Below, one piece after another: positions 1 through 64,000 of a stretch of DNA of 64,000 bases. The stretch is from a virus, in IMG/VR virus record IMGVR_UViG_3300037963_004147, positions 39,154 to 103,153 of that record. One strand, written 5' to 3'. Positions within the stretch are counted from its first letter, which is position 1, and the number at the start of each line of letters is the position of its first letter. The notes beneath the pieces were generated by a model. It made no database searches. It was not told where the DNA came from and worked only from the letters and a program-made list of their open reading frames with translations. A program made the translations under genes and the position numbers.

Positions 1-2871
1 GCTAATATGTTACAAAATTCACCAGACCGTGAACAAAGAGAAATGTATTGGACTACTGGAATACAGAAGATGAAATATCAAATGGAAGACTTTATTAATG
101 CATCTCAAGATGAAGCATTAAATATGGCAGTTCCTAAATATACTCCTGATGCTGATTTATATGAGATGGCTATGAAGTATCTTAAAGAATCAGGTTTAGA
201 AGCAGAAATTGATATGCCAACTCCAGATGGTATGTGGATTGTTAAAAAGAAGAATGGTGATATTATTACTAGACAAGCACTTCAAATGGTTCAAAAAGCA
301 CTTAAGGATGACCCAAGAGTTGTTAATGCATATCATGCACAATCTTTTGTTACAGCAAGAAGTTTTGCAGAAAGTGGAATGCAAGCCGGCAAGTTTACAA
401 CTATTGATGAAGGGCAGAGAGCTTGGGCTACTGAACAAATTGGTAGAATGGAAGAACTAATAGCTGATAGAAATAAGAAGCTTGAAGATAGACAAATGAA
501 AGAAAAAAATATTGTTGTTTCATGGCAGAACTATGAAGCTCAATATGGTATTACGGATGGTTCAAAAGCTCAACAAGAACAAGCAGAAGCAGCATCTAAT
601 TTTGAAGCAACCACTGAAGCCTTAGAAGGAAATAGAAATGTATTATCTGATAATAAAGGAATAAGTGATGAGTCTAATACAAATCAACTATTAAATAGAG
701 CTTATGGATTGTTAATGAATTATAATATGGAAAGTGATCTTCAAGCCGCAGCTATAGGATATAGTAATATTGGTAAAAAGATTGGTTTAGAAGTTAATCC
801 ATATGGTAAAATGAAAGCTCAATATCAATATGATGTAGCTTTAGAAAATCTTAAGAATAGAAATAAATTAATGCAAATAGCTGCTAGGAAAAAAGCAGAT
901 GAAGAGGATGAAAAGGATGAAAATGATTTAAAAAATAAGTTAGCTTTAAAAATTACCAACAATGAAATGAACACTGAAACAAGTGGTGCAAAAGATGAAG
1001 ATGGTGAATTTAATCCAAACTATAATCATGAGGAAGATCAAAATGAAAAGTTAGTTGGTTATAATGAAAAGGTAACTAATCAAGAAATTGATTGGGCTTT
1101 AAAAATGTATCAACATTTAGAGGCTGATAAAAAAACAGGTGTAGTTGAGATAGGAGGAATGAAGGGTAATCTTCAAGAATTATCTGCAAGACTTAAGGAG
1201 CAATATACAGAAGGAGATAAGAAAGGTCAGTACATTCATCAAGAAGCAATAGATAATTTATTTGGTGATATGGAATCTAAATTTATTAATTTAAAAGCTG
1301 ATGCTAGTTCATTTCCAGATAAATCAGGACCTGTCTTTTTAAGACAAAATAATGGTGAAGACTATCTTAAAGCTTTAAGTCAGTTATCAGAACTGAAAGC
1401 TACAAGACATGCTTTGGATTATGTAAACCAAGGTCTTACAAATGCTAAAGCTAACAACTTAGAAACAGCTTTAAAATTAGAGGGTGTTTTTGAAGAAATT
1501 GATGATGGTGAAGGTTATTCAACATTATTTAAAAATGGCATGCCAACTATGTATACAAGAGATGCAAAGGGCAATGCTACCCAAATGACTGAAGATGAAT
1601 ATGTCAAAGCATTTAATGATTGGGCAAGAACAAAAGGTAAGAATATAGATATTAGAAATACACCATTTGATGAAACTGGAGTTTTGAGTTCTGATAATGA
1701 AGAGTGGCAACAAGATGATGATGGTAACTATGCAGGTGTAGGTTGGGGTCAAGAAGGAACAAAATATATTTATCCTCAATACAATGGTGGAAGTACAGTA
1801 GTAATTAAGTATGACGATGATACACCATTTACTTTTAATGAAGCTAAATCAAGTGAGTATGCAAGACGTTCATATCAAAAATTAAAAGAAGTACAGAATG
1901 CAACTATGAATGGAGGTTTAAAGAGTATAGCTACTGAAGCTGACTTTAAAGTCTATGATGTCGCTCAAGCAATGAGAGGTATTAGAAATATGACACAAGG
2001 AGATATAAATAAAAATCAAGTTTATAGTGTACAATTTAATGCTAAAGATTTAACTGAACCGGCTGTAGAGATGTATAGTGCTTTACTTGATCAAGAAAAC
2101 GAAACACCGTCACAAGAGTTTTATGTTTATGCAAATAAATATCAGCATAATGAAATACAAGAGGATGACTTTGTAACAACAGATGAAGATATTGAAATTT
2201 TAACAGAAGGTGGTCAAGGTGTAAGTGATGAACAAAGATCTAATGGAAAATTACTTTTGAGAGATTTAAAGATGATGATTGCTGAAAATATGAGAGATAA
2301 ATCAGGTAATGCTTCTAAAGATGTTGCTAATTTTGAAATAAAATATTTTAATACATGGACAGCTGATTCTGATAATGTTACTAGAGCAGATGGCGATTAT
2401 GCAGGTTATGTAATAAAACCAAGTCTAGACTTTTTAGGAAGATATATAGGTAAAGGTAAATTATTAGAAAAAGCTAAAATTGAAGATTACATGAATATTA
2501 ATATTGTATTTAAAAAAGAAAAAGATATTAATCCATTAAGATATGGTCAATTTGAATTTTCTGCTACAGCAGCTGAAATAGCATCAAGTCAAAATCAAGT
2601 ATACACAAATAATACATCAGGTGGTGGAGATATATATGTTCAGCAAAATGGTGGTGATAATTTAAATGATTATGTCTTAACATATAAACCTTTAGCATTA
2701 AATGAAGAAACAGGAGACTTTGAATATATAGGAGAAGAGTATATTAATTTAGGTAATGATAAAAATCTGCTTGATGCTCAAGTTCAACAATATATTATTG
2801 GTATGCAACAACTTTCTATAACAAATAAAAGAGCTAAAGATGCCTGGGATTTAAAAAATAAAAATAAATAA
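1..2871 (+). CDS. Large internal virion (cargo-type) protein, partial at left edge
   Basis: The reading frame is open to the first base of the window, so the gene probably begins upstream; the first visible ATG is at base 7 (954 residues from there). It is rich in Asn, Gln, Glu, Asp and Lys, has long predicted helical stretches, and shows no signal peptide, membrane segment or enzyme motif that I recognise. Its stop is 2 bases before the ATG of the giant RNA polymerase gene, so the two are almost certainly co-transcribed. In crAss-like phages the genes just before the virion polymerase encode capsid cargo proteins ejected with it; that role is inferred here from position and composition only. 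Confidence 0.7.
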   Translation, partial: ANMLQNSPDREQREMYWTTGIQKMKYQMEDFINASQDEALNMAVPKYTPDADLYEMAMKYLKESGLEAEIDMPTPDGMWIVKKKNGDIITRQALQMVQKALKDDPRVVNAYHAQSFVTARSFAESGMQAGKFTTIDEGQRAWATEQIGRMEELIADRNKKLEDRQMKEKNIVVSWQNYEAQYGITDGSKAQQEQAEAASNFEATTEALEGNRNVLSDNKGISDESNTNQLLNRAYGLLMNYNMESDLQAAAIGYSNIGKKIGLEVNPYGKMKAQYQYDVALENLKNRNKLMQIAARKKADEEDEKDENDLKNKLALKITNNEMNTETSGAKDEDGEFNPNYNHEEDQNEKLVGYNEKVTNQEIDWALKMYQHLEADKKTGVVEIGGMKGNLQELSARLKEQYTEGDKKGQYIHQEAIDNLFGDMESKFINLKADASSFPDKSGPVFLRQNNGEDYLKALSQLSELKATRHALDYVNQGLTNAKANNLETALKLEGVFEEIDDGEGYSTLFKNGMPTMYTRDAKGNATQMTEDEYVKAFNDWARTKGKNIDIRNTPFDETGVLSSDNEEWQQDDDGNYAGVGWGQEGTKYIYPQYNGGSTVVIKYDDDTPFTFNEAKSSEYARRSYQKLKEVQNATMNGGLKSIATEADFKVYDVAQAMRGIRNMTQGDINKNQVYSVQFNAKDLTEPAVEMYSALLDQENETPSQEFYVYANKYQHNEIQEDDFVTTDEDIEILTEGGQGVSDEQRSNGKLLLRDLKMMIAENMRDKSGNASKDVANFEIKYFNTWTADSDNVTRADGDYAGYVIKPSLDFLGRYIGKGKLLEKAKIEDYMNINIVFKKEKDINPLRYGQFEFSATAAEIASSQNQVYTNNTSGGGDIYVQQNGGDNLNDYVLTYKPLALNEETGDFEYIGEEYINLGNDKNLLDAQVQQYIIGMQQLSITNKRAKDAWDLKNKNK

Positions 2872-2873
2872 TT

Positions 2874-5800
2874 ATGTCAGATTTTGAAAAAGATGTAAAG
2901 AGTAATGCCGTTAACTCAATAGCACCTGGTGTTCCTCAAGATATGTTTGTTTTTGAATCTATTTCTGATTTAGAGACTCCACCTGATATTGCTGAGTTTG
3001 ATCCAAATCTAGATCAAGGATATTTAGATATGCTATCTGCAGCTGCACCAATTATAAATCAATTTTCACCTAATCCAACATCTAATATGAGGTCCCCTTT
3101 TCCTGGACCTGCAACAGATACATATAATCCTGTAGCACAAAAAGTACCAAAAGCTAGTGGTAATGAATCTATAATGAATAAGTTTAGGCAAATAGGTGAG
3201 GTTGCAAAAAACTTAAATCCTGAAAATCCTGAAAATAAAAATACAACTTTCGGAAAGAGTATGAACTCTATAAAAATTGCAGATCCTATATTTTCTAGTA
3301 TAAGAGAAAGTCAATTTGATAGATACTATGAACATGGTGAGTTTGGTAAATTAGGATGGCACCCATATGCAGATAATGAAACTTATTATAATGAAAATTC
3401 ATCATGGTGGGATAATGCAGGAAGAATGTTTGGTGAGATGGGTAGACTTGCATGGACTGGTATGAAAGCCAACTATAGTAGTTGGGGCTCTGCAGATTCA
3501 ATGGATCTTAATGCTGCTGTAGAATTTGAAGATGCAATGAGAATTGGTAGTTCTACAACAGGTGGTTTTGGTGGAGGTCTTAATAATTTACTTCTTCAGT
3601 CTGGATATACATTTGGAATTATTGGTACAATTGCACTTGAAGAACTTGCAATGTGGGGAGCTACTGCGGCATTGGCTGCCGCAACTCCATTTACTGCTGG
3701 TGCTTCTGGTGCTGGTGCTGTTGCCACAGGTACAGCTGCTACTGTTAGAACAGGGTACAATATGGCTAAGTTAGCTAAACTTGGTAGAAGAATAGCTGAT
3801 TCATTTGATGTTTCTAGAATGCTACGAGGAACAAGAAGCATGATGAAGAATATGAATAAAGCAGATAATGCTAGAGGTTTTTGGAATAGTGTAAGATCAG
3901 GAGGAAACGTACTTGGAAACTTTGTAGCTCCTGAAACTATGGCAGCATTTAAAGCTCTTAAGTCAGCTGAAAAAGCAGGAGATAATCTTACATCAATGGC
4001 AAAAATTTCTAAAGGTGTAGGAGGATTTTATAGAGATCTTCGTTCATTAAACTTTGCACTATCAGAAGGTAGAATGGAAGCTGGATCTACATATATGGAT
4101 GTCTTGAACAGATCTATGGCTCAGATGAAAGAGAATAATTTAGCTGAAGGTTTAAGTGAAAATTTAACAGATTCTCAAATAGCAATGGCAGACGCAAGAG
4201 CTCAAGAAGCTGCATTTGCTACAACATCTTGGAATGCACCTTTAATTTATTTATCTAATCAATTGCTTCTTGGTAATTCTATGGGAGGTTTTAAAAGAAC
4301 TCTTAATCAAGCAATGCGTGATAATATTGAGGGTGTTGGAAGACGTATTCTTAAAACTAAAGCTGCAGTTAAAACTGGAAAAGATGGTGCAAAGACAATT
4401 GCAAAAGATGTCTTTGAAGATGTAGGTGAAAGTTTTATGAATTATAAATACTTATATAAATCTGTAAAAGCTGGAGGAATAAAAGGTGGAGCAACAATGG
4501 CTGCAGGTGCAGGTTTAAGATTTTTTGCAGCGAATGTTGGAGAAGGTTTACAAGAAGTTTATCAAGAAGCTGTAGCTAAAGGTGTAAGTGATTACTATAC
4601 TGCTTTAGCCACAGATCCAATGGCAGGTGGTAGTGAGTTATTTCAAACTTCAGCACTAGCAGGTTTATCAGAACAATTTAGCGGTCAAGGTCTTCATACT
4701 TTTATGTCTGGTTTCTTGATGGGTGGTGTAGTAGCAGGTCCTCAAAAGTTAGTATTTCAAGGTATGCCAATGTTATATCAAAAAACATTTAACAAAAAGG
4801 AATACGCAGAATATAAAGCAAATAAAGAAAAATTAGTTGCAGACTTAGTAAATACATATAATAGTGCATGGAATTCTCAAGCAGATGATGTTCAAAATAT
4901 GTTTGACTCAACTAAATTAAACTTTTTAAATCAAAAGCAAGAAGCATCTGAAATGGTTGCAGCACAACTAGAAGATTCAATGTTTAACTTTATTGATGCA
5001 AAAGATAATGCTAAATTCCAACAGTTAAATACTATATTTAAAACAGGTAGACAAGATTTTTACAGAGAGCAGTTAGAAGATTATTTACAATTAACAGACG
5101 AAGAACTTGCAGAAGCATTTCCACAAGAAGCTTCTAGAGCTAAGTCTGGTAAATTAAGATCAACCATTCAAGATCAGATAAAGAAGATTGATGAAATGGA
5201 AGTGACTTATGAAAAAAATTTAGAAGACTTTGTAAATCCATTTGATCCAAAAGCATTTAAACCAGGTTCAAGAGAACAGAATGATGAAGCATTAAAACAT
5301 TTTGCATTTGAACATGCTAGAATGTTATATCTATTTACTAAAGATGGATTCCAAAGAGCTCTAGAAAGATCTGAAAGTATCTTTAGTGAATTAGAATCTG
5401 ATCCTGTTATTTCAAAAATGGCAGCTAATGATGTAACTGTATTACTTAATAAAGATACATTACAACAAGAGATATCTCAATTAAAAGCTGAGATTCCAGG
5501 TTTAGGTGAAGCAGGAACAAAAAGACTAAAAAAGGATAAAGAGAAAAAATTAGAAGCACTAGAAGCTGTAGCTGATGTTTTATATAATGAAGAATATCAA
5601 ACAAAAACTGGAAGGTTTGATAGAAGACGTATACAAAAATTAACACCAACTATATTAAACTATTTAAAAACTGTAGCTAGATCTAAAGATGCTTTTGTAA
5701 ATCCAGAACTTATTCAAGAAACAATTAAAAAGATTGTAGATCATAACCATCTTAGTAATAGACAAAAGGTTTATGATAAGAGTATTCAGTTTTTAAATAA

Positions 5801-8800
5801 CCCTGATCAGTTTGATGCAATAGTTAGAAGATCTTATGAGTATTTAAAATATGCACATAAGAATCAACTTGAAATGTATGAAAAAGCTATTAGAAAATTT
5901 ATTAATAAAAAAGAAATTAATCAGTTTTTAAATCAATTAGCTAAAGTAGGAGTTTATGCAGATATGAGTGAAACTTTAGAGTTTGCAGAGACTGGAAATA
6001 TTGATAGTTTAACTGTATTCTATTCAGAGAGTGGTATGGTTAATAAAGTAAATGATCCTGAATTATTTGCCGAGATTCAAAATTTAATACAAACATATAG
6101 ACAAACAGCTCAACCCCAAGTTCAATCAGATATAGCAGAATCAAAATCATCAGAAGTTAAGAAGAGTAAAAAAGCTCAAGCTGTACAAGAAGAAGTTGAT
6201 GAAATTTTAGAGGATGCTGAAATATCTGGACCAGAAGCTGAGGTTTATGGTAAAGCAAAAGATGAGTCTCCAATTCTTGAAAAATTATTAAAACAAAAAT
6301 ATCAAGAGGTTAGAGCTTTTGCTATACAAAAAGGAGTTAAGAAAATACCAAGCTTTAATGATTATATTAAAACACCTGCGGCACAATCATATATATCAGC
6401 ATATGTAGCATTAAAGAAAATGTGGTATCAAACTTTAACTGGTATAGAGGATGAAGGAATTAGAATGGAAAGGTTTAAAAAAGACCAAGGTTTTTTATCA
6501 TGGTTAAAGTTACAACAAACTAATGATAAAGTTGTAGATGTACTTTCTGTTACTAATACAAAATTTAATGACTTTATAAAAGGGATGGCTGAGGATGTAG
6601 GAAGTACTCCTGAGCAAGATAAAAAAAATAAAGTTGCGGGTCTTGAAGGTCCTTCACAAATTGTAGAAGTAAAGAGTACAGATGATCAAGGAAACCCTGT
6701 TACTTTCTATCAAATATTAGATAAGTTTGGTGAACCGGTTGCATATGAATTAACTGAAGAAGCTGGCTTACCAGTTGGTTTATCATTTACAGATTTAGGA
6801 AAAGCAAAACAAGCAAAAGCTAAGTTAGATGCATCTATTCCAGATACTGCTGAAATGGAAATAAGAAACAGTAAAGGTGAAGTTGTTGAGAAGTTAGTAT
6901 TTGGACAAGAGGTTATTGAAAAATCAACTGGTAATAAATACATTGTTGTTAGTACTCCTAGTAAATTATCAAAAGGAGGTAAATTATATTTATTTCCTGC
7001 TAGTCTTGCAGGTACAGTAACGCAATTGCAAGCAAGAAGAAATAAATCAGAGAAAATAAATCCTGCTGATTTTGCGGGTAGATTTAAAGCATCAAGTTAT
7101 TCTTTAACTGATGTTTCATTACCTGCTAATGTAAGTAAATTAAATATTGATGAGGCAACTAAAATTCAATATCAACAAAATGGCAGATTTACAAAAGACA
7201 AAGAATGGGAAGGGAATTCAAAGAAAAGATTTCAGTTAATACTTCAAAATCTATCAGAAGAACAGTTTAATAAATTAGAAGTTGTAGTTAAAAGAAATAT
7301 TGATGGAGGTAAAGTAACTCAAGAAAAATTTACATTTCCTGAAAAAGCACCAAATAGACTTATAAAAAGAACTAAACAATCATATAGTATAGCACTAAGA
7401 ATACCGGCTGATATTATGAAAACATTGGAGCCTAAAATTTTAGATGCTGATTTAGCTCTTCCTGAAAATAATATCTTAGGTTATATACCAAATACAGATG
7501 TTCAGTTATATGATACTAATGGAGCAAGAATAAATCCATTAAATATAACAACTGATCAGATTGGAAATTTATTTCAAATTTCAGGCAAGACAAAAGAAAA
7601 TGCAGCCAAAGAAATAAGAAGAAACTTTGCTATACAACAATCAATTGTAAATGATATAAATAAGAAGTTAGGTAAAGATGAGAGTGGAACTTTAACTTTA
7701 GAAGATATAGGTGGTGTTAACTTTGTAGCAACTGCAGGACAAATGCAGTTTTTACCAACAGGAGTCACTAATAAAATAGAAAACTTACAATATAATACCG
7801 TTGATGGTACAATGGTTATATTAGATAATGGCAATAATAGATTTGTCACAGATATGACCGGTAGTGTAGAAGATCAAATTGATTTTGAAGATAAGGTTAA
7901 AGCTGATATGCAAGCTCAAAACACAAATATATTTGAGAATGCTAAGAAAGCTGGTAGATATGTAATGATTGTTAAGCAACCTAATGGAATGTTTTCTTAC
8001 TTTCCAATCAAAACAGATGTTCTAGAAAAAAGTACATTAAATGATATTGCTAATGAAATTATAGAAAGATCAGCATTAAGTCAAAAAGACAACACTAAAA
8101 AAATTGAAGGTGCAACAACTCCAGTTATTAATGACATGGAATTTAATAGTGAGTTTAATCAAGAACTCAATAATAAATTTTATATTGCATCTACTCCTGG
8201 TTATTCATTTGATATTAATGTAAATGCAAATGGTGCAGTAGAATTAAGAGTTTTTGATAGAGACAATAAACAAGTTGTAAAATATATCCAAAACGATAAA
8301 GCTGCTATTGAAGCTTGGGGTAAAGTTGAAGATAAAACTCAACTTTTAAATGAATTATTTGAGAATGCTGATAAAAGTTTTAAAGAACAATATTCAAAAG
8401 TAACTTCAAAAACACCAGCTATAAGAAAGCAAGTTTTAAAAGATGTTGCTAATCTAAAATTAAATTTAGGATCTATAAGAAAAAGTTTTCCTGTAACAGC
8501 TTCAGCGTCAGAAATTGCAGAAACATCTGTAACAACTGTAGGTTCTCAAGTAAGAAAAGATTCTAAATTAAGAGTTAATATTAATGGTATAGATGTAAGC
8601 CAGATAGAAACTGCAGGAGTGTTTACTCCTAGTGAGGTATTTACAGATGCAAATGGAAATCCTATACCTAAAGGTGGACCATTAACAACATCTTCAGAAA
8701 GTATGAATAATATTGAGATTGAAGGTGCTGAGTTAGACGCAATGTCTAAAGAAGATTTTGAAGCATTAAAAGCTGATAATTTTAAAGGTCTTACTGAGGC

Positions 8801-11800
8801 ACAAATTACAGCTATTGCAATAAAACTAAGCGATCCTTCAAGTCTTACTGCTAGAGAAGGTCAAGTAATGAGCAATGTAGTATCTTCAGGTATAGTGCAG
8901 ATGAAACATCTTTCTTTAAAGAAAAATAACCCTGCTTCAGAAAATACAACTCCCGGTGAAACCGGTAGTGCACAAATGGATAGAAGTGCTTTAATGAAAA
9001 AAGCAGCTTCACTTAGATCAAAGATAGAAGCTTTAGAAGATGCCATTGCAGATAGAGGTTTGTCTACTACAGCTGAAGAAGAAGCTATAGCAAATGATCC
9101 AGAAATTAAAAAATTAACTAAGGAACGTAATGATATATTAGATAAGTTAAGTGCTAATAAAATTGTAGCTGAGAATTTATCTGAAGAAGATGTTAATAAT
9201 ATTGATGAGTTTTTAGCTTGGGCAGAATCTGCATTACCTGGTTTTATTACAACTCAAGATATTAATACACTAGGTAATAATACAAAAGCAGGAGGGAAGA
9301 GAGTTGGTGCATTTGTAATGGATATGCATAATATTGCTGGAGGTATGAACATTGCTGGTACGATCTATGCTGATCAAACTAAATATGCATACCATGAAGC
9401 TTTTCATGCTGTATTTAGAATGTTATTAACAGAAGAACAACAACAAAAGTTTTATACTATTGCAAGAAAAGAAGTTAGAGCTAAGTTGCGTGCTGAAGGA
9501 AAAAGTTTTAAAGAAGAGATTGAGAAACTTAAAAATTCAGATCTCACTAGATATGCAAACTATTCACAAAAAGCATTAGAAAATTTATACTATGAGGAAT
9601 ACATGGCTGATGAATTTCAAAAATTCAAAACAGATCCAAAAAGTACTAAAACAGATTCTTTCATTAAGTCTTTCTTTAATAAACTTATGGAGTGGCTTAG
9701 ATCTATTTTCAAAAAATACAACGCCAATGAGCTTAAGTTTTTATTTGAAGAGGTTGATGCAGGAAAATTTAAGACGGCAGATGTTGCTGTTAATTCTTTT
9801 ACGGAAGAAGCAGGTATGGGTGTCACGATACAGGCCAATAAGATATTACGTACTAAAGAAATATCATTAGACTCTGGTAAAAAAGAATATGAATATTTAG
9901 ATTCAAAAACTAGTAGGGCTATTATATCTGCAATTAGTGCAAGAGTTATTAATGAACAATTAAAATCTGATAATCCTGAATTTGATATAGTAGAGTCTGT
10001 AAAAGAGTCTTTAAATCTTTATAAGAATCTATATAATAATGATACTGAACTTTATAGAAGTTTAAATTCTTCAGATAAAAGAAAATTAAGAGCTGTAAGA
10101 AAAGCATTTAATGAATATGGTAAAGATATAGTTGATGGTGTTCTTGAGGAGTTAGCTTTATATGATATTAAGCTTGAAACAGCAGAAGATGAAAATGGAA
10201 TGTTTGAAGAAGCATTTGGTTTAAGAACAACAAGTGATTGGGATAAAGATGCATCAATGACTGGAGGATTTAGGTCATTACCTTCTTTCCTTAGAAAGTA
10301 TATAGGAACCACTGTTTTTGTTGATGAGGTAAATGGAAAACCTAAAACAGATATGTTTGGTAATTTGCATTTACCTGTAAGTGATATAGGAACACAGAAG
10401 CAAGAAAACGTTTTAACTACAGTTGACTTTGGTGTAGCATATTCAGGTTTCTTAAAAGCATCAAGCGGTCAAACAGATCCTGTTAAAGTAATGCAGCAAT
10501 TATATTTATTTGGTAAAAATAATCCTCAAACTCAAGCTGTAGTTCGGAGACTTATGGATGATGTTGGTCTTGTTTGGGAAGGTCAACTTGAGGAAGGTAT
10601 TATTCCAGATAACTTAAAAGACCCTAGTTTATTTCAAGCAATTATAAAAGGCTTTTCAAACTTTAAAGTTGATTATTTATTTATACATAGACGTACATCA
10701 GATAACCAGGTATTTACATATAATGCAGCAAATAGGGATGATGCACATACACAAATTGAAAAGTGGTCAGAGGCTTACAGACAGTTAAGAGTATTACAAG
10801 CAAATAATCCAGATAAGTTAAATGCTTCTTTAAAAGATCTAAGAAAACTTTTAGGATACTTAGATCCAAATAAACCACAAAATAAAATATCAAATGGTAA
10901 GTTAGATGTTCTTTCAAATAATATAGCTAAGTCATTAAAAGAAGCAACCGGTATATCATTAAGTCCACAATATATTGAATTTAGTATTGCTAGTAATATT
11001 TTAGAACCAACAGCTAATCAAAAATCTATTATAAATGCAAATTCAGATGTCAAAGCAATAGAGTATGAGGACGTTATGTATTTGAGAAATGGTCTTGAAG
11101 AAGGTTCAAATATAATGTCTGAAAGTGATGAGGGTGTTTATAATAGATTAAGACAAATGGCATTGGGTAATGCTCCATTTGATGAAAATATTGGAGCATC
11201 AGTATTTAAAAATCCAAATGGAGATTTAGTATATGCTCATCAATTACCAACATTTCATTTAAAACAAATAGCTAAACTAAATGATGTAAAAGGTGCTGGT
11301 GAAGTAATAAAACAACTAAAAGAAAAAGATTATTTAGAACAAAACTCTCTTGTAAATAGTCCTTGGTTTAAACAACTTTCTGCAGAAGGAAGATTAAAAG
11401 TAACAAGGATTGCGGGTACTAAAGCTAGTAAAAACATTAGACAAGATGATGCTGGTGGTATTGAAGAAGGTTATGATAAAAATGAGACAGGTACTACTTA
11501 TGGTGAATTAAGTAAAGCTGATATTATAAATTCTTTAGTTAGTTCATATATTGCAAATGTAAATGCTGTTTCAGGAAAAGTTAATGGTGTATTTGCAGAA
11601 GGTGAAGAAAGAGCTTTAGCTCCTTCATTATTGAGGGTAATTGAAGCATCAAGTACAGGAGATATGGTATCTCTTCCTGTGATGAAAACTGTTGAAAAAG
11701 GTGAAGGCGGATCAATACAACTTACAGATGAAGCATTAACAGCCTATATAAATAATATTCAAGCAGAAGCTAATAGAATTGCTTCTGAACATAAAGGCAA

Positions 11801-14800
11801 AACTTATGATAATGTTAAAGAAGAAGGTGACTTAATTGCAGGATATAATGCTGATAAGTCAGGACAAAAGTTTGATCCAGATGGCAGAGCATTTAAATTT
11901 CATAATACAGGAAATTTATTAACTGCTATAAAACTTAAAAGTTTAGATAAATCCGGTATACCGCAGTTTTTAACTAAAACTGAAGTGTCAGATAGGCTTC
12001 GTAATAATAATGAAGGCTCACAAAAAATGTGGATGGCTTCAGATACAGCAGTTGAAAAATCAGGTCATAACCAAAGAGGTACTATAGTTCAAGTTATATT
12101 ACAGGGAGCTGAAAGTGTAGAGTATACAAATAAGAAAGGTAAAAAAGGTACAAAGCTTGAAGCTAATAAAGGTGATGATGGTACATTACACAATGTTAAG
12201 TATTGGGGTAAGATTAATTTTAAAGAACAAAGTGCTGAAGATAGACAAACTATTATACAAGCTTTAGGTAATGCTATAGTGCCACAATCTTTTGAAAGTG
12301 AAACTCATACAAATAAAGTTGTAATAGGAGATAAAGTATTTAAAGTAGAATCAAAAGGTTTAGCACAATGGTTAAGAGGTACTGGATCTCAACATTTTTA
12401 TCAAGTTGTTGAGGAAGCTGGAGAAGTAAATGAAAATTTAAAAGACTTAAAAGGTCAATTAGAAGAAGCAATTAAAGAGAATCCAGATGCATCATTTGAT
12501 GAACATTTAAAAGCAATTGGTGAATCAAGAGAGAGTTTAAAAAATTATGTTTCTAATAGATTAATAAGTGAGTTTAGACAATTTGATAAAGAAATTAAAG
12601 ATAGTAAAATTGAATTACCATCATTCTTAAAGACTGGTATTACTAGACCAAAAGATGGAACTACTGATGCCGGTAATTTTGCTGCAACAAATAGAAAGTT
12701 AAATCTAATTAAGGATAAAGATTATAACTTAATGCAAATATTTTTTAATGATTGGTTAAATACAACTGCTTTAAATGATGTTATACTTGGCGATCAAGCA
12801 ATATCATTAAAGGATGCAGTTGATCAAGTTAAAAGGGCTAAGATGCAAAATGCTGCATATTATAGTGCTAAAAGTGATATAGTAGCTCCTGATTTAGGTA
12901 TTAACGAAAAGGTTAGTAATATAGCATTGTTTCCTACCACAGAACCAACCGCACCTTCAAGACATACAAAGGCTAAGATTGATCAAGCAGATGCTCAGTT
13001 ATGGATGACACCAAAAGCATTCAAACATATGTGGTTTGGTTTTGGTAAACTAACACCATCACAAAGTGCATTATTTGATAAAGTAATGAAAGGGGAAAAG
13101 GTAAATGTGGAAGATATCTATGGTAAGAATGGTGCAGCTAAGAAAGGGGAAATGTTAAACTCTAAAAAACTTGTGTATGGCGATGGTCAAACATTTGTTA
13201 AGATGTCTGCATTCATGCTTTCAAAAGAATATACATCATATCAAAATGAAAAAGGTGATTGGGTAGCTAGACCAGATAAAGTAAAACTCCATAATATGAG
13301 GGAAAAAATGGAGGCCTATGAAAGAAAGCATAAAACAATTGCTGTATCAGCTCCTCTATCTGCATTAAAAATGATGAAGAAAAATGTCAATGACATTGAT
13401 TCTATGATTGATTTCTCTGGTGAATTAACTGAAAAGAATGCAATGAATCTTGATGCAGAGTACATGGGCCTTCAAGTATTAAATCCATCTAATAAATTAG
13501 AGATAGTTGATCCAACTCAAATTAGAACTATTGTTACTGGAGAACAAGAATTTCCTGATGATTTAACAGTTACATTGCCAGATGGTAATGAGATGTCTGT
13601 TCTACAATTAAGATCAGCATATAATCAAGCTGTTAGTGATAGACAAACTCAAAAGTATCTTGATAAAAGAAATTTAATTTTTGATATTGACTATGCAATG
13701 GATGAATTACATAAGGGAATGGCAGAAAATAAAATATCTGCAAATCTATTAAGTTATCTTCAATATGCTCAAACATCACTAAGCTCAAGTCAATCATCTA
13801 GTGAGTTATTAGAGTTCTTTAGTTTTGATCCAGATACTGGACAGCAAAATTATAATTTAGATAATCCAATAACTAAACAAAAATTTGAACAGTTATTTTT
13901 AAGCTATTTTAGTAAGAGTGTATTCTCTGAAAAAATACCAGGTACATCTGCTGCATTAGTTTCAGATTATGGAGTTAATGTTTATAGAAGAGTTTTAAGT
14001 GTTGATGAAAATGGATATCCGGATCAACAAGAAATAATAAGATCTGAAGATTTTATTCAAAACTACTCTGTTACAGATTTAGTTCAAGGTAAAGAAGGAC
14101 CTTTGGACTTTTCAAATGATGATCAATTTGGAAGATTAAAGACTGAGGTTGAAGCTTCAAAGGGTAAGGGTGTAATTATAATGGATAGACTTAGACCTGA
14201 TATGAAAGAGTATATAAATGGAAAATATACCGGTATAAAATATAGCGAATCAATAATGCCTGCTCATCATAGAGAAGTAATGGAATTAGTAGGAGATACT
14301 GGTCCTATTCCTGAAGCTGTTGCAAAAATGTTTGGTATACGTATACCATCTCAAGATAATCATTCTACTATAAGTATAAAATTAGTGGATATGATGCCAG
14401 CTTATTATGGATCAAGTATTATTTCACCAAGAGAATTAGTAGAGGTATCAGGAGCTGACTTTGATATTGATAAATTATATCTTCAAATGAAGGAATGGTT
14501 TGTTGATGACAATGGTAATTTTAAAGAGTATTCAAATTCTTTTGAGGATTATGTTAGATATATAAATAGTAAAGTAGGTACAAAAGGTACGAGTTATGCA
14601 GAGGCTCTTGCAAAATCAAAATTTAATTTAGATAACTCTTATACTGAAGCACAAAAGAAAGAAGCTATAGATGCAGGATTAACAGTTAGATCTTTAAATG
14701 CATTATCTGAATTAGGATTACCTATTTCAAAAAAAGAATACAATGCATATGTAAAGAAAAATGAAAGAGCACCTTTTGCAGCTGGATATAATAATGAAAT

Positions 14801-17800
14801 ATTAGATTATAAAACAGCTTTGATGAGTCATGAAGGTGTTACAAGTAAAACAGGTGAGAATTCTGCAATATCATATGAACCTGCAGATATAGAAGTATTA
14901 ACTGATCTTTGGGATGAAATACAAGAAGAAGTTCCTGAGTTAGCTGAATTAGTTAATGAAGATGGTTTAGATGCAAATAACCTTCTTGGTAAATGGAGAG
15001 GTTACACGAATAACCATGAAGGTGCAAGATCTATTGGTTCAGCTGTACTACCTAATTTATATTTAAGTTTATTACAAGAATATAATACTAAGTTTAAAAG
15101 TTTAAAAGTAGCAGGTGAAGAAACAGGTCCTAGATTTGTATTTAATGGTATAGTATATGATAAATTTACAAATAAGGTAGAGGATGGAATAGATTGGTCA
15201 AGAGAAGTTAACGCAGATGGTAGTCCTGGTAGAAGAAAACAATATATTATCTCTGCATTAATTACAGCAATGACTGATAATGCTAAAGAAAGATTAGCAG
15301 CTAAATTAGGATTAACTAGAGATTCATTAGGTGGAGTTACAATGTTAACTGCAATGGGTGTTCCAATTAGAACAAGTATATTATTATTTAATAATCCAAA
15401 TGTTAAAGAAGCATATTATCAAAAATCATTAGATGATTCATTTGATTTACAATCATACTTTAGAAAGAAAAGTCAACAGTATAAAAGAATTGCAAATAGC
15501 ATAGGTGGTGTTGATACTAATTTTGAATTAACTGATGATGCATTATTAGATGCTATACGTGATCCTGGACCAACATGGGGTAGCAATATAGAGTTAGGTA
15601 TTAAACTAAATGAAGCTCAAGAAGCTGGGCAAGATTTTATAACTGCAAAACAGTTAGTAACTCAAATGAAAGTTCTTGAAACAATGTATAAGCCGGCTAG
15701 ATCAAAGAAAAAATCTTCTAAAGCTACTGGTATAATTCCAATATCTTCAGAGTTTTTAAGTTTAGGTACATTAGTGTCTTTATCAAAAGGTATAGGAGGA
15801 AGTTTATCAGAAGCTGCTAGAATTGATAAGGCTATAAAAGATTTAAAACTTGATTTAACTGATGAAGCATATTCAAAACTTGACTTTAATGAAAAGCCTT
15901 ATGTAGATGTTAGAAAAATATTTAAAGGTAAAACTCATCAAGCTCAAACATTAAAAATGTTTCAAGAGTTTTATAATGAATTATTACCAAATGTTTTTAT
16001 TTCTCAATCAGAGCAGTTTAAGCAATTGATGGCTGCCATTCAAGCAAATGGTAATCCTGCAGCTTTTAGAGATGCTGAAGTTAGAGATATGGTAGAAAGA
16101 GATTTGCTTTCATACTTAACTTTAAAGTCTTATATGCATACTACCCAGCAAGAAAAAGATAATAGTTTTATAGGTCATTTATCTAATGATTTACTATATG
16201 GTATTAATGGTAAAACAATTGCAGATATAATTGATGAAGCTAGAGAAGCATTGGATGGAAAATATAATTATTTCATTCAAGACTTTATAAAACTAGAAAG
16301 AGCAACTGATACTGGTAATAAGACTGGTGTTGACATGGCTACTACAAATACTTTAACTAGATTAACTGACTCTGAGAAGGTAGACATACAAAATGGATTT
16401 AAAGAGTTATACAGTAATCCTGAGACAAGAGATTATGCTGTTTCAATTATAAATTACTTAATGGTAAAAGATGGATTGCAACCAACATATAAAACATTAT
16501 TAGCAGCTGTTGCACCTGCCGCATTAGGTAGATATTTAGATAATATTAATAATGTTAAAGCAGCATTTGCAAGAGGAAACTCTACATTATTTAAAAGTGT
16601 ATTTGGCTTAGATAAGTTTGAGTTAGGTCAAGACTTTTTAGATAACTACTATAGGTCAGCTAAATCTAGTAGAATAGTACCTTCAGTAGGAGATGACGTT
16701 GCAATTCCTGTATTTAATCCTAAATCTAAAGTAAATGTAGCAAAAGGTAATTTTACTGTAGATGAAGTTGCAAGTAATCCAAATACATTATATGTTATAT
16801 TTGATAATGAAGCTAATGTAGGAAGTGCTAATAGTAAAGCTGTTAGAGGAATGGATAATGTAATTTCTATTAACATTAAAAAATCTGATGCAAATATTCC
16901 AGAAAACTTTTATGATCAAACAGAAGAGGATACGGTAAAGCAATATCTTGCAGATAAGGTTAATGAAATATTATCTGAAAGATCTATAAAAGATGATATT
17001 GTATTTCAAAGTTCAATTGATAAAGCAACAAGGGATGCACTAAAGAAAAATAGTGAACCTGTATATAATGAGCTTATATCATTAATGACCAATAATTTTA
17101 AGTATAATATTGCAGGTTATAAAACAGAACAAGAAAGAGAAGGAGAAAAAATAAATAAACAAGCATTAGAATCTCCTATAAGAATTGAAAAGACTGGAGA
17201 TAGAAACTACTTGTACATTGATCTTTATAAAGGTATTGTTGCTACTCCTGAAATGCCTAACGCTGTTAATTATAAAGCAGCTCCAAGAAAAATGACAAAA
17301 GCAGGTCAAACTAAACTTTTAGAAAATAAAAATCTAATAAGCTCTAGAGGGTTTAAATTAAAAGGATTTCAAATAGATAATAAATATAATGAAGAAGTTC
17401 AACTGCCATTTACTGTTAGACATAAAGGTGTACTATACCAGTTAGTTAAAAAGACTAGTAGTGAAAAAGCTCCTATTAATACATCATCTGATATTATTTA
17501 TGATGGTAGCTCTTTTGCACAAGGTAGTAGTGCAGTTTATGTAGAATTACCTGCGATGGGATCTGTAGCACAATTTGGACCAGGATTTATATTTGGAGAG
17601 CAGAAAAAATATTCTCAAGTTAAAGAACTTATTGAAACCGCAAATGCACCAGAAGATGTACCTGCAGATGATTCAACAAATCCAAAAGCAAAAGAACAAA
17701 GTGACGATGATTTCTTAAAACAATTTAGTAATAAGGTATCAAGAGAGTATAATGAAAATACTAAAAAAGTTACTTTTACATCTAAAAATAAATCTGCAAA

Positions 17801-18122
17801 TGAGGTTACTGAATCTGATTATAAAAATGATATAGGAGATCCTAATAATGTAATAGATAGTTCTATTGATATAGGAGGTTCTGTAGATACAGCGGGTGAC
17901 AGTACATTTATATCTGAAGAGTCTGAAGGAGATGGAATGAATGTATCTATAGATGAACAAATAGAAAATTTCTGGGATAGTTTAGCAATACCGCAACTAA
18001 GAACACTTAAACAAGCAACTGGTATTGATACTGTAGCAGATATGAAAAAGGAATTTAAGAAACCATTTTATAAAGGAAATATTGATACCTTTATGGAAGT
18101 TATAAAATCATGTTTTAGTTAA
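2874..18122 (+). CDS. Giant multidomain virion RNA polymerase (crAss/YonO type) with zincin domain
   Basis: This 5,082-residue protein should be packaged in the virion and injected to transcribe early phage genes. The catalytic motif GADFDIDK supplies D3862, D3864 and D3866, preceded by the family hallmark GIRIPSQ...S at about 3820-3835. K3443, in DGQTFVKMS, is a candidate for the conserved lysine of the other double-psi beta-barrel. Residues about 240-290 are hydrophobic and Ala/Gly-rich (TIALEELAMWGATAALAA), possibly membrane-active. Coiled-coil-rich stretches occupy about 640-1050. An HEAFH zincin motif (H2174, E2175, H2178) is followed by EEYMADEF near 2241-2248, a likely third zinc ligand region. 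The polymerase is known from crAss-like phages, sometimes as several polypeptides; here it is fused into one very long chain. Autoproteolysis by the zincin is an inference. Confidence 0.93.
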   Translation: MSDFEKDVKSNAVNSIAPGVPQDMFVFESISDLETPPDIAEFDPNLDQGYLDMLSAAAPIINQFSPNPTSNMRSPFPGPATDTYNPVAQKVPKASGNESIMNKFRQIGEVAKNLNPENPENKNTTFGKSMNSIKIADPIFSSIRESQFDRYYEHGEFGKLGWHPYADNETYYNENSSWWDNAGRMFGEMGRLAWTGMKANYSSWGSADSMDLNAAVEFEDAMRIGSSTTGGFGGGLNNLLLQSGYTFGIIGTIALEELAMWGATAALAAATPFTAGASGAGAVATGTAATVRTGYNMAKLAKLGRRIADSFDVSRMLRGTRSMMKNMNKADNARGFWNSVRSGGNVLGNFVAPETMAAFKALKSAEKAGDNLTSMAKISKGVGGFYRDLRSLNFALSEGRMEAGSTYMDVLNRSMAQMKENNLAEGLSENLTDSQIAMADARAQEAAFATTSWNAPLIYLSNQLLLGNSMGGFKRTLNQAMRDNIEGVGRRILKTKAAVKTGKDGAKTIAKDVFEDVGESFMNYKYLYKSVKAGGIKGGATMAAGAGLRFFAANVGEGLQEVYQEAVAKGVSDYYTALATDPMAGGSELFQTSALAGLSEQFSGQGLHTFMSGFLMGGVVAGPQKLVFQGMPMLYQKTFNKKEYAEYKANKEKLVADLVNTYNSAWNSQADDVQNMFDSTKLNFLNQKQEASEMVAAQLEDSMFNFIDAKDNAKFQQLNTIFKTGRQDFYREQLEDYLQLTDEELAEAFPQEASRAKSGKLRSTIQDQIKKIDEMEVTYEKNLEDFVNPFDPKAFKPGSREQNDEALKHFAFEHARMLYLFTKDGFQRALERSESIFSELESDPVISKMAANDVTVLLNKDTLQQEISQLKAEIPGLGEAGTKRLKKDKEKKLEALEAVADVLYNEEYQTKTGRFDRRRIQKLTPTILNYLKTVARSKDAFVNPELIQETIKKIVDHNHLSNRQKVYDKSIQFLNNPDQFDAIVRRSYEYLKYAHKNQLEMYEKAIRKFINKKEINQFLNQLAKVGVYADMSETLEFAETGNIDSLTVFYSESGMVNKVNDPELFAEIQNLIQTYRQTAQPQVQSDIAESKSSEVKKSKKAQAVQEEVDEILEDAEISGPEAEVYGKAKDESPILEKLLKQKYQEVRAFAIQKGVKKIPSFNDYIKTPAAQSYISAYVALKKMWYQTLTGIEDEGIRMERFKKDQGFLSWLKLQQTNDKVVDVLSVTNTKFNDFIKGMAEDVGSTPEQDKKNKVAGLEGPSQIVEVKSTDDQGNPVTFYQILDKFGEPVAYELTEEAGLPVGLSFTDLGKAKQAKAKLDASIPDTAEMEIRNSKGEVVEKLVFGQEVIEKSTGNKYIVVSTPSKLSKGGKLYLFPASLAGTVTQLQARRNKSEKINPADFAGRFKASSYSLTDVSLPANVSKLNIDEATKIQYQQNGRFTKDKEWEGNSKKRFQLILQNLSEEQFNKLEVVVKRNIDGGKVTQEKFTFPEKAPNRLIKRTKQSYSIALRIPADIMKTLEPKILDADLALPENNILGYIPNTDVQLYDTNGARINPLNITTDQIGNLFQISGKTKENAAKEIRRNFAIQQSIVNDINKKLGKDESGTLTLEDIGGVNFVATAGQMQFLPTGVTNKIENLQYNTVDGTMVILDNGNNRFVTDMTGSVEDQIDFEDKVKADMQAQNTNIFENAKKAGRYVMIVKQPNGMFSYFPIKTDVLEKSTLNDIANEIIERSALSQKDNTKKIEGATTPVINDMEFNSEFNQELNNKFYIASTPGYSFDINVNANGAVELRVFDRDNKQVVKYIQNDKAAIEAWGKVEDKTQLLNELFENADKSFKEQYSKVTSKTPAIRKQVLKDVANLKLNLGSIRKSFPVTASASEIAETSVTTVGSQVRKDSKLRVNINGIDVSQIETAGVFTPSEVFTDANGNPIPKGGPLTTSSESMNNIEIEGAELDAMSKEDFEALKADNFKGLTEAQITAIAIKLSDPSSLTAREGQVMSNVVSSGIVQMKHLSLKKNNPASENTTPGETGSAQMDRSALMKKAASLRSKIEALEDAIADRGLSTTAEEEAIANDPEIKKLTKERNDILDKLSANKIVAENLSEEDVNNIDEFLAWAESALPGFITTQDINTLGNNTKAGGKRVGAFVMDMHNIAGGMNIAGTIYADQTKYAYHEAFHAVFRMLLTEEQQQKFYTIARKEVRAKLRAEGKSFKEEIEKLKNSDLTRYANYSQKALENLYYEEYMADEFQKFKTDPKSTKTDSFIKSFFNKLMEWLRSIFKKYNANELKFLFEEVDAGKFKTADVAVNSFTEEAGMGVTIQANKILRTKEISLDSGKKEYEYLDSKTSRAIISAISARVINEQLKSDNPEFDIVESVKESLNLYKNLYNNDTELYRSLNSSDKRKLRAVRKAFNEYGKDIVDGVLEELALYDIKLETAEDENGMFEEAFGLRTTSDWDKDASMTGGFRSLPSFLRKYIGTTVFVDEVNGKPKTDMFGNLHLPVSDIGTQKQENVLTTVDFGVAYSGFLKASSGQTDPVKVMQQLYLFGKNNPQTQAVVRRLMDDVGLVWEGQLEEGIIPDNLKDPSLFQAIIKGFSNFKVDYLFIHRRTSDNQVFTYNAANRDDAHTQIEKWSEAYRQLRVLQANNPDKLNASLKDLRKLLGYLDPNKPQNKISNGKLDVLSNNIAKSLKEATGISLSPQYIEFSIASNILEPTANQKSIINANSDVKAIEYEDVMYLRNGLEEGSNIMSESDEGVYNRLRQMALGNAPFDENIGASVFKNPNGDLVYAHQLPTFHLKQIAKLNDVKGAGEVIKQLKEKDYLEQNSLVNSPWFKQLSAEGRLKVTRIAGTKASKNIRQDDAGGIEEGYDKNETGTTYGELSKADIINSLVSSYIANVNAVSGKVNGVFAEGEERALAPSLLRVIEASSTGDMVSLPVMKTVEKGEGGSIQLTDEALTAYINNIQAEANRIASEHKGKTYDNVKEEGDLIAGYNADKSGQKFDPDGRAFKFHNTGNLLTAIKLKSLDKSGIPQFLTKTEVSDRLRNNNEGSQKMWMASDTAVEKSGHNQRGTIVQVILQGAESVEYTNKKGKKGTKLEANKGDDGTLHNVKYWGKINFKEQSAEDRQTIIQALGNAIVPQSFESETHTNKVVIGDKVFKVESKGLAQWLRGTGSQHFYQVVEEAGEVNENLKDLKGQLEEAIKENPDASFDEHLKAIGESRESLKNYVSNRLISEFRQFDKEIKDSKIELPSFLKTGITRPKDGTTDAGNFAATNRKLNLIKDKDYNLMQIFFNDWLNTTALNDVILGDQAISLKDAVDQVKRAKMQNAAYYSAKSDIVAPDLGINEKVSNIALFPTTEPTAPSRHTKAKIDQADAQLWMTPKAFKHMWFGFGKLTPSQSALFDKVMKGEKVNVEDIYGKNGAAKKGEMLNSKKLVYGDGQTFVKMSAFMLSKEYTSYQNEKGDWVARPDKVKLHNMREKMEAYERKHKTIAVSAPLSALKMMKKNVNDIDSMIDFSGELTEKNAMNLDAEYMGLQVLNPSNKLEIVDPTQIRTIVTGEQEFPDDLTVTLPDGNEMSVLQLRSAYNQAVSDRQTQKYLDKRNLIFDIDYAMDELHKGMAENKISANLLSYLQYAQTSLSSSQSSSELLEFFSFDPDTGQQNYNLDNPITKQKFEQLFLSYFSKSVFSEKIPGTSAALVSDYGVNVYRRVLSVDENGYPDQQEIIRSEDFIQNYSVTDLVQGKEGPLDFSNDDQFGRLKTEVEASKGKGVIIMDRLRPDMKEYINGKYTGIKYSESIMPAHHREVMELVGDTGPIPEAVAKMFGIRIPSQDNHSTISIKLVDMMPAYYGSSIISPRELVEVSGADFDIDKLYLQMKEWFVDDNGNFKEYSNSFEDYVRYINSKVGTKGTSYAEALAKSKFNLDNSYTEAQKKEAIDAGLTVRSLNALSELGLPISKKEYNAYVKKNERAPFAAGYNNEILDYKTALMSHEGVTSKTGENSAISYEPADIEVLTDLWDEIQEEVPELAELVNEDGLDANNLLGKWRGYTNNHEGARSIGSAVLPNLYLSLLQEYNTKFKSLKVAGEETGPRFVFNGIVYDKFTNKVEDGIDWSREVNADGSPGRRKQYIISALITAMTDNAKERLAAKLGLTRDSLGGVTMLTAMGVPIRTSILLFNNPNVKEAYYQKSLDDSFDLQSYFRKKSQQYKRIANSIGGVDTNFELTDDALLDAIRDPGPTWGSNIELGIKLNEAQEAGQDFITAKQLVTQMKVLETMYKPARSKKKSSKATGIIPISSEFLSLGTLVSLSKGIGGSLSEAARIDKAIKDLKLDLTDEAYSKLDFNEKPYVDVRKIFKGKTHQAQTLKMFQEFYNELLPNVFISQSEQFKQLMAAIQANGNPAAFRDAEVRDMVERDLLSYLTLKSYMHTTQQEKDNSFIGHLSNDLLYGINGKTIADIIDEAREALDGKYNYFIQDFIKLERATDTGNKTGVDMATTNTLTRLTDSEKVDIQNGFKELYSNPETRDYAVSIINYLMVKDGLQPTYKTLLAAVAPAALGRYLDNINNVKAAFARGNSTLFKSVFGLDKFELGQDFLDNYYRSAKSSRIVPSVGDDVAIPVFNPKSKVNVAKGNFTVDEVASNPNTLYVIFDNEANVGSANSKAVRGMDNVISINIKKSDANIPENFYDQTEEDTVKQYLADKVNEILSERSIKDDIVFQSSIDKATRDALKKNSEPVYNELISLMTNNFKYNIAGYKTEQEREGEKINKQALESPIRIEKTGDRNYLYIDLYKGIVATPEMPNAVNYKAAPRKMTKAGQTKLLENKNLISSRGFKLKGFQIDNKYNEEVQLPFTVRHKGVLYQLVKKTSSEKAPINTSSDIIYDGSSFAQGSSAVYVELPAMGSVAQFGPGFIFGEQKKYSQVKELIETANAPEDVPADDSTNPKAKEQSDDDFLKQFSNKVSREYNENTKKVTFTSKNKSANEVTESDYKNDIGDPNNVIDSSIDIGGSVDTAGDSTFISEESEGDGMNVSIDEQIENFWDSLAIPQLRTLKQATGIDTVADMKKEFKKPFYKGNIDTFMEVIKSCFS

Positions 18123-18126
18123 TATT

Positions 18127-21100
18127 ATGGCAAGGTGTATAAATAAAAATTTACAGGAATTTAAGAATATAGCTGAGGTGTTTAAGTCACCTATTGTAGC
18201 AAATATTGTTATAACCGGTTGGCAAGACTTAAATAGTACCGATCAAATTCCTACTATTCAACAAGCTAGTGAGTTTGCTAAAAATTCAGAGACAGCATAT
18301 AATTTAAAAAGAAAAGATTTTGCAGAGGCTGTATATAATAATTTATCTAACAAAGGGATAATAACTAAGTTTAAAGGTAGATACTTTATAGTACAATCTA
18401 ATAATGCTGTTTATGATCCAGGTATAAGAAAGTTTAATTTAAATAGACTTAAAGGATATCTTAGAGCAAATAATATTCCTTTAAATGTAGTATCAACAGC
18501 TGTTAGAGGTAAAGCAATGGAGGTTAAAATACATGATGATTTATTTACACCTTCTGATATTTTACCTGAGTCAAGAAGTTATGGTACTCCTCATACTAGA
18601 CAAGTAGTAGCTCATTTACTAAAATTATTTCCGCAAGTAAATGTAGAATTTTTGTCTGTAAAAGATGCTAAAAAATTACACGATAAATTACCAGAAAGTC
18701 AAAAAGCAAATGTAAATTTTGATAATGTTAATTCATTTTTTGTTAATGGTACAGCCGTCCTTATAAAGGGTAGGGTAACCGATACTACTGCTATAGAAGA
18801 AATTTTACATCCATTTGTAGATGGATTTTATACAAGTAAGCCTGAGATATTTAATAGTTTATATAATGAAGCTGTTAAAAACTTTCCTGAACTAAATGCT
18901 GGAATACAAAGTGCTTATTCAGATAGAAGAGGATTTAGTGAAAGACATAGACAATTAGAACTTGTTACTCAAGCTTTATCTAGACATTTTAATAATGAAT
19001 ATGAGAATAACCCAACAAAATCTTTTAAAGATAGAATTAAAGATTTTATAGATTGGTTTGTTTCTATTATTGAAAATTTAAGTAGTGTCTTTAATGGTAG
19101 AAATATAGATTACTTTAGAGGAGATCAAGCTTTATTAGAACAAGAACAAAGAGAAGATAGATTAGAACAAGAAGATGTTGTTGCAGTAAAAAGAATTAAC
19201 GTTAATTCAATATCAGGTAATCCAACACTATCTGATATTGCTAAACTTTTAAATACAAGTGACATTGAATTTGATGTCAATGCTGCACCTAAAGTTGATA
19301 CTAAAGTTAGATATAACTTATCAGAAGAAAAATCAAGAATTTATGATTATGTAATAAAAAGATCTAATGGTATACAACAAGAACTAATAGAAAACTTTTT
19401 CTTAGCTGCAAGAGAGACTAATAAATTGGTTGATGAATTAAGTGTTGGAACAATTGAGAGAGATGCAGATGGTAATTTAATATCTCCAATTATAGTTTTA
19501 GATGAAGCTACTCATACTTATATGGATTTAACTGATCCATCTAAAAAAATAACAAGTACTACTCAAGCCATTAAGGGTCAAATGTCAAGAGAAAAGCAAG
19601 AAGAAAATGATCTTAATCTTAAATTAGGAAATGATTTTGATAAAATTCTTGAAGGTTTAGTAACAGATGTTACCTCTGCAGAATTATTTGATAAAATGGA
19701 AATCTTAAATGAAGAGCAGTTTGGTAAAGCATATGCATCAATGCAAGCTTCTTTAGCTGGACTTATGAAAGATAATACGGTGGCAATTCCTCAAGTTGTT
19801 GTTTATGATAAAGCAACTGGAATAGCTGGTAGTATAGATTTATTATTAATTGAACCTGATGGTAAAGTTAGAGTTGTAGATTTAAAAACATCTAAGTATA
19901 GTAAGAATGATCCTTTTTATAAGACTATCTTAAAAGAAGTAAATGCTAAAGATCCAAACTTTGGAATACTTCCTGAAGATAGCGTACTAAAACAAAAAGG
20001 TATTGCAGATTCATTGTCAATAGAGCAAACACATAATTTACAAGTAAATCTTTATGGTAGAATGCTTGAGAATATGGGATATACTTTATCAGAAAAACCT
20101 GCAAGTACATATCACATAAAAGTTGATGTAACAGGAAAAGGTAAGAATCAAAAGTTTCAAGGAGAGTTTAAACCGGAAGGTGAAGAGCTCCATAAGATGA
20201 GTGAAAATGTACCATATCTAGATGCTATTATCCCATATAATGTAGATGTAGTATCTAAAGAAAGAATTGATGAAGCTAGAAAAGGTAAAGAAGATTCTAC
20301 TTATGATACTACCTTACCTCCAGATCAACAGAATCCTCTTGATGATGCTCCAACATCTCCTGAGTTTGAAGTAATAACACAAGCTCTTAGAGATTATAGA
20401 AAAGGTTTAATAAAAAGACAGGATGCTCTATCAATGTTAAAAGGAAATGTATTCTTAGGTAGACATAAGACTGTTGAACAATTACAAGAATCTATTCAAA
20501 ACTCAATTAATGTTATTACAGTAGCTATGACTCAAGGTCCAAAAACTAGATCTGCAGTTTATGCTTCACTTATGAGAGATGCTTTAAGACAGGTTGATGA
20601 GTTTCAACAATATGTAGAAGATCCAATTAATTTCTCAAAGCCTGAGTACATAAGTTATGTCTTAAATTTTGATGAATTTATAAAAACATTTGAAGGTTTA
20701 TATAGCTTGCAAAATTCTAAAGAACTTAATAGAACTCAAGTAAGATTAGCTTTTAAGCTTCAAACTAGATTTAATGAGTTGGTTGGCGTGGGTGATAAAG
20801 AAGGTGTTATAGATAAAGCTGTTACAGACTATGTTAGAGATACTGTAGCTAGAAGATCAAGTTATAACTTTACAGAAGATCAACTTGATAATATCATGAA
20901 GTTAGGTAAAGATATAGGTGTTATTGATTATCAAGCTAGAGATCTTGCAACTACTGCTACATTATTAAATGATGGTACTCCGGATACTCTTCTATCTATA
21001 ATGGATAAGATCTATAAAGCTAAAAAGCAAGAGTTACTGGATAAAATTGAAACTAGAGAAATGCTAATTAATAAGGCAGCTCAGAAAGTTTTAGAATTAT

Positions 21101-23916
21101 CAACAGAAAAAGATCCTCAAAAGTTATTTGAGTTTATGTTAGAATTTGATAATGAAGGTTTATTTACTGGTAGATATGTTAAAGAGGTTGGAAGTAAATA
21201 CTATAATATAATGAAAGAATTAAGGAAACCATTATATGATGATAATGGTCAACCTTATCAATATAGAGATGTTACTGATATAAATGAAGCTGATCCTGCA
21301 GATGTTGAATATAATATAAGATTAGCTAAAGCTAAACAAAGATATGGTGATTTTTGGAGTGCTGAAACAATAGGTCCTGATGGAACGCCAGTTCATGGAA
21401 AATATCATAAGTATACTGATGAGTTTATTGCTGCAAGAAAAAAACATGAATACTTTGTTGCAGTAGGTAGAAATGGTATATGGAAAAGAAAGCCTGAAAT
21501 ATCTGATGCTGCTTGGGGTAAGTATACAGCTAAGTATAAAGTTAGTGGTCTTGAGCAAGAGAGTAGAACTTTTTCTGTTAATGATGCAGATGGAAATCCA
21601 ACAGGAGCAATTAGAAAAGATGAGCTTTTTCCACAGGTTAGAAAAGAATTTATAGAAAAAATAATTACTGAGGATCTAAAAAGTGAAAAGTATAAAGCAA
21701 TTCAAGCAGATAAAAGTGCATTAGGTTTAGCACGTAAAGAGTTCTATGATTTATTTGTAGATCTTTATGAGAATCAATTATTAACAAAATTACCTAAAGC
21801 CACACGACATCAAATGTTAGGAAAAGTACCTTTGATTAGAGGTAGATGGGCACAAGATCTTAAAGGTAAAGGTAATGTATTTACAAAAATGTATGCTAAA
21901 ACAAGTAGAGGTGTTAAAAATTTCTTTACTACAACGCAGCAACAAAAGGTTATTCAACTTGATTCTGACAATAATTTAATAGATCAGCTACCTATATTTT
22001 ATACCGGAAATCCTAGAAGTGATGAGGCACTAGCTGCGATAGATGATCAGATTCAAGCTTTAAAAGATAAAAGACAAAATGGTGATATTAAAATAGAACC
22101 TTATAAAAAAGAGCTTGCACTACTAGAAGGGCAAAGAAAAAAGATAGAAAATAAACCATCTTTAGGTGAAGTAAATAAAGATATGGGTAACGGTCTTCTT
22201 AAGTTTGCTGCAATGGCTGAACATTATGAAACCATGTCTACTGTAGAAGATACAATGCAAGCATTCTTAAGAGTGTTAAAAAAGAGATCTTATGAAAGTG
22301 CTGATAATATTAAAACAGATGTTAAAGATGCACTTGGTAAATTAACACCAGTAGGTACAATTAAAGGTGAAGATTCAAAAACATTTCAGAGAGCTAAGAA
22401 ATGGATGAATATGGTTTATTATGATAATGATCAATTAACTCAAGGCTTTATAGATAAAGCAGCATCTGGTCTTATTAAGTTTTCTTCTTTATCTTATGTA
22501 GCATTTAACCCTTTTGGTAACTTTAATAATTATGTTCTAGGCCGTGTCAATGATAATATTGAAGCAATAGGTGGTAGATTTTATTCTGCTCAAGCATATA
22601 AAAGAGCTAGTATAGAATATAATAAAAGAGCGATTCCAGATTTAATCCATAGACTTGCATCTGCAAATCCTAAAGATAAACTTCTTAATAGAGGAGATTA
22701 TGATCCAAGACTACCATCAAGTAAATATGAAGCATTTGTTGAATACTATAGAATGATGGATGAGTCAACAGATATACGTGAATCTGGATCACAAGTAGAT
22801 AGAATCCAAAAATCAAGATTTGCTAAAATGATGGATTGGGGTTATACTTTGCAGGATGCAGCTGAGTGGAATGTTCAAACTAAAGTAGGTATGGCAATGT
22901 TAATGGATACTTATATTATGAATAAGAAGACTGGTAAAATCTTGAGTTTGTATGATGCTCATACATTTGATGCAAAAGATAAAAGACCTAAGCTAATAGA
23001 TGGCTTTACTACTATAGTTAAATATAATCCAAAGAATGTTGATGAAAATGGTAAACCTAAACAAATTGAAGAAATAGGTGAGTATAATGATGAGTTTAGA
23101 TATGACCTTAGAAATAAAATCCGTGAGGTTAATAAACAAATTCATGGTAACTATGCTGAAGAAGATAGAATGGTTTTACAATCTAGCACAGTTGGTAAGT
23201 TAGGAGCACAGTTTCACAAGTGGGTTATGCCTGCAGCTAGAGCTAGATTTCAAAGAGAATACTTTGATGAGAATTTAGGTTGGATGGAAGGTAGATATCT
23301 ATCTTGGTTTAAGTTCATGGCCTGGTCTACAAAAGAGATGGCAAAAGGTAATATGAAATTCAATAAGTATAAAGATGATTTCTTAGAAGATTATGGTTAT
23401 ATAGAAGATGGAGATGTTCAAGAAAATCAAAGAGCTATGAATAAACTATTTGGTTTCTATAGAACTATGGGAGAAATAGGAATTATAATGCTAACGGTAT
23501 TGTTAAAAGATCTTTTAATAGCTGCATTCCACGGTGATGATGATGATAGTGACACTGTAAAAAGACTTAAAAATATTGCAATGTATCAGGCAGATAGAAC
23601 TTATAAAGAATTAATATTATTTGTTCCTGTTCCTGATGGTTTACAACAAATGATGCAAATGGTTAAGTCTCCAATAGCTTCTACAAGAACACTGGGTGAA
23701 CTAGGTGAAGCATTATCTTTAACATATATGACTCCTCTATCATGGCTTACTTCTAGTGATGATGAGTTTTATGCTAATTCAGATTATGTTTATCAAAGAG
23801 GATCTAGAGCTGGTGAATTGAAAGTATTTAAAAACTGGCAAGATGCATTACCTGCTATATACACATATAAAAAGTGGATTAACTATCTTGAAATGCAAAA
23901 CTTCTTCATTAAGTAA
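18127..23916 (+). CDS. Giant virion protein with PD-(D/E)XK nuclease and degenerate zincin domain
   Basis: The gene starts 4 bases after the polymerase gene stop and encodes 1,929 residues. A PD-(D/E)XK nuclease core lies at about 450-680: GIAGSIDLLL provides D571 and VVDLKTSK provides D585 and K587, followed by the helix QVNLYGRML. Nearer the N-terminus, EEILHPF (E224, E225, H228) matches an HExxH zincin site whose first His has become Glu. It is followed by ELVTQALSRHF and an amphipathic segment, the same order as after the intact zincin in the preceding protein. The C-terminal part has a short hydrophobic stretch (IGIIMLTVLLKDLLIAAF) near 1783-1800. Position implies an ejected late protein. 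The nuclease might act on host or phage DNA at entry, which is inference. Confidence 0.85.
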   Translation: MARCINKNLQEFKNIAEVFKSPIVANIVITGWQDLNSTDQIPTIQQASEFAKNSETAYNLKRKDFAEAVYNNLSNKGIITKFKGRYFIVQSNNAVYDPGIRKFNLNRLKGYLRANNIPLNVVSTAVRGKAMEVKIHDDLFTPSDILPESRSYGTPHTRQVVAHLLKLFPQVNVEFLSVKDAKKLHDKLPESQKANVNFDNVNSFFVNGTAVLIKGRVTDTTAIEEILHPFVDGFYTSKPEIFNSLYNEAVKNFPELNAGIQSAYSDRRGFSERHRQLELVTQALSRHFNNEYENNPTKSFKDRIKDFIDWFVSIIENLSSVFNGRNIDYFRGDQALLEQEQREDRLEQEDVVAVKRINVNSISGNPTLSDIAKLLNTSDIEFDVNAAPKVDTKVRYNLSEEKSRIYDYVIKRSNGIQQELIENFFLAARETNKLVDELSVGTIERDADGNLISPIIVLDEATHTYMDLTDPSKKITSTTQAIKGQMSREKQEENDLNLKLGNDFDKILEGLVTDVTSAELFDKMEILNEEQFGKAYASMQASLAGLMKDNTVAIPQVVVYDKATGIAGSIDLLLIEPDGKVRVVDLKTSKYSKNDPFYKTILKEVNAKDPNFGILPEDSVLKQKGIADSLSIEQTHNLQVNLYGRMLENMGYTLSEKPASTYHIKVDVTGKGKNQKFQGEFKPEGEELHKMSENVPYLDAIIPYNVDVVSKERIDEARKGKEDSTYDTTLPPDQQNPLDDAPTSPEFEVITQALRDYRKGLIKRQDALSMLKGNVFLGRHKTVEQLQESIQNSINVITVAMTQGPKTRSAVYASLMRDALRQVDEFQQYVEDPINFSKPEYISYVLNFDEFIKTFEGLYSLQNSKELNRTQVRLAFKLQTRFNELVGVGDKEGVIDKAVTDYVRDTVARRSSYNFTEDQLDNIMKLGKDIGVIDYQARDLATTATLLNDGTPDTLLSIMDKIYKAKKQELLDKIETREMLINKAAQKVLELSTEKDPQKLFEFMLEFDNEGLFTGRYVKEVGSKYYNIMKELRKPLYDDNGQPYQYRDVTDINEADPADVEYNIRLAKAKQRYGDFWSAETIGPDGTPVHGKYHKYTDEFIAARKKHEYFVAVGRNGIWKRKPEISDAAWGKYTAKYKVSGLEQESRTFSVNDADGNPTGAIRKDELFPQVRKEFIEKIITEDLKSEKYKAIQADKSALGLARKEFYDLFVDLYENQLLTKLPKATRHQMLGKVPLIRGRWAQDLKGKGNVFTKMYAKTSRGVKNFFTTTQQQKVIQLDSDNNLIDQLPIFYTGNPRSDEALAAIDDQIQALKDKRQNGDIKIEPYKKELALLEGQRKKIENKPSLGEVNKDMGNGLLKFAAMAEHYETMSTVEDTMQAFLRVLKKRSYESADNIKTDVKDALGKLTPVGTIKGEDSKTFQRAKKWMNMVYYDNDQLTQGFIDKAASGLIKFSSLSYVAFNPFGNFNNYVLGRVNDNIEAIGGRFYSAQAYKRASIEYNKRAIPDLIHRLASANPKDKLLNRGDYDPRLPSSKYEAFVEYYRMMDESTDIRESGSQVDRIQKSRFAKMMDWGYTLQDAAEWNVQTKVGMAMLMDTYIMNKKTGKILSLYDAHTFDAKDKRPKLIDGFTTIVKYNPKNVDENGKPKQIEEIGEYNDEFRYDLRNKIREVNKQIHGNYAEEDRMVLQSSTVGKLGAQFHKWVMPAARARFQREYFDENLGWMEGRYLSWFKFMAWSTKEMAKGNMKFNKYKDDFLEDYGYIEDGDVQENQRAMNKLFGFYRTMGEIGIIMLTVLLKDLLIAAFHGDDDDSDTVKRLKNIAMYQADRTYKELILFVPVPDGLQQMMQMVKSPIASTRTLGELGEALSLTYMTPLSWLTSSDDEFYANSDYVYQRGSRAGELKVFKNWQDALPAIYTYKKWINYLEMQNFFIK

Positions 23917-23924
23917 AATGAAAA

Positions 23925-23943
23925 GGGGAGATTATCTCTCCCC
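23925..23943 (+). terminator. Terminator after the giant-gene operon
   Basis: A 7-bp perfect stem GGGGAGA/TCTCCCC with a 5-base loop lies 9 bases after the stop of the 1,929-aa gene. On the minus strand the hairpin is followed by TTTTCATTTT, so it may also stop opposing transcripts. Confidence 0.75.
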
Positions 23944-23954
23944 TCCATTTCATG

Positions 23955-23988
23955 CAAAAAAATACAAAGTATCCACATACCTTGTATT
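23955..23988 (-). terminator. Rho-independent terminator of the nrd/tRNA transcript
   Basis: AATACAA pairs with TTGTATT, then after one mismatch GTAT pairs with ATAC around a 4-base loop. On the minus strand the hairpin is followed by seven T. It lies downstream of the tRNA and faces the plus-strand terminator, so the two transcripts converge and end here. Confidence 0.7.
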
Positions 23989-24012
23989 GTCACTTTATAT
24001 GTAGCAAAGTAG

Positions 24013-24086
24013 AGGTCCATCTAGGACTTGAACCTAGAACCTACAGCTTAGAAGGCTGTTGCTCTATCCGATTGAGCTAATGAACC
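24013..24086 (-). tRNA. tRNA-Arg (anticodon UCU)
   Basis: The minus strand folds into a full cloverleaf. The acceptor is GGTTCAT/ATGGACC with one G-U pair, the D stem GCTC/GAGC, the anticodon stem ACAGC/GCTGT with loop CTTCTAA, the variable loop AGGTT, and the T stem CTAGG/CCTAG with TTCAAGT. The anticodon TCT reads AGA, the dominant Arg codon of the surrounding genes. No CCA is encoded, and the discriminator base reads as T. Confidence 0.95.
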
Positions 24087-24120
24087 AAAAAAACAGAATG
24101 AGGTTGGGGCTTTAACCCTC
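24087..24120 (-). terminator. Hairpin and T7 run between nrdA and the tRNA
   Basis: On the minus strand GAGGGTT pairs with AACCTC (one bulged G) around an 8-base loop, followed by ATTCTG and seven T. The T-run ends exactly where the tRNA 5' end begins, so the tRNA must come from read-through plus processing or from a promoter I cannot see. Confidence 0.6.
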
Positions 24121-24126
24121 TAGGCT

Positions 24127-24172
24127 TTACACTCCCTCACCCTGCTTTCAGTCTGGTGTAACAAGCCAGACT
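24127..24172 (-). other. H-type pseudoknot after nrdA stop
   Basis: Minus-strand order: AGTCTG (24172-24167), 5-base loop, TTACAC (complement of 24156-24161), CAGACT (24155-24150), 17-base loop, GTGTAA (24132-24127). The two 6-bp stems cross, giving a classic H-type pseudoknot with adjoining helices, starting at the base after the nrdA stop codon. It lacks the G-tract/GCGT/C-tract pattern of the elements near 44, 51, 59 and 62 kb. Folding is inferred by eye. Confidence 0.45.
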
Positions 24173-25816
24173 TTAACCCTCACAAGATGCACATTCAAGA
24201 ATGTTTCTTGAAAAGGATTGTGCTGAACTTTGACTAAATTGATAGTACAATGTTTTAACACCTTCTTTCCAAGCATATAGATATAGTTGGTTTATATCTC
24301 TTGCGGGTATACTAGGATCAATCATTAAGTTTAAACTTTGTGCTTGATCAATGTATTTCTGTCTTTGAGCTGCTTGAAGTACAAGTTCTTTTGGAGTGAT
24401 CTCAACAAAAGACTTAAATACAGCTTTAGTAGGGAAGTCAAGATGTTGAACTGATCCATCCTTCTTTAAGATACTATCCCAGGTTTCTGGGGTATCTAAA
24501 CCATACTTTTTCAACTCCTCCTTTAAGAAAGGATTCTGATATATAGTTTTACTCTTAGCCAAATCCTTTATAAAGTAATTAGACTTTATAGGTTCTATAC
24601 CCATGCTTACAGCACCGTGTATAAAAGAACTAGATTTAGTTGGAGCTATTGCTAATAGAGTTGTATTAGCATAACCTTTACGTATAGACTTATAACCGAA
24701 GTTATCATGCAACCATTCAGAGGCTGCCTCCGCTTTAGTCTTTATCAGTTTAAACATATGCTCATTAAGACTCTTAGCTTGCAAAGATTCAAATTCAATC
24801 AGCTTAGATTGGAATAACGAATGATATCCGAGTACACCTAAGCCAATAGCTCTATGTTCCTTTGCAAAGTTATACGCTCTTTTCATTCCGGGTAGAGTAC
24901 GAGCTTTGGTAATAAACTCATCCATCACGGCATTCAAGAACATAACGTATGTTTCTATTGCATCACATCTTTCGATCTCATCCCAATGCAGCAGGTTCAG
25001 TGAACCAAGACAACATACAAAAGAATTGTAGCTATCAGTTGGCAGCTGAATCTCTGAACATAGATTAGATGCAGTAATCTCCATACCTAATTCTTTATAA
25101 GGAGAGTTATTATTTGAATTGTCCTTAAACATGACGTAAGGGAATCCAAACTCAGAACGTCTTTGAAGAATCTTGGCCCAAACTTTACGCTTGTCTTCAT
25201 CCCCAGCTTCCATGTCCTGCATCCAGGAGTCAGTAGCTGTTACACCATATTGTAAGTTTTGGATAGGATTACCTTCTGTTCCAATATCTAAAAACTCCAT
25301 TATATCTGCATGTTCCACAGGTAACCAAACAGCACAAGCTCCACGCCTGGCTTCTGATTGTTTACAAACATCTACAACTGTATCATAAATTTTTGCGTAA
25401 TGCACGGGGCCATCAGCATGACCTCCTGTTGATATCTCTGTACCGCGAGATCTAAGGTTACCTAAGTAAGCACTTGTTCCTCCTCCGTACTTTGACATCA
25501 TACCAATCTCACGTCCTGCGTTTAATATGCTATCTAATGAATCATCTACATTAGATCCATAGCAACTAATAGGTAAACCTTTCTGTTTACCAAAGTTAAT
25601 CCAGACCGGAGTTGAAAGACTATAAAAGCCACGGGCCATATAGTCTTCAAACTTCTCAGCAAACCCATCAATACCTAAGTATTTCTGGGCTGTAATTGCT
25701 ATGTCTTTTATTCTTTGTTCAGGTGTTTCACTGATATATCCTCTTGAGAGAAAGAGGCGGGACTCTTCATTGAGCCAATAATATTTAGGGTATTTCATAT
25801 TAGAATAAATCTGCAT
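24173..25816 (-). CDS. nrdA: Class I ribonucleoside-diphosphate reductase, large subunit (short form)
   Basis: This is the catalytic subunit that makes deoxynucleotides for phage DNA synthesis, working with the NrdB protein of the next gene. Of 547 residues, C85 (PISCYG) and C268 (FVCCLGSLNL) are the active-site disulfide pair, N251-x-C253-x-E255 is the radical/catalytic motif, and C542-x-x-C545 at the C-terminus is the swinging-arm cysteine pair. It is much shorter than cellular NrdA, lacking the N-terminal ATP-cone domain, so dATP feedback through a cone is not expected. The first ATG overlaps nrdB by 17 bases; a second ATG at 25798 (MKYPKYYW) falls just after the nrdB stop and is an equally plausible start. 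It forms an nrdB-nrdA operon. Confidence 0.95.
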   Translation of the reverse strand: MQIYSNMKYPKYYWLNEESRLFLSRGYISETPEQRIKDIAITAQKYLGIDGFAEKFEDYMARGFYSLSTPVWINFGKQKGLPISCYGSNVDDSLDSILNAGREIGMMSKYGGGTSAYLGNLRSRGTEISTGGHADGPVHYAKIYDTVVDVCKQSEARRGACAVWLPVEHADIMEFLDIGTEGNPIQNLQYGVTATDSWMQDMEAGDEDKRKVWAKILQRRSEFGFPYVMFKDNSNNNSPYKELGMEITASNLCSEIQLPTDSYNSFVCCLGSLNLLHWDEIERCDAIETYVMFLNAVMDEFITKARTLPGMKRAYNFAKEHRAIGLGVLGYHSLFQSKLIEFESLQAKSLNEHMFKLIKTKAEAASEWLHDNFGYKSIRKGYANTTLLAIAPTKSSSFIHGAVSMGIEPIKSNYFIKDLAKSKTIYQNPFLKEELKKYGLDTPETWDSILKKDGSVQHLDFPTKAVFKSFVEITPKELVLQAAQRQKYIDQAQSLNLMIDPSIPARDINQLYLYAWKEGVKTLYYQFSQSSAQSFSRNILECASCEG

Positions 25817-26780
25817 GTGTTATACTCTTACTTTTTTTGTTATAATCAATTTGTTTTTTGTAGAAGAAATCACCTTCTTTAGTAGCAGTGCATTCTACAT
25901 CAAACCAACGTGTGTTTTCTAAGAGATCTTGATCAACATGAAACATTTTGTCCATACCAATCTTACTTAAAGAATTATTGAATCTATTTGCAATAAAGTT
26001 AGTTATTGTTTCTTTTGTTAGAAATTCTAACTCACCTTTTTCAAAAATCCAATTTAATATATCTACTTCTGCAGCATAAGCTTTCATGCATGCAGAGTAA
26101 ACTAACTCTTCAAAATCTTTATCAAACCACTCAGGATTTTCTTTCTTAATGATATTGATTAACTCAACACCAAAGTTTCCGTGTATATCTTCCTCTTTAC
26201 TGGTAGCTTCAACAACGTTTGAGATCCCCTTGAAAAGGTTCTTTTCCTTGTTAAAACTCATCATAATAAGAAACTGACTGAATAGACTTACATGCTCAAT
26301 GAACAGTGAGAACAACAGTACAGACTTGGTATACATTTTATTATCTTTACTTCTAGTACCATCAAGATACTTTGTAAGATAATCCATACGTCCTTTTATA
26401 GCAGGAACATTAATTACACTTTCAAATTCTTTTTCTAAACCTAAGATTCTTAGCAATCTAGCATAAGCATCTTTGTGTCTAACTTCAGATTCTGCAAAGG
26501 TCATACCTACATCACCAATCTCGGCTATAGGCATTCTCTTAAAACAATCACCCCAAAATGTTTTAACCTTTACTTCTATCTGAGCAATGGCTAACATTGT
26601 GCGTTTAATTACTTCTCTTTCTTGATCAGTAATCTTTGTTTTAAAATCAGAAATATCTTCTGTGAAATTATATTCAGTGTCAATCCAATAGGAGTGTCTG
26701 ATAGCATCTTTATATTTTAGTAATTGTGGATATTCATAAGGCAAAATATTTACTCTGGGCATGAAGATATTTCCATTCAT
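25800..26780 (-). CDS. nrdB: Class I ribonucleoside-diphosphate reductase, small subunit
   Basis: This 326-residue ferritin-like radical-generating subunit pairs with NrdA. The signature EVRHKDAY gives metal ligands E99 and H102 and the radical tyrosine Y106. E69, E162 and the EEDIH motif (E197, H200) complete the di-metal set, with Glu at the position that is Asp in E. coli NrdB. All key residues are present, so the enzyme should be active. It is the first gene of the nrd operon and starts about 25 bases after a hairpin with a T-run, which could attenuate its expression. Met7 (MPRVNILPY) is an alternative start. Confidence 0.95.
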   Translation of the reverse strand: MNGNIFMPRVNILPYEYPQLLKYKDAIRHSYWIDTEYNFTEDISDFKTKITDQEREVIKRTMLAIAQIEVKVKTFWGDCFKRMPIAEIGDVGMTFAESEVRHKDAYARLLRILGLEKEFESVINVPAIKGRMDYLTKYLDGTRSKDNKMYTKSVLLFSLFIEHVSLFSQFLIMMSFNKEKNLFKGISNVVEATSKEEDIHGNFGVELINIIKKENPEWFDKDFEELVYSACMKAYAAEVDILNWIFEKGELEFLTKETITNFIANRFNNSLSKIGMDKMFHVDQDLLENTRWFDVECTATKEGDFFYKKQIDYNKKSKSITHADLF

Positions 26781-26805
26781 AGTTTTTAAAATTTAATATT
26801 AGACG

Positions 26806-26850
26806 AAAAAAGCTATACTTTTTTGATGTCTTTTTTGACTAGTATAGCTT
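26806..26850 (-). terminator. Hairpin with T-run upstream of nrdB
   Basis: AAGCTATAC (26810-26818) and GTATAGCTT (26842-26850) form a perfect 9-bp inverted repeat. The 23-base loop contains a nested GTC-A6-GAC hairpin, and on the minus strand the element ends in a run of T. It can terminate the upstream 63-aa gene or attenuate nrdB. The rest of 26781-26901 is A/T-rich with no other feature I can see. Confidence 0.6.
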
Positions 26851-26901
26851 GTATGTTTATATAATTAATTTAGTTAAAATATAAATTAGAAACAAGATTT
26901 T

Positions 26902-27093
26902 TTATCTAATTCTCATAAAGATTAGTGTAAAAAAGAATAATCCTATTTCTAGACCGTAAACACGGCCAACATCATCAACGCTTGTTGCATAAGGTGCATT
27001 GATAATTTTAATGCCTAGCATAGGCTCTTCTGGTAATAGCAATAAATGAACTCTATTTTTAGAGTTTTTTTGTGTTTTTGTTTGTTTACTCAT
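26902..27093 (-). CDS. Small protein with C-terminal hydrophobic segment, unknown function
   Basis: The 63-residue protein starts with a basic, Thr/Asn/Lys-rich segment (MSKQTKTQKNSKNR) and ends with a hydrophobic stretch, LEIGLFFFTLIFMRIR, that could insert in a membrane. I do not recognise a family. It is divergent from the plus-strand module and is followed by a terminator-like hairpin, which supports it as a real transcribed gene. A chance open frame in A/T-rich DNA is the alternative. Confidence 0.5.
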   Translation of the reverse strand: MSKQTKTQKNSKNRVHLLLLPEEPMLGIKIINAPYATSVDDVGRVYGLEIGLFFFTLIFMRIR

Positions 27094-27156
27094 ATAAAAT
27101 GTAAAGTTTGTTGGTTTAAACTATAATTCTTTGTATATTATAGTGTATGCAATTCT

Positions 27157-27170
27157 AAGTGTTTACACTT
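27157..27170. promoter_or_regulatory. Palindromic operator-like site in a divergent intergenic region
   Basis: AAGTGTTTACACTT is a 14-bp perfect palindrome in the gap 27094-27199, between the minus-strand 63-aa gene and the plus-strand small-protein/fibre module. The gap must hold promoters for both directions. I see no clear Bacteroidota -33/-7 pair. Confidence 0.35.
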
Positions 27171-27199
27171 ATTTGCAGAAATTTATATATATACATATC

Positions 27200-27571
27200 A
27201 TGCTTTCAAAGATAAAAAACATTTTGACATATTATGATTCTGAGCCTACTGAAATAACTCAGGGTATAATATGGTTAGTTTTCTTCCCTATTGTATACAC
27301 CGCTGAGCACGGTTTAAATCTAACATTAGTGATTTTATCAATACTTATTGGGTTCACTACTATCTATTCTGTTTGCTATCACTCTCTTAAAACAAGAAAG
27401 ACTTTAGCTTTAGGTGTTTTTTTATTCTCCATTGTTGTTGTAATTATGTATTATATAAAAGGAACATTCGTATGCCCTACTCACTGGGGTTGGATTGTGA
27501 TATCCTTTAGTGCTTTTTTTAATCTAAAAAGAATATGTAATCACTACTATAATAAGTTGAACAATGGATAA
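27200..27571 (+). CDS. Multi-pass membrane protein, unknown function
   Basis: From the ATG at 27200 (MLSKIKNILTYYD) the protein is 123 residues with about four hydrophobic segments (GIIWLVFFPIVYT, LTLVILSILIGFTTIYS, ALGVFLFSIVVVIMYY, WGWIVISFSAFF). An ATG at 27131 would add 23 residues, but those bases contain the palindrome and look non-coding, so I prefer the later start. It is the first gene of the plus-strand module and overlaps the next gene by 8 bases. A role in lysis or envelope modification is possible from the neighbourhood (a holin follows), but no family is recognised. Confidence 0.6.
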   Translation: MLSKIKNILTYYDSEPTEITQGIIWLVFFPIVYTAEHGLNLTLVILSILIGFTTIYSVCYHSLKTRKTLALGVFLFSIVVVIMYYIKGTFVCPTHWGWIVISFSAFFNLKRICNHYYNKLNNG

Positions 27572-27869
27572 TATAACAACAGTAATAGTCACTATAGTAA
27601 CAGTACTCTTCTCAGCAGGAGCCTGGAAGTTTTATGAGGCAAGAATGAAATTAAAGTCTGAAGAAAAGGCTGATGAAAAAACTGATCAAAATATGTATAG
27701 AGATGATCTCCGTGATAGAGTAAGAAAGTTAGAAACTTTATTAAGTGAAAGTTCTGATGAAAAAGATAAAATGAGAGATCAGATCCTTGAGTTAACAGCA
27801 GAAGTAGCTGAATTAAGAGCTAAAGTAGAATTCTTAGAAAAAGAAAACGAGCGTCTAAAAAATATATAG
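27564..27869 (+). CDS. Membrane-anchored coiled-coil protein (inner-spanin-like)
   Basis: This 101-residue protein has one N-terminal membrane segment (about residues 4-20, TTVIVTIVTVLFSAGAW). A charged coiled coil rich in Leu/Glu/Lys heptads (KLETLL, LTAEVAELRAKVEFLEKENERL) runs to the C-terminus. This type II layout is shared by phage inner spanins, and a holin gene lies about 1 kb downstream. No outer-spanin lipoprotein is obvious nearby, so the spanin role is a topology-based inference. Confidence 0.55.
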   Translation: MDNITTVIVTIVTVLFSAGAWKFYEARMKLKSEEKADEKTDQNMYRDDLRDRVRKLETLLSESSDEKDKMRDQILELTAEVAELRAKVEFLEKENERLKNI

Positions 27870-27870
27870 T

Positions 27871-28185
27871 GTGGCAGTAATGGGGTTTCTTATTTTGTAT
27901 TTCTCCATTATTTTCACTATATTATATTGTAAATCAAATATTATGAAAATTGTAAAATTAATTTTAAAAATTGTATGGACGGTGTCTTTACAAAATCTTT
28001 GTATATGGGCCCTAGCTGGATGGAAATGGTTATGGTCTTTAACCACAGTTGATGAAAAAGTTATTGCTGGAGTAAAAGAAACTGGACGAAGAGTTAAGAA
28101 TGCAGCTGACGAAATGGATGATGTAGTAGATGCATTAAAAGGTAAAAAGTTTAATAAGAATGGCAGCCCAAAAAAGAAAAAGTAA
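27871..28185 (+). CDS. Small membrane protein with basic tail
   Basis: The frame opens with GTG at 27871, one base after the previous stop, and encodes 104 residues; an ATG at 27943 (MKIVKLILKIVWTVSL) gives 80 residues and is a strong alternative. Two hydrophobic segments (FLILYFSIIFTILYC, and VWTVSLQNLCIWALAGW) precede a helical charged region and a Lys-rich end (GSPKKKK). The stop overlaps the next gene by 26 bases. No family is recognised; it fits the group of small basic or membrane proteins around it. Confidence 0.5.
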   Translation: MAVMGFLILYFSIIFTILYCKSNIMKIVKLILKIVWTVSLQNLCIWALAGWKWLWSLTTVDEKVIAGVKETGRRVKNAADEMDDVVDALKGKKFNKNGSPKKKK

Positions 28186-28384
28186 AAAGCTTGATATTAA
28201 AAAAGCTATTAAAAAACCAGGTTCTTTAACTGCAACAGCAAAAAGAGCAGGAGCTGTAAAGAAGGATGGTACTATTAAAGTTTCATGGCTGCGTGAAAAA
28301 GCAAAAGGTGGTAATAGTAAAACTGCACAACGTGCAAGATTTGCATTAACACTTAGAAAACTAAGTAAAAAGAAAAAAAAGTAG
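28160..28384 (+). CDS. Small highly basic protein, unknown function
   Basis: The 74 residues are dominated by Lys, Arg, Ala and Thr, with the patterned core KKPGSLTATAKRAGAVKKDG and a poly-Lys tail. Such proteins usually bind nucleic acid or are packed in virions, but I cannot name a family. It overlaps the previous gene in another frame and is spaced 5 bases from the next, as in a packed operon. Confidence 0.6.
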   Translation: MAAQKRKSKKLDIKKAIKKPGSLTATAKRAGAVKKDGTIKVSWLREKAKGGNSKTAQRARFALTLRKLSKKKKK

Positions 28385-28389
28385 AAATT

Positions 28390-28767
28390 ATGCCAAAAAG
28401 AATGAAAGAAGCCGGTATTAAATATGGCCATGGTGGTGGAATGAAAAAACCTATGCCTGAAAATTATGTAGGTAATCCAATGGGTTACTTTAATGATAAA
28501 GCAATGTACGGCAATAAAGAAAGGATGGCTCAAATGGGAAATGGTGAAGAAATGTTTGATATGAGCACAGGACCCACTAAAAAACAAATGAGACAAAAAG
28601 ATAGAGCTGATAGAATTTTTAAAAAAGCTACAGAAGGCTCAGTAAATAAAAGAAAAGCCAAAGCATTTAAAGAGGGTAAAGACAAAAAAGGTCAAAGGTT
28701 ATTAAATAGAATAAATAGAATGAAAGATAGAGCTTATCGTTTAGATGATAAAGCTGCAGGACGTTAA
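28390..28767 (+). CDS. Basic, Met/Gly-rich protein, unknown function
   Basis: The 125-residue protein is strongly basic. The N-terminal half is low-complexity and rich in Gly, Met and Asn (KYGHGGGMKKPMPENYVGN); the C-terminal half is a Lys/Arg/Asp helix (RADRIFKK, RINRMKDRAYRLDD). No membrane segment or catalytic motif is visible. The ATG has the usual AAATTATG context of this genome. It probably belongs with the structural or DNA-binding small proteins of this operon. Confidence 0.6.
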   Translation: MPKRMKEAGIKYGHGGGMKKPMPENYVGNPMGYFNDKAMYGNKERMAQMGNGEEMFDMSTGPTKKQMRQKDRADRIFKKATEGSVNKRKAKAFKEGKDKKGQRLLNRINRMKDRAYRLDDKAAGR

Positions 28768-28778
28768 AAAAAAGAATT

Positions 28779-29198
28779 ATGGCAGGACCAGCATGGATAG
28801 GTAAATTATTTTCAGGGCTTTTTGGTAAAGCTGATAGAATCATTGATGAAGTAGTTACTTCTAAAGAAGAGAAGATGACTCTTAGAAATGCAATGCAAAA
28901 ACTATTATTAGATAGCGAAGCTACTGTACAAGAAAATGTTACCAAAAGATGGGAAGCTGATATGAATTCTGATTCATGGCTTTCTAAAAATGTTAGACCT
29001 TTAGTTTTAATATTTCTTGTTGTATGTACTATGATTCTAGTATTTATTGATGCTGGAGTTATTAATTTTAAAGTTGAAGATCAATGGATTAACTTACTGG
29101 AAATCACACTATTAACAGTAATAGGTGCTTATTTTGGTGGTAGATCTATTGAAAAAGTTAGAAATACTAACAAGAAAAATAACGATGGCAAGAAGTAA
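28779..29198 (+). CDS. Holin of the 3TM family
   Basis: The 139 residues follow the pattern of the 3TM holin family: an amphipathic N-terminus (WIGKLFSGLFGKADRIIDEV), the conserved segment RWEADMNSDSWLSKNVRP at about 59-74, a membrane helix (LVLIFLVVCTMILVFIDAG), a short loop, and a second helix (LEITLLTVIGAYFGG) followed by RSIEKV. Holins permeabilise the inner membrane at the end of infection. No soluble endolysin gene adjoins it, so the partner enzyme must lie elsewhere. Its end overlaps the next small gene by 14 bases. Confidence 0.75.
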   Translation: MAGPAWIGKLFSGLFGKADRIIDEVVTSKEEKMTLRNAMQKLLLDSEATVQENVTKRWEADMNSDSWLSKNVRPLVLIFLVVCTMILVFIDAGVINFKVEDQWINLLEITLLTVIGAYFGGRSIEKVRNTNKKNNDGKK

Positions 29199-29319
29199 TA
29201 ATGTATCTTTAGAGAAAACTGTTAAAAAAACTAGAAAGGGTGTACATGCTAAAAGCAAAACATCTAGAGTTAAAGGAAGCAAGTTTTATAAAAAGAAATA
29301 TAGAGGTCAAGGAAGATGA
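29185..29319 (+). CDS. 44-aa basic protein
   Basis: Starting at the ATG inside the end of the holin gene, this frame encodes MARSNNVSLEKTVKKTRKGV... ending in YRGQGR, with about one third Lys/Arg. A longer in-frame start at 29125 would lie fully inside the holin gene and is unlikely. The stop overlaps the next ATG (ATGA), which supports translation. It probably binds nucleic acid; the family is unknown to me. Confidence 0.6.
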   Translation: MARSNNVSLEKTVKKTRKGVHAKSKTSRVKGSKFYKKKYRGQGR

Positions 29320-29453
29320 ATTTAGAATTTGCATTTCATTTTCCCCATGATAGATTTGCTATTGGTTGGGAATATATAGGCCCAGATAAAGAATATAATA
29401 CAAGTATTATTAGAATCTTTCTTTTAATACTAACTATAACTTATGAAAATTGA
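29316..29453 (+). CDS. 45-aa protein, unknown function
   Basis: This short gene uses the ATG that overlaps the previous stop codon and reads MNLEFAFHFPHDRFAIGWEY... ending in LILTITYEN. The aromatic, His-containing N-terminus and the start/stop coupling on both sides (the next ATG is 3 bases after its stop) argue that it is a real gene and not spacer. There is a hydrophobic stretch near the C-terminus (IIRIFLLILTI). No function can be assigned. Confidence 0.6.
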   Translation: MNLEFAFHFPHDRFAIGWEYIGPDKEYNTSIIRIFLLILTITYEN

Positions 29454-29456
29454 ATT

Positions 29457-29651
29457 ATGAGTGCATATAAAAAACCTAAGTACAGAGATGGTGGATCTCT
29501 TCTAAGCAGAATGACCCAAATGGGTAATTTAGATATGACTATGCCAAATAAGGCTAAGAATTCTGATTGCGGATGTGGTAGTAAACCAAGAAGAAAAATG
29601 AATATGGGAGGTACAGTCCCAACTGCTAATACATATCATGGTAAGAAATGA
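29457..29651 (+). CDS. Small Gly/Met-rich protein with CGCG motif
   Basis: The 64 residues contain NSDCGCGSKPRRK near the centre and Gly/Met-rich flanks (DGGSLLSRMTQMGN, NMGGTVPTANTYHGKK). Two Cys alone do not make a zinc site, though a dimer could bind metal. The end overlaps the start of the beta-helix fibre gene by 4 bases, so it is translated as part of the fibre cassette. Possibly a minor virion protein. Confidence 0.55.
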   Translation: MSAYKKPKYRDGGSLLSRMTQMGNLDMTMPNKAKNSDCGCGSKPRRKMNMGGTVPTANTYHGKK

Positions 29652-31861
29652 ATATTTTAACTGACATATTAAGTCTTTTTAAAAGGAAGCAATTTGTAAA
29701 AGATGCTAAGCCAAGTGATGTAGTAGTTTTAGGTATTAATGAACCACCTGAAATAGAAGGTATTGCATCACCAGTTCCTTATAAGAATGTTAAATTAATT
29801 AAGATACAAGATCTTTTAACTTCCAGTGATTGTATACATACTAATGTTCCTGATCCATCTATTTATGCAGGAGTATTTAGAGATAAAACTACAGATCCTG
29901 TAACTGGTAAATGTTTTATTAATTTTAGAAGATTTAAATCATTATCATTAAATCTAACCATCAATGAAAATGGAGACTTTATTGATATTGATTGTTTAGC
30001 AGAAGCAAATACTGCATCTAATGTTGGAACAGGTGCTCAAGTATTCAAACAAAAGGTAGGTGAGGATTTAGAATTTAGAACATTAAGTTCTTCTGATGCA
30101 TCTATAACTATAACTCAAGGTGTAGATGAAATAGATTTAGTACAAAAAAGTCCTTGTACTTATCCTACAGATACTTTTACATGTCTTGATGAATACTTTT
30201 TATGGCATAGAGAAACTCCAGGTCCTGGATGTGATACATTTAAAGCTCCTCTTAGCAATATAATCCCATGCGGTCCTTGGTCTATTGCACAAACTAATGG
30301 TATTAAAACATATTATGCAGATTTAAACTCTGCACTAACTGCAGCTACTGCAGGAGAAACTGTACATATGGAAACTGATGTAACAGGTCCTAGTTTGGGA
30401 GCTGCTAATTTAGTAAATAGAGTTGATATAAATTTTAATGGTTTTGTATACACTGTAGATGATCCAGGTACTGATAACATAATTACAGATAATAATGTAG
30501 CTGTTACAGTTAATATGTATAATGGTGATATTAGAAGAATTGGTCAATCAGTTACAGGTACAGCAAATACTTCAGTTCCAGTATTAATTCAAAATGCAGA
30601 TACACAAATTAACTTTAATAATACTGTAAATATTACAAATTCTGATGGATATGGTATTGTTAATAATGGAAAAATTAGCAATGTTATTAAATCTGTTGGT
30701 ACTCTTGCAGGAATATTATTAGAAAATGATGTAGAATTACGTAATTGCTATGGTCAAGGTACTAGTATAGCTGGTATAGCCGGTTTAGTAACATCATCTA
30801 TATTAGAAGATTGTGTTGGTGAAGGTGAAAATGGTGATGGTATAAATATAACATTTGATCCTTTAGCTACAGAAGGTAAAGTAGAAAGGTGTACAGGATA
30901 CAGTAATAAAGCTGCAGGTATACTTTTACAAGGAACAGGAGATGCTCCTATAGAAGCTATTGATGTTGTTGGTTATGGTCCTATTGGTCTAACACTTACT
31001 GATTGCAAAGGTCTTGGAGGTAAAGGTTTTTCAACAGGTGCTGGAACATTTGGAGTTAAGCTAACGGATGGAAATTATGTTGACTTTCATGGTATTGCAA
31101 GCTCAGGTGTAGGATTAGGTATATATTCTAATAATTTTAATATAGATGTAATTAACTGTTCAGGATTATCTTATAATTATGTAGGAGGTATATTAGATGC
31201 AAATGATGATTCTAATGTTACTGTTCAAAATAGTGATTTTAATAGTTTACATCCAGAAGCTGTAGGTTGTGCATTACTAATTCAAAATGTAGGAGTAGAT
31301 GCTTTAGTAGATCTTATTGGAGGAACATATGCTGTTACTAGTAATCTTGCCTATGGTGTAAGTGCAAACCTTCCTTTTAGCATTCATTGGAATGACCTTA
31401 TATTTAGAACGGATTATAATTATACTATAAATCCTAACTTAACTAACCTTAACCCAACTAGTAAAAGAATTATAAATTCAAGTGGTTGTTACCATGGTAA
31501 TATAGATATTACTGGACAAGTCTTTACAAATATGTATGAGATTTCTGATCCAGGTAGTGGTGCCATACCATTAGATTTTGATAATGGGAGTGTTCAAAAA
31601 ATAACTTTAACAGCTAGTGCTGCATATAGTTTAGGTGCTCCTACTAATATAAATGAAGGTGCAACATATATGCTAACAATAATGCAACCTGCTCTAACTG
31701 GAAATGCTACACTAACTTTTAGTGCAGATTATTTATTTCCTGGAGGAACTGTTCCAACGATAACTGCTGCTGCAGGATCTGTTGATGTATTGTCTTTTCT
31801 TTGTGTTGATACCGGATCTGGATTAAAACTGATTTCTGTACCAACTCAAGACTTTCAATAA
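29648..31861 (+). CDS. Tail fibre with beta-helix domain (receptor binding candidate)
   Basis: The N-terminus (MNILTDILSLFKRK..., residues 1-35) resembles that of the collagen-like fibre at 34659, suggesting a common virion attachment module. A beta-rich region with several Cys follows (30-210). Residues about 220-600 are Gly/Asn/Asp-rich repeats such as NNGKISNV, LENDVELRNCYG, ILEDCVGEGENGDG and KVERCTGYSNKAAG, typical of right-handed parallel beta-helices in phage fibres and depolymerases. The last 120 residues form a small beta domain (QKITLTASAAYSL, ATYMLTIMQP) like a fibre tip. No catalytic residues can be picked out, so enzyme activity is open. Confidence 0.75.
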   Translation: MNILTDILSLFKRKQFVKDAKPSDVVVLGINEPPEIEGIASPVPYKNVKLIKIQDLLTSSDCIHTNVPDPSIYAGVFRDKTTDPVTGKCFINFRRFKSLSLNLTINENGDFIDIDCLAEANTASNVGTGAQVFKQKVGEDLEFRTLSSSDASITITQGVDEIDLVQKSPCTYPTDTFTCLDEYFLWHRETPGPGCDTFKAPLSNIIPCGPWSIAQTNGIKTYYADLNSALTAATAGETVHMETDVTGPSLGAANLVNRVDINFNGFVYTVDDPGTDNIITDNNVAVTVNMYNGDIRRIGQSVTGTANTSVPVLIQNADTQINFNNTVNITNSDGYGIVNNGKISNVIKSVGTLAGILLENDVELRNCYGQGTSIAGIAGLVTSSILEDCVGEGENGDGINITFDPLATEGKVERCTGYSNKAAGILLQGTGDAPIEAIDVVGYGPIGLTLTDCKGLGGKGFSTGAGTFGVKLTDGNYVDFHGIASSGVGLGIYSNNFNIDVINCSGLSYNYVGGILDANDDSNVTVQNSDFNSLHPEAVGCALLIQNVGVDALVDLIGGTYAVTSNLAYGVSANLPFSIHWNDLIFRTDYNYTINPNLTNLNPTSKRIINSSGCYHGNIDITGQVFTNMYEISDPGSGAIPLDFDNGSVQKITLTASAAYSLGAPTNINEGATYMLTIMQPALTGNATLTFSADYLFPGGTVPTITAAAGSVDVLSFLCVDTGSGLKLISVPTQDFQ

Positions 31862-33615
31862 TGTTCCCTAAACCCATATCATTTTTTGCAGCTAGTAGTG
31901 GAGGAATAAATCCTGATGCTCTTGTTACAAAATGGAATGTGGTTTCTGATGGTGATTCTATTGAAATAAAACATAGCAGTACACATTCTGCATCTATTAA
32001 CTATGATATAGATTGGGGTGATGGTCAAACAGAAAGTGGTATTACAACACAGACAAAAACTCATACTTATGCAACTGCAGGTCAGTATATTGTTCAAATA
32101 ACAGGTAGTTTTGTAGCACCTAATTTTGGTGGTTCAGTAGCAGCTAATAGAGATTTATTATTAGAAATGATTCAATGGGGCACTCTACAATATAAATATT
32201 TGTATAGAATGTTTTATGAATGTGGAAATATGATTTATAGTGCTACAGATGCTCCAGATTTAACTAATGTTGATAGTAATCAAAGTGGTTTATTTAGAGA
32301 AATGTTTGTTAATTGTGATTCAATTACAGCATTAGATTTAAGTCACTGGACACTTCCTTATGATAATACTGCAAAAGCTTATATGACATATAGAACTTTT
32401 TATGGTTTGAGTAACTGTGAAAATTTAAATGTTTCTGGTTGGGATGTAAGAGATGCTACTAATTCATATGATACATTTAGACTTATAGGTGGAAGTACTA
32501 CTAATGGTTGTGATTTTGAAGTAGATAATCTTAACTTTTCTAGAAATAACAACATACAAAGTATGTTTCACACTTCATTTGTAAATAGTCTTAATCTTGA
32601 TAATTGGACTCTTAACTCTTCTGGGACTACTACTATAGCAAATTTCTTTCAAAATACTAAGTGGAATGTTGCAACAGATGTAGATTTTAGTACATGGAGT
32701 AATACAAGTGCAGTTACTAATATGACTAATTTTGGGCGTTATCAAACAGGAGGAATATCTTTACTTCAAAGTGTAGACTTTACAGGATGGGATACAAGTA
32801 ATGTTGCTACATTAAATTTTTGGTTTTATGGAGCTAAAAGCTTAACAGAGATTAAAGGTCTTAATGGTTTATCTGGTAATTCTGTAACAACAATGAAAGA
32901 TGCTTTTTATGACTGTAAAATGTTATCATTTACAAATCATAACTTTGGTAGTAACTGGGATTCTAATTTTGCACCAACAAATGCTACAGCTTTACAAAAT
33001 ACATTTTATAGAGTTGGTCAATCATTATCACCAGGAGGAAATGCTCCTAATGTATCAAATTGGGATATATCAAATTGTACTATACTTACTAATTGTTTTA
33101 ATGATACAAGGTTTAATACAGCTTTAAATCTTAGTAATTGGGATTTTAGTTCATGTACATCACTAAATAGTTTTTTAAAATACCATCAAGGTACTACTTC
33201 AGTTACTCTTAATAATATATCATCCTCTATGACTACTGTTTATGCTTTTGGATGGTTATCTTCTATTGTTGATGTAACCTTTAGTGCAACTTGTGATTTA
33301 AGTGGAGTGCAAGATTGGAGATATTTTATGTATCAGAATACTAATTTTACAACATTAAATCTAGATGCGGCTGCAAGTTTTGCTGGAACAATAGCAAATA
33401 GAATGACTGGTATATTTGGAGGTAATGCTAGCACTGCACCAACTTTAGATGTAGCATCTTATGATATGTTTTTAAGAAGAGTGGATGCAACTATAGTTAA
33501 TTTGCAGACAATACAAGCTAATAATTCAGAATATACATGTGGAGGAGCAGCTGAAACAGCACGTAATAATTTAATAGCCGCAGGGCATACAATAACAGAT
33601 GCCGGATGTGTTTAA
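31861..33615 (+). CDS. PKD-like plus DUF285 (BspA-type) repeat surface protein
   Basis: The gene starts on the last base of the preceding stop. Of 584 residues, about 20-90 form a PKD-like beta-sandwich (IDWGDGQTESG, THTYATAGQYIVQITG). Residues about 110-520 carry repeats of the DUF285 kind (LFREMFVNCDSITALDLSHW, LNVSGWDVRDATNSYDTF, VDFTGWDTSNVATLNFWF, VSNWDISNCTILTNCF), a leucine-rich-repeat-like fold common in bacterial surface proteins. There is no signal peptide or lipobox, so it is likely assembled onto the virion, not exported. Adhesion to the host or to mucus/polysaccharide is a reasonable inference. Confidence 0.75.
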   Translation: MFPKPISFFAASSGGINPDALVTKWNVVSDGDSIEIKHSSTHSASINYDIDWGDGQTESGITTQTKTHTYATAGQYIVQITGSFVAPNFGGSVAANRDLLLEMIQWGTLQYKYLYRMFYECGNMIYSATDAPDLTNVDSNQSGLFREMFVNCDSITALDLSHWTLPYDNTAKAYMTYRTFYGLSNCENLNVSGWDVRDATNSYDTFRLIGGSTTNGCDFEVDNLNFSRNNNIQSMFHTSFVNSLNLDNWTLNSSGTTTIANFFQNTKWNVATDVDFSTWSNTSAVTNMTNFGRYQTGGISLLQSVDFTGWDTSNVATLNFWFYGAKSLTEIKGLNGLSGNSVTTMKDAFYDCKMLSFTNHNFGSNWDSNFAPTNATALQNTFYRVGQSLSPGGNAPNVSNWDISNCTILTNCFNDTRFNTALNLSNWDFSSCTSLNSFLKYHQGTTSVTLNNISSSMTTVYAFGWLSSIVDVTFSATCDLSGVQDWRYFMYQNTNFTTLNLDAAASFAGTIANRMTGIFGGNASTAPTLDVASYDMFLRRVDATIVNLQTIQANNSEYTCGGAAETARNNLIAAGHTITDAGCV

Positions 33616-33625
33616 AAAATGAGCT

Positions 33626-33919
33626 ATGAGTAAAAAATTAGATAAAGATAACCCAAATAGATGGGTGTTAATAACAAATGAAAATGAGGGTGCTGATTCT
33701 TTATTTTCATTTGGTAATGGAGGGGGACAGGGTATAACAATTGTTGAAACAGGACAACCTAATTTAGTTTCTTTTTTTACAGAAACAGAACTAGAAGAAG
33801 CTGTAAATGCAATAGCTCTTGATTCTACATATTATCAAAATGCTGTAGAAACAGAAGATGGTAGATTTTTACCTCCATCTGAATTACATGAATATGGATT
33901 AAGAACAAAAACAAATTAA
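33626..33919 (+). CDS. 97-aa acidic protein of the fibre cassette
   Basis: This acidic soluble protein has a central Gly-rich loop (FSFGNGGGQGITIVE) and a C-terminal segment FLPPSELHEYGL. No recognisable domain. It sits between the adhesin and a basic 240-aa protein, all co-directional with gaps near 10 bases, so a small tail or fibre-assembly factor is likely; I cannot go further. Confidence 0.6.
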   Translation: MSKKLDKDNPNRWVLITNENEGADSLFSFGNGGGQGITIVETGQPNLVSFFTETELEEAVNAIALDSTYYQNAVETEDGRFLPPSELHEYGLRTKTN

Positions 33920-33930
33920 AATTTAAAATT

Positions 33931-34653
33931 ATGAATAAGAGAAAAAAAGCTGTAAAAGCAAGAAATATGAAACTTGCTAAACAAAAATTGAAAAAAGCTC
34001 AACCTGGAACTGAAGTTGGACAATATTTAGTAAATCCTTTTGCACAACATAATCCTTTAAATGTAGGATTATACAAGCCTACTATAAGTAGAACTAATAT
34101 ACCTACTTTAAACTTAACTGATCCTTCTGGAATTAATACAGGTAGTAATACTACTGGAAATATTAGTGGTCAAACTGTATCTCAGATAATGAATAGAATT
34201 CCTACATCTAAACCACAAGATAAGCCAGTATCTAATCCAAGACTGCCTGTAACAGGTGCATTAAGATTTAATGCTGGTACTTCAAATCCTGCTGAAGGGT
34301 TTCAAAAAACTGAAGGTACATCTAATCTTATTAATAAAAATGTACAAGGAACAATAGGAGCTGATATAAATTTTGGTAGAAAAAATAATAGAAAGACTTT
34401 AACTATTGAAGGTGGAGCTCAAAGTAATATAGATCCAAATATGAGAAATAAAACAACTGGAAACTTTGCTAGACATACTAATCTTACTGGAAAAGTAGCT
34501 GTAAAAGATAAATCAGGGAATGTATTTCATATATCATCGGATGATCTTACTGGAGGTAATGTTAATGCTGGTGCTACATTTAAGTTTGGTAAAAAGAAAG
34601 CCGGTGGTTCTACATCTTATAAAAAGAAAATTGGTAAAAAGAAGAAAAAATAA
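33931..34653 (+). CDS. Basic Asn/Gly/Thr-rich protein with Lys-rich ends
   Basis: The 240-residue protein opens with a strongly basic helix (MNKRKKAVKARNMKLAKQKL) and ends in a poly-Lys tail (SYKKKIGKKKKK). The middle is low-complexity Asn/Thr/Gly/Pro, with beta-like segments such as GADINFGRKNNRKTLTIEGG and VNAGATFKFGKKK near the end. No enzyme motif. Basic termini suggest contact with DNA or with acidic virion proteins. It lies between fibre genes and shares their spacing. Confidence 0.6.
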   Translation: MNKRKKAVKARNMKLAKQKLKKAQPGTEVGQYLVNPFAQHNPLNVGLYKPTISRTNIPTLNLTDPSGINTGSNTTGNISGQTVSQIMNRIPTSKPQDKPVSNPRLPVTGALRFNAGTSNPAEGFQKTEGTSNLINKNVQGTIGADINFGRKNNRKTLTIEGGAQSNIDPNMRNKTTGNFARHTNLTGKVAVKDKSGNVFHISSDDLTGGNVNAGATFKFGKKKAGGSTSYKKKIGKKKKK

Positions 34654-34658
34654 AAGTT

Positions 34659-35636
34659 ATGCAATTATTACAAGACATATTAGGTTTATTCCGAAGAGCT
34701 AAAACAGTCTCTACGTTAGATAATGAAGATGTTATAGCTATTGGTAAACATTTAAGCGAGAGAGATAAGATGCCAGCTGAAGCTGCCGTTATGGAAGCTA
34801 AAGATTTAGTGTCTTGGTTAAATACGCAAATATCCGGTAGTGGAGGTGGATTAGGACCTCAAGGTCCATCTGGTCAAAATGGTCAAGCTGCTTCAATTAG
34901 TATTGGAAGTACTACAACAGGTTCTGCAGGAACTAATGCTGAAGTTACAAACAGTGGTAGCTCTTCAAATGCTGTATTAAACTTTGTAATACCAAAGGGT
35001 GATACTGGTGTTGGAGCACAAGGTTCACAAGGTCCAGCTGGTCCAGCGGGTCCACAAGGTGCTGTAGGTCCGGCAGGTTTAACATGGCAAGGTGCCTGGT
35101 CATCAGGTACTATTTATTCTGCTAATGATGCAGTGGGTTATAATGGTGCATCTTACTTTGCATTAAATGGAGTTGGTCCATCTCCCACAGATCCAGCAGC
35201 TGATACTACAAATTGGGCTTTATTAGCAAGTCAAGGAGCCATTGGTCCAGCAGGATCAAATGGTGCTCAGGGAGTGCAAGGTCCAGTTGGCCCTCAAGGT
35301 CCGATAGGTTTAACAGGTCCGCAGGGTCCAAGTTTATGGAGCAATGTTTTTTCAGGATCAATATCTGGAGTTTATAGTTTAAATTTAGTTGGAAATAATA
35401 CTTTCCTTTTAAATGTTACAGCACCTACTACACTAGATATTGTGGGTGCATCTGTTGGAGATTACATCTTTATAATAGATAATACAGGTGGACATATTGT
35501 TTCTTTACAAACAGGTAGCACATTCTATACAAATAATAGTTTACAGCCGGTTATCTCAGGAATAACGTTAATGAAAGGAACATGGGATGGAAGTAAAATG
35601 TATATTACTTCATTAGAAAATATGACAAACTTATAG
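34659..35636 (+). CDS. Collagen-like tail fibre
   Basis: Residues 1-35 (MQLLQDILGLFRRAKTVSTL...) resemble the N-terminus of the beta-helix fibre. Gly-X-Y blocks follow at about 66-75, 120-145 and 195-225 (GLGPQGPSGQNGQ, GPAGPAGPQGAVGPAG, GPVGPQGPIGLTGPQGP), separated by a carbohydrate-binding-like insert (TWQGAWSSGTIYSANDAVGY at about 145-165). The C-terminal 100 residues are beta-rich. Such collagen triplets form trimeric stalks in phage fibres. The inserted sequence resembles ChiC/CBM5-12-like modules (WxxxxxYxxxDxVxYxGxxY), suggesting glycan binding. Confidence 0.8.
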   Translation: MQLLQDILGLFRRAKTVSTLDNEDVIAIGKHLSERDKMPAEAAVMEAKDLVSWLNTQISGSGGGLGPQGPSGQNGQAASISIGSTTTGSAGTNAEVTNSGSSSNAVLNFVIPKGDTGVGAQGSQGPAGPAGPQGAVGPAGLTWQGAWSSGTIYSANDAVGYNGASYFALNGVGPSPTDPAADTTNWALLASQGAIGPAGSNGAQGVQGPVGPQGPIGLTGPQGPSLWSNVFSGSISGVYSLNLVGNNTFLLNVTAPTTLDIVGASVGDYIFIIDNTGGHIVSLQTGSTFYTNNSLQPVISGITLMKGTWDGSKMYITSLENMTNL

Positions 35637-35637
35637 T

Positions 35638-37104
35638 ATGATACCAACTAAAAATATAGATACAGAAGACTTAGTATTCTTACTTGATCCTTCTAGCCCT
35701 TTATCATTTAATAGATCTAAAGCTGCTAATAGTATTGCTTTTAATGGTAAAAATCTATTTACTGGAACTAAACTTTTTGAAAATTCTGAAGCACTTGGAG
35801 CAAGACAAGGAACATGGGGACCTAATATTATACCTCAAGATATTACACCAAAGGGTGCTACTATTGTACAAAAAGCTTTAGAAATTGCACCAGATGCTAG
35901 TTTAGGTGTAACAATATTACAAGAAGATGTGGGTCCTGGTGCTAAGTACTTAAGGTATGATATGAATGTAGAAGGTCTAATTGGACATATAAGTCCTGAA
36001 CCTCCTGAAATACTTACATATTCATTATATATTAAACCTAGTGCTACTACTTTAGTTGATAGATGTATTAAAATAGATAATTTTAATATGCCTGAATCTG
36101 GAGGTTTAACAGTTAATCCAATAGATGGCACTATACTCTATTCAGATATACACAATTTTGATGAAGGTGTAGAAGATGTTGGAAATGGTTGGTATAGAAT
36201 ATTTTACTCAATTAAAATATCAAATTTAAATGTTTCTGTGCGGTCTATGCGAACAAGAATTATGCTAACCACTACAACAGGAGCTTTAAGTTATACAGGC
36301 GATGGTACATCTGGTGTATATATTTGGGGTGCTCAAATGGAGGATGGGTGTTTATCAAACTATGTTGAAACACCTAATACAGATACCATGGCAGCCTTTA
36401 AAAATAGAAAATTTACATCCGGATCAGGAAATCCTACACCATATACTACATCATTATGGGGTAGTAACTTTAGATTTGATGGTGTTACTGGCGGATTAAA
36501 CTCAGGTGCTATGATCAGAGTTCCATTTAGAAGTGGTGGAATATCTGATATAAATGATCTTCAAAGTCATAGTGGCTTTGTTTGGGCAATAGTTAGAGAT
36601 AATGCAAATCCTACTGATAATGGATGGGGTTACCCTGGATTTGAAAATTCTTTAACTTTTATGGGTAGAATTGGAGGAAGACAAAATAATGGATGCTTTG
36701 GTATAAATAAAGATAGGGATACATTATATTATAAAGTTAGACCAGTACTATCTAATGGAAACCCTGTAACATATTTATCAACATCAGATGTTTTTCCGCA
36801 ACTTCAAATTAAGACCTGGTATTTATTTTCATTTACATATGATCTAAGTACTAAAACAACTTCTTTTTATTTAGATGGTCAACATGTTGGAGACTTTGTT
36901 AATACAAGTTACCCAACATTTACTTTTGATGGTATTCAAGGTAGTAATGGTCAAATAGAATTAGGTTACTTTAGTGTAAATGCTGTTCCTATTGTTAGAA
37001 ATCAATTTAATGGTGTTATGAATAGAGTTGCATTTTATGAAAAGATAATGGATGCAGCTGATCATTTAAAATTCTTTGAGAATACTAGATATAGATTTAA
37101 ATAA
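35638..37104 (+). CDS. Concanavalin A-like (LamG-type) lectin protein of the tail
   Basis: The 488-residue protein follows the collagen-like fibre by one base. Residues about 60-250 form a beta-sandwich ending in YIWGAQMEDGCLSNYVETP, a pattern seen in phage carbohydrate-binding modules. Residues about 280-480 fit a LamG/ConA-like lectin (FVWAIVRDNA, WYLFSFTYDLSTKTTSFYLDGQHVGDF, IELGYFSVNA, FNGVMNRVAFYEKIMD). It is the last gene before a strong terminator and is most likely a glycan-binding tip or accessory fibre. No glycosidase acid pair is evident. Confidence 0.75.
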   Translation: MIPTKNIDTEDLVFLLDPSSPLSFNRSKAANSIAFNGKNLFTGTKLFENSEALGARQGTWGPNIIPQDITPKGATIVQKALEIAPDASLGVTILQEDVGPGAKYLRYDMNVEGLIGHISPEPPEILTYSLYIKPSATTLVDRCIKIDNFNMPESGGLTVNPIDGTILYSDIHNFDEGVEDVGNGWYRIFYSIKISNLNVSVRSMRTRIMLTTTTGALSYTGDGTSGVYIWGAQMEDGCLSNYVETPNTDTMAAFKNRKFTSGSGNPTPYTTSLWGSNFRFDGVTGGLNSGAMIRVPFRSGGISDINDLQSHSGFVWAIVRDNANPTDNGWGYPGFENSLTFMGRIGGRQNNGCFGINKDRDTLYYKVRPVLSNGNPVTYLSTSDVFPQLQIKTWYLFSFTYDLSTKTTSFYLDGQHVGDFVNTSYPTFTFDGIQGSNGQIELGYFSVNAVPIVRNQFNGVMNRVAFYEKIMDAADHLKFFENTRYRFK

Positions 37105-37155
37105 GGAAGGCTCACCAGAACGTGTAACTGATGAGTTGGTTTGCCTTCCTGTTTT
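37104..37155 (+). terminator. Terminator closing the fibre module
   Basis: AGGAAGGC (37104-37111) pairs with GCCTTCCT (37143-37150), with an inner ACCA/TGGT pairing, followed by GTTTTT. It overlaps the stop codon of the lectin-like gene. Confidence 0.85.
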
Positions 37156-37198
37156 TAACACTTAACGGCTTTTACCTTACCGTTTATTTTTCACGTTT

Positions 37199-37282
37199 TT
37201 AGTATTTATCTCTTTTACTTGCTACAAGATAAATTAAAAGGATAGCTATTAATAGCTTTAATATAATATCAACTATTTCCAA
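37199..37282 (-). CDS. Possible 27-aa membrane peptide (TTG start)
   Basis: A minus-strand frame directly after the DUF932 gene would encode LEIVDIILKLLIAILLIYLV followed by ASKRDKY: one hydrophobic helix with a basic C-terminus. It can only start at TTG (37282), since the frame is closed by a stop a few codons upstream. Similar tiny membrane proteins follow other genes here, which makes it plausible but unproven. The rest of 37157-37284 shows nothing else. Confidence 0.3.
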   Translation of the reverse strand: MEIVDIILKLLIAILLIYLVASKRDKY

Positions 37283-37284
37283 GC

Positions 37285-38187
37285 TTAGATTTCAAAGTCA
37301 AAATCTTCTGTTTCCCTTTCCTCAATGATCTCTTCAGTCTTCATCTCTTGCATTTCTGCATCAGCTTCAATTTCAGGATAATCTACATTACCTGCTCCAT
37401 CATAGACTGGATCTTCGGTTATAATTTCAGCTTCTGTATTAACAGTATCTTGTTGGGTAATACCCATACCTTTTAATACATTAGCCACCATAAAATCATG
37501 AAAGTTTTTAGTATCACTTAACCAAGATCTAGGGTGAACATTTTTATAAGAATGTGTTACATGATTATAGAAAGCCCATGCATTCTCTTGATCACATTGG
37601 TAATCAAATGAAGGATTTTCCATCTCATCTTTAACAGTAGTCATTTGTCTAGGACTAATGAGATCTTCATTAAAGTACATTCTACCTAATAATTCAGCTT
37701 GAGATTTAAAATCTAACTTTGTTTGTTTTAGATTATCTCTATCATCTTTAATTCTATCAAATACCTTTTGAGCATTTTTTATTTGACTAGATATTTGTGC
37801 TCTAATCTCTTGATCTGCAGTTCCTGTATGCTTTCTTGCATAATTAAGTTCTCCACATATCATTCCGTTAGAACAAGCCATTACATAAGCTCCTATAGAA
37901 CATTGAAATCTTATAGATTTATCATATGAATTTGTCCAGGCAAACATCATACCTAGTTCAGAATCTTGTTCTGTTCCAATTTTCTTAATATGATATATGC
38001 CTTGAGCAACTTGACCTTTTCCATTGGCTCTGTAATATTCATTTGTTACAAGAAAGCCACTGTTGGCAAGCATTTGTTTAGTTGTATCTATCACGTATTT
38101 ATGTGATATAACTGTATATGTACTGCCGTGATTTGGCAGCTCTGCGTTAATTACATAACTTTTTTCTACATTTATTTTACTTGTCAT
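37285..38187 (-). CDS. DUF932-like phage/plasmid protein
   Basis: The 300 residues match the DUF932 family, common in phages and plasmids of unknown biochemical role: a beta-rich first half with IRFQCSIGAYVMACSNGMICGE, then RKHTG near 115-120, an alpha-helical middle, and NAWAFYNHVTHSYKN with WLSDTKNFHDFM towards the C-terminus. The last 50 residues are an acidic tail ending DFDFEI, like tails on other proteins of this region. It is the last sizeable gene of the minus-strand region, transcribed towards the fibre-module terminator. Confidence 0.7.
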   Translation of the reverse strand: MTSKINVEKSYVINAELPNHGSTYTVISHKYVIDTTKQMLANSGFLVTNEYYRANGKGQVAQGIYHIKKIGTEQDSELGMMFAWTNSYDKSIRFQCSIGAYVMACSNGMICGELNYARKHTGTADQEIRAQISSQIKNAQKVFDRIKDDRDNLKQTKLDFKSQAELLGRMYFNEDLISPRQMTTVKDEMENPSFDYQCDQENAWAFYNHVTHSYKNVHPRSWLSDTKNFHDFMVANVLKGMGITQQDTVNTEAEIITEDPVYDGAGNVDYPEIEADAEMQEMKTEEIIEERETEDFDFEI

Positions 38188-38238
38188 ATTTAAACTTTAT
38201 AAGTGTAAAGATAATAAATTTTTATTATTTAAAAAATT

Positions 38239-38325
38239 TTAAGTTATTAAATATAGGATAATGCCTATGATAATCATAAGCAAAATCCTATGCATAATTG
38301 TAAACATTAATCCTTCTTCTTCCAT
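38239..38325 (-). CDS. 28-aa membrane microprotein coupled to the polymerase gene
   Basis: The ATG overlaps the TAA of the DNA polymerase gene (TAATG). The frame reads MEEEGLMFTIMHRI and then LLMIIIGIILYLIT: an acidic N-terminus and one hydrophobic helix. The stop/start overlap gives translational coupling and supports a real gene. No function is known. Confidence 0.5.
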   Translation of the reverse strand: MEEEGLMFTIMHRILLMIIIGIILYLIT

Positions 38326-40325
38326 TAAAATAATTCTAATTGATTAATACTAACTGATAATATATTATTTATCTCAGATTCAATTGCTTTACTATAATAA
38401 GCAGTATCTACCTTGTAGTCTTCCCACTTAGGTTTGATATCTATCTCATTATATAAAGTCTGCATCCATTTACCAGATTCTAATTGAATTTCTCTATTAT
38501 CATTCTTATTAACTTTAATTATCTTAACGCTATCTCCACCGGATTTAGATATATAATATCTATTTGTTTTTTGAAGGTCTTTCTCAAAGAAATTACCATC
38601 TATTATAGATCTTGAAACTTGCTTCCAATTACCTTTGGATTTACCTCCAATGCAGTAATCTAATATATTACGATTCTTTTTCAGATAATCTTCAGGAAGA
38701 ATATCTTTTACAAAGTAGTTATATATTGCTTTTTTAATAACAAGTTTAGATTTATTTTTATGCAACATTAAATCATGGAAATTAAACCGTCCCTTTAATT
38801 TAACAGGAGCATATAGAAACTTAGATTTTTTTACTTTAAATAAATAATGAGGATTCTTTTCCTTCATCTTTCTCCATGCAGTTATATCAACTTCTTTAAA
38901 TTCATTTACAGCAATGTAATTGTTAACATCACCTAAAACAATCTTCTGATATGTATCATGTTCAAGATTTAATTGAGTTATAACTTCCCATTCATTACAA
39001 ATCTTTAAATAAAGATCTTTCTTATCTTTTGGGATTCTAATCTCAACACCATCCGTATTTTGTAATAAACCAACAGCTTCAGGTATCCCATCAAGTATCA
39101 TATCATATAACATCATTAGGCTTAGTTGGCCATTTAAAGTTATACGCATACATAATTCTGGGTCATAAAAGAAACTATTCTCTTCATTACTCAAACCGAA
39201 TGTTGAATTAAGTATAATTTTATATACATAATTCATAGGATTAGACTTTGGAATTTTAACTCTTTCATCAAAGAACCATTCATATTGATCACAAAACTCT
39301 TTCTTTGGGAAATGAGCTGGTGACCATTGATTTCTAATACAAAGATTAGGATAAAAACTAGTAACATCTGAAGTCATAATAATATGATCCTCATCAGATT
39401 TATAAACAGCACTCTTTCTAGCACCGTGAATACCACCTAATGCAAAAGTTGTATGTACACCTTTATGTTCTAGTTCATATCTAAATTGACCTTTAAGATT
39501 CATTGCATCTAATTCAAGACATTTAAATCTTTCAAGAGCAGCTTTAAACACGGGAGACTTAAATTCTATATAAGGAAGTATAAGATCTTTAACCTTAATA
39601 GTATTTCTATAAGTCTTCATGCTTTTAATCTCTCTAGGATGCATGTTTAACTTCTTACCTAAATAATAGGCAAATAACTCTTTAGCAATCTTTGGTTCTG
39701 AGGCACTAAATAAATTAATACCATACTGTGATGTTAACTCTTTACGTAATTTAATTTCTGATTTAGATCTGTTAAATATTTCTTTAGTAGATGCTACATC
39801 ATTAATACAATATTTTACAATTGTATTTAACTCTTCTTTAGTTTTAATTTCAGTTTCATGATGTATAGGCATATCTAAAAGATTTTGCCAATCCATACTA
39901 AACTGAATCCATTTAAGACTAGAACGTTTAGCAACATTATCCCAGTGATGTAATTTAAATAAATCAATTTGACCTATCTGCAAATGCCAGGGAGCAAATA
40001 CACCCCACTCTTTTTTATTTTGTCTAGCAATTGTTTCTTGAGCAAATTTATAAATTACTTCTGCTATTGCACATCCGGACATATTAGACCATAAATCACA
40101 ATTATTAAGTATATACTGAGTAACTTGGGCATCAAAGGCTAAGCCATTAAATGATATATGCCATTGTTTCTCATCTTTATTAGTGTGTAAAAATTCTATA
40201 AACTCTTCAAAATCATTTTGTAGATCATGAACAATAAACTTCTTTCTTTCAGAAGTTTTATAATGTTCAAATACTGCAACAAAACAATTAGACAAAGTTT
40301 CATAATCCATTATCCAATGTGTCAT
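38325..40325 (-). CDS. Family B DNA polymerase with 3'-5' exonuclease
   Basis: This 666-residue replicative polymerase has a complete exonuclease: D7/E9 in MDYET (Exo I), N60-F64-D65 in SFNGLAFDA (Exo II), and Y172/D176 in YCINDV (Exo III). Polymerase motif A is D320VTSFYP; motif B is K369IILNSTFG. Motif C reads QN423TD425G, where the canonical sequence is DTD, so only the second aspartate is kept. The length is short for the family, and no protein-priming terminal protein is evident next to it. It begins about 25 bases after a terminator hairpin, so it may be an attenuated or separate transcription unit. It works with the primase, DnaB-like helicase and SSB encoded further along the strand. 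Confidence 0.92.
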   Translation of the reverse strand: MTHWIMDYETLSNCFVAVFEHYKTSERKKFIVHDLQNDFEEFIEFLHTNKDEKQWHISFNGLAFDAQVTQYILNNCDLWSNMSGCAIAEVIYKFAQETIARQNKKEWGVFAPWHLQIGQIDLFKLHHWDNVAKRSSLKWIQFSMDWQNLLDMPIHHETEIKTKEELNTIVKYCINDVASTKEIFNRSKSEIKLRKELTSQYGINLFSASEPKIAKELFAYYLGKKLNMHPREIKSMKTYRNTIKVKDLILPYIEFKSPVFKAALERFKCLELDAMNLKGQFRYELEHKGVHTTFALGGIHGARKSAVYKSDEDHIIMTSDVTSFYPNLCIRNQWSPAHFPKKEFCDQYEWFFDERVKIPKSNPMNYVYKIILNSTFGLSNEENSFFYDPELCMRITLNGQLSLMMLYDMILDGIPEAVGLLQNTDGVEIRIPKDKKDLYLKICNEWEVITQLNLEHDTYQKIVLGDVNNYIAVNEFKEVDITAWRKMKEKNPHYLFKVKKSKFLYAPVKLKGRFNFHDLMLHKNKSKLVIKKAIYNYFVKDILPEDYLKKNRNILDYCIGGKSKGNWKQVSRSIIDGNFFEKDLQKTNRYYISKSGGDSVKIIKVNKNDNREIQLESGKWMQTLYNEIDIKPKWEDYKVDTAYYSKAIESEINNILSVSINQLELF

Positions 40326-40351
40326 AGTTTATTTTATTAATTATTAGAGCC

Positions 40352-40377
40352 AAAAAAAGACATAATAAATATGTCTT
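40352..40377 (-). terminator. Rho-independent terminator upstream of the polymerase gene
   Basis: On the minus strand AAGACATA pairs with TATGTCTT around a 5-base loop and is followed by seven T. It separates the 142-aa gene from the DNA polymerase gene. The adjoining 40378-40443 contains short crossing complements (CTAAC/GTTAG and AGTC/GACT) and TGGCAT, a weak echo of the pseudoknot elements elsewhere. Confidence 0.8.
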
Positions 40378-40443
40378 CTCTGGAGTCAGCAGGTATTTAA
40401 TGATGAGGACCCTACTAACTATATAATGCCAACTACTGGACTG

Positions 40444-40872
40444 TTAGGTAGCAGACATGATAATATTTGATTTTTTGGTTTCCTTCTCATCAACGTTAAG
40501 GTATTGTTTATAGTCAAATTCAGCAAAATTAACAGCAAATAATGCCATAAAATTTTCAATTTCACTTTTTTCAGTAATGTAAAACTCAGAAAAAGTATCA
40601 ACAGTTACTCTTTGTTCTTTGTGTACTTTACCTGTTTCTTTATTAGGAGCTTTAAGTCTCTGTGGTTGTCCATTATCATCTAATCTTGGCACCATATGAA
40701 AAGATTGCTTTCTAACTTTAGTTATACAAGCTAGTATTCCAGAAGCTGGATCATACATTGCTTCAGTGTATGGGCAATCTTGTGTTAATGGGATTAAATT
40801 AAATGATTTAACATTTCTAAATGATGATGTAACTAACATCATGTTTTTTCCAATTTGGTTTTTTGCACTCAT
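40444..40872 (-). CDS. 142-aa conserved-looking replication-region protein, unknown
   Basis: A soluble protein of mixed alpha/beta character: N-terminal LVTSSFRNVKSFNLIPLTQDC, then ILACITKVRKQSFHMVPRLDD with a Pro/Lys loop (RLKAPNKETGKVHKEQRVTV), and an acidic helical C-terminus (FMALFAVNFAEFDYKQYLNV). No catalytic motif seen. It is followed by a strong terminator and preceded by a gene ending 4 bases upstream of its ATG, so it ends an operon. A role in replication or its control is inferred only from position. Confidence 0.65.
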   Translation of the reverse strand: MSAKNQIGKNMMLVTSSFRNVKSFNLIPLTQDCPYTEAMYDPASGILACITKVRKQSFHMVPRLDDNGQPQRLKAPNKETGKVHKEQRVTVDTFSEFYITEKSEIENFMALFAVNFAEFDYKQYLNVDEKETKKSNIIMSAT

Positions 40873-40876
40873 CTTT

Positions 40877-41458
40877 TTATATTTTGTCTAAAGATATAGA
40901 ATTATTTTTTAAAAGTGCAACTTCTGCTGGAATTTTTTCATGTAATGTTTCTTTTTCTAAATCTGGTTTTGAACATATTTCATGTACTTCTTTTATTGTT
41001 TCTATACTAATTTCAAATGCCTCAGCATATACTTCATGATATTTTAAAGGATTCAAAAAACTTTCAATATACTCACTTATCTTTCCAACACTACCAAAAT
41101 ATTTTAATACTTTATTTTTAGTTGGTGTTGAAAATTTTGAGTATCTGCCATTTATAAACATATCAAAATCATGATTAAATTTTGAGTAATCAAACACATA
41201 AATGTGTCTATCTTTTTCTATTTCTGTGGCAAATTCTAATAGTTTATGTGACTTTAAAACTCTATCTTCAAAAAGTTTAAACTTTAGATCTTTATCACAA
41301 TTATATACAACTATGTACTTATAATCATTTTCTGTATAAAGACCGTCCCAGGAGATATATGTTTCTACTGGGACAAATTCTTCACCTTTTTTAATACCTA
41401 ATAAAGGGTATAAAAAAACTTTACTTTTTTGAAAATATTGAGTATAAGCACCTATCAT
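40877..41458 (-). CDS. 193-aa protein, unknown function
   Basis: The soluble alpha/beta protein has a beta-rich N-terminus (KVFLYPLLGIKKGEEFVPVE, YKYIVVYNCD, RHIYVFDYSKF) and a helical C-terminus. The start overlaps the stop of the PD-(D/E)XK nuclease gene by one base, implying coupled expression with it. No family recognised. Its context with nuclease and polymerase suggests DNA metabolism. Confidence 0.6.
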   Translation of the reverse strand: MIGAYTQYFQKSKVFLYPLLGIKKGEEFVPVETYISWDGLYTENDYKYIVVYNCDKDLKFKLFEDRVLKSHKLLEFATEIEKDRHIYVFDYSKFNHDFDMFINGRYSKFSTPTKNKVLKYFGSVGKISEYIESFLNPLKYHEVYAEAFEISIETIKEVHEICSKPDLEKETLHEKIPAEVALLKNNSISLDKI

Positions 41459-42453
41459 TATATATATTGTTTTTGTGTTAAAAATATATAGGGCAGGCTG
41501 TAATCTTTCTCTGAATAATGATAGTTGGCTTCTTGCAATGTAATAAATAATCCTTCAGCCCAAGCACCCATAGTAGACTCTAGTACATCAAATACATAAA
41601 CCTGATTATACTTGTCTATTACTACAAACTTAAACAAAATTTCATAATTATCTTTATTTTCTTGCTGTAAATATTCAAAAACTAATTTATAATATATAGC
41701 AGCTTGCATCCAATAATTATAAAAGTCTATTGTATCATTAAACTCAGAAATAGTCTTACCGGTTGTCTTTAAATCACAAATAATAACTTTTTTATTTTCA
41801 TGATCTACTTTAAAGTAATCTATAAAACCATGTAAACCAAAGTTAAAATTCTTCAAACTACAATTTAAGTATTTCTCACAATGAACTTCTATAGAATCAA
41901 GTTCAAAATCTGTTTGTTTATTTTCTTGATCTCCAAACAAACTCATTACTTCTTTATTTGATTTTAGTATCTCAACTTGACGTTTACACTTTTCTAATGT
42001 ATCATTATCAATAACATCTACATTTGAATTGTTTAGAAATTTCCAATAAGGTTTAAAGTCTTCAACTTTAATCTTAGCAATTCTTTGCTCATCAGTTTTA
42101 AGAGACTGATATAAATTCATTTCTTTCAATGAATCAAGAATTACAAAATCTTCAATTTTATCTAAATCAACCTCATCTGTATGAAGAGTCATATCCTTCA
42201 TTACTTTTCTAACATTATCACTAGGTGACTTACCAGGAACAATATTAAATTTATTCTCTAGATTATTAGGCTCAAATAGTAAACAATGAATTAACTTACC
42301 TTCTATAAGATGTTTATCAGTTTGGATCTCACGATCTTTTAATATATAATCTTTATAAAATAAAGACGGGGAAAATTGTATTTTATTTAATGAAGAATAA
42401 CTAAAGTTAAAATCTTTAGCATAGAACTCTTCTTCTTTTTGTTTATCAATCAT
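41458..42453 (-). CDS. PD-(D/E)XK exonuclease (RecB/Cas4-like fold)
   Basis: The 331-residue protein carries the RecB-type nuclease signature. An early helix has the motif GKLIHCLLFEP (about 52-62), then come GFIDYF and VIICDLKTTGK (about 210-230; Asp, then Asp-x-Lys) and QAAIYYKL (about 250-257). Related phage proteins process DNA ends for recombination or degrade host DNA. Four or eight base overlaps join it to both neighbours, the Mom-like gene upstream and the 193-aa gene downstream. It lacks the Cys cluster of Cas4 or AddB, so it is probably iron-sulfur free. Confidence 0.8.
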   Translation of the reverse strand: MIDKQKEEEFYAKDFNFSYSSLNKIQFSPSLFYKDYILKDREIQTDKHLIEGKLIHCLLFEPNNLENKFNIVPGKSPSDNVRKVMKDMTLHTDEVDLDKIEDFVILDSLKEMNLYQSLKTDEQRIAKIKVEDFKPYWKFLNNSNVDVIDNDTLEKCKRQVEILKSNKEVMSLFGDQENKQTDFELDSIEVHCEKYLNCSLKNFNFGLHGFIDYFKVDHENKKVIICDLKTTGKTISEFNDTIDFYNYWMQAAIYYKLVFEYLQQENKDNYEILFKFVVIDKYNQVYVFDVLESTMGAWAEGLFITLQEANYHYSEKDYSLPYIFLTQKQYI

Positions 42454-43087
42454 TCTTAACTATTTTACCATCTTTTGTGAAGATGAGGTTATCTGTATTT
42501 CTTGAATTAACTATTATATTTTTTCTGTTAGTTCTAGTATATATGTATCTATGCTTGGCATAATTCCCATCATGTATATATCCCATATCTAACATTTGTT
42601 TTTTATTATAGTTATTCTTTCCACTTTTTCTAGATACTTGTCTATTGGTATTAGGATCTATATATCTAGGATTCTTGCCAGTTAATCCATTGTAGTTCCA
42701 GTTAGATGCTCTATACAAACCACCATCATGATTCAATGCTGTATCTGCATATGTCAATAGCATTCCCCATCTATTATCTAGTTTCTTTATACTTTGACTA
42801 ATAAGAAATGATCCTGAATTTTCAGGCCTATCATCACGTAAACAAAATCTACTTAATGATAATACACTTCTGTGGTTACAGCTAACTGATTTTGCAGCTC
42901 CTGCTGGTGGAGGATTCCAAACTGATACACCATGTAATGTATGAGGATCTCCTTTATAGTATAAGCCAAAAACATTTGTTGCTACATTACCCATGCCGTT
43001 TGCATAGTGCCAGTTTTCTACAAAGCTTTTTGCTATGTCTTTACTTATGGGTTTAACATCCCATTGATTTTTAATTAGTTTCATCAT
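42446..43087 (-). CDS. Mom-like putative DNA-modifying acyltransferase
   Basis: The 213 residues resemble phage Mu Mom, a GNAT-like protein that modifies adenine in phage DNA to resist restriction. The matching blocks are SKDIAKSFVENWHYANG (14-30), VFGLYYKG, LSLSRFCLRDDRPENSGSFL (about 76-95), LLTYADTALNHDGGLYRASN and WNYNGLTG (about 109-135). The run of conserved Arg, Asn, Ser, Tyr, Asp and His positions fits the family. No second-strand translation activator like Com is obvious. It overlaps the upstream lipoprotein gene by 17 bases and the downstream nuclease gene by 8. The modification chemistry in this phage is unknown, and target specificity cannot be read from sequence. Confidence 0.7.
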   Translation of the reverse strand: MMKLIKNQWDVKPISKDIAKSFVENWHYANGMGNVATNVFGLYYKGDPHTLHGVSVWNPPPAGAAKSVSCNHRSVLSLSRFCLRDDRPENSGSFLISQSIKKLDNRWGMLLTYADTALNHDGGLYRASNWNYNGLTGKNPRYIDPNTNRQVSRKSGKNNYNKKQMLDMGYIHDGNYAKHRYIYTRTNRKNIIVNSRNTDNLIFTKDGKIVKND

Positions 43088-43352
43088 GAAATTTTATTAA
43101 GTGTGTGCAATACGTACTATATTGTATGCCCTGATGCTTAAAGATTAAGATATCTGAATACATTCTTGTCTCAATCCTATAACAATCTTTATATATTATT
43201 GTAGTATCTGGATAATATAAAGTGATGTCTCCTTCTATGTTTGAAGATCTAAAATAATATGCATCACCATCTTTGTCAACTTTTGCTTCAGTGCAACTTA
43301 CTAACATAAATACAGTTGTTACTGATATTAAAAATTTTTGTAATTGTTTCAT
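43071..43352 (-). CDS. Small phage-encoded lipoprotein
   Basis: A typical lipoprotein signal peptide (MKQLQKFLISVTTVFMLVSC) places the lipidated Cys at residue 20. The mature part, about 73 residues, is beta-rich with two further Cys (KDCYRI, STYCTHL) that could form a disulfide in the periplasm. Phage lipoproteins often block superinfection or act as outer spanins; neither can be decided here. It overlaps the Mom-like gene by 17 bases and follows the SPL-like gene by 2. Confidence 0.75.
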   Translation of the reverse strand: MKQLQKFLISVTTVFMLVSCTEAKVDKDGDAYYFRSSNIEGDITLYYPDTTIIYKDCYRIETRMYSDILIFKHQGIQYSTYCTHLIKFHDETN

Positions 43353-43354
43353 AA

Positions 43355-44188
43355 TTAAAATATATATCTAATTGTATCAAGATTGAAATAGCAAGAGTAT
43401 AACTGTTTAAACTCCTCAAGTAATCTTGTTTTATGTTTTATAGGATATCTCATAATACCTTTGCTATTCTTTTTTTCATAAGCCCTTCTCATAAGCTCTT
43501 GTGCTTCTGGTGAAGCTTTAGCCATTTGATTAGCATGATTAGTTAATGCAATTACTTCACATTTATTTTCACCTGCTATTTTAGCTACCATATGAAATAG
43601 TTCTTGATATTCTTCTTTCCATCCTGGATAAAATACTAATGGACTATAATTAACATGAACTTCCCATCCTAATATTTTAAGCCTATTAATATCATGAATT
43701 CTTGACTTTATGCCTTGCATCTTAGGTTCAAGTATATTTGAATACTTTTGTGGCATTAAACTAACTCTTACTCTAGGTGCTTTATTAAAATGTAAAACAT
43801 CTAGTTTTAAACGCTTAGGGTATTTAGTAGCCATTGTTGTATTTAATCTAGGATGATCATCATACCTTTTAAGGTAATCAATTAAAGGTTCTGGCAATTT
43901 CTTTTGCATTAATACTAAATCTGTATTGCATGCTATATCTACCATAGTATATATAGGATCCTGTTGATCTGGGACTTTGGTAAAACCTTTTTCCCATTCT
44001 ACAACAGACTGAAATATTTCATCAACATTTTCATTTACAAAGACTCTATGACCATTATATCTAGACATATAACAATAGGTATCTACACAACCTCCAAAGC
44101 ATCCGTAGATTAAATTGGGAGCTATGCAGTTTGCACTATTATTATTGTTTTTAGTAATTAAAGTTTTAGTTTTTTGATACTTTATCAT
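43355..44188 (-). CDS. Spore photoproduct lyase-like radical SAM protein
   Basis: The 277-residue protein resembles the SPL family. A Cys cluster (C30-x3-C34-x4-C39, in YGCFGGCVDTYCYMSRY) precedes the segment VHVNYSPLVFYPGWKEEYQELF at about 195-216, which is close to the family's HxNxSPVIxYxGWxxxY block. The canonical cluster is Cx3Cx2C; the last spacing here is longer by two, so iron-sulfur chemistry should be tested. SPL repairs UV-induced spore photoproduct; phage relatives have unproven substrates. It lies downstream of a pseudoknot element with a T-run. Confidence 0.7.
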   Translation of the reverse strand: MIKYQKTKTLITKNNNNSANCIAPNLIYGCFGGCVDTYCYMSRYNGHRVFVNENVDEIFQSVVEWEKGFTKVPDQQDPIYTMVDIACNTDLVLMQKKLPEPLIDYLKRYDDHPRLNTTMATKYPKRLKLDVLHFNKAPRVRVSLMPQKYSNILEPKMQGIKSRIHDINRLKILGWEVHVNYSPLVFYPGWKEEYQELFHMVAKIAGENKCEVIALTNHANQMAKASPEAQELMRRAYEKKNSKGIMRYPIKHKTRLLEEFKQLYSCYFNLDTIRYIF

Positions 44189-44201
44189 TTAACATAATTT
44201 A

Positions 44202-44263
44202 AAAGGGGTGGGTACGCCCCATGACAAAACGTACCCAATAACAATCAATTATGGCTACCCCTA
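44202..44263 (-). terminator. Pseudoknot-type terminator element (44.2 kb)
   Basis: Minus-strand order: GGGTACG (44237-44231), 9-base loop, GGGG (44221-44218), CGTACCC (44217-44211), one base, CCCC (44209-44206), TTTT. The 7-bp and 4-bp stems cross. An alternative nested fold pairs AGGGGT (44263-44258) with ACCCCT (44210-44205) outside the 7-bp hairpin. Either ends in T4 about 14 bases before the SPL-like gene. It fills most of the gap between that gene and the 412-aa gene. Confidence 0.55.
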
Positions 44264-44268
44264 GTATA

Positions 44269-45507
44269 TTAAAATGGAAGATCATCTAATGGACCTTCAC
44301 TTATTTGATATCCTTCTTTTAACTTTATAGATTCAAAATCAACAGTTAAAGTTTTAGAATTTTTAAATCCTGCATTTTGACCAATAACATAATTAAATAC
44401 AGCTTCTGCAATTTTTCTATATGCAAATGATGTTAATGCATTTTCTTTATGCAGCTCTTTGCATAGATGATCATAACCAAATATTCTTGATCTATCCCAT
44501 CTACAACTAAAGCCTGAAAGTCTTTTTCTTAATGCTTTAACATTTACAGAATTCCAATTCTTACCATATCTTAGCCAATCTTCATAAAAGAAGAATAAAC
44601 ATGCTAGTTTATCAATAGATTTTTCAACATTACAATTTGACATTATTTCTAATCCCATCATTACATTTTCTGGATCAGCACTTTTAAACATAGCTTCTAG
44701 ACTTTTATATTGTTCTTCAGTAAGAACAACAGAATCTTCATTACATATTTTTACTAAATCTGTATCTAATATGATTTTTTGGTCATCGGTTATATTTCTT
44801 AAAGTATTTAGTTGATCTACATTAGAATAAATATACATGTTTTCATTTCCATGTTTTATATTTTGTTCTAAATCTCTATAACTTTTTTGTACAGTACTTC
44901 TCAAATTTTGAATCTCTGTAATATTATCACAGTTATATCTATATTGAAAAGCTACACGGAATCTTGCATCTATATCTTTTATACTTGTAATGAATTCAGA
45001 TAGTGCAGACTTTAACTCTTGAGTCATATGATCCGCTATTTCTTTTAGATACTTTTTAAAAAGATCTTTTGTAAGAAAAGTGTAGTAACTATAATCTGCC
45101 ATGCTTTCAATAAATCTTTGAGATACAATTAATAAATCAGCTTTATCTGGCTTCCTTGTAACTTTAACATTATATTTATCTTTCAGATTATTAACCTTCA
45201 TTGTTGGTAAATCTAACTTTGGAAATCTATATATAGACTTATCTTTTATATCACCTATTTCAGATAATTCAAACCCAAGTTGTGAAGCATCAATATTATA
45301 TCTCCAACGAGATTCATTATGAATAACTTCAAATCCCTTGAAATAATTAAAACCTACATCATCTTGTATAAGTTCAGCTTTTGTAGTATTACAAATCTGA
45401 GTTTTTGAATTAGCAAATGAATTCATTCCAATCATTCTTTTAGCTCCTGCAGCTTCTTGACTTAAGCATTCATCTCTTAATATTATTTCAAAATTATATA
45501 TTCTCAT
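44269..45507 (-). CDS. 412-aa replication-region protein with SSB-like C-terminal tip
   Basis: No family recognised. The first 130 residues are mixed alpha/beta and include KVTRKPDKADLLIVSQRF, which resembles a segment of the next upstream protein (VTITNDYEKADFIITNDDF). The centre is long-helical (LRSTVQKSYRDLEQNIKHG). The C-terminus reads GPLDDLPF, like the acidic DDxPF tip through which bacterial SSB recruits partners. The start overlaps the 342-aa gene stop by 4 bases. A DNA-associated role is plausible from tip and position. Confidence 0.65.
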   Translation of the reverse strand: MRIYNFEIILRDECLSQEAAGAKRMIGMNSFANSKTQICNTTKAELIQDDVGFNYFKGFEVIHNESRWRYNIDASQLGFELSEIGDIKDKSIYRFPKLDLPTMKVNNLKDKYNVKVTRKPDKADLLIVSQRFIESMADYSYYTFLTKDLFKKYLKEIADHMTQELKSALSEFITSIKDIDARFRVAFQYRYNCDNITEIQNLRSTVQKSYRDLEQNIKHGNENMYIYSNVDQLNTLRNITDDQKIILDTDLVKICNEDSVVLTEEQYKSLEAMFKSADPENVMMGLEIMSNCNVEKSIDKLACLFFFYEDWLRYGKNWNSVNVKALRKRLSGFSCRWDRSRIFGYDHLCKELHKENALTSFAYRKIAEAVFNYVIGQNAGFKNSKTLTVDFESIKLKEGYQISEGPLDDLPF

Positions 45508-46532
45508 TTTAAATATTTTTTATATTCTGGTTTAACACTTACTTTGAATACATAAAGCTCTCTATTATGTATAGATATTTCTTTACGTACTGTTTTTTCT
45601 AGATATCTAAATGATTCACTATTTAGCTTTTCTTCTTTTTCAAGTTTCATGATCATATCTTCTGCTGAAGAATGATACAATTCACTTAGTTCAGATTTTT
45701 CTAACCAATACTTTACATCTTTATCTCTATTAAATTTATACGTATAACTATACACAGTTTGAGCTAATTCCCACATTAAATGTGGTTTGTTTTTATAATT
45801 AATAGTTGGAATAATTTTAGCAGCAACTGCTATATTTTCATCATCATGTGATTCTACCCAAGTATTTATTTCTTTCACTAAATCTTCAGTTAGATCTATT
45901 TGATTAGCAGACGCATGTAAAAGATTTTCTTCATCTATAACTTCTATTTCACTGGTATCTATAAGATATGCAATATTCAAAGCTAATCCTGTAATACCCC
46001 ATTCATCCATTAAAGTTATAGGGTTTGCACAATTATAGCTTCGTATACCACGATCATTCCATTTGTCATCCCATATAACTGGATTATGATGATTCTTTAT
46101 TATACCACTACTTGGAACATCTTTACCATTAAAAGCTTCATAATTCCATAATCTATACATAAGCTTAGTGGTTTTTATTTTATCACCATTAGTAAACTTT
46201 TGATAGAAGTCATCATTAGTTATTATAAAATCAGCTTTTTCATAGTCATTTGTTATAGTAACTTTATGTTCTTTACAAGCAGCTTTTAATCTATCTTGTG
46301 TAACAGAACAACCTGGCATTATAAAAGCTCTTTTGTAGTTCTGTATTTTAGTACCATCAATAGTTTCATCTGTCAGCAAGTCTCTTACTTTATTAAAAGT
46401 AGTTTTATCTTGCGTTATAAGCACATCATCTACTTGACTGGAAGTAATGACCCCATAAAAGGGGTCACTATCCAAGCCAAAATGTTTTAGTGCATCATTA
46501 TTATAATCTTGATAAACATTTTTATTTGCCAT
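45504..46532 (-). CDS. 342-aa protein with possible BRCT-like segment
   Basis: Residues about 66-108 (KRAFIMPGCSVTQDRLKAAC, then KEHKVTITNDYEKADFIITN) have the beta-alpha-beta look of a BRCT domain but lack its conserved Trp, so this is a weak call. The remainder is alpha/beta without catalytic signature, with a helical C-terminal half. It is followed by the 412-aa gene (4-base overlap) and preceded by the MoxR ATPase gene (1-base gap), forming a MoxR/VWA operon with genes of unknown role that might be the ATPase targets. Confidence 0.6.
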   Translation of the reverse strand: MANKNVYQDYNNDALKHFGLDSDPFYGVITSSQVDDVLITQDKTTFNKVRDLLTDETIDGTKIQNYKRAFIMPGCSVTQDRLKAACKEHKVTITNDYEKADFIITNDDFYQKFTNGDKIKTTKLMYRLWNYEAFNGKDVPSSGIIKNHHNPVIWDDKWNDRGIRSYNCANPITLMDEWGITGLALNIAYLIDTSEIEVIDEENLLHASANQIDLTEDLVKEINTWVESHDDENIAVAAKIIPTINYKNKPHLMWELAQTVYSYTYKFNRDKDVKYWLEKSELSELYHSSAEDMIMKLEKEEKLNSESFRYLEKTVRKEISIHNRELYVFKVSVKPEYKKYLK

Positions 46533-46533
46533 A

Positions 46534-47811
46534 TTATTTTATAGTCATTTTAATTATCTCAGGCTTCATCATAAGTTTATTAAACTTAGCTTTGTTACCA
46601 TTAAATATAGTTCTCACAACTAAATACTTAAGATCATTTGTGAAATAGTCTTTTGTGCATAAAGTTTCTAATCTATCAGTTATTTTTTGATTGATTGTAT
46701 TATCCTTTGAATACACAACAGCGAAGTTTGCAAGTCTTGTTGCAAGAGTTGATGCAATATCTGCACGATATTCATCATCTTTTCCTATACATCCTGTTAG
46801 TTCACCAAGAATATATTGTTCATTATCATGAGTCAATAAATCTTTTGGAGTAACAAGTTTATCTAACTTATTATTAATAAATGTAGTAAACATAGATGCA
46901 AATTCATCTCCAACACTACCTTCACCAATCATTTGAATATAAGGTAAGTTATCTTCAAAATTTTCAAAGCTAGATATAGCATTAAAGAATGTAGTTATTG
47001 CTCTTGCATTTGTTTCTTGCGTTACAAGCTCTGGATGAAGTAGCATAAAGTTAATACATCTTGTATCAATACCTGCTTCTTCTGCCCAACGAGCCCATAC
47101 TTCAGTATCATATTGCAGATTAGCTGTAATATAACGTGTCTTCTGTGCAGCATCAACTGAATTAACCATATAGTCTCCGTTATCCGGATTTGCGGTTAAT
47201 ACAATATGCCAGTCTTTTGGTAAAGTCCAAGAGATATACGTCTGACGATCTATCAGCTCCATCACGGCTTGAATAAATCTAACGTCTGCACGATTCCAAT
47301 CATCAAGAAGAAGGATTCCACCTTTCTTCTTACCAGAAATCCACTCAGGTGCACAATAAGACATTCTATTCTTACCGGTTAGTTTAAAACCATTCTTTAA
47401 ATAATCACTTACTGCAAGTTCACTTACCCACTGCCCAATCTTCTTTGTAACAGAAGTACCTTTAGCTAGTGCAGCAACGTCTGATGATGCAGCTTTCTTA
47501 CCCGCACCATAATTTACAGTATCTTGATTTTTATTCAATGATATAACTTGTTCTTTATACATTTGGAACTCTCTCACTGGAAAGCCAACAAGATCACCAA
47601 GCTCTTCAATTTGAGCTAAATTTAATTTAACAAAATCAAGGTCATGATCCTCAGCAATTTGTTTTACTGTGGATGTTTTACCAATACCCGATTCACCAAG
47701 AACTTCTACTGATACAGGAAGTTTTCCCTGATCTTGTAGAAATCTATTATTAGTTATCATGTGGGACATAAATCCCTTTAAATCATCAATGTTAAGATTA
47801 ACTTGTGCCAT
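46534..47811 (-). CDS. MoxR-type AAA+ ATPase
   Basis: The 425-residue protein has Walker A GESGIGKT (39-46), Walker B GGILLLDDWNRA (D170, D171), a sensor segment LTANPDNGDY (about 209-218) and the downstream small AAA+ lid. MoxR ATPases act as chaperones and nearly always pair with a von Willebrand A protein, encoded here by the next upstream gene (10 bases away). In phages this pair is widespread but its substrate is unknown; assembly or remodelling of a metal-dependent or replication complex is a common proposal. The ATPase appears fully active. Confidence 0.85.
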   Translation of the reverse strand: MAQVNLNIDDLKGFMSHMITNNRFLQDQGKLPVSVEVLGESGIGKTSTVKQIAEDHDLDFVKLNLAQIEELGDLVGFPVREFQMYKEQVISLNKNQDTVNYGAGKKAASSDVAALAKGTSVTKKIGQWVSELAVSDYLKNGFKLTGKNRMSYCAPEWISGKKKGGILLLDDWNRADVRFIQAVMELIDRQTYISWTLPKDWHIVLTANPDNGDYMVNSVDAAQKTRYITANLQYDTEVWARWAEEAGIDTRCINFMLLHPELVTQETNARAITTFFNAISSFENFEDNLPYIQMIGEGSVGDEFASMFTTFINNKLDKLVTPKDLLTHDNEQYILGELTGCIGKDDEYRADIASTLATRLANFAVVYSKDNTINQKITDRLETLCTKDYFTNDLKYLVVRTIFNGNKAKFNKLMMKPEIIKMTIK

Positions 47812-47821
47812 AATTGTTTTT

Positions 47822-48979
47822 TTAATTTAGTTGTATTTTTTTTCCTGGTAATTCATCATTTATTCTACTCCTAGAACTATGTACCCAAAGTGTATTATTT
47901 GGACAATCTTCTGGAGGCCATGCTTCACCATCTGTTAAATATATAAGGGCTGTGTATTTTCCCTTTTGTTCATTATAATGATCAATAACTGGTTGAAATG
48001 ATGTACCACCTCTACCATGTATTTCCCAATCTTTCTTTGGATTAAAATCCTCTACTTTATTTAGCCGTGTATCACATTGTGCTACAGTAATCTTATGACC
48101 TGTTTTGTGCATATGGCATAATTCACTAAAGAATTCTTTCAACTCCTCATTACATACTGAACCTGATGTATCAACACCAACTAGTATATGATTTTTAAAT
48201 TTAATTTTTAATCCAGGGTTTTCTATGTACCTTTTATTATACTTTCTTCTTAGTTTCTTTGTATAAACTATAGAAGAATTACCAACAAATCTTCTTAGAT
48301 AAGCCTTCCAATTAAATTTAGGAGGTTCAATATGTCTTAATCTTTTAATAAGATCACTGAGCTCTCCAGGAATGTTTCCTTGTCTTTTTTCTGTTAATTC
48401 AGCATTCTCTTTAAGTTGATGCTCAATTTGTTTTTGAATTAACTTTTTTTCTGCTTCTGGAATATCTTCAACTTCTTCCCAAGTTTTATGACAATATGGA
48501 CTTTCACCATCCATTTGATCAAGCATACTTTCTAATGATGGCGATGTTCCATCTTGTTTAGCTTCTTCTAAAAGTTTATAATATTCAAAAGTACCAGCTC
48601 TTTCAGGAAGATCAAGTTCAGGAAACGTATCCATTGTTATACCACCGTCCGGTAAATCATTAGCATTTATATATTGATTAATCTCAAGATCTGCAGCTAT
48701 ATTAAATAACTTCTTATCTGCAAAAGAATCTCTAACTAAAAGATGACCAAATGATATATGTAATAATTCATGCTTCATCAATCCAATTCTGTGTCTTTCT
48801 GAAAGATCAGATACAAAATCTGGATTTACTGTAAGTTGAACACCAATACCATTTTTGGATACACCAGCTGTAGGTATTTTATCAGTATAAACCTTATTAA
48901 GGCCAATCAAAAAGAGCCCGTAAAAGGGCTCTTCAAAAATTAATGTTTTTGTTGCTTTAGATATTAAGTTTGCTACCAT
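47822..48979 (-). CDS. VWA-domain metallopeptidase-like protein (DUF2201 type)
   Basis: This is the partner of the MoxR ATPase. The N-terminal half has a zincin motif KHELLHISFGH (H70, E71, H74), followed by NIAADLEINQYI (D98 as likely third ligand). The C-terminal half is a von Willebrand A domain with MIDAS DTSGS (D270, S272, S274). The middle (about 140-215) is charged and helical. The same two-domain arrangement is known from bacterial and phage MoxR-VWA operons. Whether the protease is active or only metal-binding cannot be told from sequence, but all three ligands appear present. Confidence 0.85.
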   Translation of the reverse strand: MVANLISKATKTLIFEEPFYGLFLIGLNKVYTDKIPTAGVSKNGIGVQLTVNPDFVSDLSERHRIGLMKHELLHISFGHLLVRDSFADKKLFNIAADLEINQYINANDLPDGGITMDTFPELDLPERAGTFEYYKLLEEAKQDGTSPSLESMLDQMDGESPYCHKTWEEVEDIPEAEKKLIQKQIEHQLKENAELTEKRQGNIPGELSDLIKRLRHIEPPKFNWKAYLRRFVGNSSIVYTKKLRRKYNKRYIENPGLKIKFKNHILVGVDTSGSVCNEELKEFFSELCHMHKTGHKITVAQCDTRLNKVEDFNPKKDWEIHGRGGTSFQPVIDHYNEQKGKYTALIYLTDGEAWPPEDCPNNTLWVHSSRSRINDELPGKKIQLN

Positions 48980-49419
48980 TTTATATTAAGTTTTGCTTCT
49001 ATAAATTCATATCCTGTTAAACACGAAGCTACATGACTTTCACATATCTTCTTAAATATTTGTTTAGCAATAGGATTTTTAGATTCCTTTACAGTTTTAT
49101 GTAGGTTCTTAAGAAGAAGTGCTGTTTCATCATCCCAGAAATTATACCAACGATTAGAATTTCCTATATTTGGTATTCCTTTAGTAAGGGGTTGTAAAAT
49201 TGTTTTATCTTTATCATTCATAAATTTAACATAGAAATCTCTATCTTTATTACTTAATAATTTTAAAAACAAAAAATGAAATACAGGATCAGGTTTTATA
49301 TTAGATATATTTTCTAGTGCTATATTTACATCTTCATTAGATTTTGAATTTAGTGCTTTACTAATACTCATAAAACCATCTACATCAAGTATATTTTTTA
49401 ATTCATTTATCTCCATCAA
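48973..49419 (-). CDS. 148-aa alpha-helical protein, unknown
   Basis: The protein is mostly helical with repeated Asn/Lys/Asp-rich loops (ALNSKSNEDVNIALENISNI, LLSNKDRDFYVKFMNDKDK), perhaps HEAT-like. No motif identified. It overlaps the VWA gene by 7 bases and the DUF6915-like gene by 4, so it is translated within the same operon and may be an accessory to the MoxR/VWA pair. Confidence 0.6.
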   Translation of the reverse strand: MMEINELKNILDVDGFMSISKALNSKSNEDVNIALENISNIKPDPVFHFLFLKLLSNKDRDFYVKFMNDKDKTILQPLTKGIPNIGNSNRWYNFWDDETALLLKNLHKTVKESKNPIAKQIFKKICESHVASCLTGYEFIEAKLNIKW

Positions 49420-49763
49420 TCTTCAATTTTAATTGTTCTTCTCATCCATTCTGGACGAATCTTTTTATTTATGCAAACCAACCACTCTTTAGCAGTTGGA
49501 ATATGATTATTACAATCTTCTTTTACATGTTGCTCACCAACATACCGTGTATATACAGTTTTACCATCAGAATTAGTAAAGGATTCTCCAAATATCTTTT
49601 CACATTCAAATATTCCTTCACTATGATGTCTATACATTCTATGATAAGAATTGCCAATCCAAGCTTTAGTTTCATCAAACCAATTATGGATATGCATATA
49701 GTCTTTTTCTAAACCACCCCATTTTTTTACAGATGATTTAGCATGTCTTAAAGGATGTGCCAT
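49416..49763 (-). CDS. DUF6915-like protein
   Basis: The 115-residue protein matches from memory the DUF6915 pattern: HPLRHAKSSVKKWGG at the start, DYMHIHNWFDETK, HRMYRHHSEGIFECEKIFG, then GEQHVKEDCNNHIPTAKEWL. The many invariant His, Asp and Glu (HIH, RHH, EQH, ED) could bind metal, so a small metal-dependent enzyme is conceivable, but no function is established. It abuts the next gene exactly (shared base at 49763). Confidence 0.6.
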   Translation of the reverse strand: MAHPLRHAKSSVKKWGGLEKDYMHIHNWFDETKAWIGNSYHRMYRHHSEGIFECEKIFGESFTNSDGKTVYTRYVGEQHVKEDCNNHIPTAKEWLVCINKKIRPEWMRRTIKIED

Positions 49764-50125
49764 TAAATTTCAAATTGCCAATCATGTTCCTCTACAGTTC
49801 TTTGACAATAAGCAAGTTCTACTTCATTTCTTTTTACATCCCAATGTATCTGACCATAACCTCCTTCATTATTAACCCAATCTCCTACTTTATCTACATT
49901 ACGGCATATCACAAAATATGCCCAATCTCTTAAAAGTTTATAATCATTATGATCAAGTACTTGATTTGCTGCATCATTAGATAGATAACCATTAGCTGTC
50001 TCAAATTCTATATCACCCACATCTCCATCATCTCCTGATCCATCAAAGCCTACATTTACTAGATCTACATTTAAATCAAGAAGCTTTAGTCTCAACATCT
50101 TTTTTAATTCTTCGTTTCTTTCCAT
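49763..50125 (-). CDS. DUF6878-like protein
   Basis: The 120 residues contain VGFDGSGDDGDVGDIEFE (about 24-41) and GDWVNNEGGYGQIHWDV (about 81-97), patterns I associate with DUF6878, a family of unknown function in phages and plasmids. The Asp/Gly-rich loop suggests metal binding. The start overlaps the RusA-like gene by 50 bases; an internal ATG at 50098 would cut that to 23. It often travels with DUF6915-like genes, as here. Confidence 0.5.
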   Translation of the reverse strand: MERNEELKKMLRLKLLDLNVDLVNVGFDGSGDDGDVGDIEFETANGYLSNDAANQVLDHNDYKLLRDWAYFVICRNVDKVGDWVNNEGGYGQIHWDVKRNEVELAYCQRTVEEHDWQFEI

Positions 50126-50501
50126 TTTGATTATTTTTTATAATTTCAATTATTACTCCTGGATTTTCTTTATCATATTCATATGATTTAAATACAGGTA
50201 TCATATTTACCATATTATCATCTTCAATCCAACCGTGTGTAACCATATCATCTTGTACAGTCTGGGCAGGATTTATATAATCAAACTTATGTTTAGTACC
50301 GCGAATAAATGTGAAAGCTATTTTGACTGGTAGTTTATGCTTCTTAAGTTCTTTTTGAAACTCAGGAGCATACTGTTGATAGAAAGATTTAGTATCTTTT
50401 CTATATTTCATAACTGTTTTACTAGATATGAAGTACTTGCCTGTCCATCTTCTTCCATTTTTACTGGATGGTACATTTCCGGGTATAAACCATTTTTTCA
50501 T
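50076..50501 (-). CDS. rusA: RusA-like Holliday junction resolvase
   Basis: The 141-residue protein carries the RusA pattern: GNVPSSKNGRRWT near the N-terminus, then HKFDYINPAQTVQDDMVTHG and WIEDDNMV with catalytic Asp candidates D74, D84/D85 and D94/D95. RusA family enzymes cut four-way DNA junctions made during replication and recombination. The C-terminus is strongly basic (NQNGKKRRIKKDVETK), which could aid DNA binding. It lies directly downstream of the primase gene with a 4-base overlap. Confidence 0.8.
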   Translation of the reverse strand: MKKWFIPGNVPSSKNGRRWTGKYFISSKTVMKYRKDTKSFYQQYAPEFQKELKKHKLPVKIAFTFIRGTKHKFDYINPAQTVQDDMVTHGWIEDDNMVNMIPVFKSYEYDKENPGVIIEIIKNNQNGKKRRIKKDVETKAS

Positions 50502-51475
50502 AAGCTTAATGTTGATTTTAATAATGGCTTTAGTTTAGAATGAAATATTTCTAATCCATGCTTTTGCATTGCTTCTGCAGGATCATTCTCAATTGGACAA
50601 GTAAAACCATTTAAATTATAAACACTTTTATATTTTGCTACTGCTTTTTTACCTGCAGAGTCATTATCAAAAAGTGTAATTATCTTATTATACTTTGTTT
50701 TTAAATTTTCTATGATATATGGTTTTATCATAGTATTTTCACTATCTGGAGCAATCAACTCTATATTATAACCCATACTTTTAATAGTCATCAAATCTTT
50801 TAATGATGAAACTATAACTAAATAAGGTTGATTATACTTTAATTGATCTAGTCCTTGTATATGTGATTTAACTTTAAAAAACTTTCTTTTTAAATTTTTA
50901 GGTTGGTATATTTTAAATATATCATCATCAGCTGTATAAAAGCCATAACAATATGCATTTTGAACTTTTAAAGCTTTAATAGAATTGTTTTCTTCTTTCA
51001 CTAAATTATAATATTCAATAGGATAAACATTATATTCATTTAATAAACTACTACCAATTCTATATTGTAACCAATAATCTGCATCATTAGATGTCCACTT
51101 TCTTTTCTTTACAAAATCAAGTTTCCATTTTGCTTCAGGCTTTAAGTTAATTTTAACACATCCATTTTGTGTTACAAATTTGTTATAATCATTTATAATC
51201 TTTTCAACAGCTGCAGAATAATTTAAATCAAATAATTGTTGTACTAAATTGATTTTATTACCATACTTACCTGTAGAAAAGTCTTTAAATTTATAACATC
51301 TATTCTTTTTATCAACAAAAATACATAGACTAGGAGTTCTTTCTCCAGGATTCCATATTGATTTTATCTTGATATCTTGACCTGTAAGCTTTTCATTTAA
51401 ATTTAGATAATACTGAAAAACCCAGTAGCTTGGAACAGATGCTTCATTTACAACTAAGTTTTTAGTATTTATCAT
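50498..51475 (-). CDS. DnaG-type primase with degenerate zinc domain
   Basis: The 325 residues start with a CHC2-like fold (WNPGERTPSLCIF, CYKFKDFSTGKYGNKINLVQ) in which the usual Cys/His zinc ligands are mostly gone. A TOPRIM domain follows: VIVSSLKDLM at about 222-229, APDSE with E246, and ITLFDNDSAGKKA giving D270 and D272. The SSLKD form in place of the usual acidic first TOPRIM motif occurs in some phage primases. It should prime lagging-strand synthesis alongside the DnaB-like helicase. It sits downstream of the 51.5-kb pseudoknot, whose T-run lies about 15 bases before the ATG. Confidence 0.75.
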   Translation of the reverse strand: MINTKNLVVNEASVPSYWVFQYYLNLNEKLTGQDIKIKSIWNPGERTPSLCIFVDKKNRCYKFKDFSTGKYGNKINLVQQLFDLNYSAAVEKIINDYNKFVTQNGCVKINLKPEAKWKLDFVKKRKWTSNDADYWLQYRIGSSLLNEYNVYPIEYYNLVKEENNSIKALKVQNAYCYGFYTADDDIFKIYQPKNLKRKFFKVKSHIQGLDQLKYNQPYLVIVSSLKDLMTIKSMGYNIELIAPDSENTMIKPYIIENLKTKYNKIITLFDNDSAGKKAVAKYKSVYNLNGFTCPIENDPAEAMQKHGLEIFHSKLKPLLKSTLSL

Positions 51476-51490
51476 ATTTGTAAATTTAAT

Positions 51491-51581
51491 AAAAAAAAAG
51501 ATGCGGCAGGGGATAAGTCCTACGCCACCCTGCCTTAAGAAATAGTACCGTCATTTAAAGGACTGCCTTATCTTACATCTT
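51491..51581 (-). terminator. Pseudoknot-type terminator element (51.5 kb)
   Basis: Minus-strand order: AAGATG (51581-51576), GATAA and GTCCT (51572-51559 with a 4-base bulge), 24-base loop, GGCAGGG (51534-51528), TGGCGT, AGGAC and TTATC (51521-51512), CCCTGCC (51511-51505), CATCTT, T-run. The 10-bp bulged stem and the 7-bp stem cross; AAGATG/CATCTT (51576-51581 with 51498-51503) can close the whole element just before nine T. It lies between the SSB-like and primase genes. Confidence 0.6.
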
Positions 51582-51604
51582 GCACATTATGTTTTACATT
51601 AAAA

Positions 51605-51621
51605 CACCCACGCAACGCGGG
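51605..51621 (-). terminator. Short hairpin after the SSB-like gene
   Basis: CCCGCG pairs with CGTGGG (one G-U on the minus strand) around a 3-base loop, followed by TGTTTT, starting 9 bases after the stop codon. It may be a weak terminator or a 3'-end stabiliser ahead of the pseudoknot. Confidence 0.4.
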
Positions 51622-51630
51622 AAAAAGATT

Positions 51631-52305
51631 TTACAGATCAAAGTCATCACCTGCTGATGTTGTTGCAGGTTCAAATGAATCTGTATTATTTGAGGATTTC
51701 TTTGTAAGTTCTCTTACATGCTCCTCTTTATTAAATTTAAAGAGTCTACTATTTTCAACATCTAATGCTTCCATAGCAACTCCATCTTTAGAGTTTCTTG
51801 GTAAAAATAAGTCATAATTAATATAACCTTCTTTATTTTCCCATTCTCTACCACCAACACATGCATTAAAGTATGTATCATCACCTGATAAAATAGCATT
51901 AGCTTGAACCATGAATTCTTCAATGGTATCTGCTTCAACATTATCAAGATCATTTCTCTTACCTAAAACCTCAGCTAAGAAAATCATACCTCTTAGAACT
52001 TCAGTATCTCTACTGATTTCTCTTCCACTTGGTAAAGTAGCATCCTTATAAGGATAAGGACTCAATCTAATTCTACCAACTTGACCTTTATAACGAGGTC
52101 CATTTTGATCAGTGCTATCAACTAAGAAGCCCTCAAAGTCACCACCTAGTGGCTCTGATTCTACATGTAAGACTACATTATATGCATCTTTATCATATGG
52201 TGTTTGATCAAATGTAATGTTATTGATCTTCAATTTGTTGTTACCTACTCCGATAACAGGTCTTGCTTTGCCTGAACCGGCACTCATGTCTTTTGTACTT
52301 AACAT
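51631..52305 (-). CDS. Single-stranded DNA-binding protein, crAss-like type
   Basis: The 224-residue protein has a beta-rich OB-like core (LKINNITFDQTPYDKDAYNV, VVLHVESEPLGGDFEGFLVD, GQVGRIRLSPYPY), a helical insert, and a flexible Asn/Ser/Thr C-terminal linker that ends DDFDL, an acidic tip typical of SSB proteins. It lies directly next to the Sak4-like recombinase gene, a pairing known for phage recombination systems that need a cognate SSB. The fold assignment is by pattern, so moderate certainty. Confidence 0.65.
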   Translation of the reverse strand: MLSTKDMSAGSGKARPVIGVGNNKLKINNITFDQTPYDKDAYNVVLHVESEPLGGDFEGFLVDSTDQNGPRYKGQVGRIRLSPYPYKDATLPSGREISRDTEVLRGMIFLAEVLGKRNDLDNVEADTIEEFMVQANAILSGDDTYFNACVGGREWENKEGYINYDLFLPRNSKDGVAMEALDVENSRLFKFNKEEHVRELTKKSSNNTDSFEPATTSAGDDFDL

Positions 52306-52325
52306 ACGCTTTTTTGTTTTATTAA

Positions 52326-53009
52326 TTATTGTTCATACTTGATTATACAATCTTTTACATATTGTAAATCATTATCTATAAAGGATTCTTCAAACATATC
52401 CATGGGAGACTTACAAGTGTTATTCCCATCAGTTTGTGTTTCAAATCCATACTTTAATACACCATCTTCTTCTTTGATAACTCTACCAAATAATACAATG
52501 GAAAATAGACCCTCCAAAGTTAAAGCATTATCTATCATTTTACCAACAGTTTTTGCTTTTACTTTTCTACGGCCATTCATGTCTGTTGAATCTTCTGAAT
52601 GAGTCAAAAAGAAACAATATAAATCATCCCTCAAATCCTTTGGATATTTTGCAACCTGAGCTAGGTTAGTAGCGATTGAGGTGAATTTATCATACCCTTT
52701 TTCTTGAGCTTTATCAAAATATTCAAAAGCAGACATATATTGCCAATCATCTATAACTATATTAGTTATATGAGGCATATTATCATTAACATGTTTTAAA
52801 GCTTTAATAATACCTGCAGCTGATGACGCATTAGTCATATTACCTTTAGGATTATCTTTGCTTATTAATGTATAATTTTTCTTCCAACCTTTAAAAGGTA
52901 AAGGTTTATTTGCAATGTTGATCCAAAAAGTTTGTTTTGGATCTAAATTTCTACCTGATGTAGATTTACCAGAGCCTGACTCTGCAACTACTAATACACT
53001 TTGTGCCAT
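52326..53009 (-). CDS. Sak4/RecA-like AAA ATPase
   Basis: The 227-residue RecA-fold ATPase has Walker A AESGSGKST (9-17), Walker B ITNIVIDDWQ (D87, D88), and FFLTHSEDSTDMNGRRKVKA with an H/S motif at about 133-136. The size and segment order fit Sak4-like single-strand annealing/exchange proteins or the ATPase associated with crAss replication. It likely loads on ssDNA together with the SSB-like protein of the next gene (20-base gap). It follows a 168-aa gene whose stop is 2 bases upstream of its ATG. Confidence 0.75.
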   Translation of the reverse strand: MAQSVLVVAESGSGKSTSGRNLDPKQTFWINIANKPLPFKGWKKNYTLISKDNPKGNMTNASSAAGIIKALKHVNDNMPHITNIVIDDWQYMSAFEYFDKAQEKGYDKFTSIATNLAQVAKYPKDLRDDLYCFFLTHSEDSTDMNGRRKVKAKTVGKMIDNALTLEGLFSIVLFGRVIKEEDGVLKYGFETQTDGNNTCKSPMDMFEESFIDNDLQYVKDCIIKYEQ

Positions 53010-53011
53010 AT

Positions 53012-53518
53012 TTATTTATTTGCTATTTTTTCTAATGCTATTGCTATTCTTTTTAAGACTTTGATCATATCATCATCTTTATCATCTGGATTTGGTAAGT
53101 CATCCAATTCAAAAATTGATTTGGTTTCTTTTTCATTTCTGTTTGTGACATCATTGATAACAATTAATTCATTAACTGGTATCATATGCCTTTCAAAACC
53201 TGAATTGCTTGTAACTAATTCATATTCAGATTTCCAATGAGCATTATATTTGTGTAAATACAATGTTCTTTTTGGATCTTCTGATTCATAGTTTATACTA
53301 ACAAATTCTGTATATATATCTTTACCCTTTTCAAGTTCACTTGGAAAGAATGATACATATAACTCATCTTTACCTGCTGGTCTATAAGCCATTTTAGGTA
53401 TATATAGAGCATCAACATTTCCAGATTTTTGGAAATAATCTTCATGCTCCTGTCTAAGTTTTGCAACTTTTTCTTTTCTTTCTGCTGAAGTCATTATTTT
53501 ATTTTTAGTACTTATCAT
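53012..53518 (-). CDS. 168-aa replication-region protein, unknown
   Basis: The mixed-charge protein has a basic/helical N-terminus (RKEKVAKLRQEHEDYFQK) and a central beta region (DELYVSFFPSELEKGKDIYT, RTLYLHKYNAHW). An acidic Pro/Asp segment (FELDDLPNPDDKDDD) comes before a final helix (IKVLKRIAIALEKIANK). Located between helicase and Sak4-like genes with 4-base overlap and 2-base gap, it may be a helicase partner. No family recognised. Confidence 0.6.
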   Translation of the reverse strand: MISTKNKIMTSAERKEKVAKLRQEHEDYFQKSGNVDALYIPKMAYRPAGKDELYVSFFPSELEKGKDIYTEFVSINYESEDPKRTLYLHKYNAHWKSEYELVTSNSGFERHMIPVNELIVINDVTNRNEKETKSIFELDDLPNPDDKDDDMIKVLKRIAIALEKIANK

Positions 53519-54471
53519 CTTCTTTCTTGTTGATCTGGTGTATCCATTTCAGATATCTGCATATTTTCAAACTCACCTCTAAAGAAACTCATTCTTGCAT
53601 CTCCATTTCTTGCTTTTAAAAAATGTAAAACTAAAGTTCTATCATCTTTTATTATATATCTGTCTGGTCCATAATATCTAATTTTTTGTTTAGCAGGACG
53701 GTTAATACCAATTAAGGTATCTGCATGTTGTAACATTGCATCAGCACCAAATATATCTGATTCCAATACATAGTTTCCATACTTACCATCTACAGCTCTG
53801 TCCGGGTTATCAATATTTCTATTAAGTTGTGACAGTGCAATAAACAAACATGGATAATCACGTTTACATTGTGTAAAAAACTCACCAAGTTCAAATAACA
53901 TATCTAATCTATTATTTTGATAAGGTGCTCTTTTTACAAGTATTGTATGATCCAGTGTTATTATTGTACGTTTACCTTTATGTTCATCCATATACATATC
54001 AACTTGTTCACGCATTTGGTTTACACTCATTGGTCTACTAATAATGTCTACCGGATTTTTCACACGTTGTTTAGCATATTGATGACAATCATTTATTATA
54101 TCTTGAGAAAGAGTGCTGCCTGCACTACATAACTCTTTATATGTTTTGCCTGTCAATGAACTAAACTCTCTAATAGCCGATGTTCTTCCTACCATTTCAA
54201 ATTGAAACTCAAGAACTCTGAAGTCATCATCTGGATTTAACATAAAAGATTCTCTTATGATTTGGTCTTTAATTAATGTTTTACCTGAACCAGGTCTTCC
54301 ACCAATTACAGTAAGAGTATTCCATTCTAATCCATCTGTTGTAGCATCATTAAACTTTGGCCACGGAGTATATATAGACTTTTCTAGTCCTTTTGATCTT
54401 TTGACCATATATTTAAGTGCTTCATTAAAAGAGGCGTATTGTCCTCCCCAAGCTGGTTTTATATTACTCAT
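53515..54471 (-). CDS. DnaB-type (SF4) replicative helicase
   Basis: The 318 residues contain Walker A GGRPGSGKT (57-65), Walker B RTIITLDHT (D174) and LFIALSQLNRNIDNPDRAVDG (about 205-225) corresponding to motif 3/4. IKDDRTLVLHFLKARNG near 282-298 holds the arginine-finger region. It is short because the N-terminal DnaB domain is missing; only about 50 residues precede the RecA core. It should unwind the fork for the family B polymerase and interact with the primase. Confidence 0.9.
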   Translation of the reverse strand: MSNIKPAWGGQYASFNEALKYMVKRSKGLEKSIYTPWPKFNDATTDGLEWNTLTVIGGRPGSGKTLIKDQIIRESFMLNPDDDFRVLEFQFEMVGRTSAIREFSSLTGKTYKELCSAGSTLSQDIINDCHQYAKQRVKNPVDIISRPMSVNQMREQVDMYMDEHKGKRTIITLDHTILVKRAPYQNNRLDMLFELGEFFTQCKRDYPCLFIALSQLNRNIDNPDRAVDGKYGNYVLESDIFGADAMLQHADTLIGINRPAKQKIRYYGPDRYIIKDDRTLVLHFLKARNGDARMSFFRGEFENMQISEMDTPDQQERR

Positions 54472-54565
54472 CTGTATTTATTTCATCAATTGCTACTATT
54501 AAAGATATTACCAAAAACGTAATAGCTATTGCCCAACTAAATGAATTCGGTGTAATGTCCATCAT
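54464..54565 (-). CDS. 33-aa membrane microprotein before the helicase gene
   Basis: The frame MMDITPNSFSWAIAITFLVI... encodes one hydrophobic helix with an acidic C-terminus (DEINTDE). Its ATG overlaps the TGA of the 74-aa gene and its stop overlaps the helicase ATG, so it is translationally coupled on both sides. The gap would otherwise be unexplained. Function unknown. Confidence 0.5.
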   Translation of the reverse strand: MMDITPNSFSWAIAITFLVISLIVAIDEINTDE

Positions 54566-54786
54566 TTTTTTTCTAAATATTGAATTACTTCATAATAAAA
54601 TTTTTTTGCTGTTACTGCTGCTAATTCTTTAGCTGTTATTATTGATCCATGAATAGCTTGTTTAGTATCCATTATACTATCCATATTTTCACTATTAAAT
54701 CCTTTATGTATTTTAATTAAAAATTCAGCATATTCCTTAACTTTTGCGGGATCTACTTTATCCTGACTATGTTCTATATTATTCAT
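54562..54786 (-). CDS. 74-aa helical protein, unknown
   Basis: The soluble, probably all-helical protein (KVDPAKVKEYAEFLIKIHKG, then TAKELAAVTAKKFYYEVIQY) is joined by overlapping stop/start codons to the gene before and the microprotein after. A small helicase or replication accessory is a positional guess. Confidence 0.55.
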   Translation of the reverse strand: MNNIEHSQDKVDPAKVKEYAEFLIKIHKGFNSENMDSIMDTKQAIHGSIITAKELAAVTAKKFYYEVIQYLEKK

Positions 54787-55364
54787 ACTACTTTTTCTTT
54801 AAAATGATCCTCTTCATTAACTATACCATCACGAATCATATCACAATAATCAGCTAACTTTGATGTCTTTACTTTATGTTTATCCTGTTTAGATATAAAA
54901 TATTGGCTATTTTGCATGTACATATAATTATTCTTTTGATATTCATTTACATACATTTTTGTAGCTTTCATTACTTCTTCCCAGGAATAGTCATATTCTG
55001 CAAAAAACCATCTAAAGTTTTCAGTGAGAATTTTAATATTATTTCTTGCAGGTACACCTGAAGGTAATTTACCTTTAGGAAATATATCTCTATATTGATT
55101 TATATTTAATGCACCAGATTTACCTAGTAACTGTTTAGTTGTTTTTTTCTTATTTACAGTAAAATAATTATCTAATGTTACAATAATCTTTTTTCCTTGC
55201 GGAGTTATAGATTTTTCTTTAGTTATATATCCTTCTTCAAATAAAGCTAACATATCTGCAGCTTCACAAGTTGAAGGTGTAACCCCTTCATTAAATGCAA
55301 ATAATATCATGCATTGATTAGGAGTTATACCATACTTTTGAATTTTAAGAAATAGGTTCCACAT
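54783..55364 (-). CDS. 193-aa protein with N-terminal winged-helix-like segment
   Basis: Residues about 1-70 (KYGITPNQCMILFAFNEGVT, ADMLALFEEGYITKE, ITPQGKKII) have the helix-turn-helix plus wing look of a MarR-like or replication-initiator wHTH. The rest is helical with many aromatic residues (ENFRWFFAEYDYSWEEVMKA, NNYMYMQNSQYFISK), reminiscent of DnaD-like replication proteins. Context, between a DnaA-domain protein and the helicase, fits a helicase loader or replisome organiser. It overlaps neighbours by 4 and 20 bases. Confidence 0.55.
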   Translation of the reverse strand: MWNLFLKIQKYGITPNQCMILFAFNEGVTPSTCEAADMLALFEEGYITKEKSITPQGKKIIVTLDNYFTVNKKKTTKQLLGKSGALNINQYRDIFPKGKLPSGVPARNNIKILTENFRWFFAEYDYSWEEVMKATKMYVNEYQKNNYMYMQNSQYFISKQDKHKVKTSKLADYCDMIRDGIVNEEDHFKEKVV

Positions 55365-55800
55365 GCTTTTTTACTTTATTTAATAATAAGTGATACTTAT
55401 GTGAAAAATCAAAATCCTCTAAATCAAGAAGATCTTCACCTTTTTTTGCTGAGTGAATTATTGATGCATGATGTTTTTTCAAAAATCTACCAATAACACT
55501 AGGTCCATAATGCAATTGTTTTAATACAATTAAACAATATGCATGAACATAATTCATCCATTCTCTTTCTCTTGTATATTGAGGTTCTGAATAACATTGT
55601 ATATAATGCGGATGAAATTCATTCACTATTTCAAATAACAAATCCCAGACTTTACTTAATTCAAGTGGATAAACATCTTCAAAATTAGAATTAGCTATGT
55701 ATAATGTAATTCCATATTTTGATTTAATTTCTTCTCTGAATTTTTTAATATCTAGATTGAATTTTGTTTCTACTTTTTGTTTGATTGTTGGTTCTGACAT
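55345..55800 (-). CDS. Protein with DnaA domain IV-like helix-turn-helix
   Basis: Of 151 residues, the segment at about 84-127 (AYCLIVLKQLHYGPSVIGRF, LKKHHASIIHSAKKGEDLL) resembles the C-terminal origin-binding domain of DnaA, with IGRFLKKHHASIIHSAK standing in for its IGxxFGxRDHSTVxHA signature. There is no AAA+ domain. It could bind phage replication origins or act as a transcription factor. It is followed by the winged-helix protein and the replicative helicase, which supports a role in initiation. Confidence 0.6.
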   Translation of the reverse strand: MSEPTIKQKVETKFNLDIKKFREEIKSKYGITLYIANSNFEDVYPLELSKVWDLLFEIVNEFHPHYIQCYSEPQYTREREWMNYVHAYCLIVLKQLHYGPSVIGRFLKKHHASIIHSAKKGEDLLDLEDFDFSHKYHLLLNKVKKHVEPIS

Positions 55801-55830
55801 AAGGTATAAATTTACAAAATATTGAGTTAT

Positions 55831-56532
55831 TTACCAAAATATACTAATACCCTTTGACTCTTTTAAATGTTTATTTATTTCATTAAAAACATCTTTACCA
55901 TCCCACTTTCCACCTTTATATGCGGCAGATGCTGGATGAGGTACTTTGAATATTTTTTGATTATGTATTCTCATATGCCACTCTTCAGCTTTTTTACCTA
56001 GTAGCACGGTTGGAATATTAGATTTTTCTTTATTAATAGAATCTAATATCATTTTAGTTATTGGTTTCCATATACCATAATGACTACCTATCTTTCCAAT
56101 TTGTACTGTAAATGCAGTATTAAGCATTAGCACACCTTGTTCTGACCAACGTTTTAAATTTGGATCTCTAACATAATCTGTATAGTGTGTATCTAGATAA
56201 TCAAAAATATATCTTAATGATGGTTGTTCTTTCATTGTTTTAGAGCAACTAAAAGATATACCATCAGCTACACCAAGCTGTGGATATGGATCTTGACCTA
56301 TCATTATTACACTTAACTTATCATAAGGACAATAAATAAATGCATTAAATAGATCTTTTAAAACTGGAGTAAATCTTCTATTATTTTCAACATCATTTTT
56401 TAGTTTATAAATAACTTCTTCAAAATAAGTGCTATCAATAATAGGGTTTAAAATATTTTCCCAACCTGTTCCAGCTATTTTAGCTTTATACTTTTCTTTT
56501 ATTTCTATTATGTTAATATCAATTTTATTCAT
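55831..56532 (-). CDS. ung: Uracil-DNA glycosylase, family 1
   Basis: This enzyme removes uracil from DNA. In 233 residues, MIGQDPYPQLGVADGISFSC carries the water-activating D81 in GQDPYP, GVLMLNTAFTV matches the uracil-binding loop, and VPHPASAAYKGG near 205-216 replaces the usual HPSPLSAxRG leucine loop. All catalytic positions are present (Pro follows Tyr where His is usual in GQDPYH). UDG is a recurrent gene in crAss-like phages and argues that this DNA does not carry uracil in place of thymine. It is divergent from the plus-strand 141-aa gene by only 29 bases. Confidence 0.92.
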   Translation of the reverse strand: MNKIDINIIEIKEKYKAKIAGTGWENILNPIIDSTYFEEVIYKLKNDVENNRRFTPVLKDLFNAFIYCPYDKLSVIMIGQDPYPQLGVADGISFSCSKTMKEQPSLRYIFDYLDTHYTDYVRDPNLKRWSEQGVLMLNTAFTVQIGKIGSHYGIWKPITKMILDSINKEKSNIPTVLLGKKAEEWHMRIHNQKIFKVPHPASAAYKGGKWDGKDVFNEINKHLKESKGISIFW

Positions 56533-56561
56533 ATATTTGATTATAAATTTAATTTAAAATT

Positions 56562-56987
56562 ATGTCAGACCAGATAGAAGTTGGTGAATCTTTTGATCCA
56601 ACAAAGAATATAGAAAATCTCCAAATAAACACAAGTTATATTTCAGGCTTAGAAGAAGCTATGATATTCTTTATTGGTAAATTAGAAGATCCAAAATCTG
56701 TACTGCCAATGTTTGAGAAATTTGAGAAATATGTTGAAGGAAAACTTGATATAACAGAAAATCCTTTTACTCATGAAGAAAGATCTATATATACTATATT
56801 CTCACTACAACAATACATAAAAGCCAAAGCATATGAACAAGGCTTAAATGTAAAAGTTCCTGGTACTGTAGATAAAGAAGATGTACAAGGTATGCTTGCA
56901 GCTTTAATGACTAATGATTTTGATAAAATGAAAACATTACGAGATAAAATGCAAGAAGACTTAAATAAGTCAGCTGCATCATCTTAA
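56562..56987 (+). CDS. 141-aa protein on the opposite strand within the replication region
   Basis: This is the only plus-strand gene between 37.1 and 64 kb. It encodes an acidic helical protein (SGLEEAMIFFIGKLEDPKSV, IYTIFSLQQYIKAKAYEQGL, LAALMTNDFDKMKTLRDKMQ), with the standard AAATTATG start context and no competing minus-strand frame. Its 3' end overlaps the end of the next minus-strand gene by 9 bases, tail to tail. A regulator or a late product is possible; no family is recognised. Confidence 0.75.
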   Translation: MSDQIEVGESFDPTKNIENLQINTSYISGLEEAMIFFIGKLEDPKSVLPMFEKFEKYVEGKLDITENPFTHEERSIYTIFSLQQYIKAKAYEQGLNVKVPGTVDKEDVQGMLAALMTNDFDKMKTLRDKMQEDLNKSAASS

Positions 56988-57362
56988 TTGTATACCATTT
57001 TCATCACCTATTCTTAAACATTCTTGAATACAAAGATTTAATTCATCTTTATCACAATCTGCAAAAGATTTACAATATTCTTTTTTATCTCTCATAAAAC
57101 AAAGACCGGTATGTCTTTTTATAACAAGCTTCATTTCCATAAATGTATATCCTATGTCATTGGCCAGTTCTCTAATCATGGCATGCAGTCTTGCTAGTTG
57201 AGCATTACTACCTTTTTTGGTACTAACACTTATAAACACTTCCATTTGAGTACCATCAGGTATATCTTTAAGAAATGTATTTAATCTTGTCTTTTGAATC
57301 TTTGAAGGAAAATCAAGCTCTCCATCTTTGACAGAGAGCTTTCCAAAAAAATTATTTTTCAT
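56979..57362 (-). CDS. 127-aa protein, weakly NinB-like
   Basis: The N-terminal half is beta-rich (GKLSVKDGELDF, GTQMEVFISVSTKKG). The rest contains GSNAQLARLHAMIRELANDI and YTFMEMKLVIKRHTGLCF, a helix-rich pattern similar to NinB/Orf-type recombination mediators, which bind SSB-coated DNA. The resemblance is weak. Four Cys lie in the C-terminal half (GLCF, EYCKSFADC, LCIQEC). It overlaps the plus-strand gene at its 3' end and a 49-aa gene at its start. Confidence 0.45.
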   Translation of the reverse strand: MKNNFFGKLSVKDGELDFPSKIQKTRLNTFLKDIPDGTQMEVFISVSTKKGSNAQLARLHAMIRELANDIGYTFMEMKLVIKRHTGLCFMRDKKEYCKSFADCDKDELNLCIQECLRIGDENGIQLR

Positions 57363-57501
57363 TCTTTATATGTAAAGTTTGAGAAATGATGGCCTCTTGG
57401 CCTTTGCGGTTTTTATAACCAGCTTTAGTGTGTCTTACCACTTGTTTCATTTTTCCATCTTTTGAGACAGAAATCACTTTTTCTTTTACTTCTTTACCCA
57501 T
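57352..57501 (-). CDS. 49-aa basic protein
   Basis: The frame reads MGKEVKEKVISVSKDGKMKQ... ending in SQTLHIKNEK. Its start overlaps the stop of the 65-aa gene by 8 bases and its end overlaps the next ATG by 11, so it fills what would otherwise be a gap. The Lys/Arg-rich centre (RHTKAGYKNRKGQE) suggests nucleic-acid contact. Family unknown. Confidence 0.55.
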   Translation of the reverse strand: MGKEVKEKVISVSKDGKMKQVVRHTKAGYKNRKGQEAIISQTLHIKNEK

Positions 57502-57691
57502 ATGTATTTAAAAGTTTTTTTAATTTATTAATTTCTTTTTTAAGGCTCATAGCTTGATTTAAATGTTCTTCATGAACTTTTATGCTTTCATTATGAGCAT
57601 AATTAGGAGTGTTTTGAGAAACAATCCATTTTAATGACTCAAACTCTGCCTTTTTTAACTCAAGTTGTTTTTCTATATTTTCTTTACTCAT
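57494..57691 (-). CDS. 65-aa coiled-coil protein
   Basis: Two Lys/Glu/Leu-rich helices (ENIEKQLELKKAEFESLKWI and HLNQAMSLKKEINKLKKLLN) joined by a loop with NTPNYAHNES suggest a short antiparallel coiled coil. No membrane segment. Its ATG lies 3 bases downstream of the stop of the 50-aa membrane gene. Confidence 0.5.
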   Translation of the reverse strand: MSKENIEKQLELKKAEFESLKWIVSQNTPNYAHNESIKVHEEHLNQAMSLKKEINKLKKLLNTYG

Positions 57692-57694
57692 ATT

Positions 57695-57847
57695 TTATTT
57701 AAATTTAACTAAAATGTATGCACCACCAAATGTAAGTACTACTAATGCACAAAGTATAGGAGAAAATTCCATATATAATTGTGTACCAATCTCTAATAGT
57801 AATAAAACAAGTAAAGCTCCTAATAAAAATTTAACTACTTTCTTCAT
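57695..57847 (-). CDS. 50-aa membrane protein with two hydrophobic helices
   Basis: The frame reads MKKVVKFLLGALLVLLLLEI... then a second hydrophobic stretch, PILCALVVLTFGGAYILV. A basic N-terminus followed by two helices resembles small holin-like or inner-membrane proteins. It overlaps the 33-aa gene upstream by 17 bases. Function unknown. Confidence 0.55.
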   Translation of the reverse strand: MKKVVKFLLGALLVLLLLEIGTQLYMEFSPILCALVVLTFGGAYILVKFK

Positions 57848-57932
57848 TTTTTTGTTTTGCTATTAAATACTCTATATATAAATCTTTATTAAAATGATCC
57901 CAATATTCAATCCAGTCTGCTATATTTGGCAT
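57831..57932 (-). CDS. 33-aa protein, unknown
   Basis: The short frame MPNIADWIEYWDHFNKDLYI... starts right after the terminator element at 57945-58018 and overlaps the following membrane gene. It is aromatic and acidic with a Lys-containing end (IAKQKNEESS). Start placement and lack of alternatives in the gap support it. Confidence 0.45.
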   Translation of the reverse strand: MPNIADWIEYWDHFNKDLYIEYLIAKQKNEESS

Positions 57933-57944
57933 ATTTCTTTTTTT

Positions 57945-58018
57945 AAAAAATGCAGGCAGCTTAAAACTTAAAAACTACTAGACAATATGAAAACGGGTAT
58001 AACCCATGCCACCTGCAT
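57945..58018 (-). terminator. Long-stem terminator (57.95 kb)
   Basis: On the minus strand ATGCAGGTGGC (58018-58008) pairs with GCTGCCTGCAT (57960-57950), 11 bp including two G-U pairs that exist only in minus-strand RNA, followed by six T. An inner GGGT/ACCC hairpin sits at 57995-58005. It contains TGGCAT where the pseudoknot elements have GGCGT, but I see no crossing stem. It lies 5 bases after the DUF2459-like gene. Confidence 0.65.
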
Positions 58019-58023
58019 TATTA

Positions 58024-58590
58024 TTACTTATATAATTCTATTAGTGCTTCACTAGTTAAAGTAAAGTAACGGCACTTTAAATTTGCTTTTTTGAGTATTG
58101 AATTTACCCAAGTATTACAAGTATTTAAAAAGTAGTAGTTGCCATTGGCACTATAGAAATTATCTTTTAAATGTACTCTCTTTCCATTCTCTAAACGGAA
58201 ACTTTTAGCTATTTCATCTTTAACAATTTTAAATTGTTCATTATTCATATACACTTTAATCCAATTTTCTTGTGGTGTATAATATATTATCTCTCTCATT
58301 ACACTTTCTGGTTTAGTTAAAAGTGCTTGTGTAGCTATATTAAATGTAACATCATCCCATGTTGGAGTTTCCATAAAAAATACTCTACTTCCCCAACCAT
58401 AACAATAATAATAATTATCTTCTGGTATTATGATGTCTATGTGGTATCCATTATCAGATAAATAAATAAATTTATCTTTAGAGTCACTATGATCATTTAT
58501 AGTTATAAAATGACTTGTGTATATGCTTAATCCTATTAAGATTATGCTAAAGGATAAAAGTAATAAGGATTTTAATATTTTCTTTTTCAT
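58024..58590 (-). CDS. DUF2459-like exported/membrane-anchored protein
   Basis: The 188-residue protein begins with a basic N-terminus and one membrane helix (residues about 7-25, LLLLSFSIILIGLSIYTS). The rest fits DUF2459 (TIGR02117): NGYHIDIIIPEDNY, YCYGWGSRVFFMETPTW, EQFKIVKDEIAKSF, then FYSANGNYYFLNTCNTWVNS near 147-166. The conserved GYH, GWG and TCNTW blocks point to a papain/NlpC-like fold, though no activity is known. With its anchor it would face the periplasm, where it could alter the envelope of the infected cell. Confidence 0.7.
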   Translation of the reverse strand: MKKKILKSLLLLSFSIILIGLSIYTSHFITINDHSDSKDKFIYLSDNGYHIDIIIPEDNYYYCYGWGSRVFFMETPTWDDVTFNIATQALLTKPESVMREIIYYTPQENWIKVYMNNEQFKIVKDEIAKSFRLENGKRVHLKDNFYSANGNYYFLNTCNTWVNSILKKANLKCRYFTLTSEALIELYK

Positions 58591-58820
58591 TTAAATCTTA
58601 CTGTATTATAATCAATCCTAATAAAATCATAACCGCATTCTATACAAACTAATTCATTGTCATTATCAGATGGCAATAAACCATCAACCATACAATTTGG
58701 ACATAAAATATCCGTTTCTTGATTAGAATTTGGTGTATTTATTGATTCTATATGCTTTTCTATATTTTCATTACGTTCTTCTTCACGCATTTGCATGAAT
58801 ATTTCTTTCATTTTTCCCAT
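58587..58820 (-). CDS. 77-aa zinc-ribbon protein
   Basis: After a Glu/Arg/Met-rich helix (MKEIFMQMREEERNENIEKH) comes a zinc ribbon: CPNC at about 40-43 and CIECG at about 59-63. Such small ribbons bind nucleic acid or protein partners. It overlaps both neighbours by 1-4 bases, between DUF2459-like and ClpS genes. Confidence 0.7.
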   Translation of the reverse strand: MGKMKEIFMQMREEERNENIEKHIESINTPNSNQETDILCPNCMVDGLLPSDNDNELVCIECGYDFIRIDYNTVRFK

Positions 58821-59092
58821 TATTCTATACTTACAGTTAAACCTGCTTCTGATAAAAGATATTGTATTCCTTCTAACTTAGAGTAAACTCCATGTTTAAC
58901 AGAACATTTACCTTTTGTGTGCACAATCATTGCACACTGTTCAGCTTGAATTGAAGAATGATCACACCATATCATTAAACATTTTATTACATAGTCAAAT
59001 GTATTATGATCATCATTATAGAGAACTAATGTTTTACCATTAAGTTCTGATATTAATTCATCTATATTTATTTGTGTATCTATTTGACTCAT
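58820..59092 (-). CDS. clpS: ClpS-like N-end rule adaptor
   Basis: The 90-residue protein has the ClpS core: LVLYNDDHNTFDYVIKCL (with the NDDxxTF motif contacting substrate and ClpA/C), then QAEQCAMIVHTKGKCSV (with the conserved AxxxxxxVHxxG segment), and a final helix. ClpS hands proteins with destabilising N-termini to the Clp protease. A phage copy could redirect host proteolysis to phage-chosen substrates. It is preceded by a pseudoknot-type element with T-run 7-11 bases before its ATG. Confidence 0.9.
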   Translation of the reverse strand: MSQIDTQINIDELISELNGKTLVLYNDDHNTFDYVIKCLMIWCDHSSIQAEQCAMIVHTKGKCSVKHGVYSKLEGIQYLLSEAGLTVSIE

Positions 59093-59104
59093 TACAATTT
59101 AATT

Positions 59105-59177
59105 AAAAGATGCAGAGGGGAACACGCCATACAGTCCCCCTAATATGTTCAGTGATTTTGGCCTACTGAAGCTGCAT
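59105..59177 (-). terminator. Pseudoknot-type terminator element (59.1 kb)
   Basis: Minus-strand order: ATGCAG (59177-59172), loop, GAACA (59150-59146), 5-base loop, GGGG (59140-59137), ACTGTATGGCG, TGTTC (59124-59120), CCCC/CCC (59120-59117), CTGCAT (59115-59110), CTTTT. GAACA/TGTTC and the G/C tracts cross, and ATGCAG/CTGCAT closes the element. A competing hairpin TTCAGT/ACTGAA (59165-59170 with 59148-59153) would break the GAACA stem, so two states are possible. Confidence 0.55.
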
Positions 59178-59185
59178 TTCTCCAC

Positions 59186-60289
59186 TTAAGTATTTAAAGG
59201 ATTAAAATATTCAATTTTTGATGGATCAAATGTTTTTAATGCATCATTAACCCACTTCTCATCAATAGTGTTTGCATAACATAATATATGACAAACAGCT
59301 TTTTGATCTGGTGATAATCTTAATAATCTACCTATTCTTTGTGCCGTTTTCCTATTATTACCATAAGCATGCATAATAATACCTTGACGCAAATCAGGAA
59401 TAGATATACCCTCACTGAGCTGTAATACACAAGATAATCTATTAATTCTTCCATCACTAAATAATTCTAAATTTTCTTCAGATTGTTTATTGCCTGAATG
59501 ATAACTGTGTTTACATACTCTATCTGCTTGTTTTTGAGTATTTGCAAAGACTATACATTTAGATGATATATTTTTTAATATACCTTTTAAGTATTGTTCT
59601 TTAGTATTATACTCCATTAATCCTCTCATACGCATTATTGCTGCAAACTGTTGTTGTTTGGCAGTCATAGCTTGTTGACATCTACCGGTTAAATATTGAT
59701 AGTCTTTAACTTCAGAAGTGTACCACTTACCACCATTTTTGTTTTTCTTTGCAAACGTAGAAAGTTTAGACAATTGAAGTTTATGGATTACAATTTTATA
59801 ATCATTAAGAATATTACTATCTGTTGCCTCATCTACACTAAACTCATATACAATAGGACAATATCTTTTAACCATTGTATACTTCTCTGATCCTTTTTTA
59901 GGTGGTGTACCAGTTAAACCTAAAATTTTCCCATTATAGTTTTTAAGAAACTCTTCATGTGAAAATAATAAGTTATGACACTCATCTAAATAAACTATAT
60001 CATAGTCATTTGGATTACGTTTATGTATAGATCTATAATTTACAAATTCTATTTGTGATGATAAATGAATATTCTTCATCTTAACCATTTCATCATTCCA
60101 AGAATCCATTACAGTATTCTTTGGAACTACAACTAAATATTTAGCAGTAGGATCATAGTTTTTTATAAGATGTTGCAATGCTATTCTAGTTTTACCAACA
60201 CCCATAGAAATCCCTAAGCCACAACGTTTGTGACCTAGGGTTATTTCTAAAGCTTTCTTTTGAACTTTTTCTCTATTTGTTACTTGCAT
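59186..60289 (-). CDS. SF2 (SNF2/DEAD-like) DNA helicase
   Basis: The 367-residue helicase has motif I GISMGVGKT (26-34), Ia LVVVPKNTVMDSW, motif II DECH (102-105), motif III GLTGTPP (about 127-133), and motif VI RKTAQRIGRLLRLS near 322-335. Q at NREKVQKKAL could serve as a short Q-motif. Similar helicases are part of the conserved crAss replication block and may remodel forks or early complexes. It overlaps the DUF1287-like gene by 17 bases and is followed by the 59.1-kb element. Confidence 0.9.
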   Translation of the reverse strand: MQVTNREKVQKKALEITLGHKRCGLGISMGVGKTRIALQHLIKNYDPTAKYLVVVPKNTVMDSWNDEMVKMKNIHLSSQIEFVNYRSIHKRNPNDYDIVYLDECHNLLFSHEEFLKNYNGKILGLTGTPPKKGSEKYTMVKRYCPIVYEFSVDEATDSNILNDYKIVIHKLQLSKLSTFAKKNKNGGKWYTSEVKDYQYLTGRCQQAMTAKQQQFAAIMRMRGLMEYNTKEQYLKGILKNISSKCIVFANTQKQADRVCKHSYHSGNKQSEENLELFSDGRINRLSCVLQLSEGISIPDLRQGIIMHAYGNNRKTAQRIGRLLRLSPDQKAVCHILCYANTIDEKWVNDALKTFDPSKIEYFNPLNT

Positions 60290-60968
60290 AACTATAACTA
60301 CAATTTGCTTGCATTTTTCTTATAATAGAATCATCTAACCTATAAATTTCATAAGGTTCCATATAAAAGTGCTCTAATTCTGGACCACCTCCAATGTTAT
60401 GTGATATCTTATAATATTCATGATTATATTGACCGTAACCTTCATCAGTAACAATACCAACATGGCCAGCTGCTATTTTATAAAATACAATATCTCCTGG
60501 TTTTAAATCACCTACCCAATTTATCTTGATGCGTTTAGCACCTATTCTTGTAAGATAAGTTTGAATATTCTGAGTTCTTCTATGATCTATATTAGGGTCA
60601 ATTCTTTTAGTTTTATATCTTTTGTTATAAATACTTAGATTTTTTGTAATATCTTCATGAATTAACTGTTGTAGATCTATGTCAATAGCACGGAATGCTC
60701 TAATTACAACATCAGTACAAACTCCAATGTTTGATGGCACATCACCACCAGGGTATTTAATTTTTCTCCAACTCCCATCATAAGTTACATACTGAGTAGT
60801 TTGCCATTCTGAATGATCAATAAATTTCTCAATATTAGTACCTTTTATAGGTTTGTAAGGAAGATCATATGCATGCATAGCATCTTGTGCAGCAGCATAT
60901 TCATAATCACAACCTGTCATAACCATAGTTAATAAGGCATATAATCCAATTTCTATATACTTTTTCAT
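60273..60968 (-). CDS. DUF1287-like lipoprotein, putative cell-wall amidase/peptidase
   Basis: I place the start at 60968 because the preceding 46-aa gene ends there in an ATGA overlap; a longer frame from 61022 is possible. A lipoprotein signal (MKKYIEIGLYALLTMVMTGC) puts the lipid Cys at about residue 20. The mature part has the DUF1287 blocks: YDGSWRKIKYPGGDVPSNIGVCTDV (catalytic Cys candidate), IDLQQLIHED, NIDHRRTQNIQTYL, and LKPGDIVFYKIAAGHVGIVTDEG (His). The fold is NlpC/P60-like, so peptidoglycan or peptide cleavage in the periplasm is likely. It is a candidate lysis or superinfection factor, given no other endolysin in the window. Confidence 0.8.
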   Translation of the reverse strand: MKKYIEIGLYALLTMVMTGCDYEYAAAQDAMHAYDLPYKPIKGTNIEKFIDHSEWQTTQYVTYDGSWRKIKYPGGDVPSNIGVCTDVVIRAFRAIDIDLQQLIHEDITKNLSIYNKRYKTKRIDPNIDHRRTQNIQTYLTRIGAKRIKINWVGDLKPGDIVFYKIAAGHVGIVTDEGYGQYNHEYYKISHNIGGGPELEHFYMEPYEIYRLDDSIIRKMQANCSYSYASNK

Positions 60969-61105
60969 AATAATTCTTTTAATAAATAAATAATCAATAT
61001 GACAATACCAGATATATAACATATAGCTGTAGCTTTAGTTGAATAATCTACATTTTGTTTTGATCTTCCTTGCCATTCATTCTTGTTCCAATTCTTCTTT
61101 TTCAT
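60965..61105 (-). CDS. 46-aa single-pass membrane protein
   Basis: This frame overlaps the end of the 99-aa exported protein gene and ends with TTATGA, where ATG is the start of the DUF1287-like gene. It reads MKKKNWNKNEWQGRSKQNVD... followed by one membrane helix (AICYISGIVILIIYLL). The doubly coupled arrangement strongly supports translation. Its place between two exported proteins suggests a shared envelope task. Confidence 0.6.
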   Translation of the reverse strand: MKKKNWNKNEWQGRSKQNVDYSTKATAICYISGIVILIIYLLKELL

Positions 61106-61376
61106 AACGTGTTTCAAATAAAATTAACCACATACGTTTTAGAGTAGTTTCTAATTCTAAATCATCAAATGCTCCTATGGTATCAAGTTCTATTAACATA
61201 TCTTTTAAATCAATAATATCATTCATTAATTTAGCATAATCTGCGTAATGTAACTTGATATATTTTTGTCCATTATCAAATTTTTGAAGTGTGGTATCTT
61301 CTTGTGTTTGAGCCACAAGAAACCTGGGGCTAAACACTAAACTTGTCCATAAAATATAATAAATAAATCTTTTCAT
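61077..61376 (-). CDS. 99-aa secreted protein
   Basis: A Sec signal peptide is visible (MKRFIYYILWTSLVFSPRFL, cleavage likely after VAQ). The mature 75 residues are acidic and helical (LHYADYAKLMNDIIDLKDML, LETTLKRMWLILFETRYEKE) without cysteine. It is exported to the periplasm, and co-expressed with the membrane protein and DUF1287-like lipoprotein that follow. A complex among the three is an inference. Confidence 0.65.
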   Translation of the reverse strand: MKRFIYYILWTSLVFSPRFLVAQTQEDTTLQKFDNGQKYIKLHYADYAKLMNDIIDLKDMLIELDTIGAFDDLELETTLKRMWLILFETRYEKEELEQE

Positions 61377-61378
61377 AA

Positions 61379-61645
61379 TTAATCATTTTTTGAGATACTG
61401 AATCCTAATTCTTTGGATTCTTGAGGATGTTCTTCTATCCACATGTGACAGTTTCTACATACAGGGAGCCATGTAGTTTGGTCTAATAGATATTTGCCAC
61501 GACCTTTCATATGATGCACATCAGTTGTTTTTAATGTACAATTATGAATTTTAGCGTGGCACATCTGACGGTTTAGTAAAAACTCTGCTCTTAATTTACT
61601 ATACTCTCTTGTCAAACGTGCCAGCTTTTTAGACATTTTCTTCAT
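61379..61645 (-). CDS. HNH-like zinc-binding endonuclease
   Basis: The 88 residues contain C29, C35, H44-H45 (DVHHMKGRG), and C63-x2-C66-H67 (LPVCRNCH). This is the HNH/treble-clef layout of small phage homing or packaging-type nucleases, with an unusual C-x5-C first knuckle. The N-terminal 25 residues are a basic helix. It may be a free-standing HNH endonuclease or a recombination nuclease of the NinG kind. It overlaps the next gene's stop by 4 bases. Confidence 0.7.
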   Translation of the reverse strand: MKKMSKKLARLTREYSKLRAEFLLNRQMCHAKIHNCTLKTTDVHHMKGRGKYLLDQTTWLPVCRNCHMWIEEHPQESKELGFSISKND

Positions 61646-62157
61646 TTTATAGATAGAAAATTTTTAGGTAATAAACCTACAGCCATAAACCTTAGTATTA
61701 CATCTTCATATGTGATTCCTAAATCTTTAAGAGTCATTCTATTTCTGTAATCTGGTGATACATCCGTAACAGGATGGGCCAATAGATCTCTAACCAAAGC
61801 ACTTTTCTCCCCAAAAGTTACTTTAAAGAATGCATTAGCATACTTATTAGCCAATACTTGTTTCCATTCATTAATGGTATCTTGACCTCTTTTCCAAACT
61901 TTTTTAATTCTACGTTTTTTATCCCAATGCATAGCAGCAACTTCTTCTTTGGAATATACATTCAAACCGTGTAATACACGTTTAAACATAAAATGTTGAG
62001 TTGGATTTAGTTTTGTGTAATCTAATTTTTGAATAATGGTTTCATTAGATTTATAAGATTGATATATACCATAATACATATACCTTTCTTCTCTTTTTTT
62101 TAGCTCCATTATAGCTTTTTGTTGGTTAAGTGTTTTTTCTTGTTCTAGTGATAACAT
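61642..62157 (-). CDS. 171-aa protein, unknown
   Basis: The basic, mainly helical soluble protein (KTLNQQKAIMELKKREERYM, MHWDKKRRIKKVWKRGQDTI) ends with a segment (RMTLKDLGITYEDVILRFMA) that could be a helix-turn-helix. No family found. It follows the 62.2-kb terminator by about 20 bases and precedes the HNH gene. Confidence 0.6.
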   Translation of the reverse strand: MLSLEQEKTLNQQKAIMELKKREERYMYYGIYQSYKSNETIIQKLDYTKLNPTQHFMFKRVLHGLNVYSKEEVAAMHWDKKRRIKKVWKRGQDTINEWKQVLANKYANAFFKVTFGEKSALVRDLLAHPVTDVSPDYRNRMTLKDLGITYEDVILRFMAVGLLPKNFLSIK

Positions 62158-62176
62158 AATATATTGGTTTAAGTGA

Positions 62177-62221
62177 ATAAAAATAAGGTCCCTCCGCTAT
62201 GATTTTACGGAGGGATACCTT
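62177..62221 (-). terminator. Strong terminator (62.2 kb)
   Basis: On the minus strand AAGGT-AT-CCCTCCG (62221-62208) pairs with CGGAGGG-ACCTT (62196-62185), 12 bp with a 2-base bulge, then ATTTTT. The AAGGT strand can alternatively pair upstream (see the adjoining pseudoknot). Confidence 0.8.
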
Positions 62222-62265
62222 GTACGCTTTATATCAGTGACTCTACACTGCCCAAGGTTCAGAGT
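62217..62265 (-). other. Pseudoknot and possible antiterminator (62.2 kb)
   Basis: Minus-strand order: ACTCT (62265-62261), ACCTTG (62258-62253), CAGTG (62250-62246), AGAGT (62244-62240), CACTG (62239-62235), AGCGTA, CAAGGT (62222-62217). ACTCT/AGAGT and CAGTG/CACTG cross. ACCTTG can pair with CAAGGT, the strand that also forms the terminator base, so two exclusive states are possible. Confidence 0.45.
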
Positions 62266-62295
62266 AGAACTTAATCTTTCTGTTTACTTGGTTTT

Positions 62296-62883
62296 TTATA
62301 ATTCAAATGAATCATTTTCTACTTCATCAACTTCTTCAGCTGACTCCTCTGATTCTTCAATCTCTTCAATTGAATCCTCTACTTCTTCAGATGCTTCTTC
62401 TTCTTTTTCTAAATCAAAAGTTGAATTAGCAATTTTAGTAGCACCATCAGCTACTACACCTGCAGCATTAGCCTCTCTAATGGCAGCACCATTTGCATGA
62501 GGTACTAATGTATCTTCTTGTAATCCAGTTGCATCATAGAAAGTTGTTCTATAAATAGGTTCACCATCTGCAGTACAGCAAATAATACCTGTAGATCCAG
62601 CTATCTTTAGATCTCTGTCAGGATTTGAAGAATTAAATGGTTCAGTTGATTCTTTAATTACAATTTTACCAGGTAATGTTTTTAGCTTACCTAATCCAAT
62701 TTCTTTTAAATCATCCATTAAACCTAAAATTAAGGCACTTCTTGATTTTCTATTTACCCATCCATTTGCTCCGTATTGAACGGCATCTTGGGTTACTCTT
62801 ACATATCCATAATCTGGATTGTTTTGTGACTGACGTATAACATTACCGTTATCATCAGCTACTACTGTGACTTTACTTTGCAT
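62296..62883 (-). CDS. 195-aa protein with long acidic tail
   Basis: Residues 1-150 are a beta-rich soluble domain (KVTVVADDNGNVIRQ, DYGYVRVTQDAVQYGANGWV, GKIVIKESTEPF, GEPIYRTTFYDATGL). The last 45 residues are almost all Glu/Asp/Ser (EEEASEEVEDSIEEIEESEE) and end DSFEL, similar to the DDFDL end of the SSB-like protein. It may bind nucleic acid or a basic partner; the domain is unknown to me. It precedes the pseudoknot/terminator at 62.2 kb. Confidence 0.65.
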   Translation of the reverse strand: MQSKVTVVADDNGNVIRQSQNNPDYGYVRVTQDAVQYGANGWVNRKSRSALILGLMDDLKEIGLGKLKTLPGKIVIKESTEPFNSSNPDRDLKIAGSTGIICCTADGEPIYRTTFYDATGLQEDTLVPHANGAAIREANAAGVVADGATKIANSTFDLEKEEEASEEVEDSIEEIEESEESAEEVDEVENDSFEL

Positions 62884-62920
62884 TGTAAAAAATTAAAAAA
62901 ATTAATAAAAATTGTGACGT

Positions 62921-63184
62921 TTAGTCATCTGTGAAAAAATCTGCATCATTTCTTTTCTCAAGTTCATCTATTTCATCTAAACTTGGTTCATATTCTTCAT
63001 CACCTTCAAACACTTGGCGTGCTTTAGATAAATCAGAACTAAAATGATTATAAAAAGGATTGACACATTCTTTTGTATAGTGTGGACCCAGACCATTAAG
63101 CTCATTTATTTCTTCATCCGTTAAATCTAAATATAATTCAACGGAGCATTCAATAATACGGCCATTTGGTAGTTGAACAATCAT
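62921..63184 (-). CDS. 87-aa acidic protein, crAss-like conserved type
   Basis: The sequence opens MIVQLPNGRIIECSVELYLD and continues LTDEEINELNGLG, a style I associate with small proteins of crAss-like phages; the C-terminus is very acidic. It lies immediately downstream of a probable promoter/operator, so it may be highly or early expressed. Function unknown. Confidence 0.6.
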   Translation of the reverse strand: MIVQLPNGRIIECSVELYLDLTDEEINELNGLGPHYTKECVNPFYNHFSSDLSKARQVFEGDEEYEPSLDEIDELEKRNDADFFTDD

Positions 63185-63191
63185 GGTTAAA

Positions 63192-63231
63192 TTCTAATCA
63201 TTGGGTTTTGATTAATTTCTAATCAAATGTA
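63192..63231 (-). promoter_or_regulatory. Probable promoter with palindromic operator
   Basis: On the minus strand TACATTTG (63231-63224) fits the Bacteroidota -7 box TAnnTTTG; no good -33 box is seen. It overlaps TTTGATTA-ATTTC-TAATCAAA (63207-63227), an 8-bp inverted repeat, and the half-site TTCTAATCA recurs at 63192-63200. The winged-helix gene just upstream is a candidate regulator. Nothing else is visible in 63185-63312. Confidence 0.4.
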
Positions 63232-63312
63232 ACAATTAAAATAATTAATTCCACGATATAATATTCCTTTTGGACCACAAGTTTAAAAATAATTTATAAT
63301 AGTATAGCTATC

Positions 63313-63552
63313 TTAAACTAATTGTAATTTATGACCTACTCTTTTAATGTATTTTTTATCTTTAAGTTCTTTTATATACACGGATATTTGTGTAGAACTC
63401 TTATTAGATATATCAGATAAGGTTGATATAGATGGAAAGCAGGTTCTTTCTTTATTAGCATAGCAGGATAATAATGCATATAATCCTTTTGCTTGTAAAG
63501 ACAGCTCTGGATCAGTTACTACATCATAGTTTACTATACCAAATCTTTTCAT
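63313..63552 (-). CDS. Winged-helix (HTH_36-like) DNA-binding protein
   Basis: The 79 residues form one winged helix: VVTDPELSLQAKGLYALLSC, then CFPSISTLSDISNKSSTQIS as helix-turn-helix, then YIKELKDKKYIKR and a short wing. This domain is common in plasmid/phage replication initiators (RepA N-terminus) and in regulators. Being a single domain, it is more likely a regulator, possibly acting at the palindrome directly downstream. It overlaps the 74-aa gene by 4 bases. Confidence 0.75.
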   Translation of the reverse strand: MKRFGIVNYDVVTDPELSLQAKGLYALLSCYANKERTCFPSISTLSDISNKSSTQISVYIKELKDKKYIKRVGHKLQLV

Positions 63553-63773
63553 TTTCTTTTGAAATCTTTATATGAATCATTTGTATGTAAATACATAGAT
63601 TCTATAGACTTATATGCATCCTTATCATTCATAAGTTTTAAATCCTCAGACATTTTATATTTGTTATGCATATACATTCCAAAATTCTCTGATGTTTTTT
63701 CCATCAAAAAATCTTTTAGTTTTCTATAGTCTTTCCATTCTCTTTTTAGTAATTCAATTGATATATGTGCCAT
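63549..63773 (-). CDS. 74-aa basic helical protein, unknown
   Basis: The small protein is helical and charged (ELLKREWKDYRKLKDFLMEK, KMSEDLKLMNDKDAYKSIES), with Met/His/Tyr-rich centre (NFGMYMHNKYK). It starts directly at the stop of the gene entering from the right edge and overlaps the winged-helix gene, so it is in the same transcript. No family recognised. Confidence 0.55.
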   Translation of the reverse strand: MAHISIELLKREWKDYRKLKDFLMEKTSENFGMYMHNKYKMSEDLKLMNDKDAYKSIESMYLHTNDSYKDFKRK

Positions 63774-64000
63774 TTATTTAAATTTTTCATATAAAAATAA
63801 CTCATCTGCTTTAGATTTAGATACTTTTTCTAGTAAATATGATGGCATTGATACCTCTACTAAAGTTTCTGGTCCTACTAAAACATCTAATGTCATTGTT
63901 GTAGCCCACATATTATGTTCACTACTTTTCCAACCACCAGAGTGTTTTACTTTACCAATTACACAATCATCTATTAATAAATTATAATCAATTAAATCAG
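63774..64000 (-). CDS. C-terminal part of a protein running off the right edge
   Basis: A minus-strand frame enters at base 64000 and stops at 63774-63776. The visible 75 residues include KVKHSGGWKSSEHNMWATTM, LDVLVGPETLVEVSMPSYLL and KADELFLYEKF. The start is outside the window. No family can be assigned from this piece. Confidence 0.6.
   Translation of the reverse strand, partial: DLIDYNLLIDDCVIGKVKHSGGWKSSEHNMWATTMTLDVLVGPETLVEVSMPSYLLEKVSKSKADELFLYEKFK

What the first reader, a model, noticed from the sequence alone, without database searches (positions are those of the whole stretch)
42446..43087. Mom-like acyltransferase: possible DNA modification in a crAss-like phage
Several blocks match Mu Mom (FVENWHYANG, LSRFCLRDDRPENSGSFL, YADTALNHDGGLYRASNW). 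Mom protects phage DNA by modifying adenine. A Mom-like gene next to nuclease and polymerase genes suggests modified DNA that evades host restriction.
Basis: partly seen in the sequence, partly recalled or inferred. Interest (0 to 1): 0.65.

Follow-up and report, generated by a model that had tools for sequence, protein, structure and literature searches.

The report
Mobile Mom gene in crAss-like phage
A crAss-like phage from a metagenome carries a genuine copy of Mom, the enzyme with which phage Mu chemically masks adenines in its DNA against bacterial restriction enzymes; the enzyme is a known kind, but here it is a swapped-in gene that has moved between very distant crAss-like phages.

Summary
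Confirmed. The ORF 42446-43087 (-), 213 aa, is Mom: Pfam Mom E=2.8e-29, PHROG 1384 E=1.7e-33. Its predicted fold best matches the Mu Mom crystal structure 8bv8, and Mu Ser124 (S124A is inactive) is conserved as S93. The phage is crAss-like (terminase, portal, DFDID RNA polymerase motif).

The direct match to Mu is weak (the family profiles carry it), and the neighbouring nuclease and polymerase are core replication genes kept in relatives without mom.

What is new is the evolution. This mom belongs to a small, isolated Mom clade (100/99 support). Every record of it found to hold a terminase is crAss-like. The protein is 71-77% identical to copies in phages whose terminase and portal are 21-24% identical or not detectably similar, so mom moved laterally among deep crAss-like lineages. 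None of 27 close relatives (portal 75-87%) has Mom in the contig searched. In relative L010 the 882-bp lipoprotein+mom block is replaced by another small gene, with sharp edges.

Likely mechanism (inferred): N6-methylcarbamoylation of adenine that blocks host restriction. Chemistry, target and protection are untested. A new member of a known kind.

The parts
42446..43087 (-). mom gene: 213-aa Mom-family DNA-adenine modification enzyme (GNAT fold)
   Evidence: Pfam PF25680 E 2.8e-29; PHROG 1384 E 1.7e-33; model pLDDT 85.4 best matches 8bv8 Mu Mom; Mu S124 conserved as S93
43071..43352 (-). 93-aa small lipoprotein-like ORF overlapping the mom start by 17 nt; lies in the same swapped block as mom; no zinc finger, so not Com
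   Evidence: sequence with lipobox-like LVSC; no Pfam hit
42454..43335 (-). swapped block (lipoprotein ORF + mom), 882 bp; replaced in close relative L010 by 386 bp with a 136-aa ORF
   Evidence: blastn: homology to L010 stops at 43336 and resumes at the exonuclease start 42453
41458..42453 (-). PD-(D/E)XK exonuclease-VIII-like gene; overlaps the mom stop by 8 nt (probable shared transcript); core gene, not mom-linked
   Evidence: phrog_412 E 1e-17, PF12705; retained in mom-less relatives
43355..44188 (-). spore-photoproduct-lyase-family radical SAM protein, upstream neighbour; itself mobile among crAss-like phages
   Evidence: TIGR03886 E 9.9e-41, below its curated cut-off; PF20903 E 2.3e-14; invariant CX3CX4C
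38325..40325 (-). DNA polymerase of the replication module (context)
   Evidence: phrog_1252 E 1.9e-129

Best explanation
The gene encodes an active Mom enzyme. Probably expressed with the replication genes of the minus-strand module, it would add the Mu-type group (N6-methylcarbamoyl) to the N6 of adenines in phage DNA, using a CoA-linked donor, so that host restriction endonucleases cannot cut the genome when it enters the next cell. It is an accessory anti-restriction cassette (small lipoprotein gene + mom) set between two genes of the replication module, and it has moved laterally between very distant crAss-like phages, which fits a counter-defence gene under changing host pressure. Shown: family membership, fold, conserved catalytic serine, purifying selection in relatives, crAss-like genome, gene swap, lateral transfer. 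Inferred: catalytic activity, chemical nature of the adduct, target sequence, protection from restriction, timing.
For: Mom profiles with E 1e-29 to 1e-33. AlphaFold model pLDDT 85.4, pTM 0.80; Foldseek best hit 8bv8 'phage Mu protein Mom inactive mutant S124A', E 5e-11, TM 0.63-0.66, ordinary GNATs only at about 2e-5. Mu S124 = S93, invariant in 44 of 44 homologues with H27, Y28, R80, A114, G122, Y125, A127, N129 (D115 in 43). dN/dS 0.05-0.14 in relatives L001/2/3/5. Lateral movement: Mom 75-77% identical to phage G002 while TerL is 24% and portal 21%; 71% and 59% to G006 and G005 with no detectable BLAST match of TerL or portal; 0 of 27 close relatives by portal (75-87%) carry any Mom in the searched contig; sharp swap edges against L010.
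Against: No biochemical data for any member of this clade. The clade sits on a long stem (1.58 changes per site), and some otherwise conserved positions near the active region differ (Q to R at 126, N to S at 79, T to N at 133), so donor, adduct or target may differ from Mu. No Com-like regulator and no stable structure over the start codon. Many relatives in the portal test are partial contigs.
Confidence: 0.85

Rival explanations
1. A Mom-fold enzyme that still modifies DNA adenine but with a different acyl/carbamoyl group or different target sequence from Mu, i.e. a specificity-shifted Mom subfamily of crAss-like phages.
For: Isolated clade with 100/99 support and a stem of 1.58; clade-specific residues beside invariant ones (R126, N133, S79); a clade-specific C-terminal region.
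Against: All family-wide invariant positions are kept, including the Mu S124 equivalent. Divergence between Mom clades is generally large.
Confidence: 0.25
2. A GNAT that acetylates a protein (for example host RNA polymerase or a ribosomal protein) rather than DNA.
For: Mom is a member of the GNAT superfamily, and phage GNATs that modify host proteins are known (PMC7824862).
Against: Sequence and fold both place it with Mom and far from ordinary GNATs (8bv8 at 5e-11 against about 2e-5 for the next structure; profile E 1.5e-47).
Confidence: 0.05
3. Modification half of a restriction-modification pair with the adjacent PD-(D/E)XK nuclease, attacking host or rival-phage DNA while mom protects the phage, as proposed for jumbo-phage Mom-REase fusions.
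For: The nuclease gene directly follows and overlaps mom by 8 nt; Mom-REase fusions are described in jumbo phages (PMC7824862).
Against: The nuclease is exonuclease VIII-like and is retained, 55-66% identical, in relatives without mom (L010, L013, L016, L021, L022, L024); the distant mom-bearing phages have different neighbours (PolA and helicase in L001-L006).
Confidence: 0.04
4. A decaying or non-expressed gene acquired by chance.
For: Patchy presence (0 of 27 close relatives).
Against: Intact ORF with all conserved residues; low dN/dS in relatives; overlaps both neighbours as in an operon.
Confidence: 0.04

Closest known systems
Phage Mu Mom (PDB 8bv8, PF25680)
   Same: Same family and fold; catalytic Ser124 and the other family-wide invariant residues conserved; a small upstream ORF overlaps the mom start in both.
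   Different: Only about 24-28% identical; no com-like zinc-finger regulator; lies in the replication module of a crAss-like phage, not at the late end of a transposable phage.
Mom-like proteins of Listeria phage A511, Bacillus phage Riggi, Polaribacter phage P12002L, Vibrio phage ICP1
   Same: Same Pfam/PHROG family, Mom proteins of tailed phages.
   Different: 25-33% identical; not crAss-like; A511, Riggi and P12002L fall outside the clade found here, ICP1 by identity only.
Jumbo-phage Mom-REase fusions (PMC7824862)
   Same: Mom domain proposed to protect phage DNA.
   Different: Here no fusion; the neighbouring nuclease is a core exonuclease whose distribution is independent of mom.
Mom clade of crAss-like contigs L001-L009, L126, L127
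   Same: 59-77% identical, same clade at 100/99.
   Different: Other genomic positions (PolA/helicase junction, near a primase, next to the SPL-like gene) and, where testable, very distant genomes (TerL/portal 21-24% or undetectable).

Membership tests
Mom (PF25680 / PHROG 1384) | Profile match above curated threshold over nearly the whole length | tested here: met
   102.7 bits against 27.1, residues 9-188 on profile 2-188 of 202
Mom (PF25680 / PHROG 1384) | GNAT-like fold closest to Mu Mom | tested here: met
   Foldseek top hits 8bv8 chains B and A, E 5e-11 and 7e-10
Mom (PF25680 / PHROG 1384) | Conserved catalytic serine (Mu S124; S124A is called inactive in the PDB entry title) | tested here: met
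   S93, invariant in 44 of 44
Mom (PF25680 / PHROG 1384) | Produces N6-methylcarbamoyl adenine in DNA | not testable with these tools
   needs nucleoside mass spectrometry
Mom (PF25680 / PHROG 1384) | Protects phage DNA from restriction | not testable with these tools
   needs digestion and plating tests
com-mom operon of Mu | Overlapping upstream com encoding a CCCC zinc-finger translational activator, with a structured mom start region | tested here: not met
   Upstream ORF 43071-43352 overlaps mom but is lipoprotein-like without zinc-finger cysteines; start-region fold z = 0.12
crAss-like phages | crAss-type TerL, portal and capsid genes | tested here: met
   phrog_6681 E 1.5e-50, phrog_6547 E 1.5e-91, phrog_11589 E 1.7e-30; tblastn hits dominated by crAss-like phages and relatives
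crAss-like phages | Giant RNA polymerase ORF with DFDID-type motif | tested here: met
   GADFDIDKLYL at residue 3862 of the 5082-aa ORF 2874-18122; meaning of the motif from general knowledge

The most novel reading that the evidence does not exclude
The isolated crAss-like Mom clade is a specificity-shifted enzyme that places a different adduct, or modifies a different adenine context, from Mu Mom, and is passed between deep crAss-like lineages as a dedicated anti-restriction cassette.
Probability: 0.2. Interest if true: 0.6.

Novelty: new member of a known kind. Interest (0 to 1): 0.32.

Why it matters
crAss-like phages are among the most abundant phages known, and how they survive host restriction is little explored; no report of Mom in them was found in the open papers searched, and seven complete reference genomes (crAss-like phages and close relatives) gave none. 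A Mom clade that is swapped between lineages with almost unrelated structural genes is a natural test case for counter-defence genes moving between viruses, and gives concrete targets for looking for modified adenine in environmental phage DNA, for example by nanopore signal.

Tried and rejected
Link between the SPL-like radical SAM gene and mom as one modification pathway: rejected as a general rule, because 23 of 24 SPL-bearing loci found lack mom nearby and most mom loci lack a close SPL relative; the two are neighbours only in the window and in L027. Restriction-partner role for the PD-(D/E)XK neighbour: rejected by its presence in mom-less relatives. Com-like regulation: the upstream ORF is lipoprotein-like and the start region has no unusual RNA structure. 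Companion methyltransferases: none (PF01555, PF00145 in 8 records, controls positive). PADLOC defence models: none. Papers: no open text found that gives the Mom mechanism residue by residue; the importance of S124 is taken from the PDB title.

Full report
Observation. The ORF at 42446-43087 (minus strand) encodes 213 aa. It matches Pfam Mom (PF25680, E 2.8e-29, 102.7 bits against a cut-off of 27.1) and PHROG 1384 'Mom-like DNA modification protein' (E 1.7e-33). In the PDB the only meaningful sequence match is 8bv8, 'Methylcarbamoylase mom' (E 1.1e-5; E 1.5e-47 with a 44-sequence profile). The direct match to Mu Mom is weak (28% over 124 residues, E 2e-3), so the identification rests on the family profile and fold rather than on similarity to Mu itself.

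Fold and active site. An AlphaFold model from 44 aligned homologues has mean pLDDT 85.4 and pTM 0.80; only residues 190-212 are poorly predicted. Foldseek against the PDB returns both chains of 8bv8, the phage Mu Mom inactive mutant S124A, first (E 5e-11 and 7e-10, TM 0.63-0.66); other GNAT acetyltransferases follow at about 2e-5. Mu S124 (position checked) aligns with S93, invariant in all 44 sequences, together with H27, Y28, G53, R80, A114, G122, Y125, A127, N129 and G134 (D115 in 43 of 44). Among relatives L001, L002, L003 and L005 dN/dS is 0.05-0.14, so the gene is kept by selection there.

The phage. The window is part of a 114,909-base IMG/VR record. TerL matches phrog_6681 (E 1.5e-50), portal phrog_6547 (E 1.5e-91), capsid phrog_11589 (E 1.7e-30). 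tblastn of TerL and portal finds mainly Crassvirales and their relatives; the best portal match by score is Leptolyngbya phage Lbo-JY46 (33%), with csAssE-Sib next among those listed. The 5082-aa ORF carries GADFDIDKLYL, the DFDID motif of crAss-like RNA polymerases (meaning of the motif from general knowledge).

Neighbourhood. Upstream lie a 93-aa lipoprotein-like ORF overlapping the mom start by 17 nt and a spore-photoproduct-lyase-family radical SAM gene; downstream, overlapping the mom stop by 8 nt, an exonuclease VIII-like PD-(D/E)XK gene, then PolB 2 kb on. The nuclease and polymerase are present in relatives that have no mom (L010, L013, L016, L021, L022, L024; L024 is a 9-kb contig without mom at this site), so they are core replication genes. 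In L010 (PolB 85% identical) nucleotide similarity runs through the SPL-like gene to window position 43336 and resumes exactly at the exonuclease start at 42453; the 882 bp between (lipoprotein + mom) correspond to 386 bp with an unrelated 136-aa ORF. In L024 the SPL-like and exonuclease genes abut, and in L013, L016, L021 and L022 the SPL-like gene is elsewhere. This junction is a site of gene turnover.

Relatives and lateral movement. A scan of IMG/VR with a family alignment gave at least 565 Mom-encoding candidates, but only 12 contigs belong to, or lie near, the window's own group; nine sequences from it form one clade (100/99) on a stem of 1.58. Where packaging genes were found in records of this clade they are crAss-like TerL and portal (G000, G002, G005, G006; the other records are fragments without them). 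None of 36 contigs with other Moms has the crAss-like portal, with phi14:2 as positive control (many of these contigs are short). Mom is 75-77% identical between the window and G002, yet TerL is 24% and portal 21%; against G006 and G005 (Mom 71% and 59%) TerL and portal give no BLAST match at 1e-5; conversely G011, 65% identical in TerL and 64% in portal, has no Mom. Of 27 records of at least 20 kb with portal 75-87% identical, none has a Mom in the contig. The mom neighbours in L001-L006 are PolA and a helicase. Lateral transfer between deep crAss-like lineages, probably recent in this phage, is the simplest account; unequal rates are unlikely to explain 75% against 21-24%.

Mechanism. Mu Mom makes N6-methylcarbamoyl adenine (named so in PMC8281217), and this protects phage DNA from many restriction enzymes (PMC6483171; PMC7824862). 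The conserved active site makes the same reaction the best guess here. Activity, adduct, target context and protection are inferred. Clade-specific residues near invariant ones (S79, R126, N133) leave room for altered specificity.

Novelty. The enzyme family, its function and its wide occurrence in phages are known. I found no description of Mom in crAss-like phages in the open papers searched, and none in seven complete reference genomes of crAss-like phages and close relatives (that call had no positive control, but the same model rings in the clade's own records). This is a new member of a known kind with an informative evolutionary pattern.

Noticed in passing
43355-44188 (-); L010-L033: Spore-photoproduct-lyase-family radical SAM gene with an invariant CX3CX4C motif (instead of the classic CX3CX2C), 70-90% identical across contigs whose other genes are often only 25-50% identical, and at different genome positions: apparently a mobile gene of crAss-like phages. 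No match in the public phage collection.
   Followed up: partly
42453-44269 and L010, L013, L016, L021, L024: The stretch between the 412-aa gene (44269-45507) and the exonuclease gene is a turnover site: SPL-like gene, lipoprotein+mom, a 136-aa ORF or nothing in different relatives.
   Followed up: partly
43071-43352 (-) and L010:9622-10005: Small lipoprotein-like ORFs with lipobox-like motifs in the same region of both phages; possibly surface or superinfection-exclusion functions.
   Followed up: no
47822-48979 (-): PHROG names this family an HNH endonuclease (phrog_1314), but Pfam finds a DUF2201 metallopeptidase/VWA-like protein next to an AAA ATPase (46534-47811): likely a MoxR-VWA-like pair and a misnamed PHROG.
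   Followed up: no
L065, L066, L083: Mom ORFs of 314-424 aa, longer than usual by 100-200 C-terminal residues; possible Mom fusions.
   Followed up: no
L108 4966-5902, L109 4679-5615: Mom matches stretched over about 940 bp for 136 residues, suggesting an insertion or intervening sequence within mom.
   Followed up: no
G002:C1:37627-38463: The distant mom-bearing phage G002 also has a divergent (37%) SPL-family gene.
   Followed up: no
L036:1768-4524, L036:6045-7664: The closest isolate by portal and capsid is a cyanobacterial phage, Leptolyngbya phage Lbo-JY46 (33% and 28%), annotated only as hypothetical proteins; crAss-like relatives may infect cyanobacteria.
   Followed up: no
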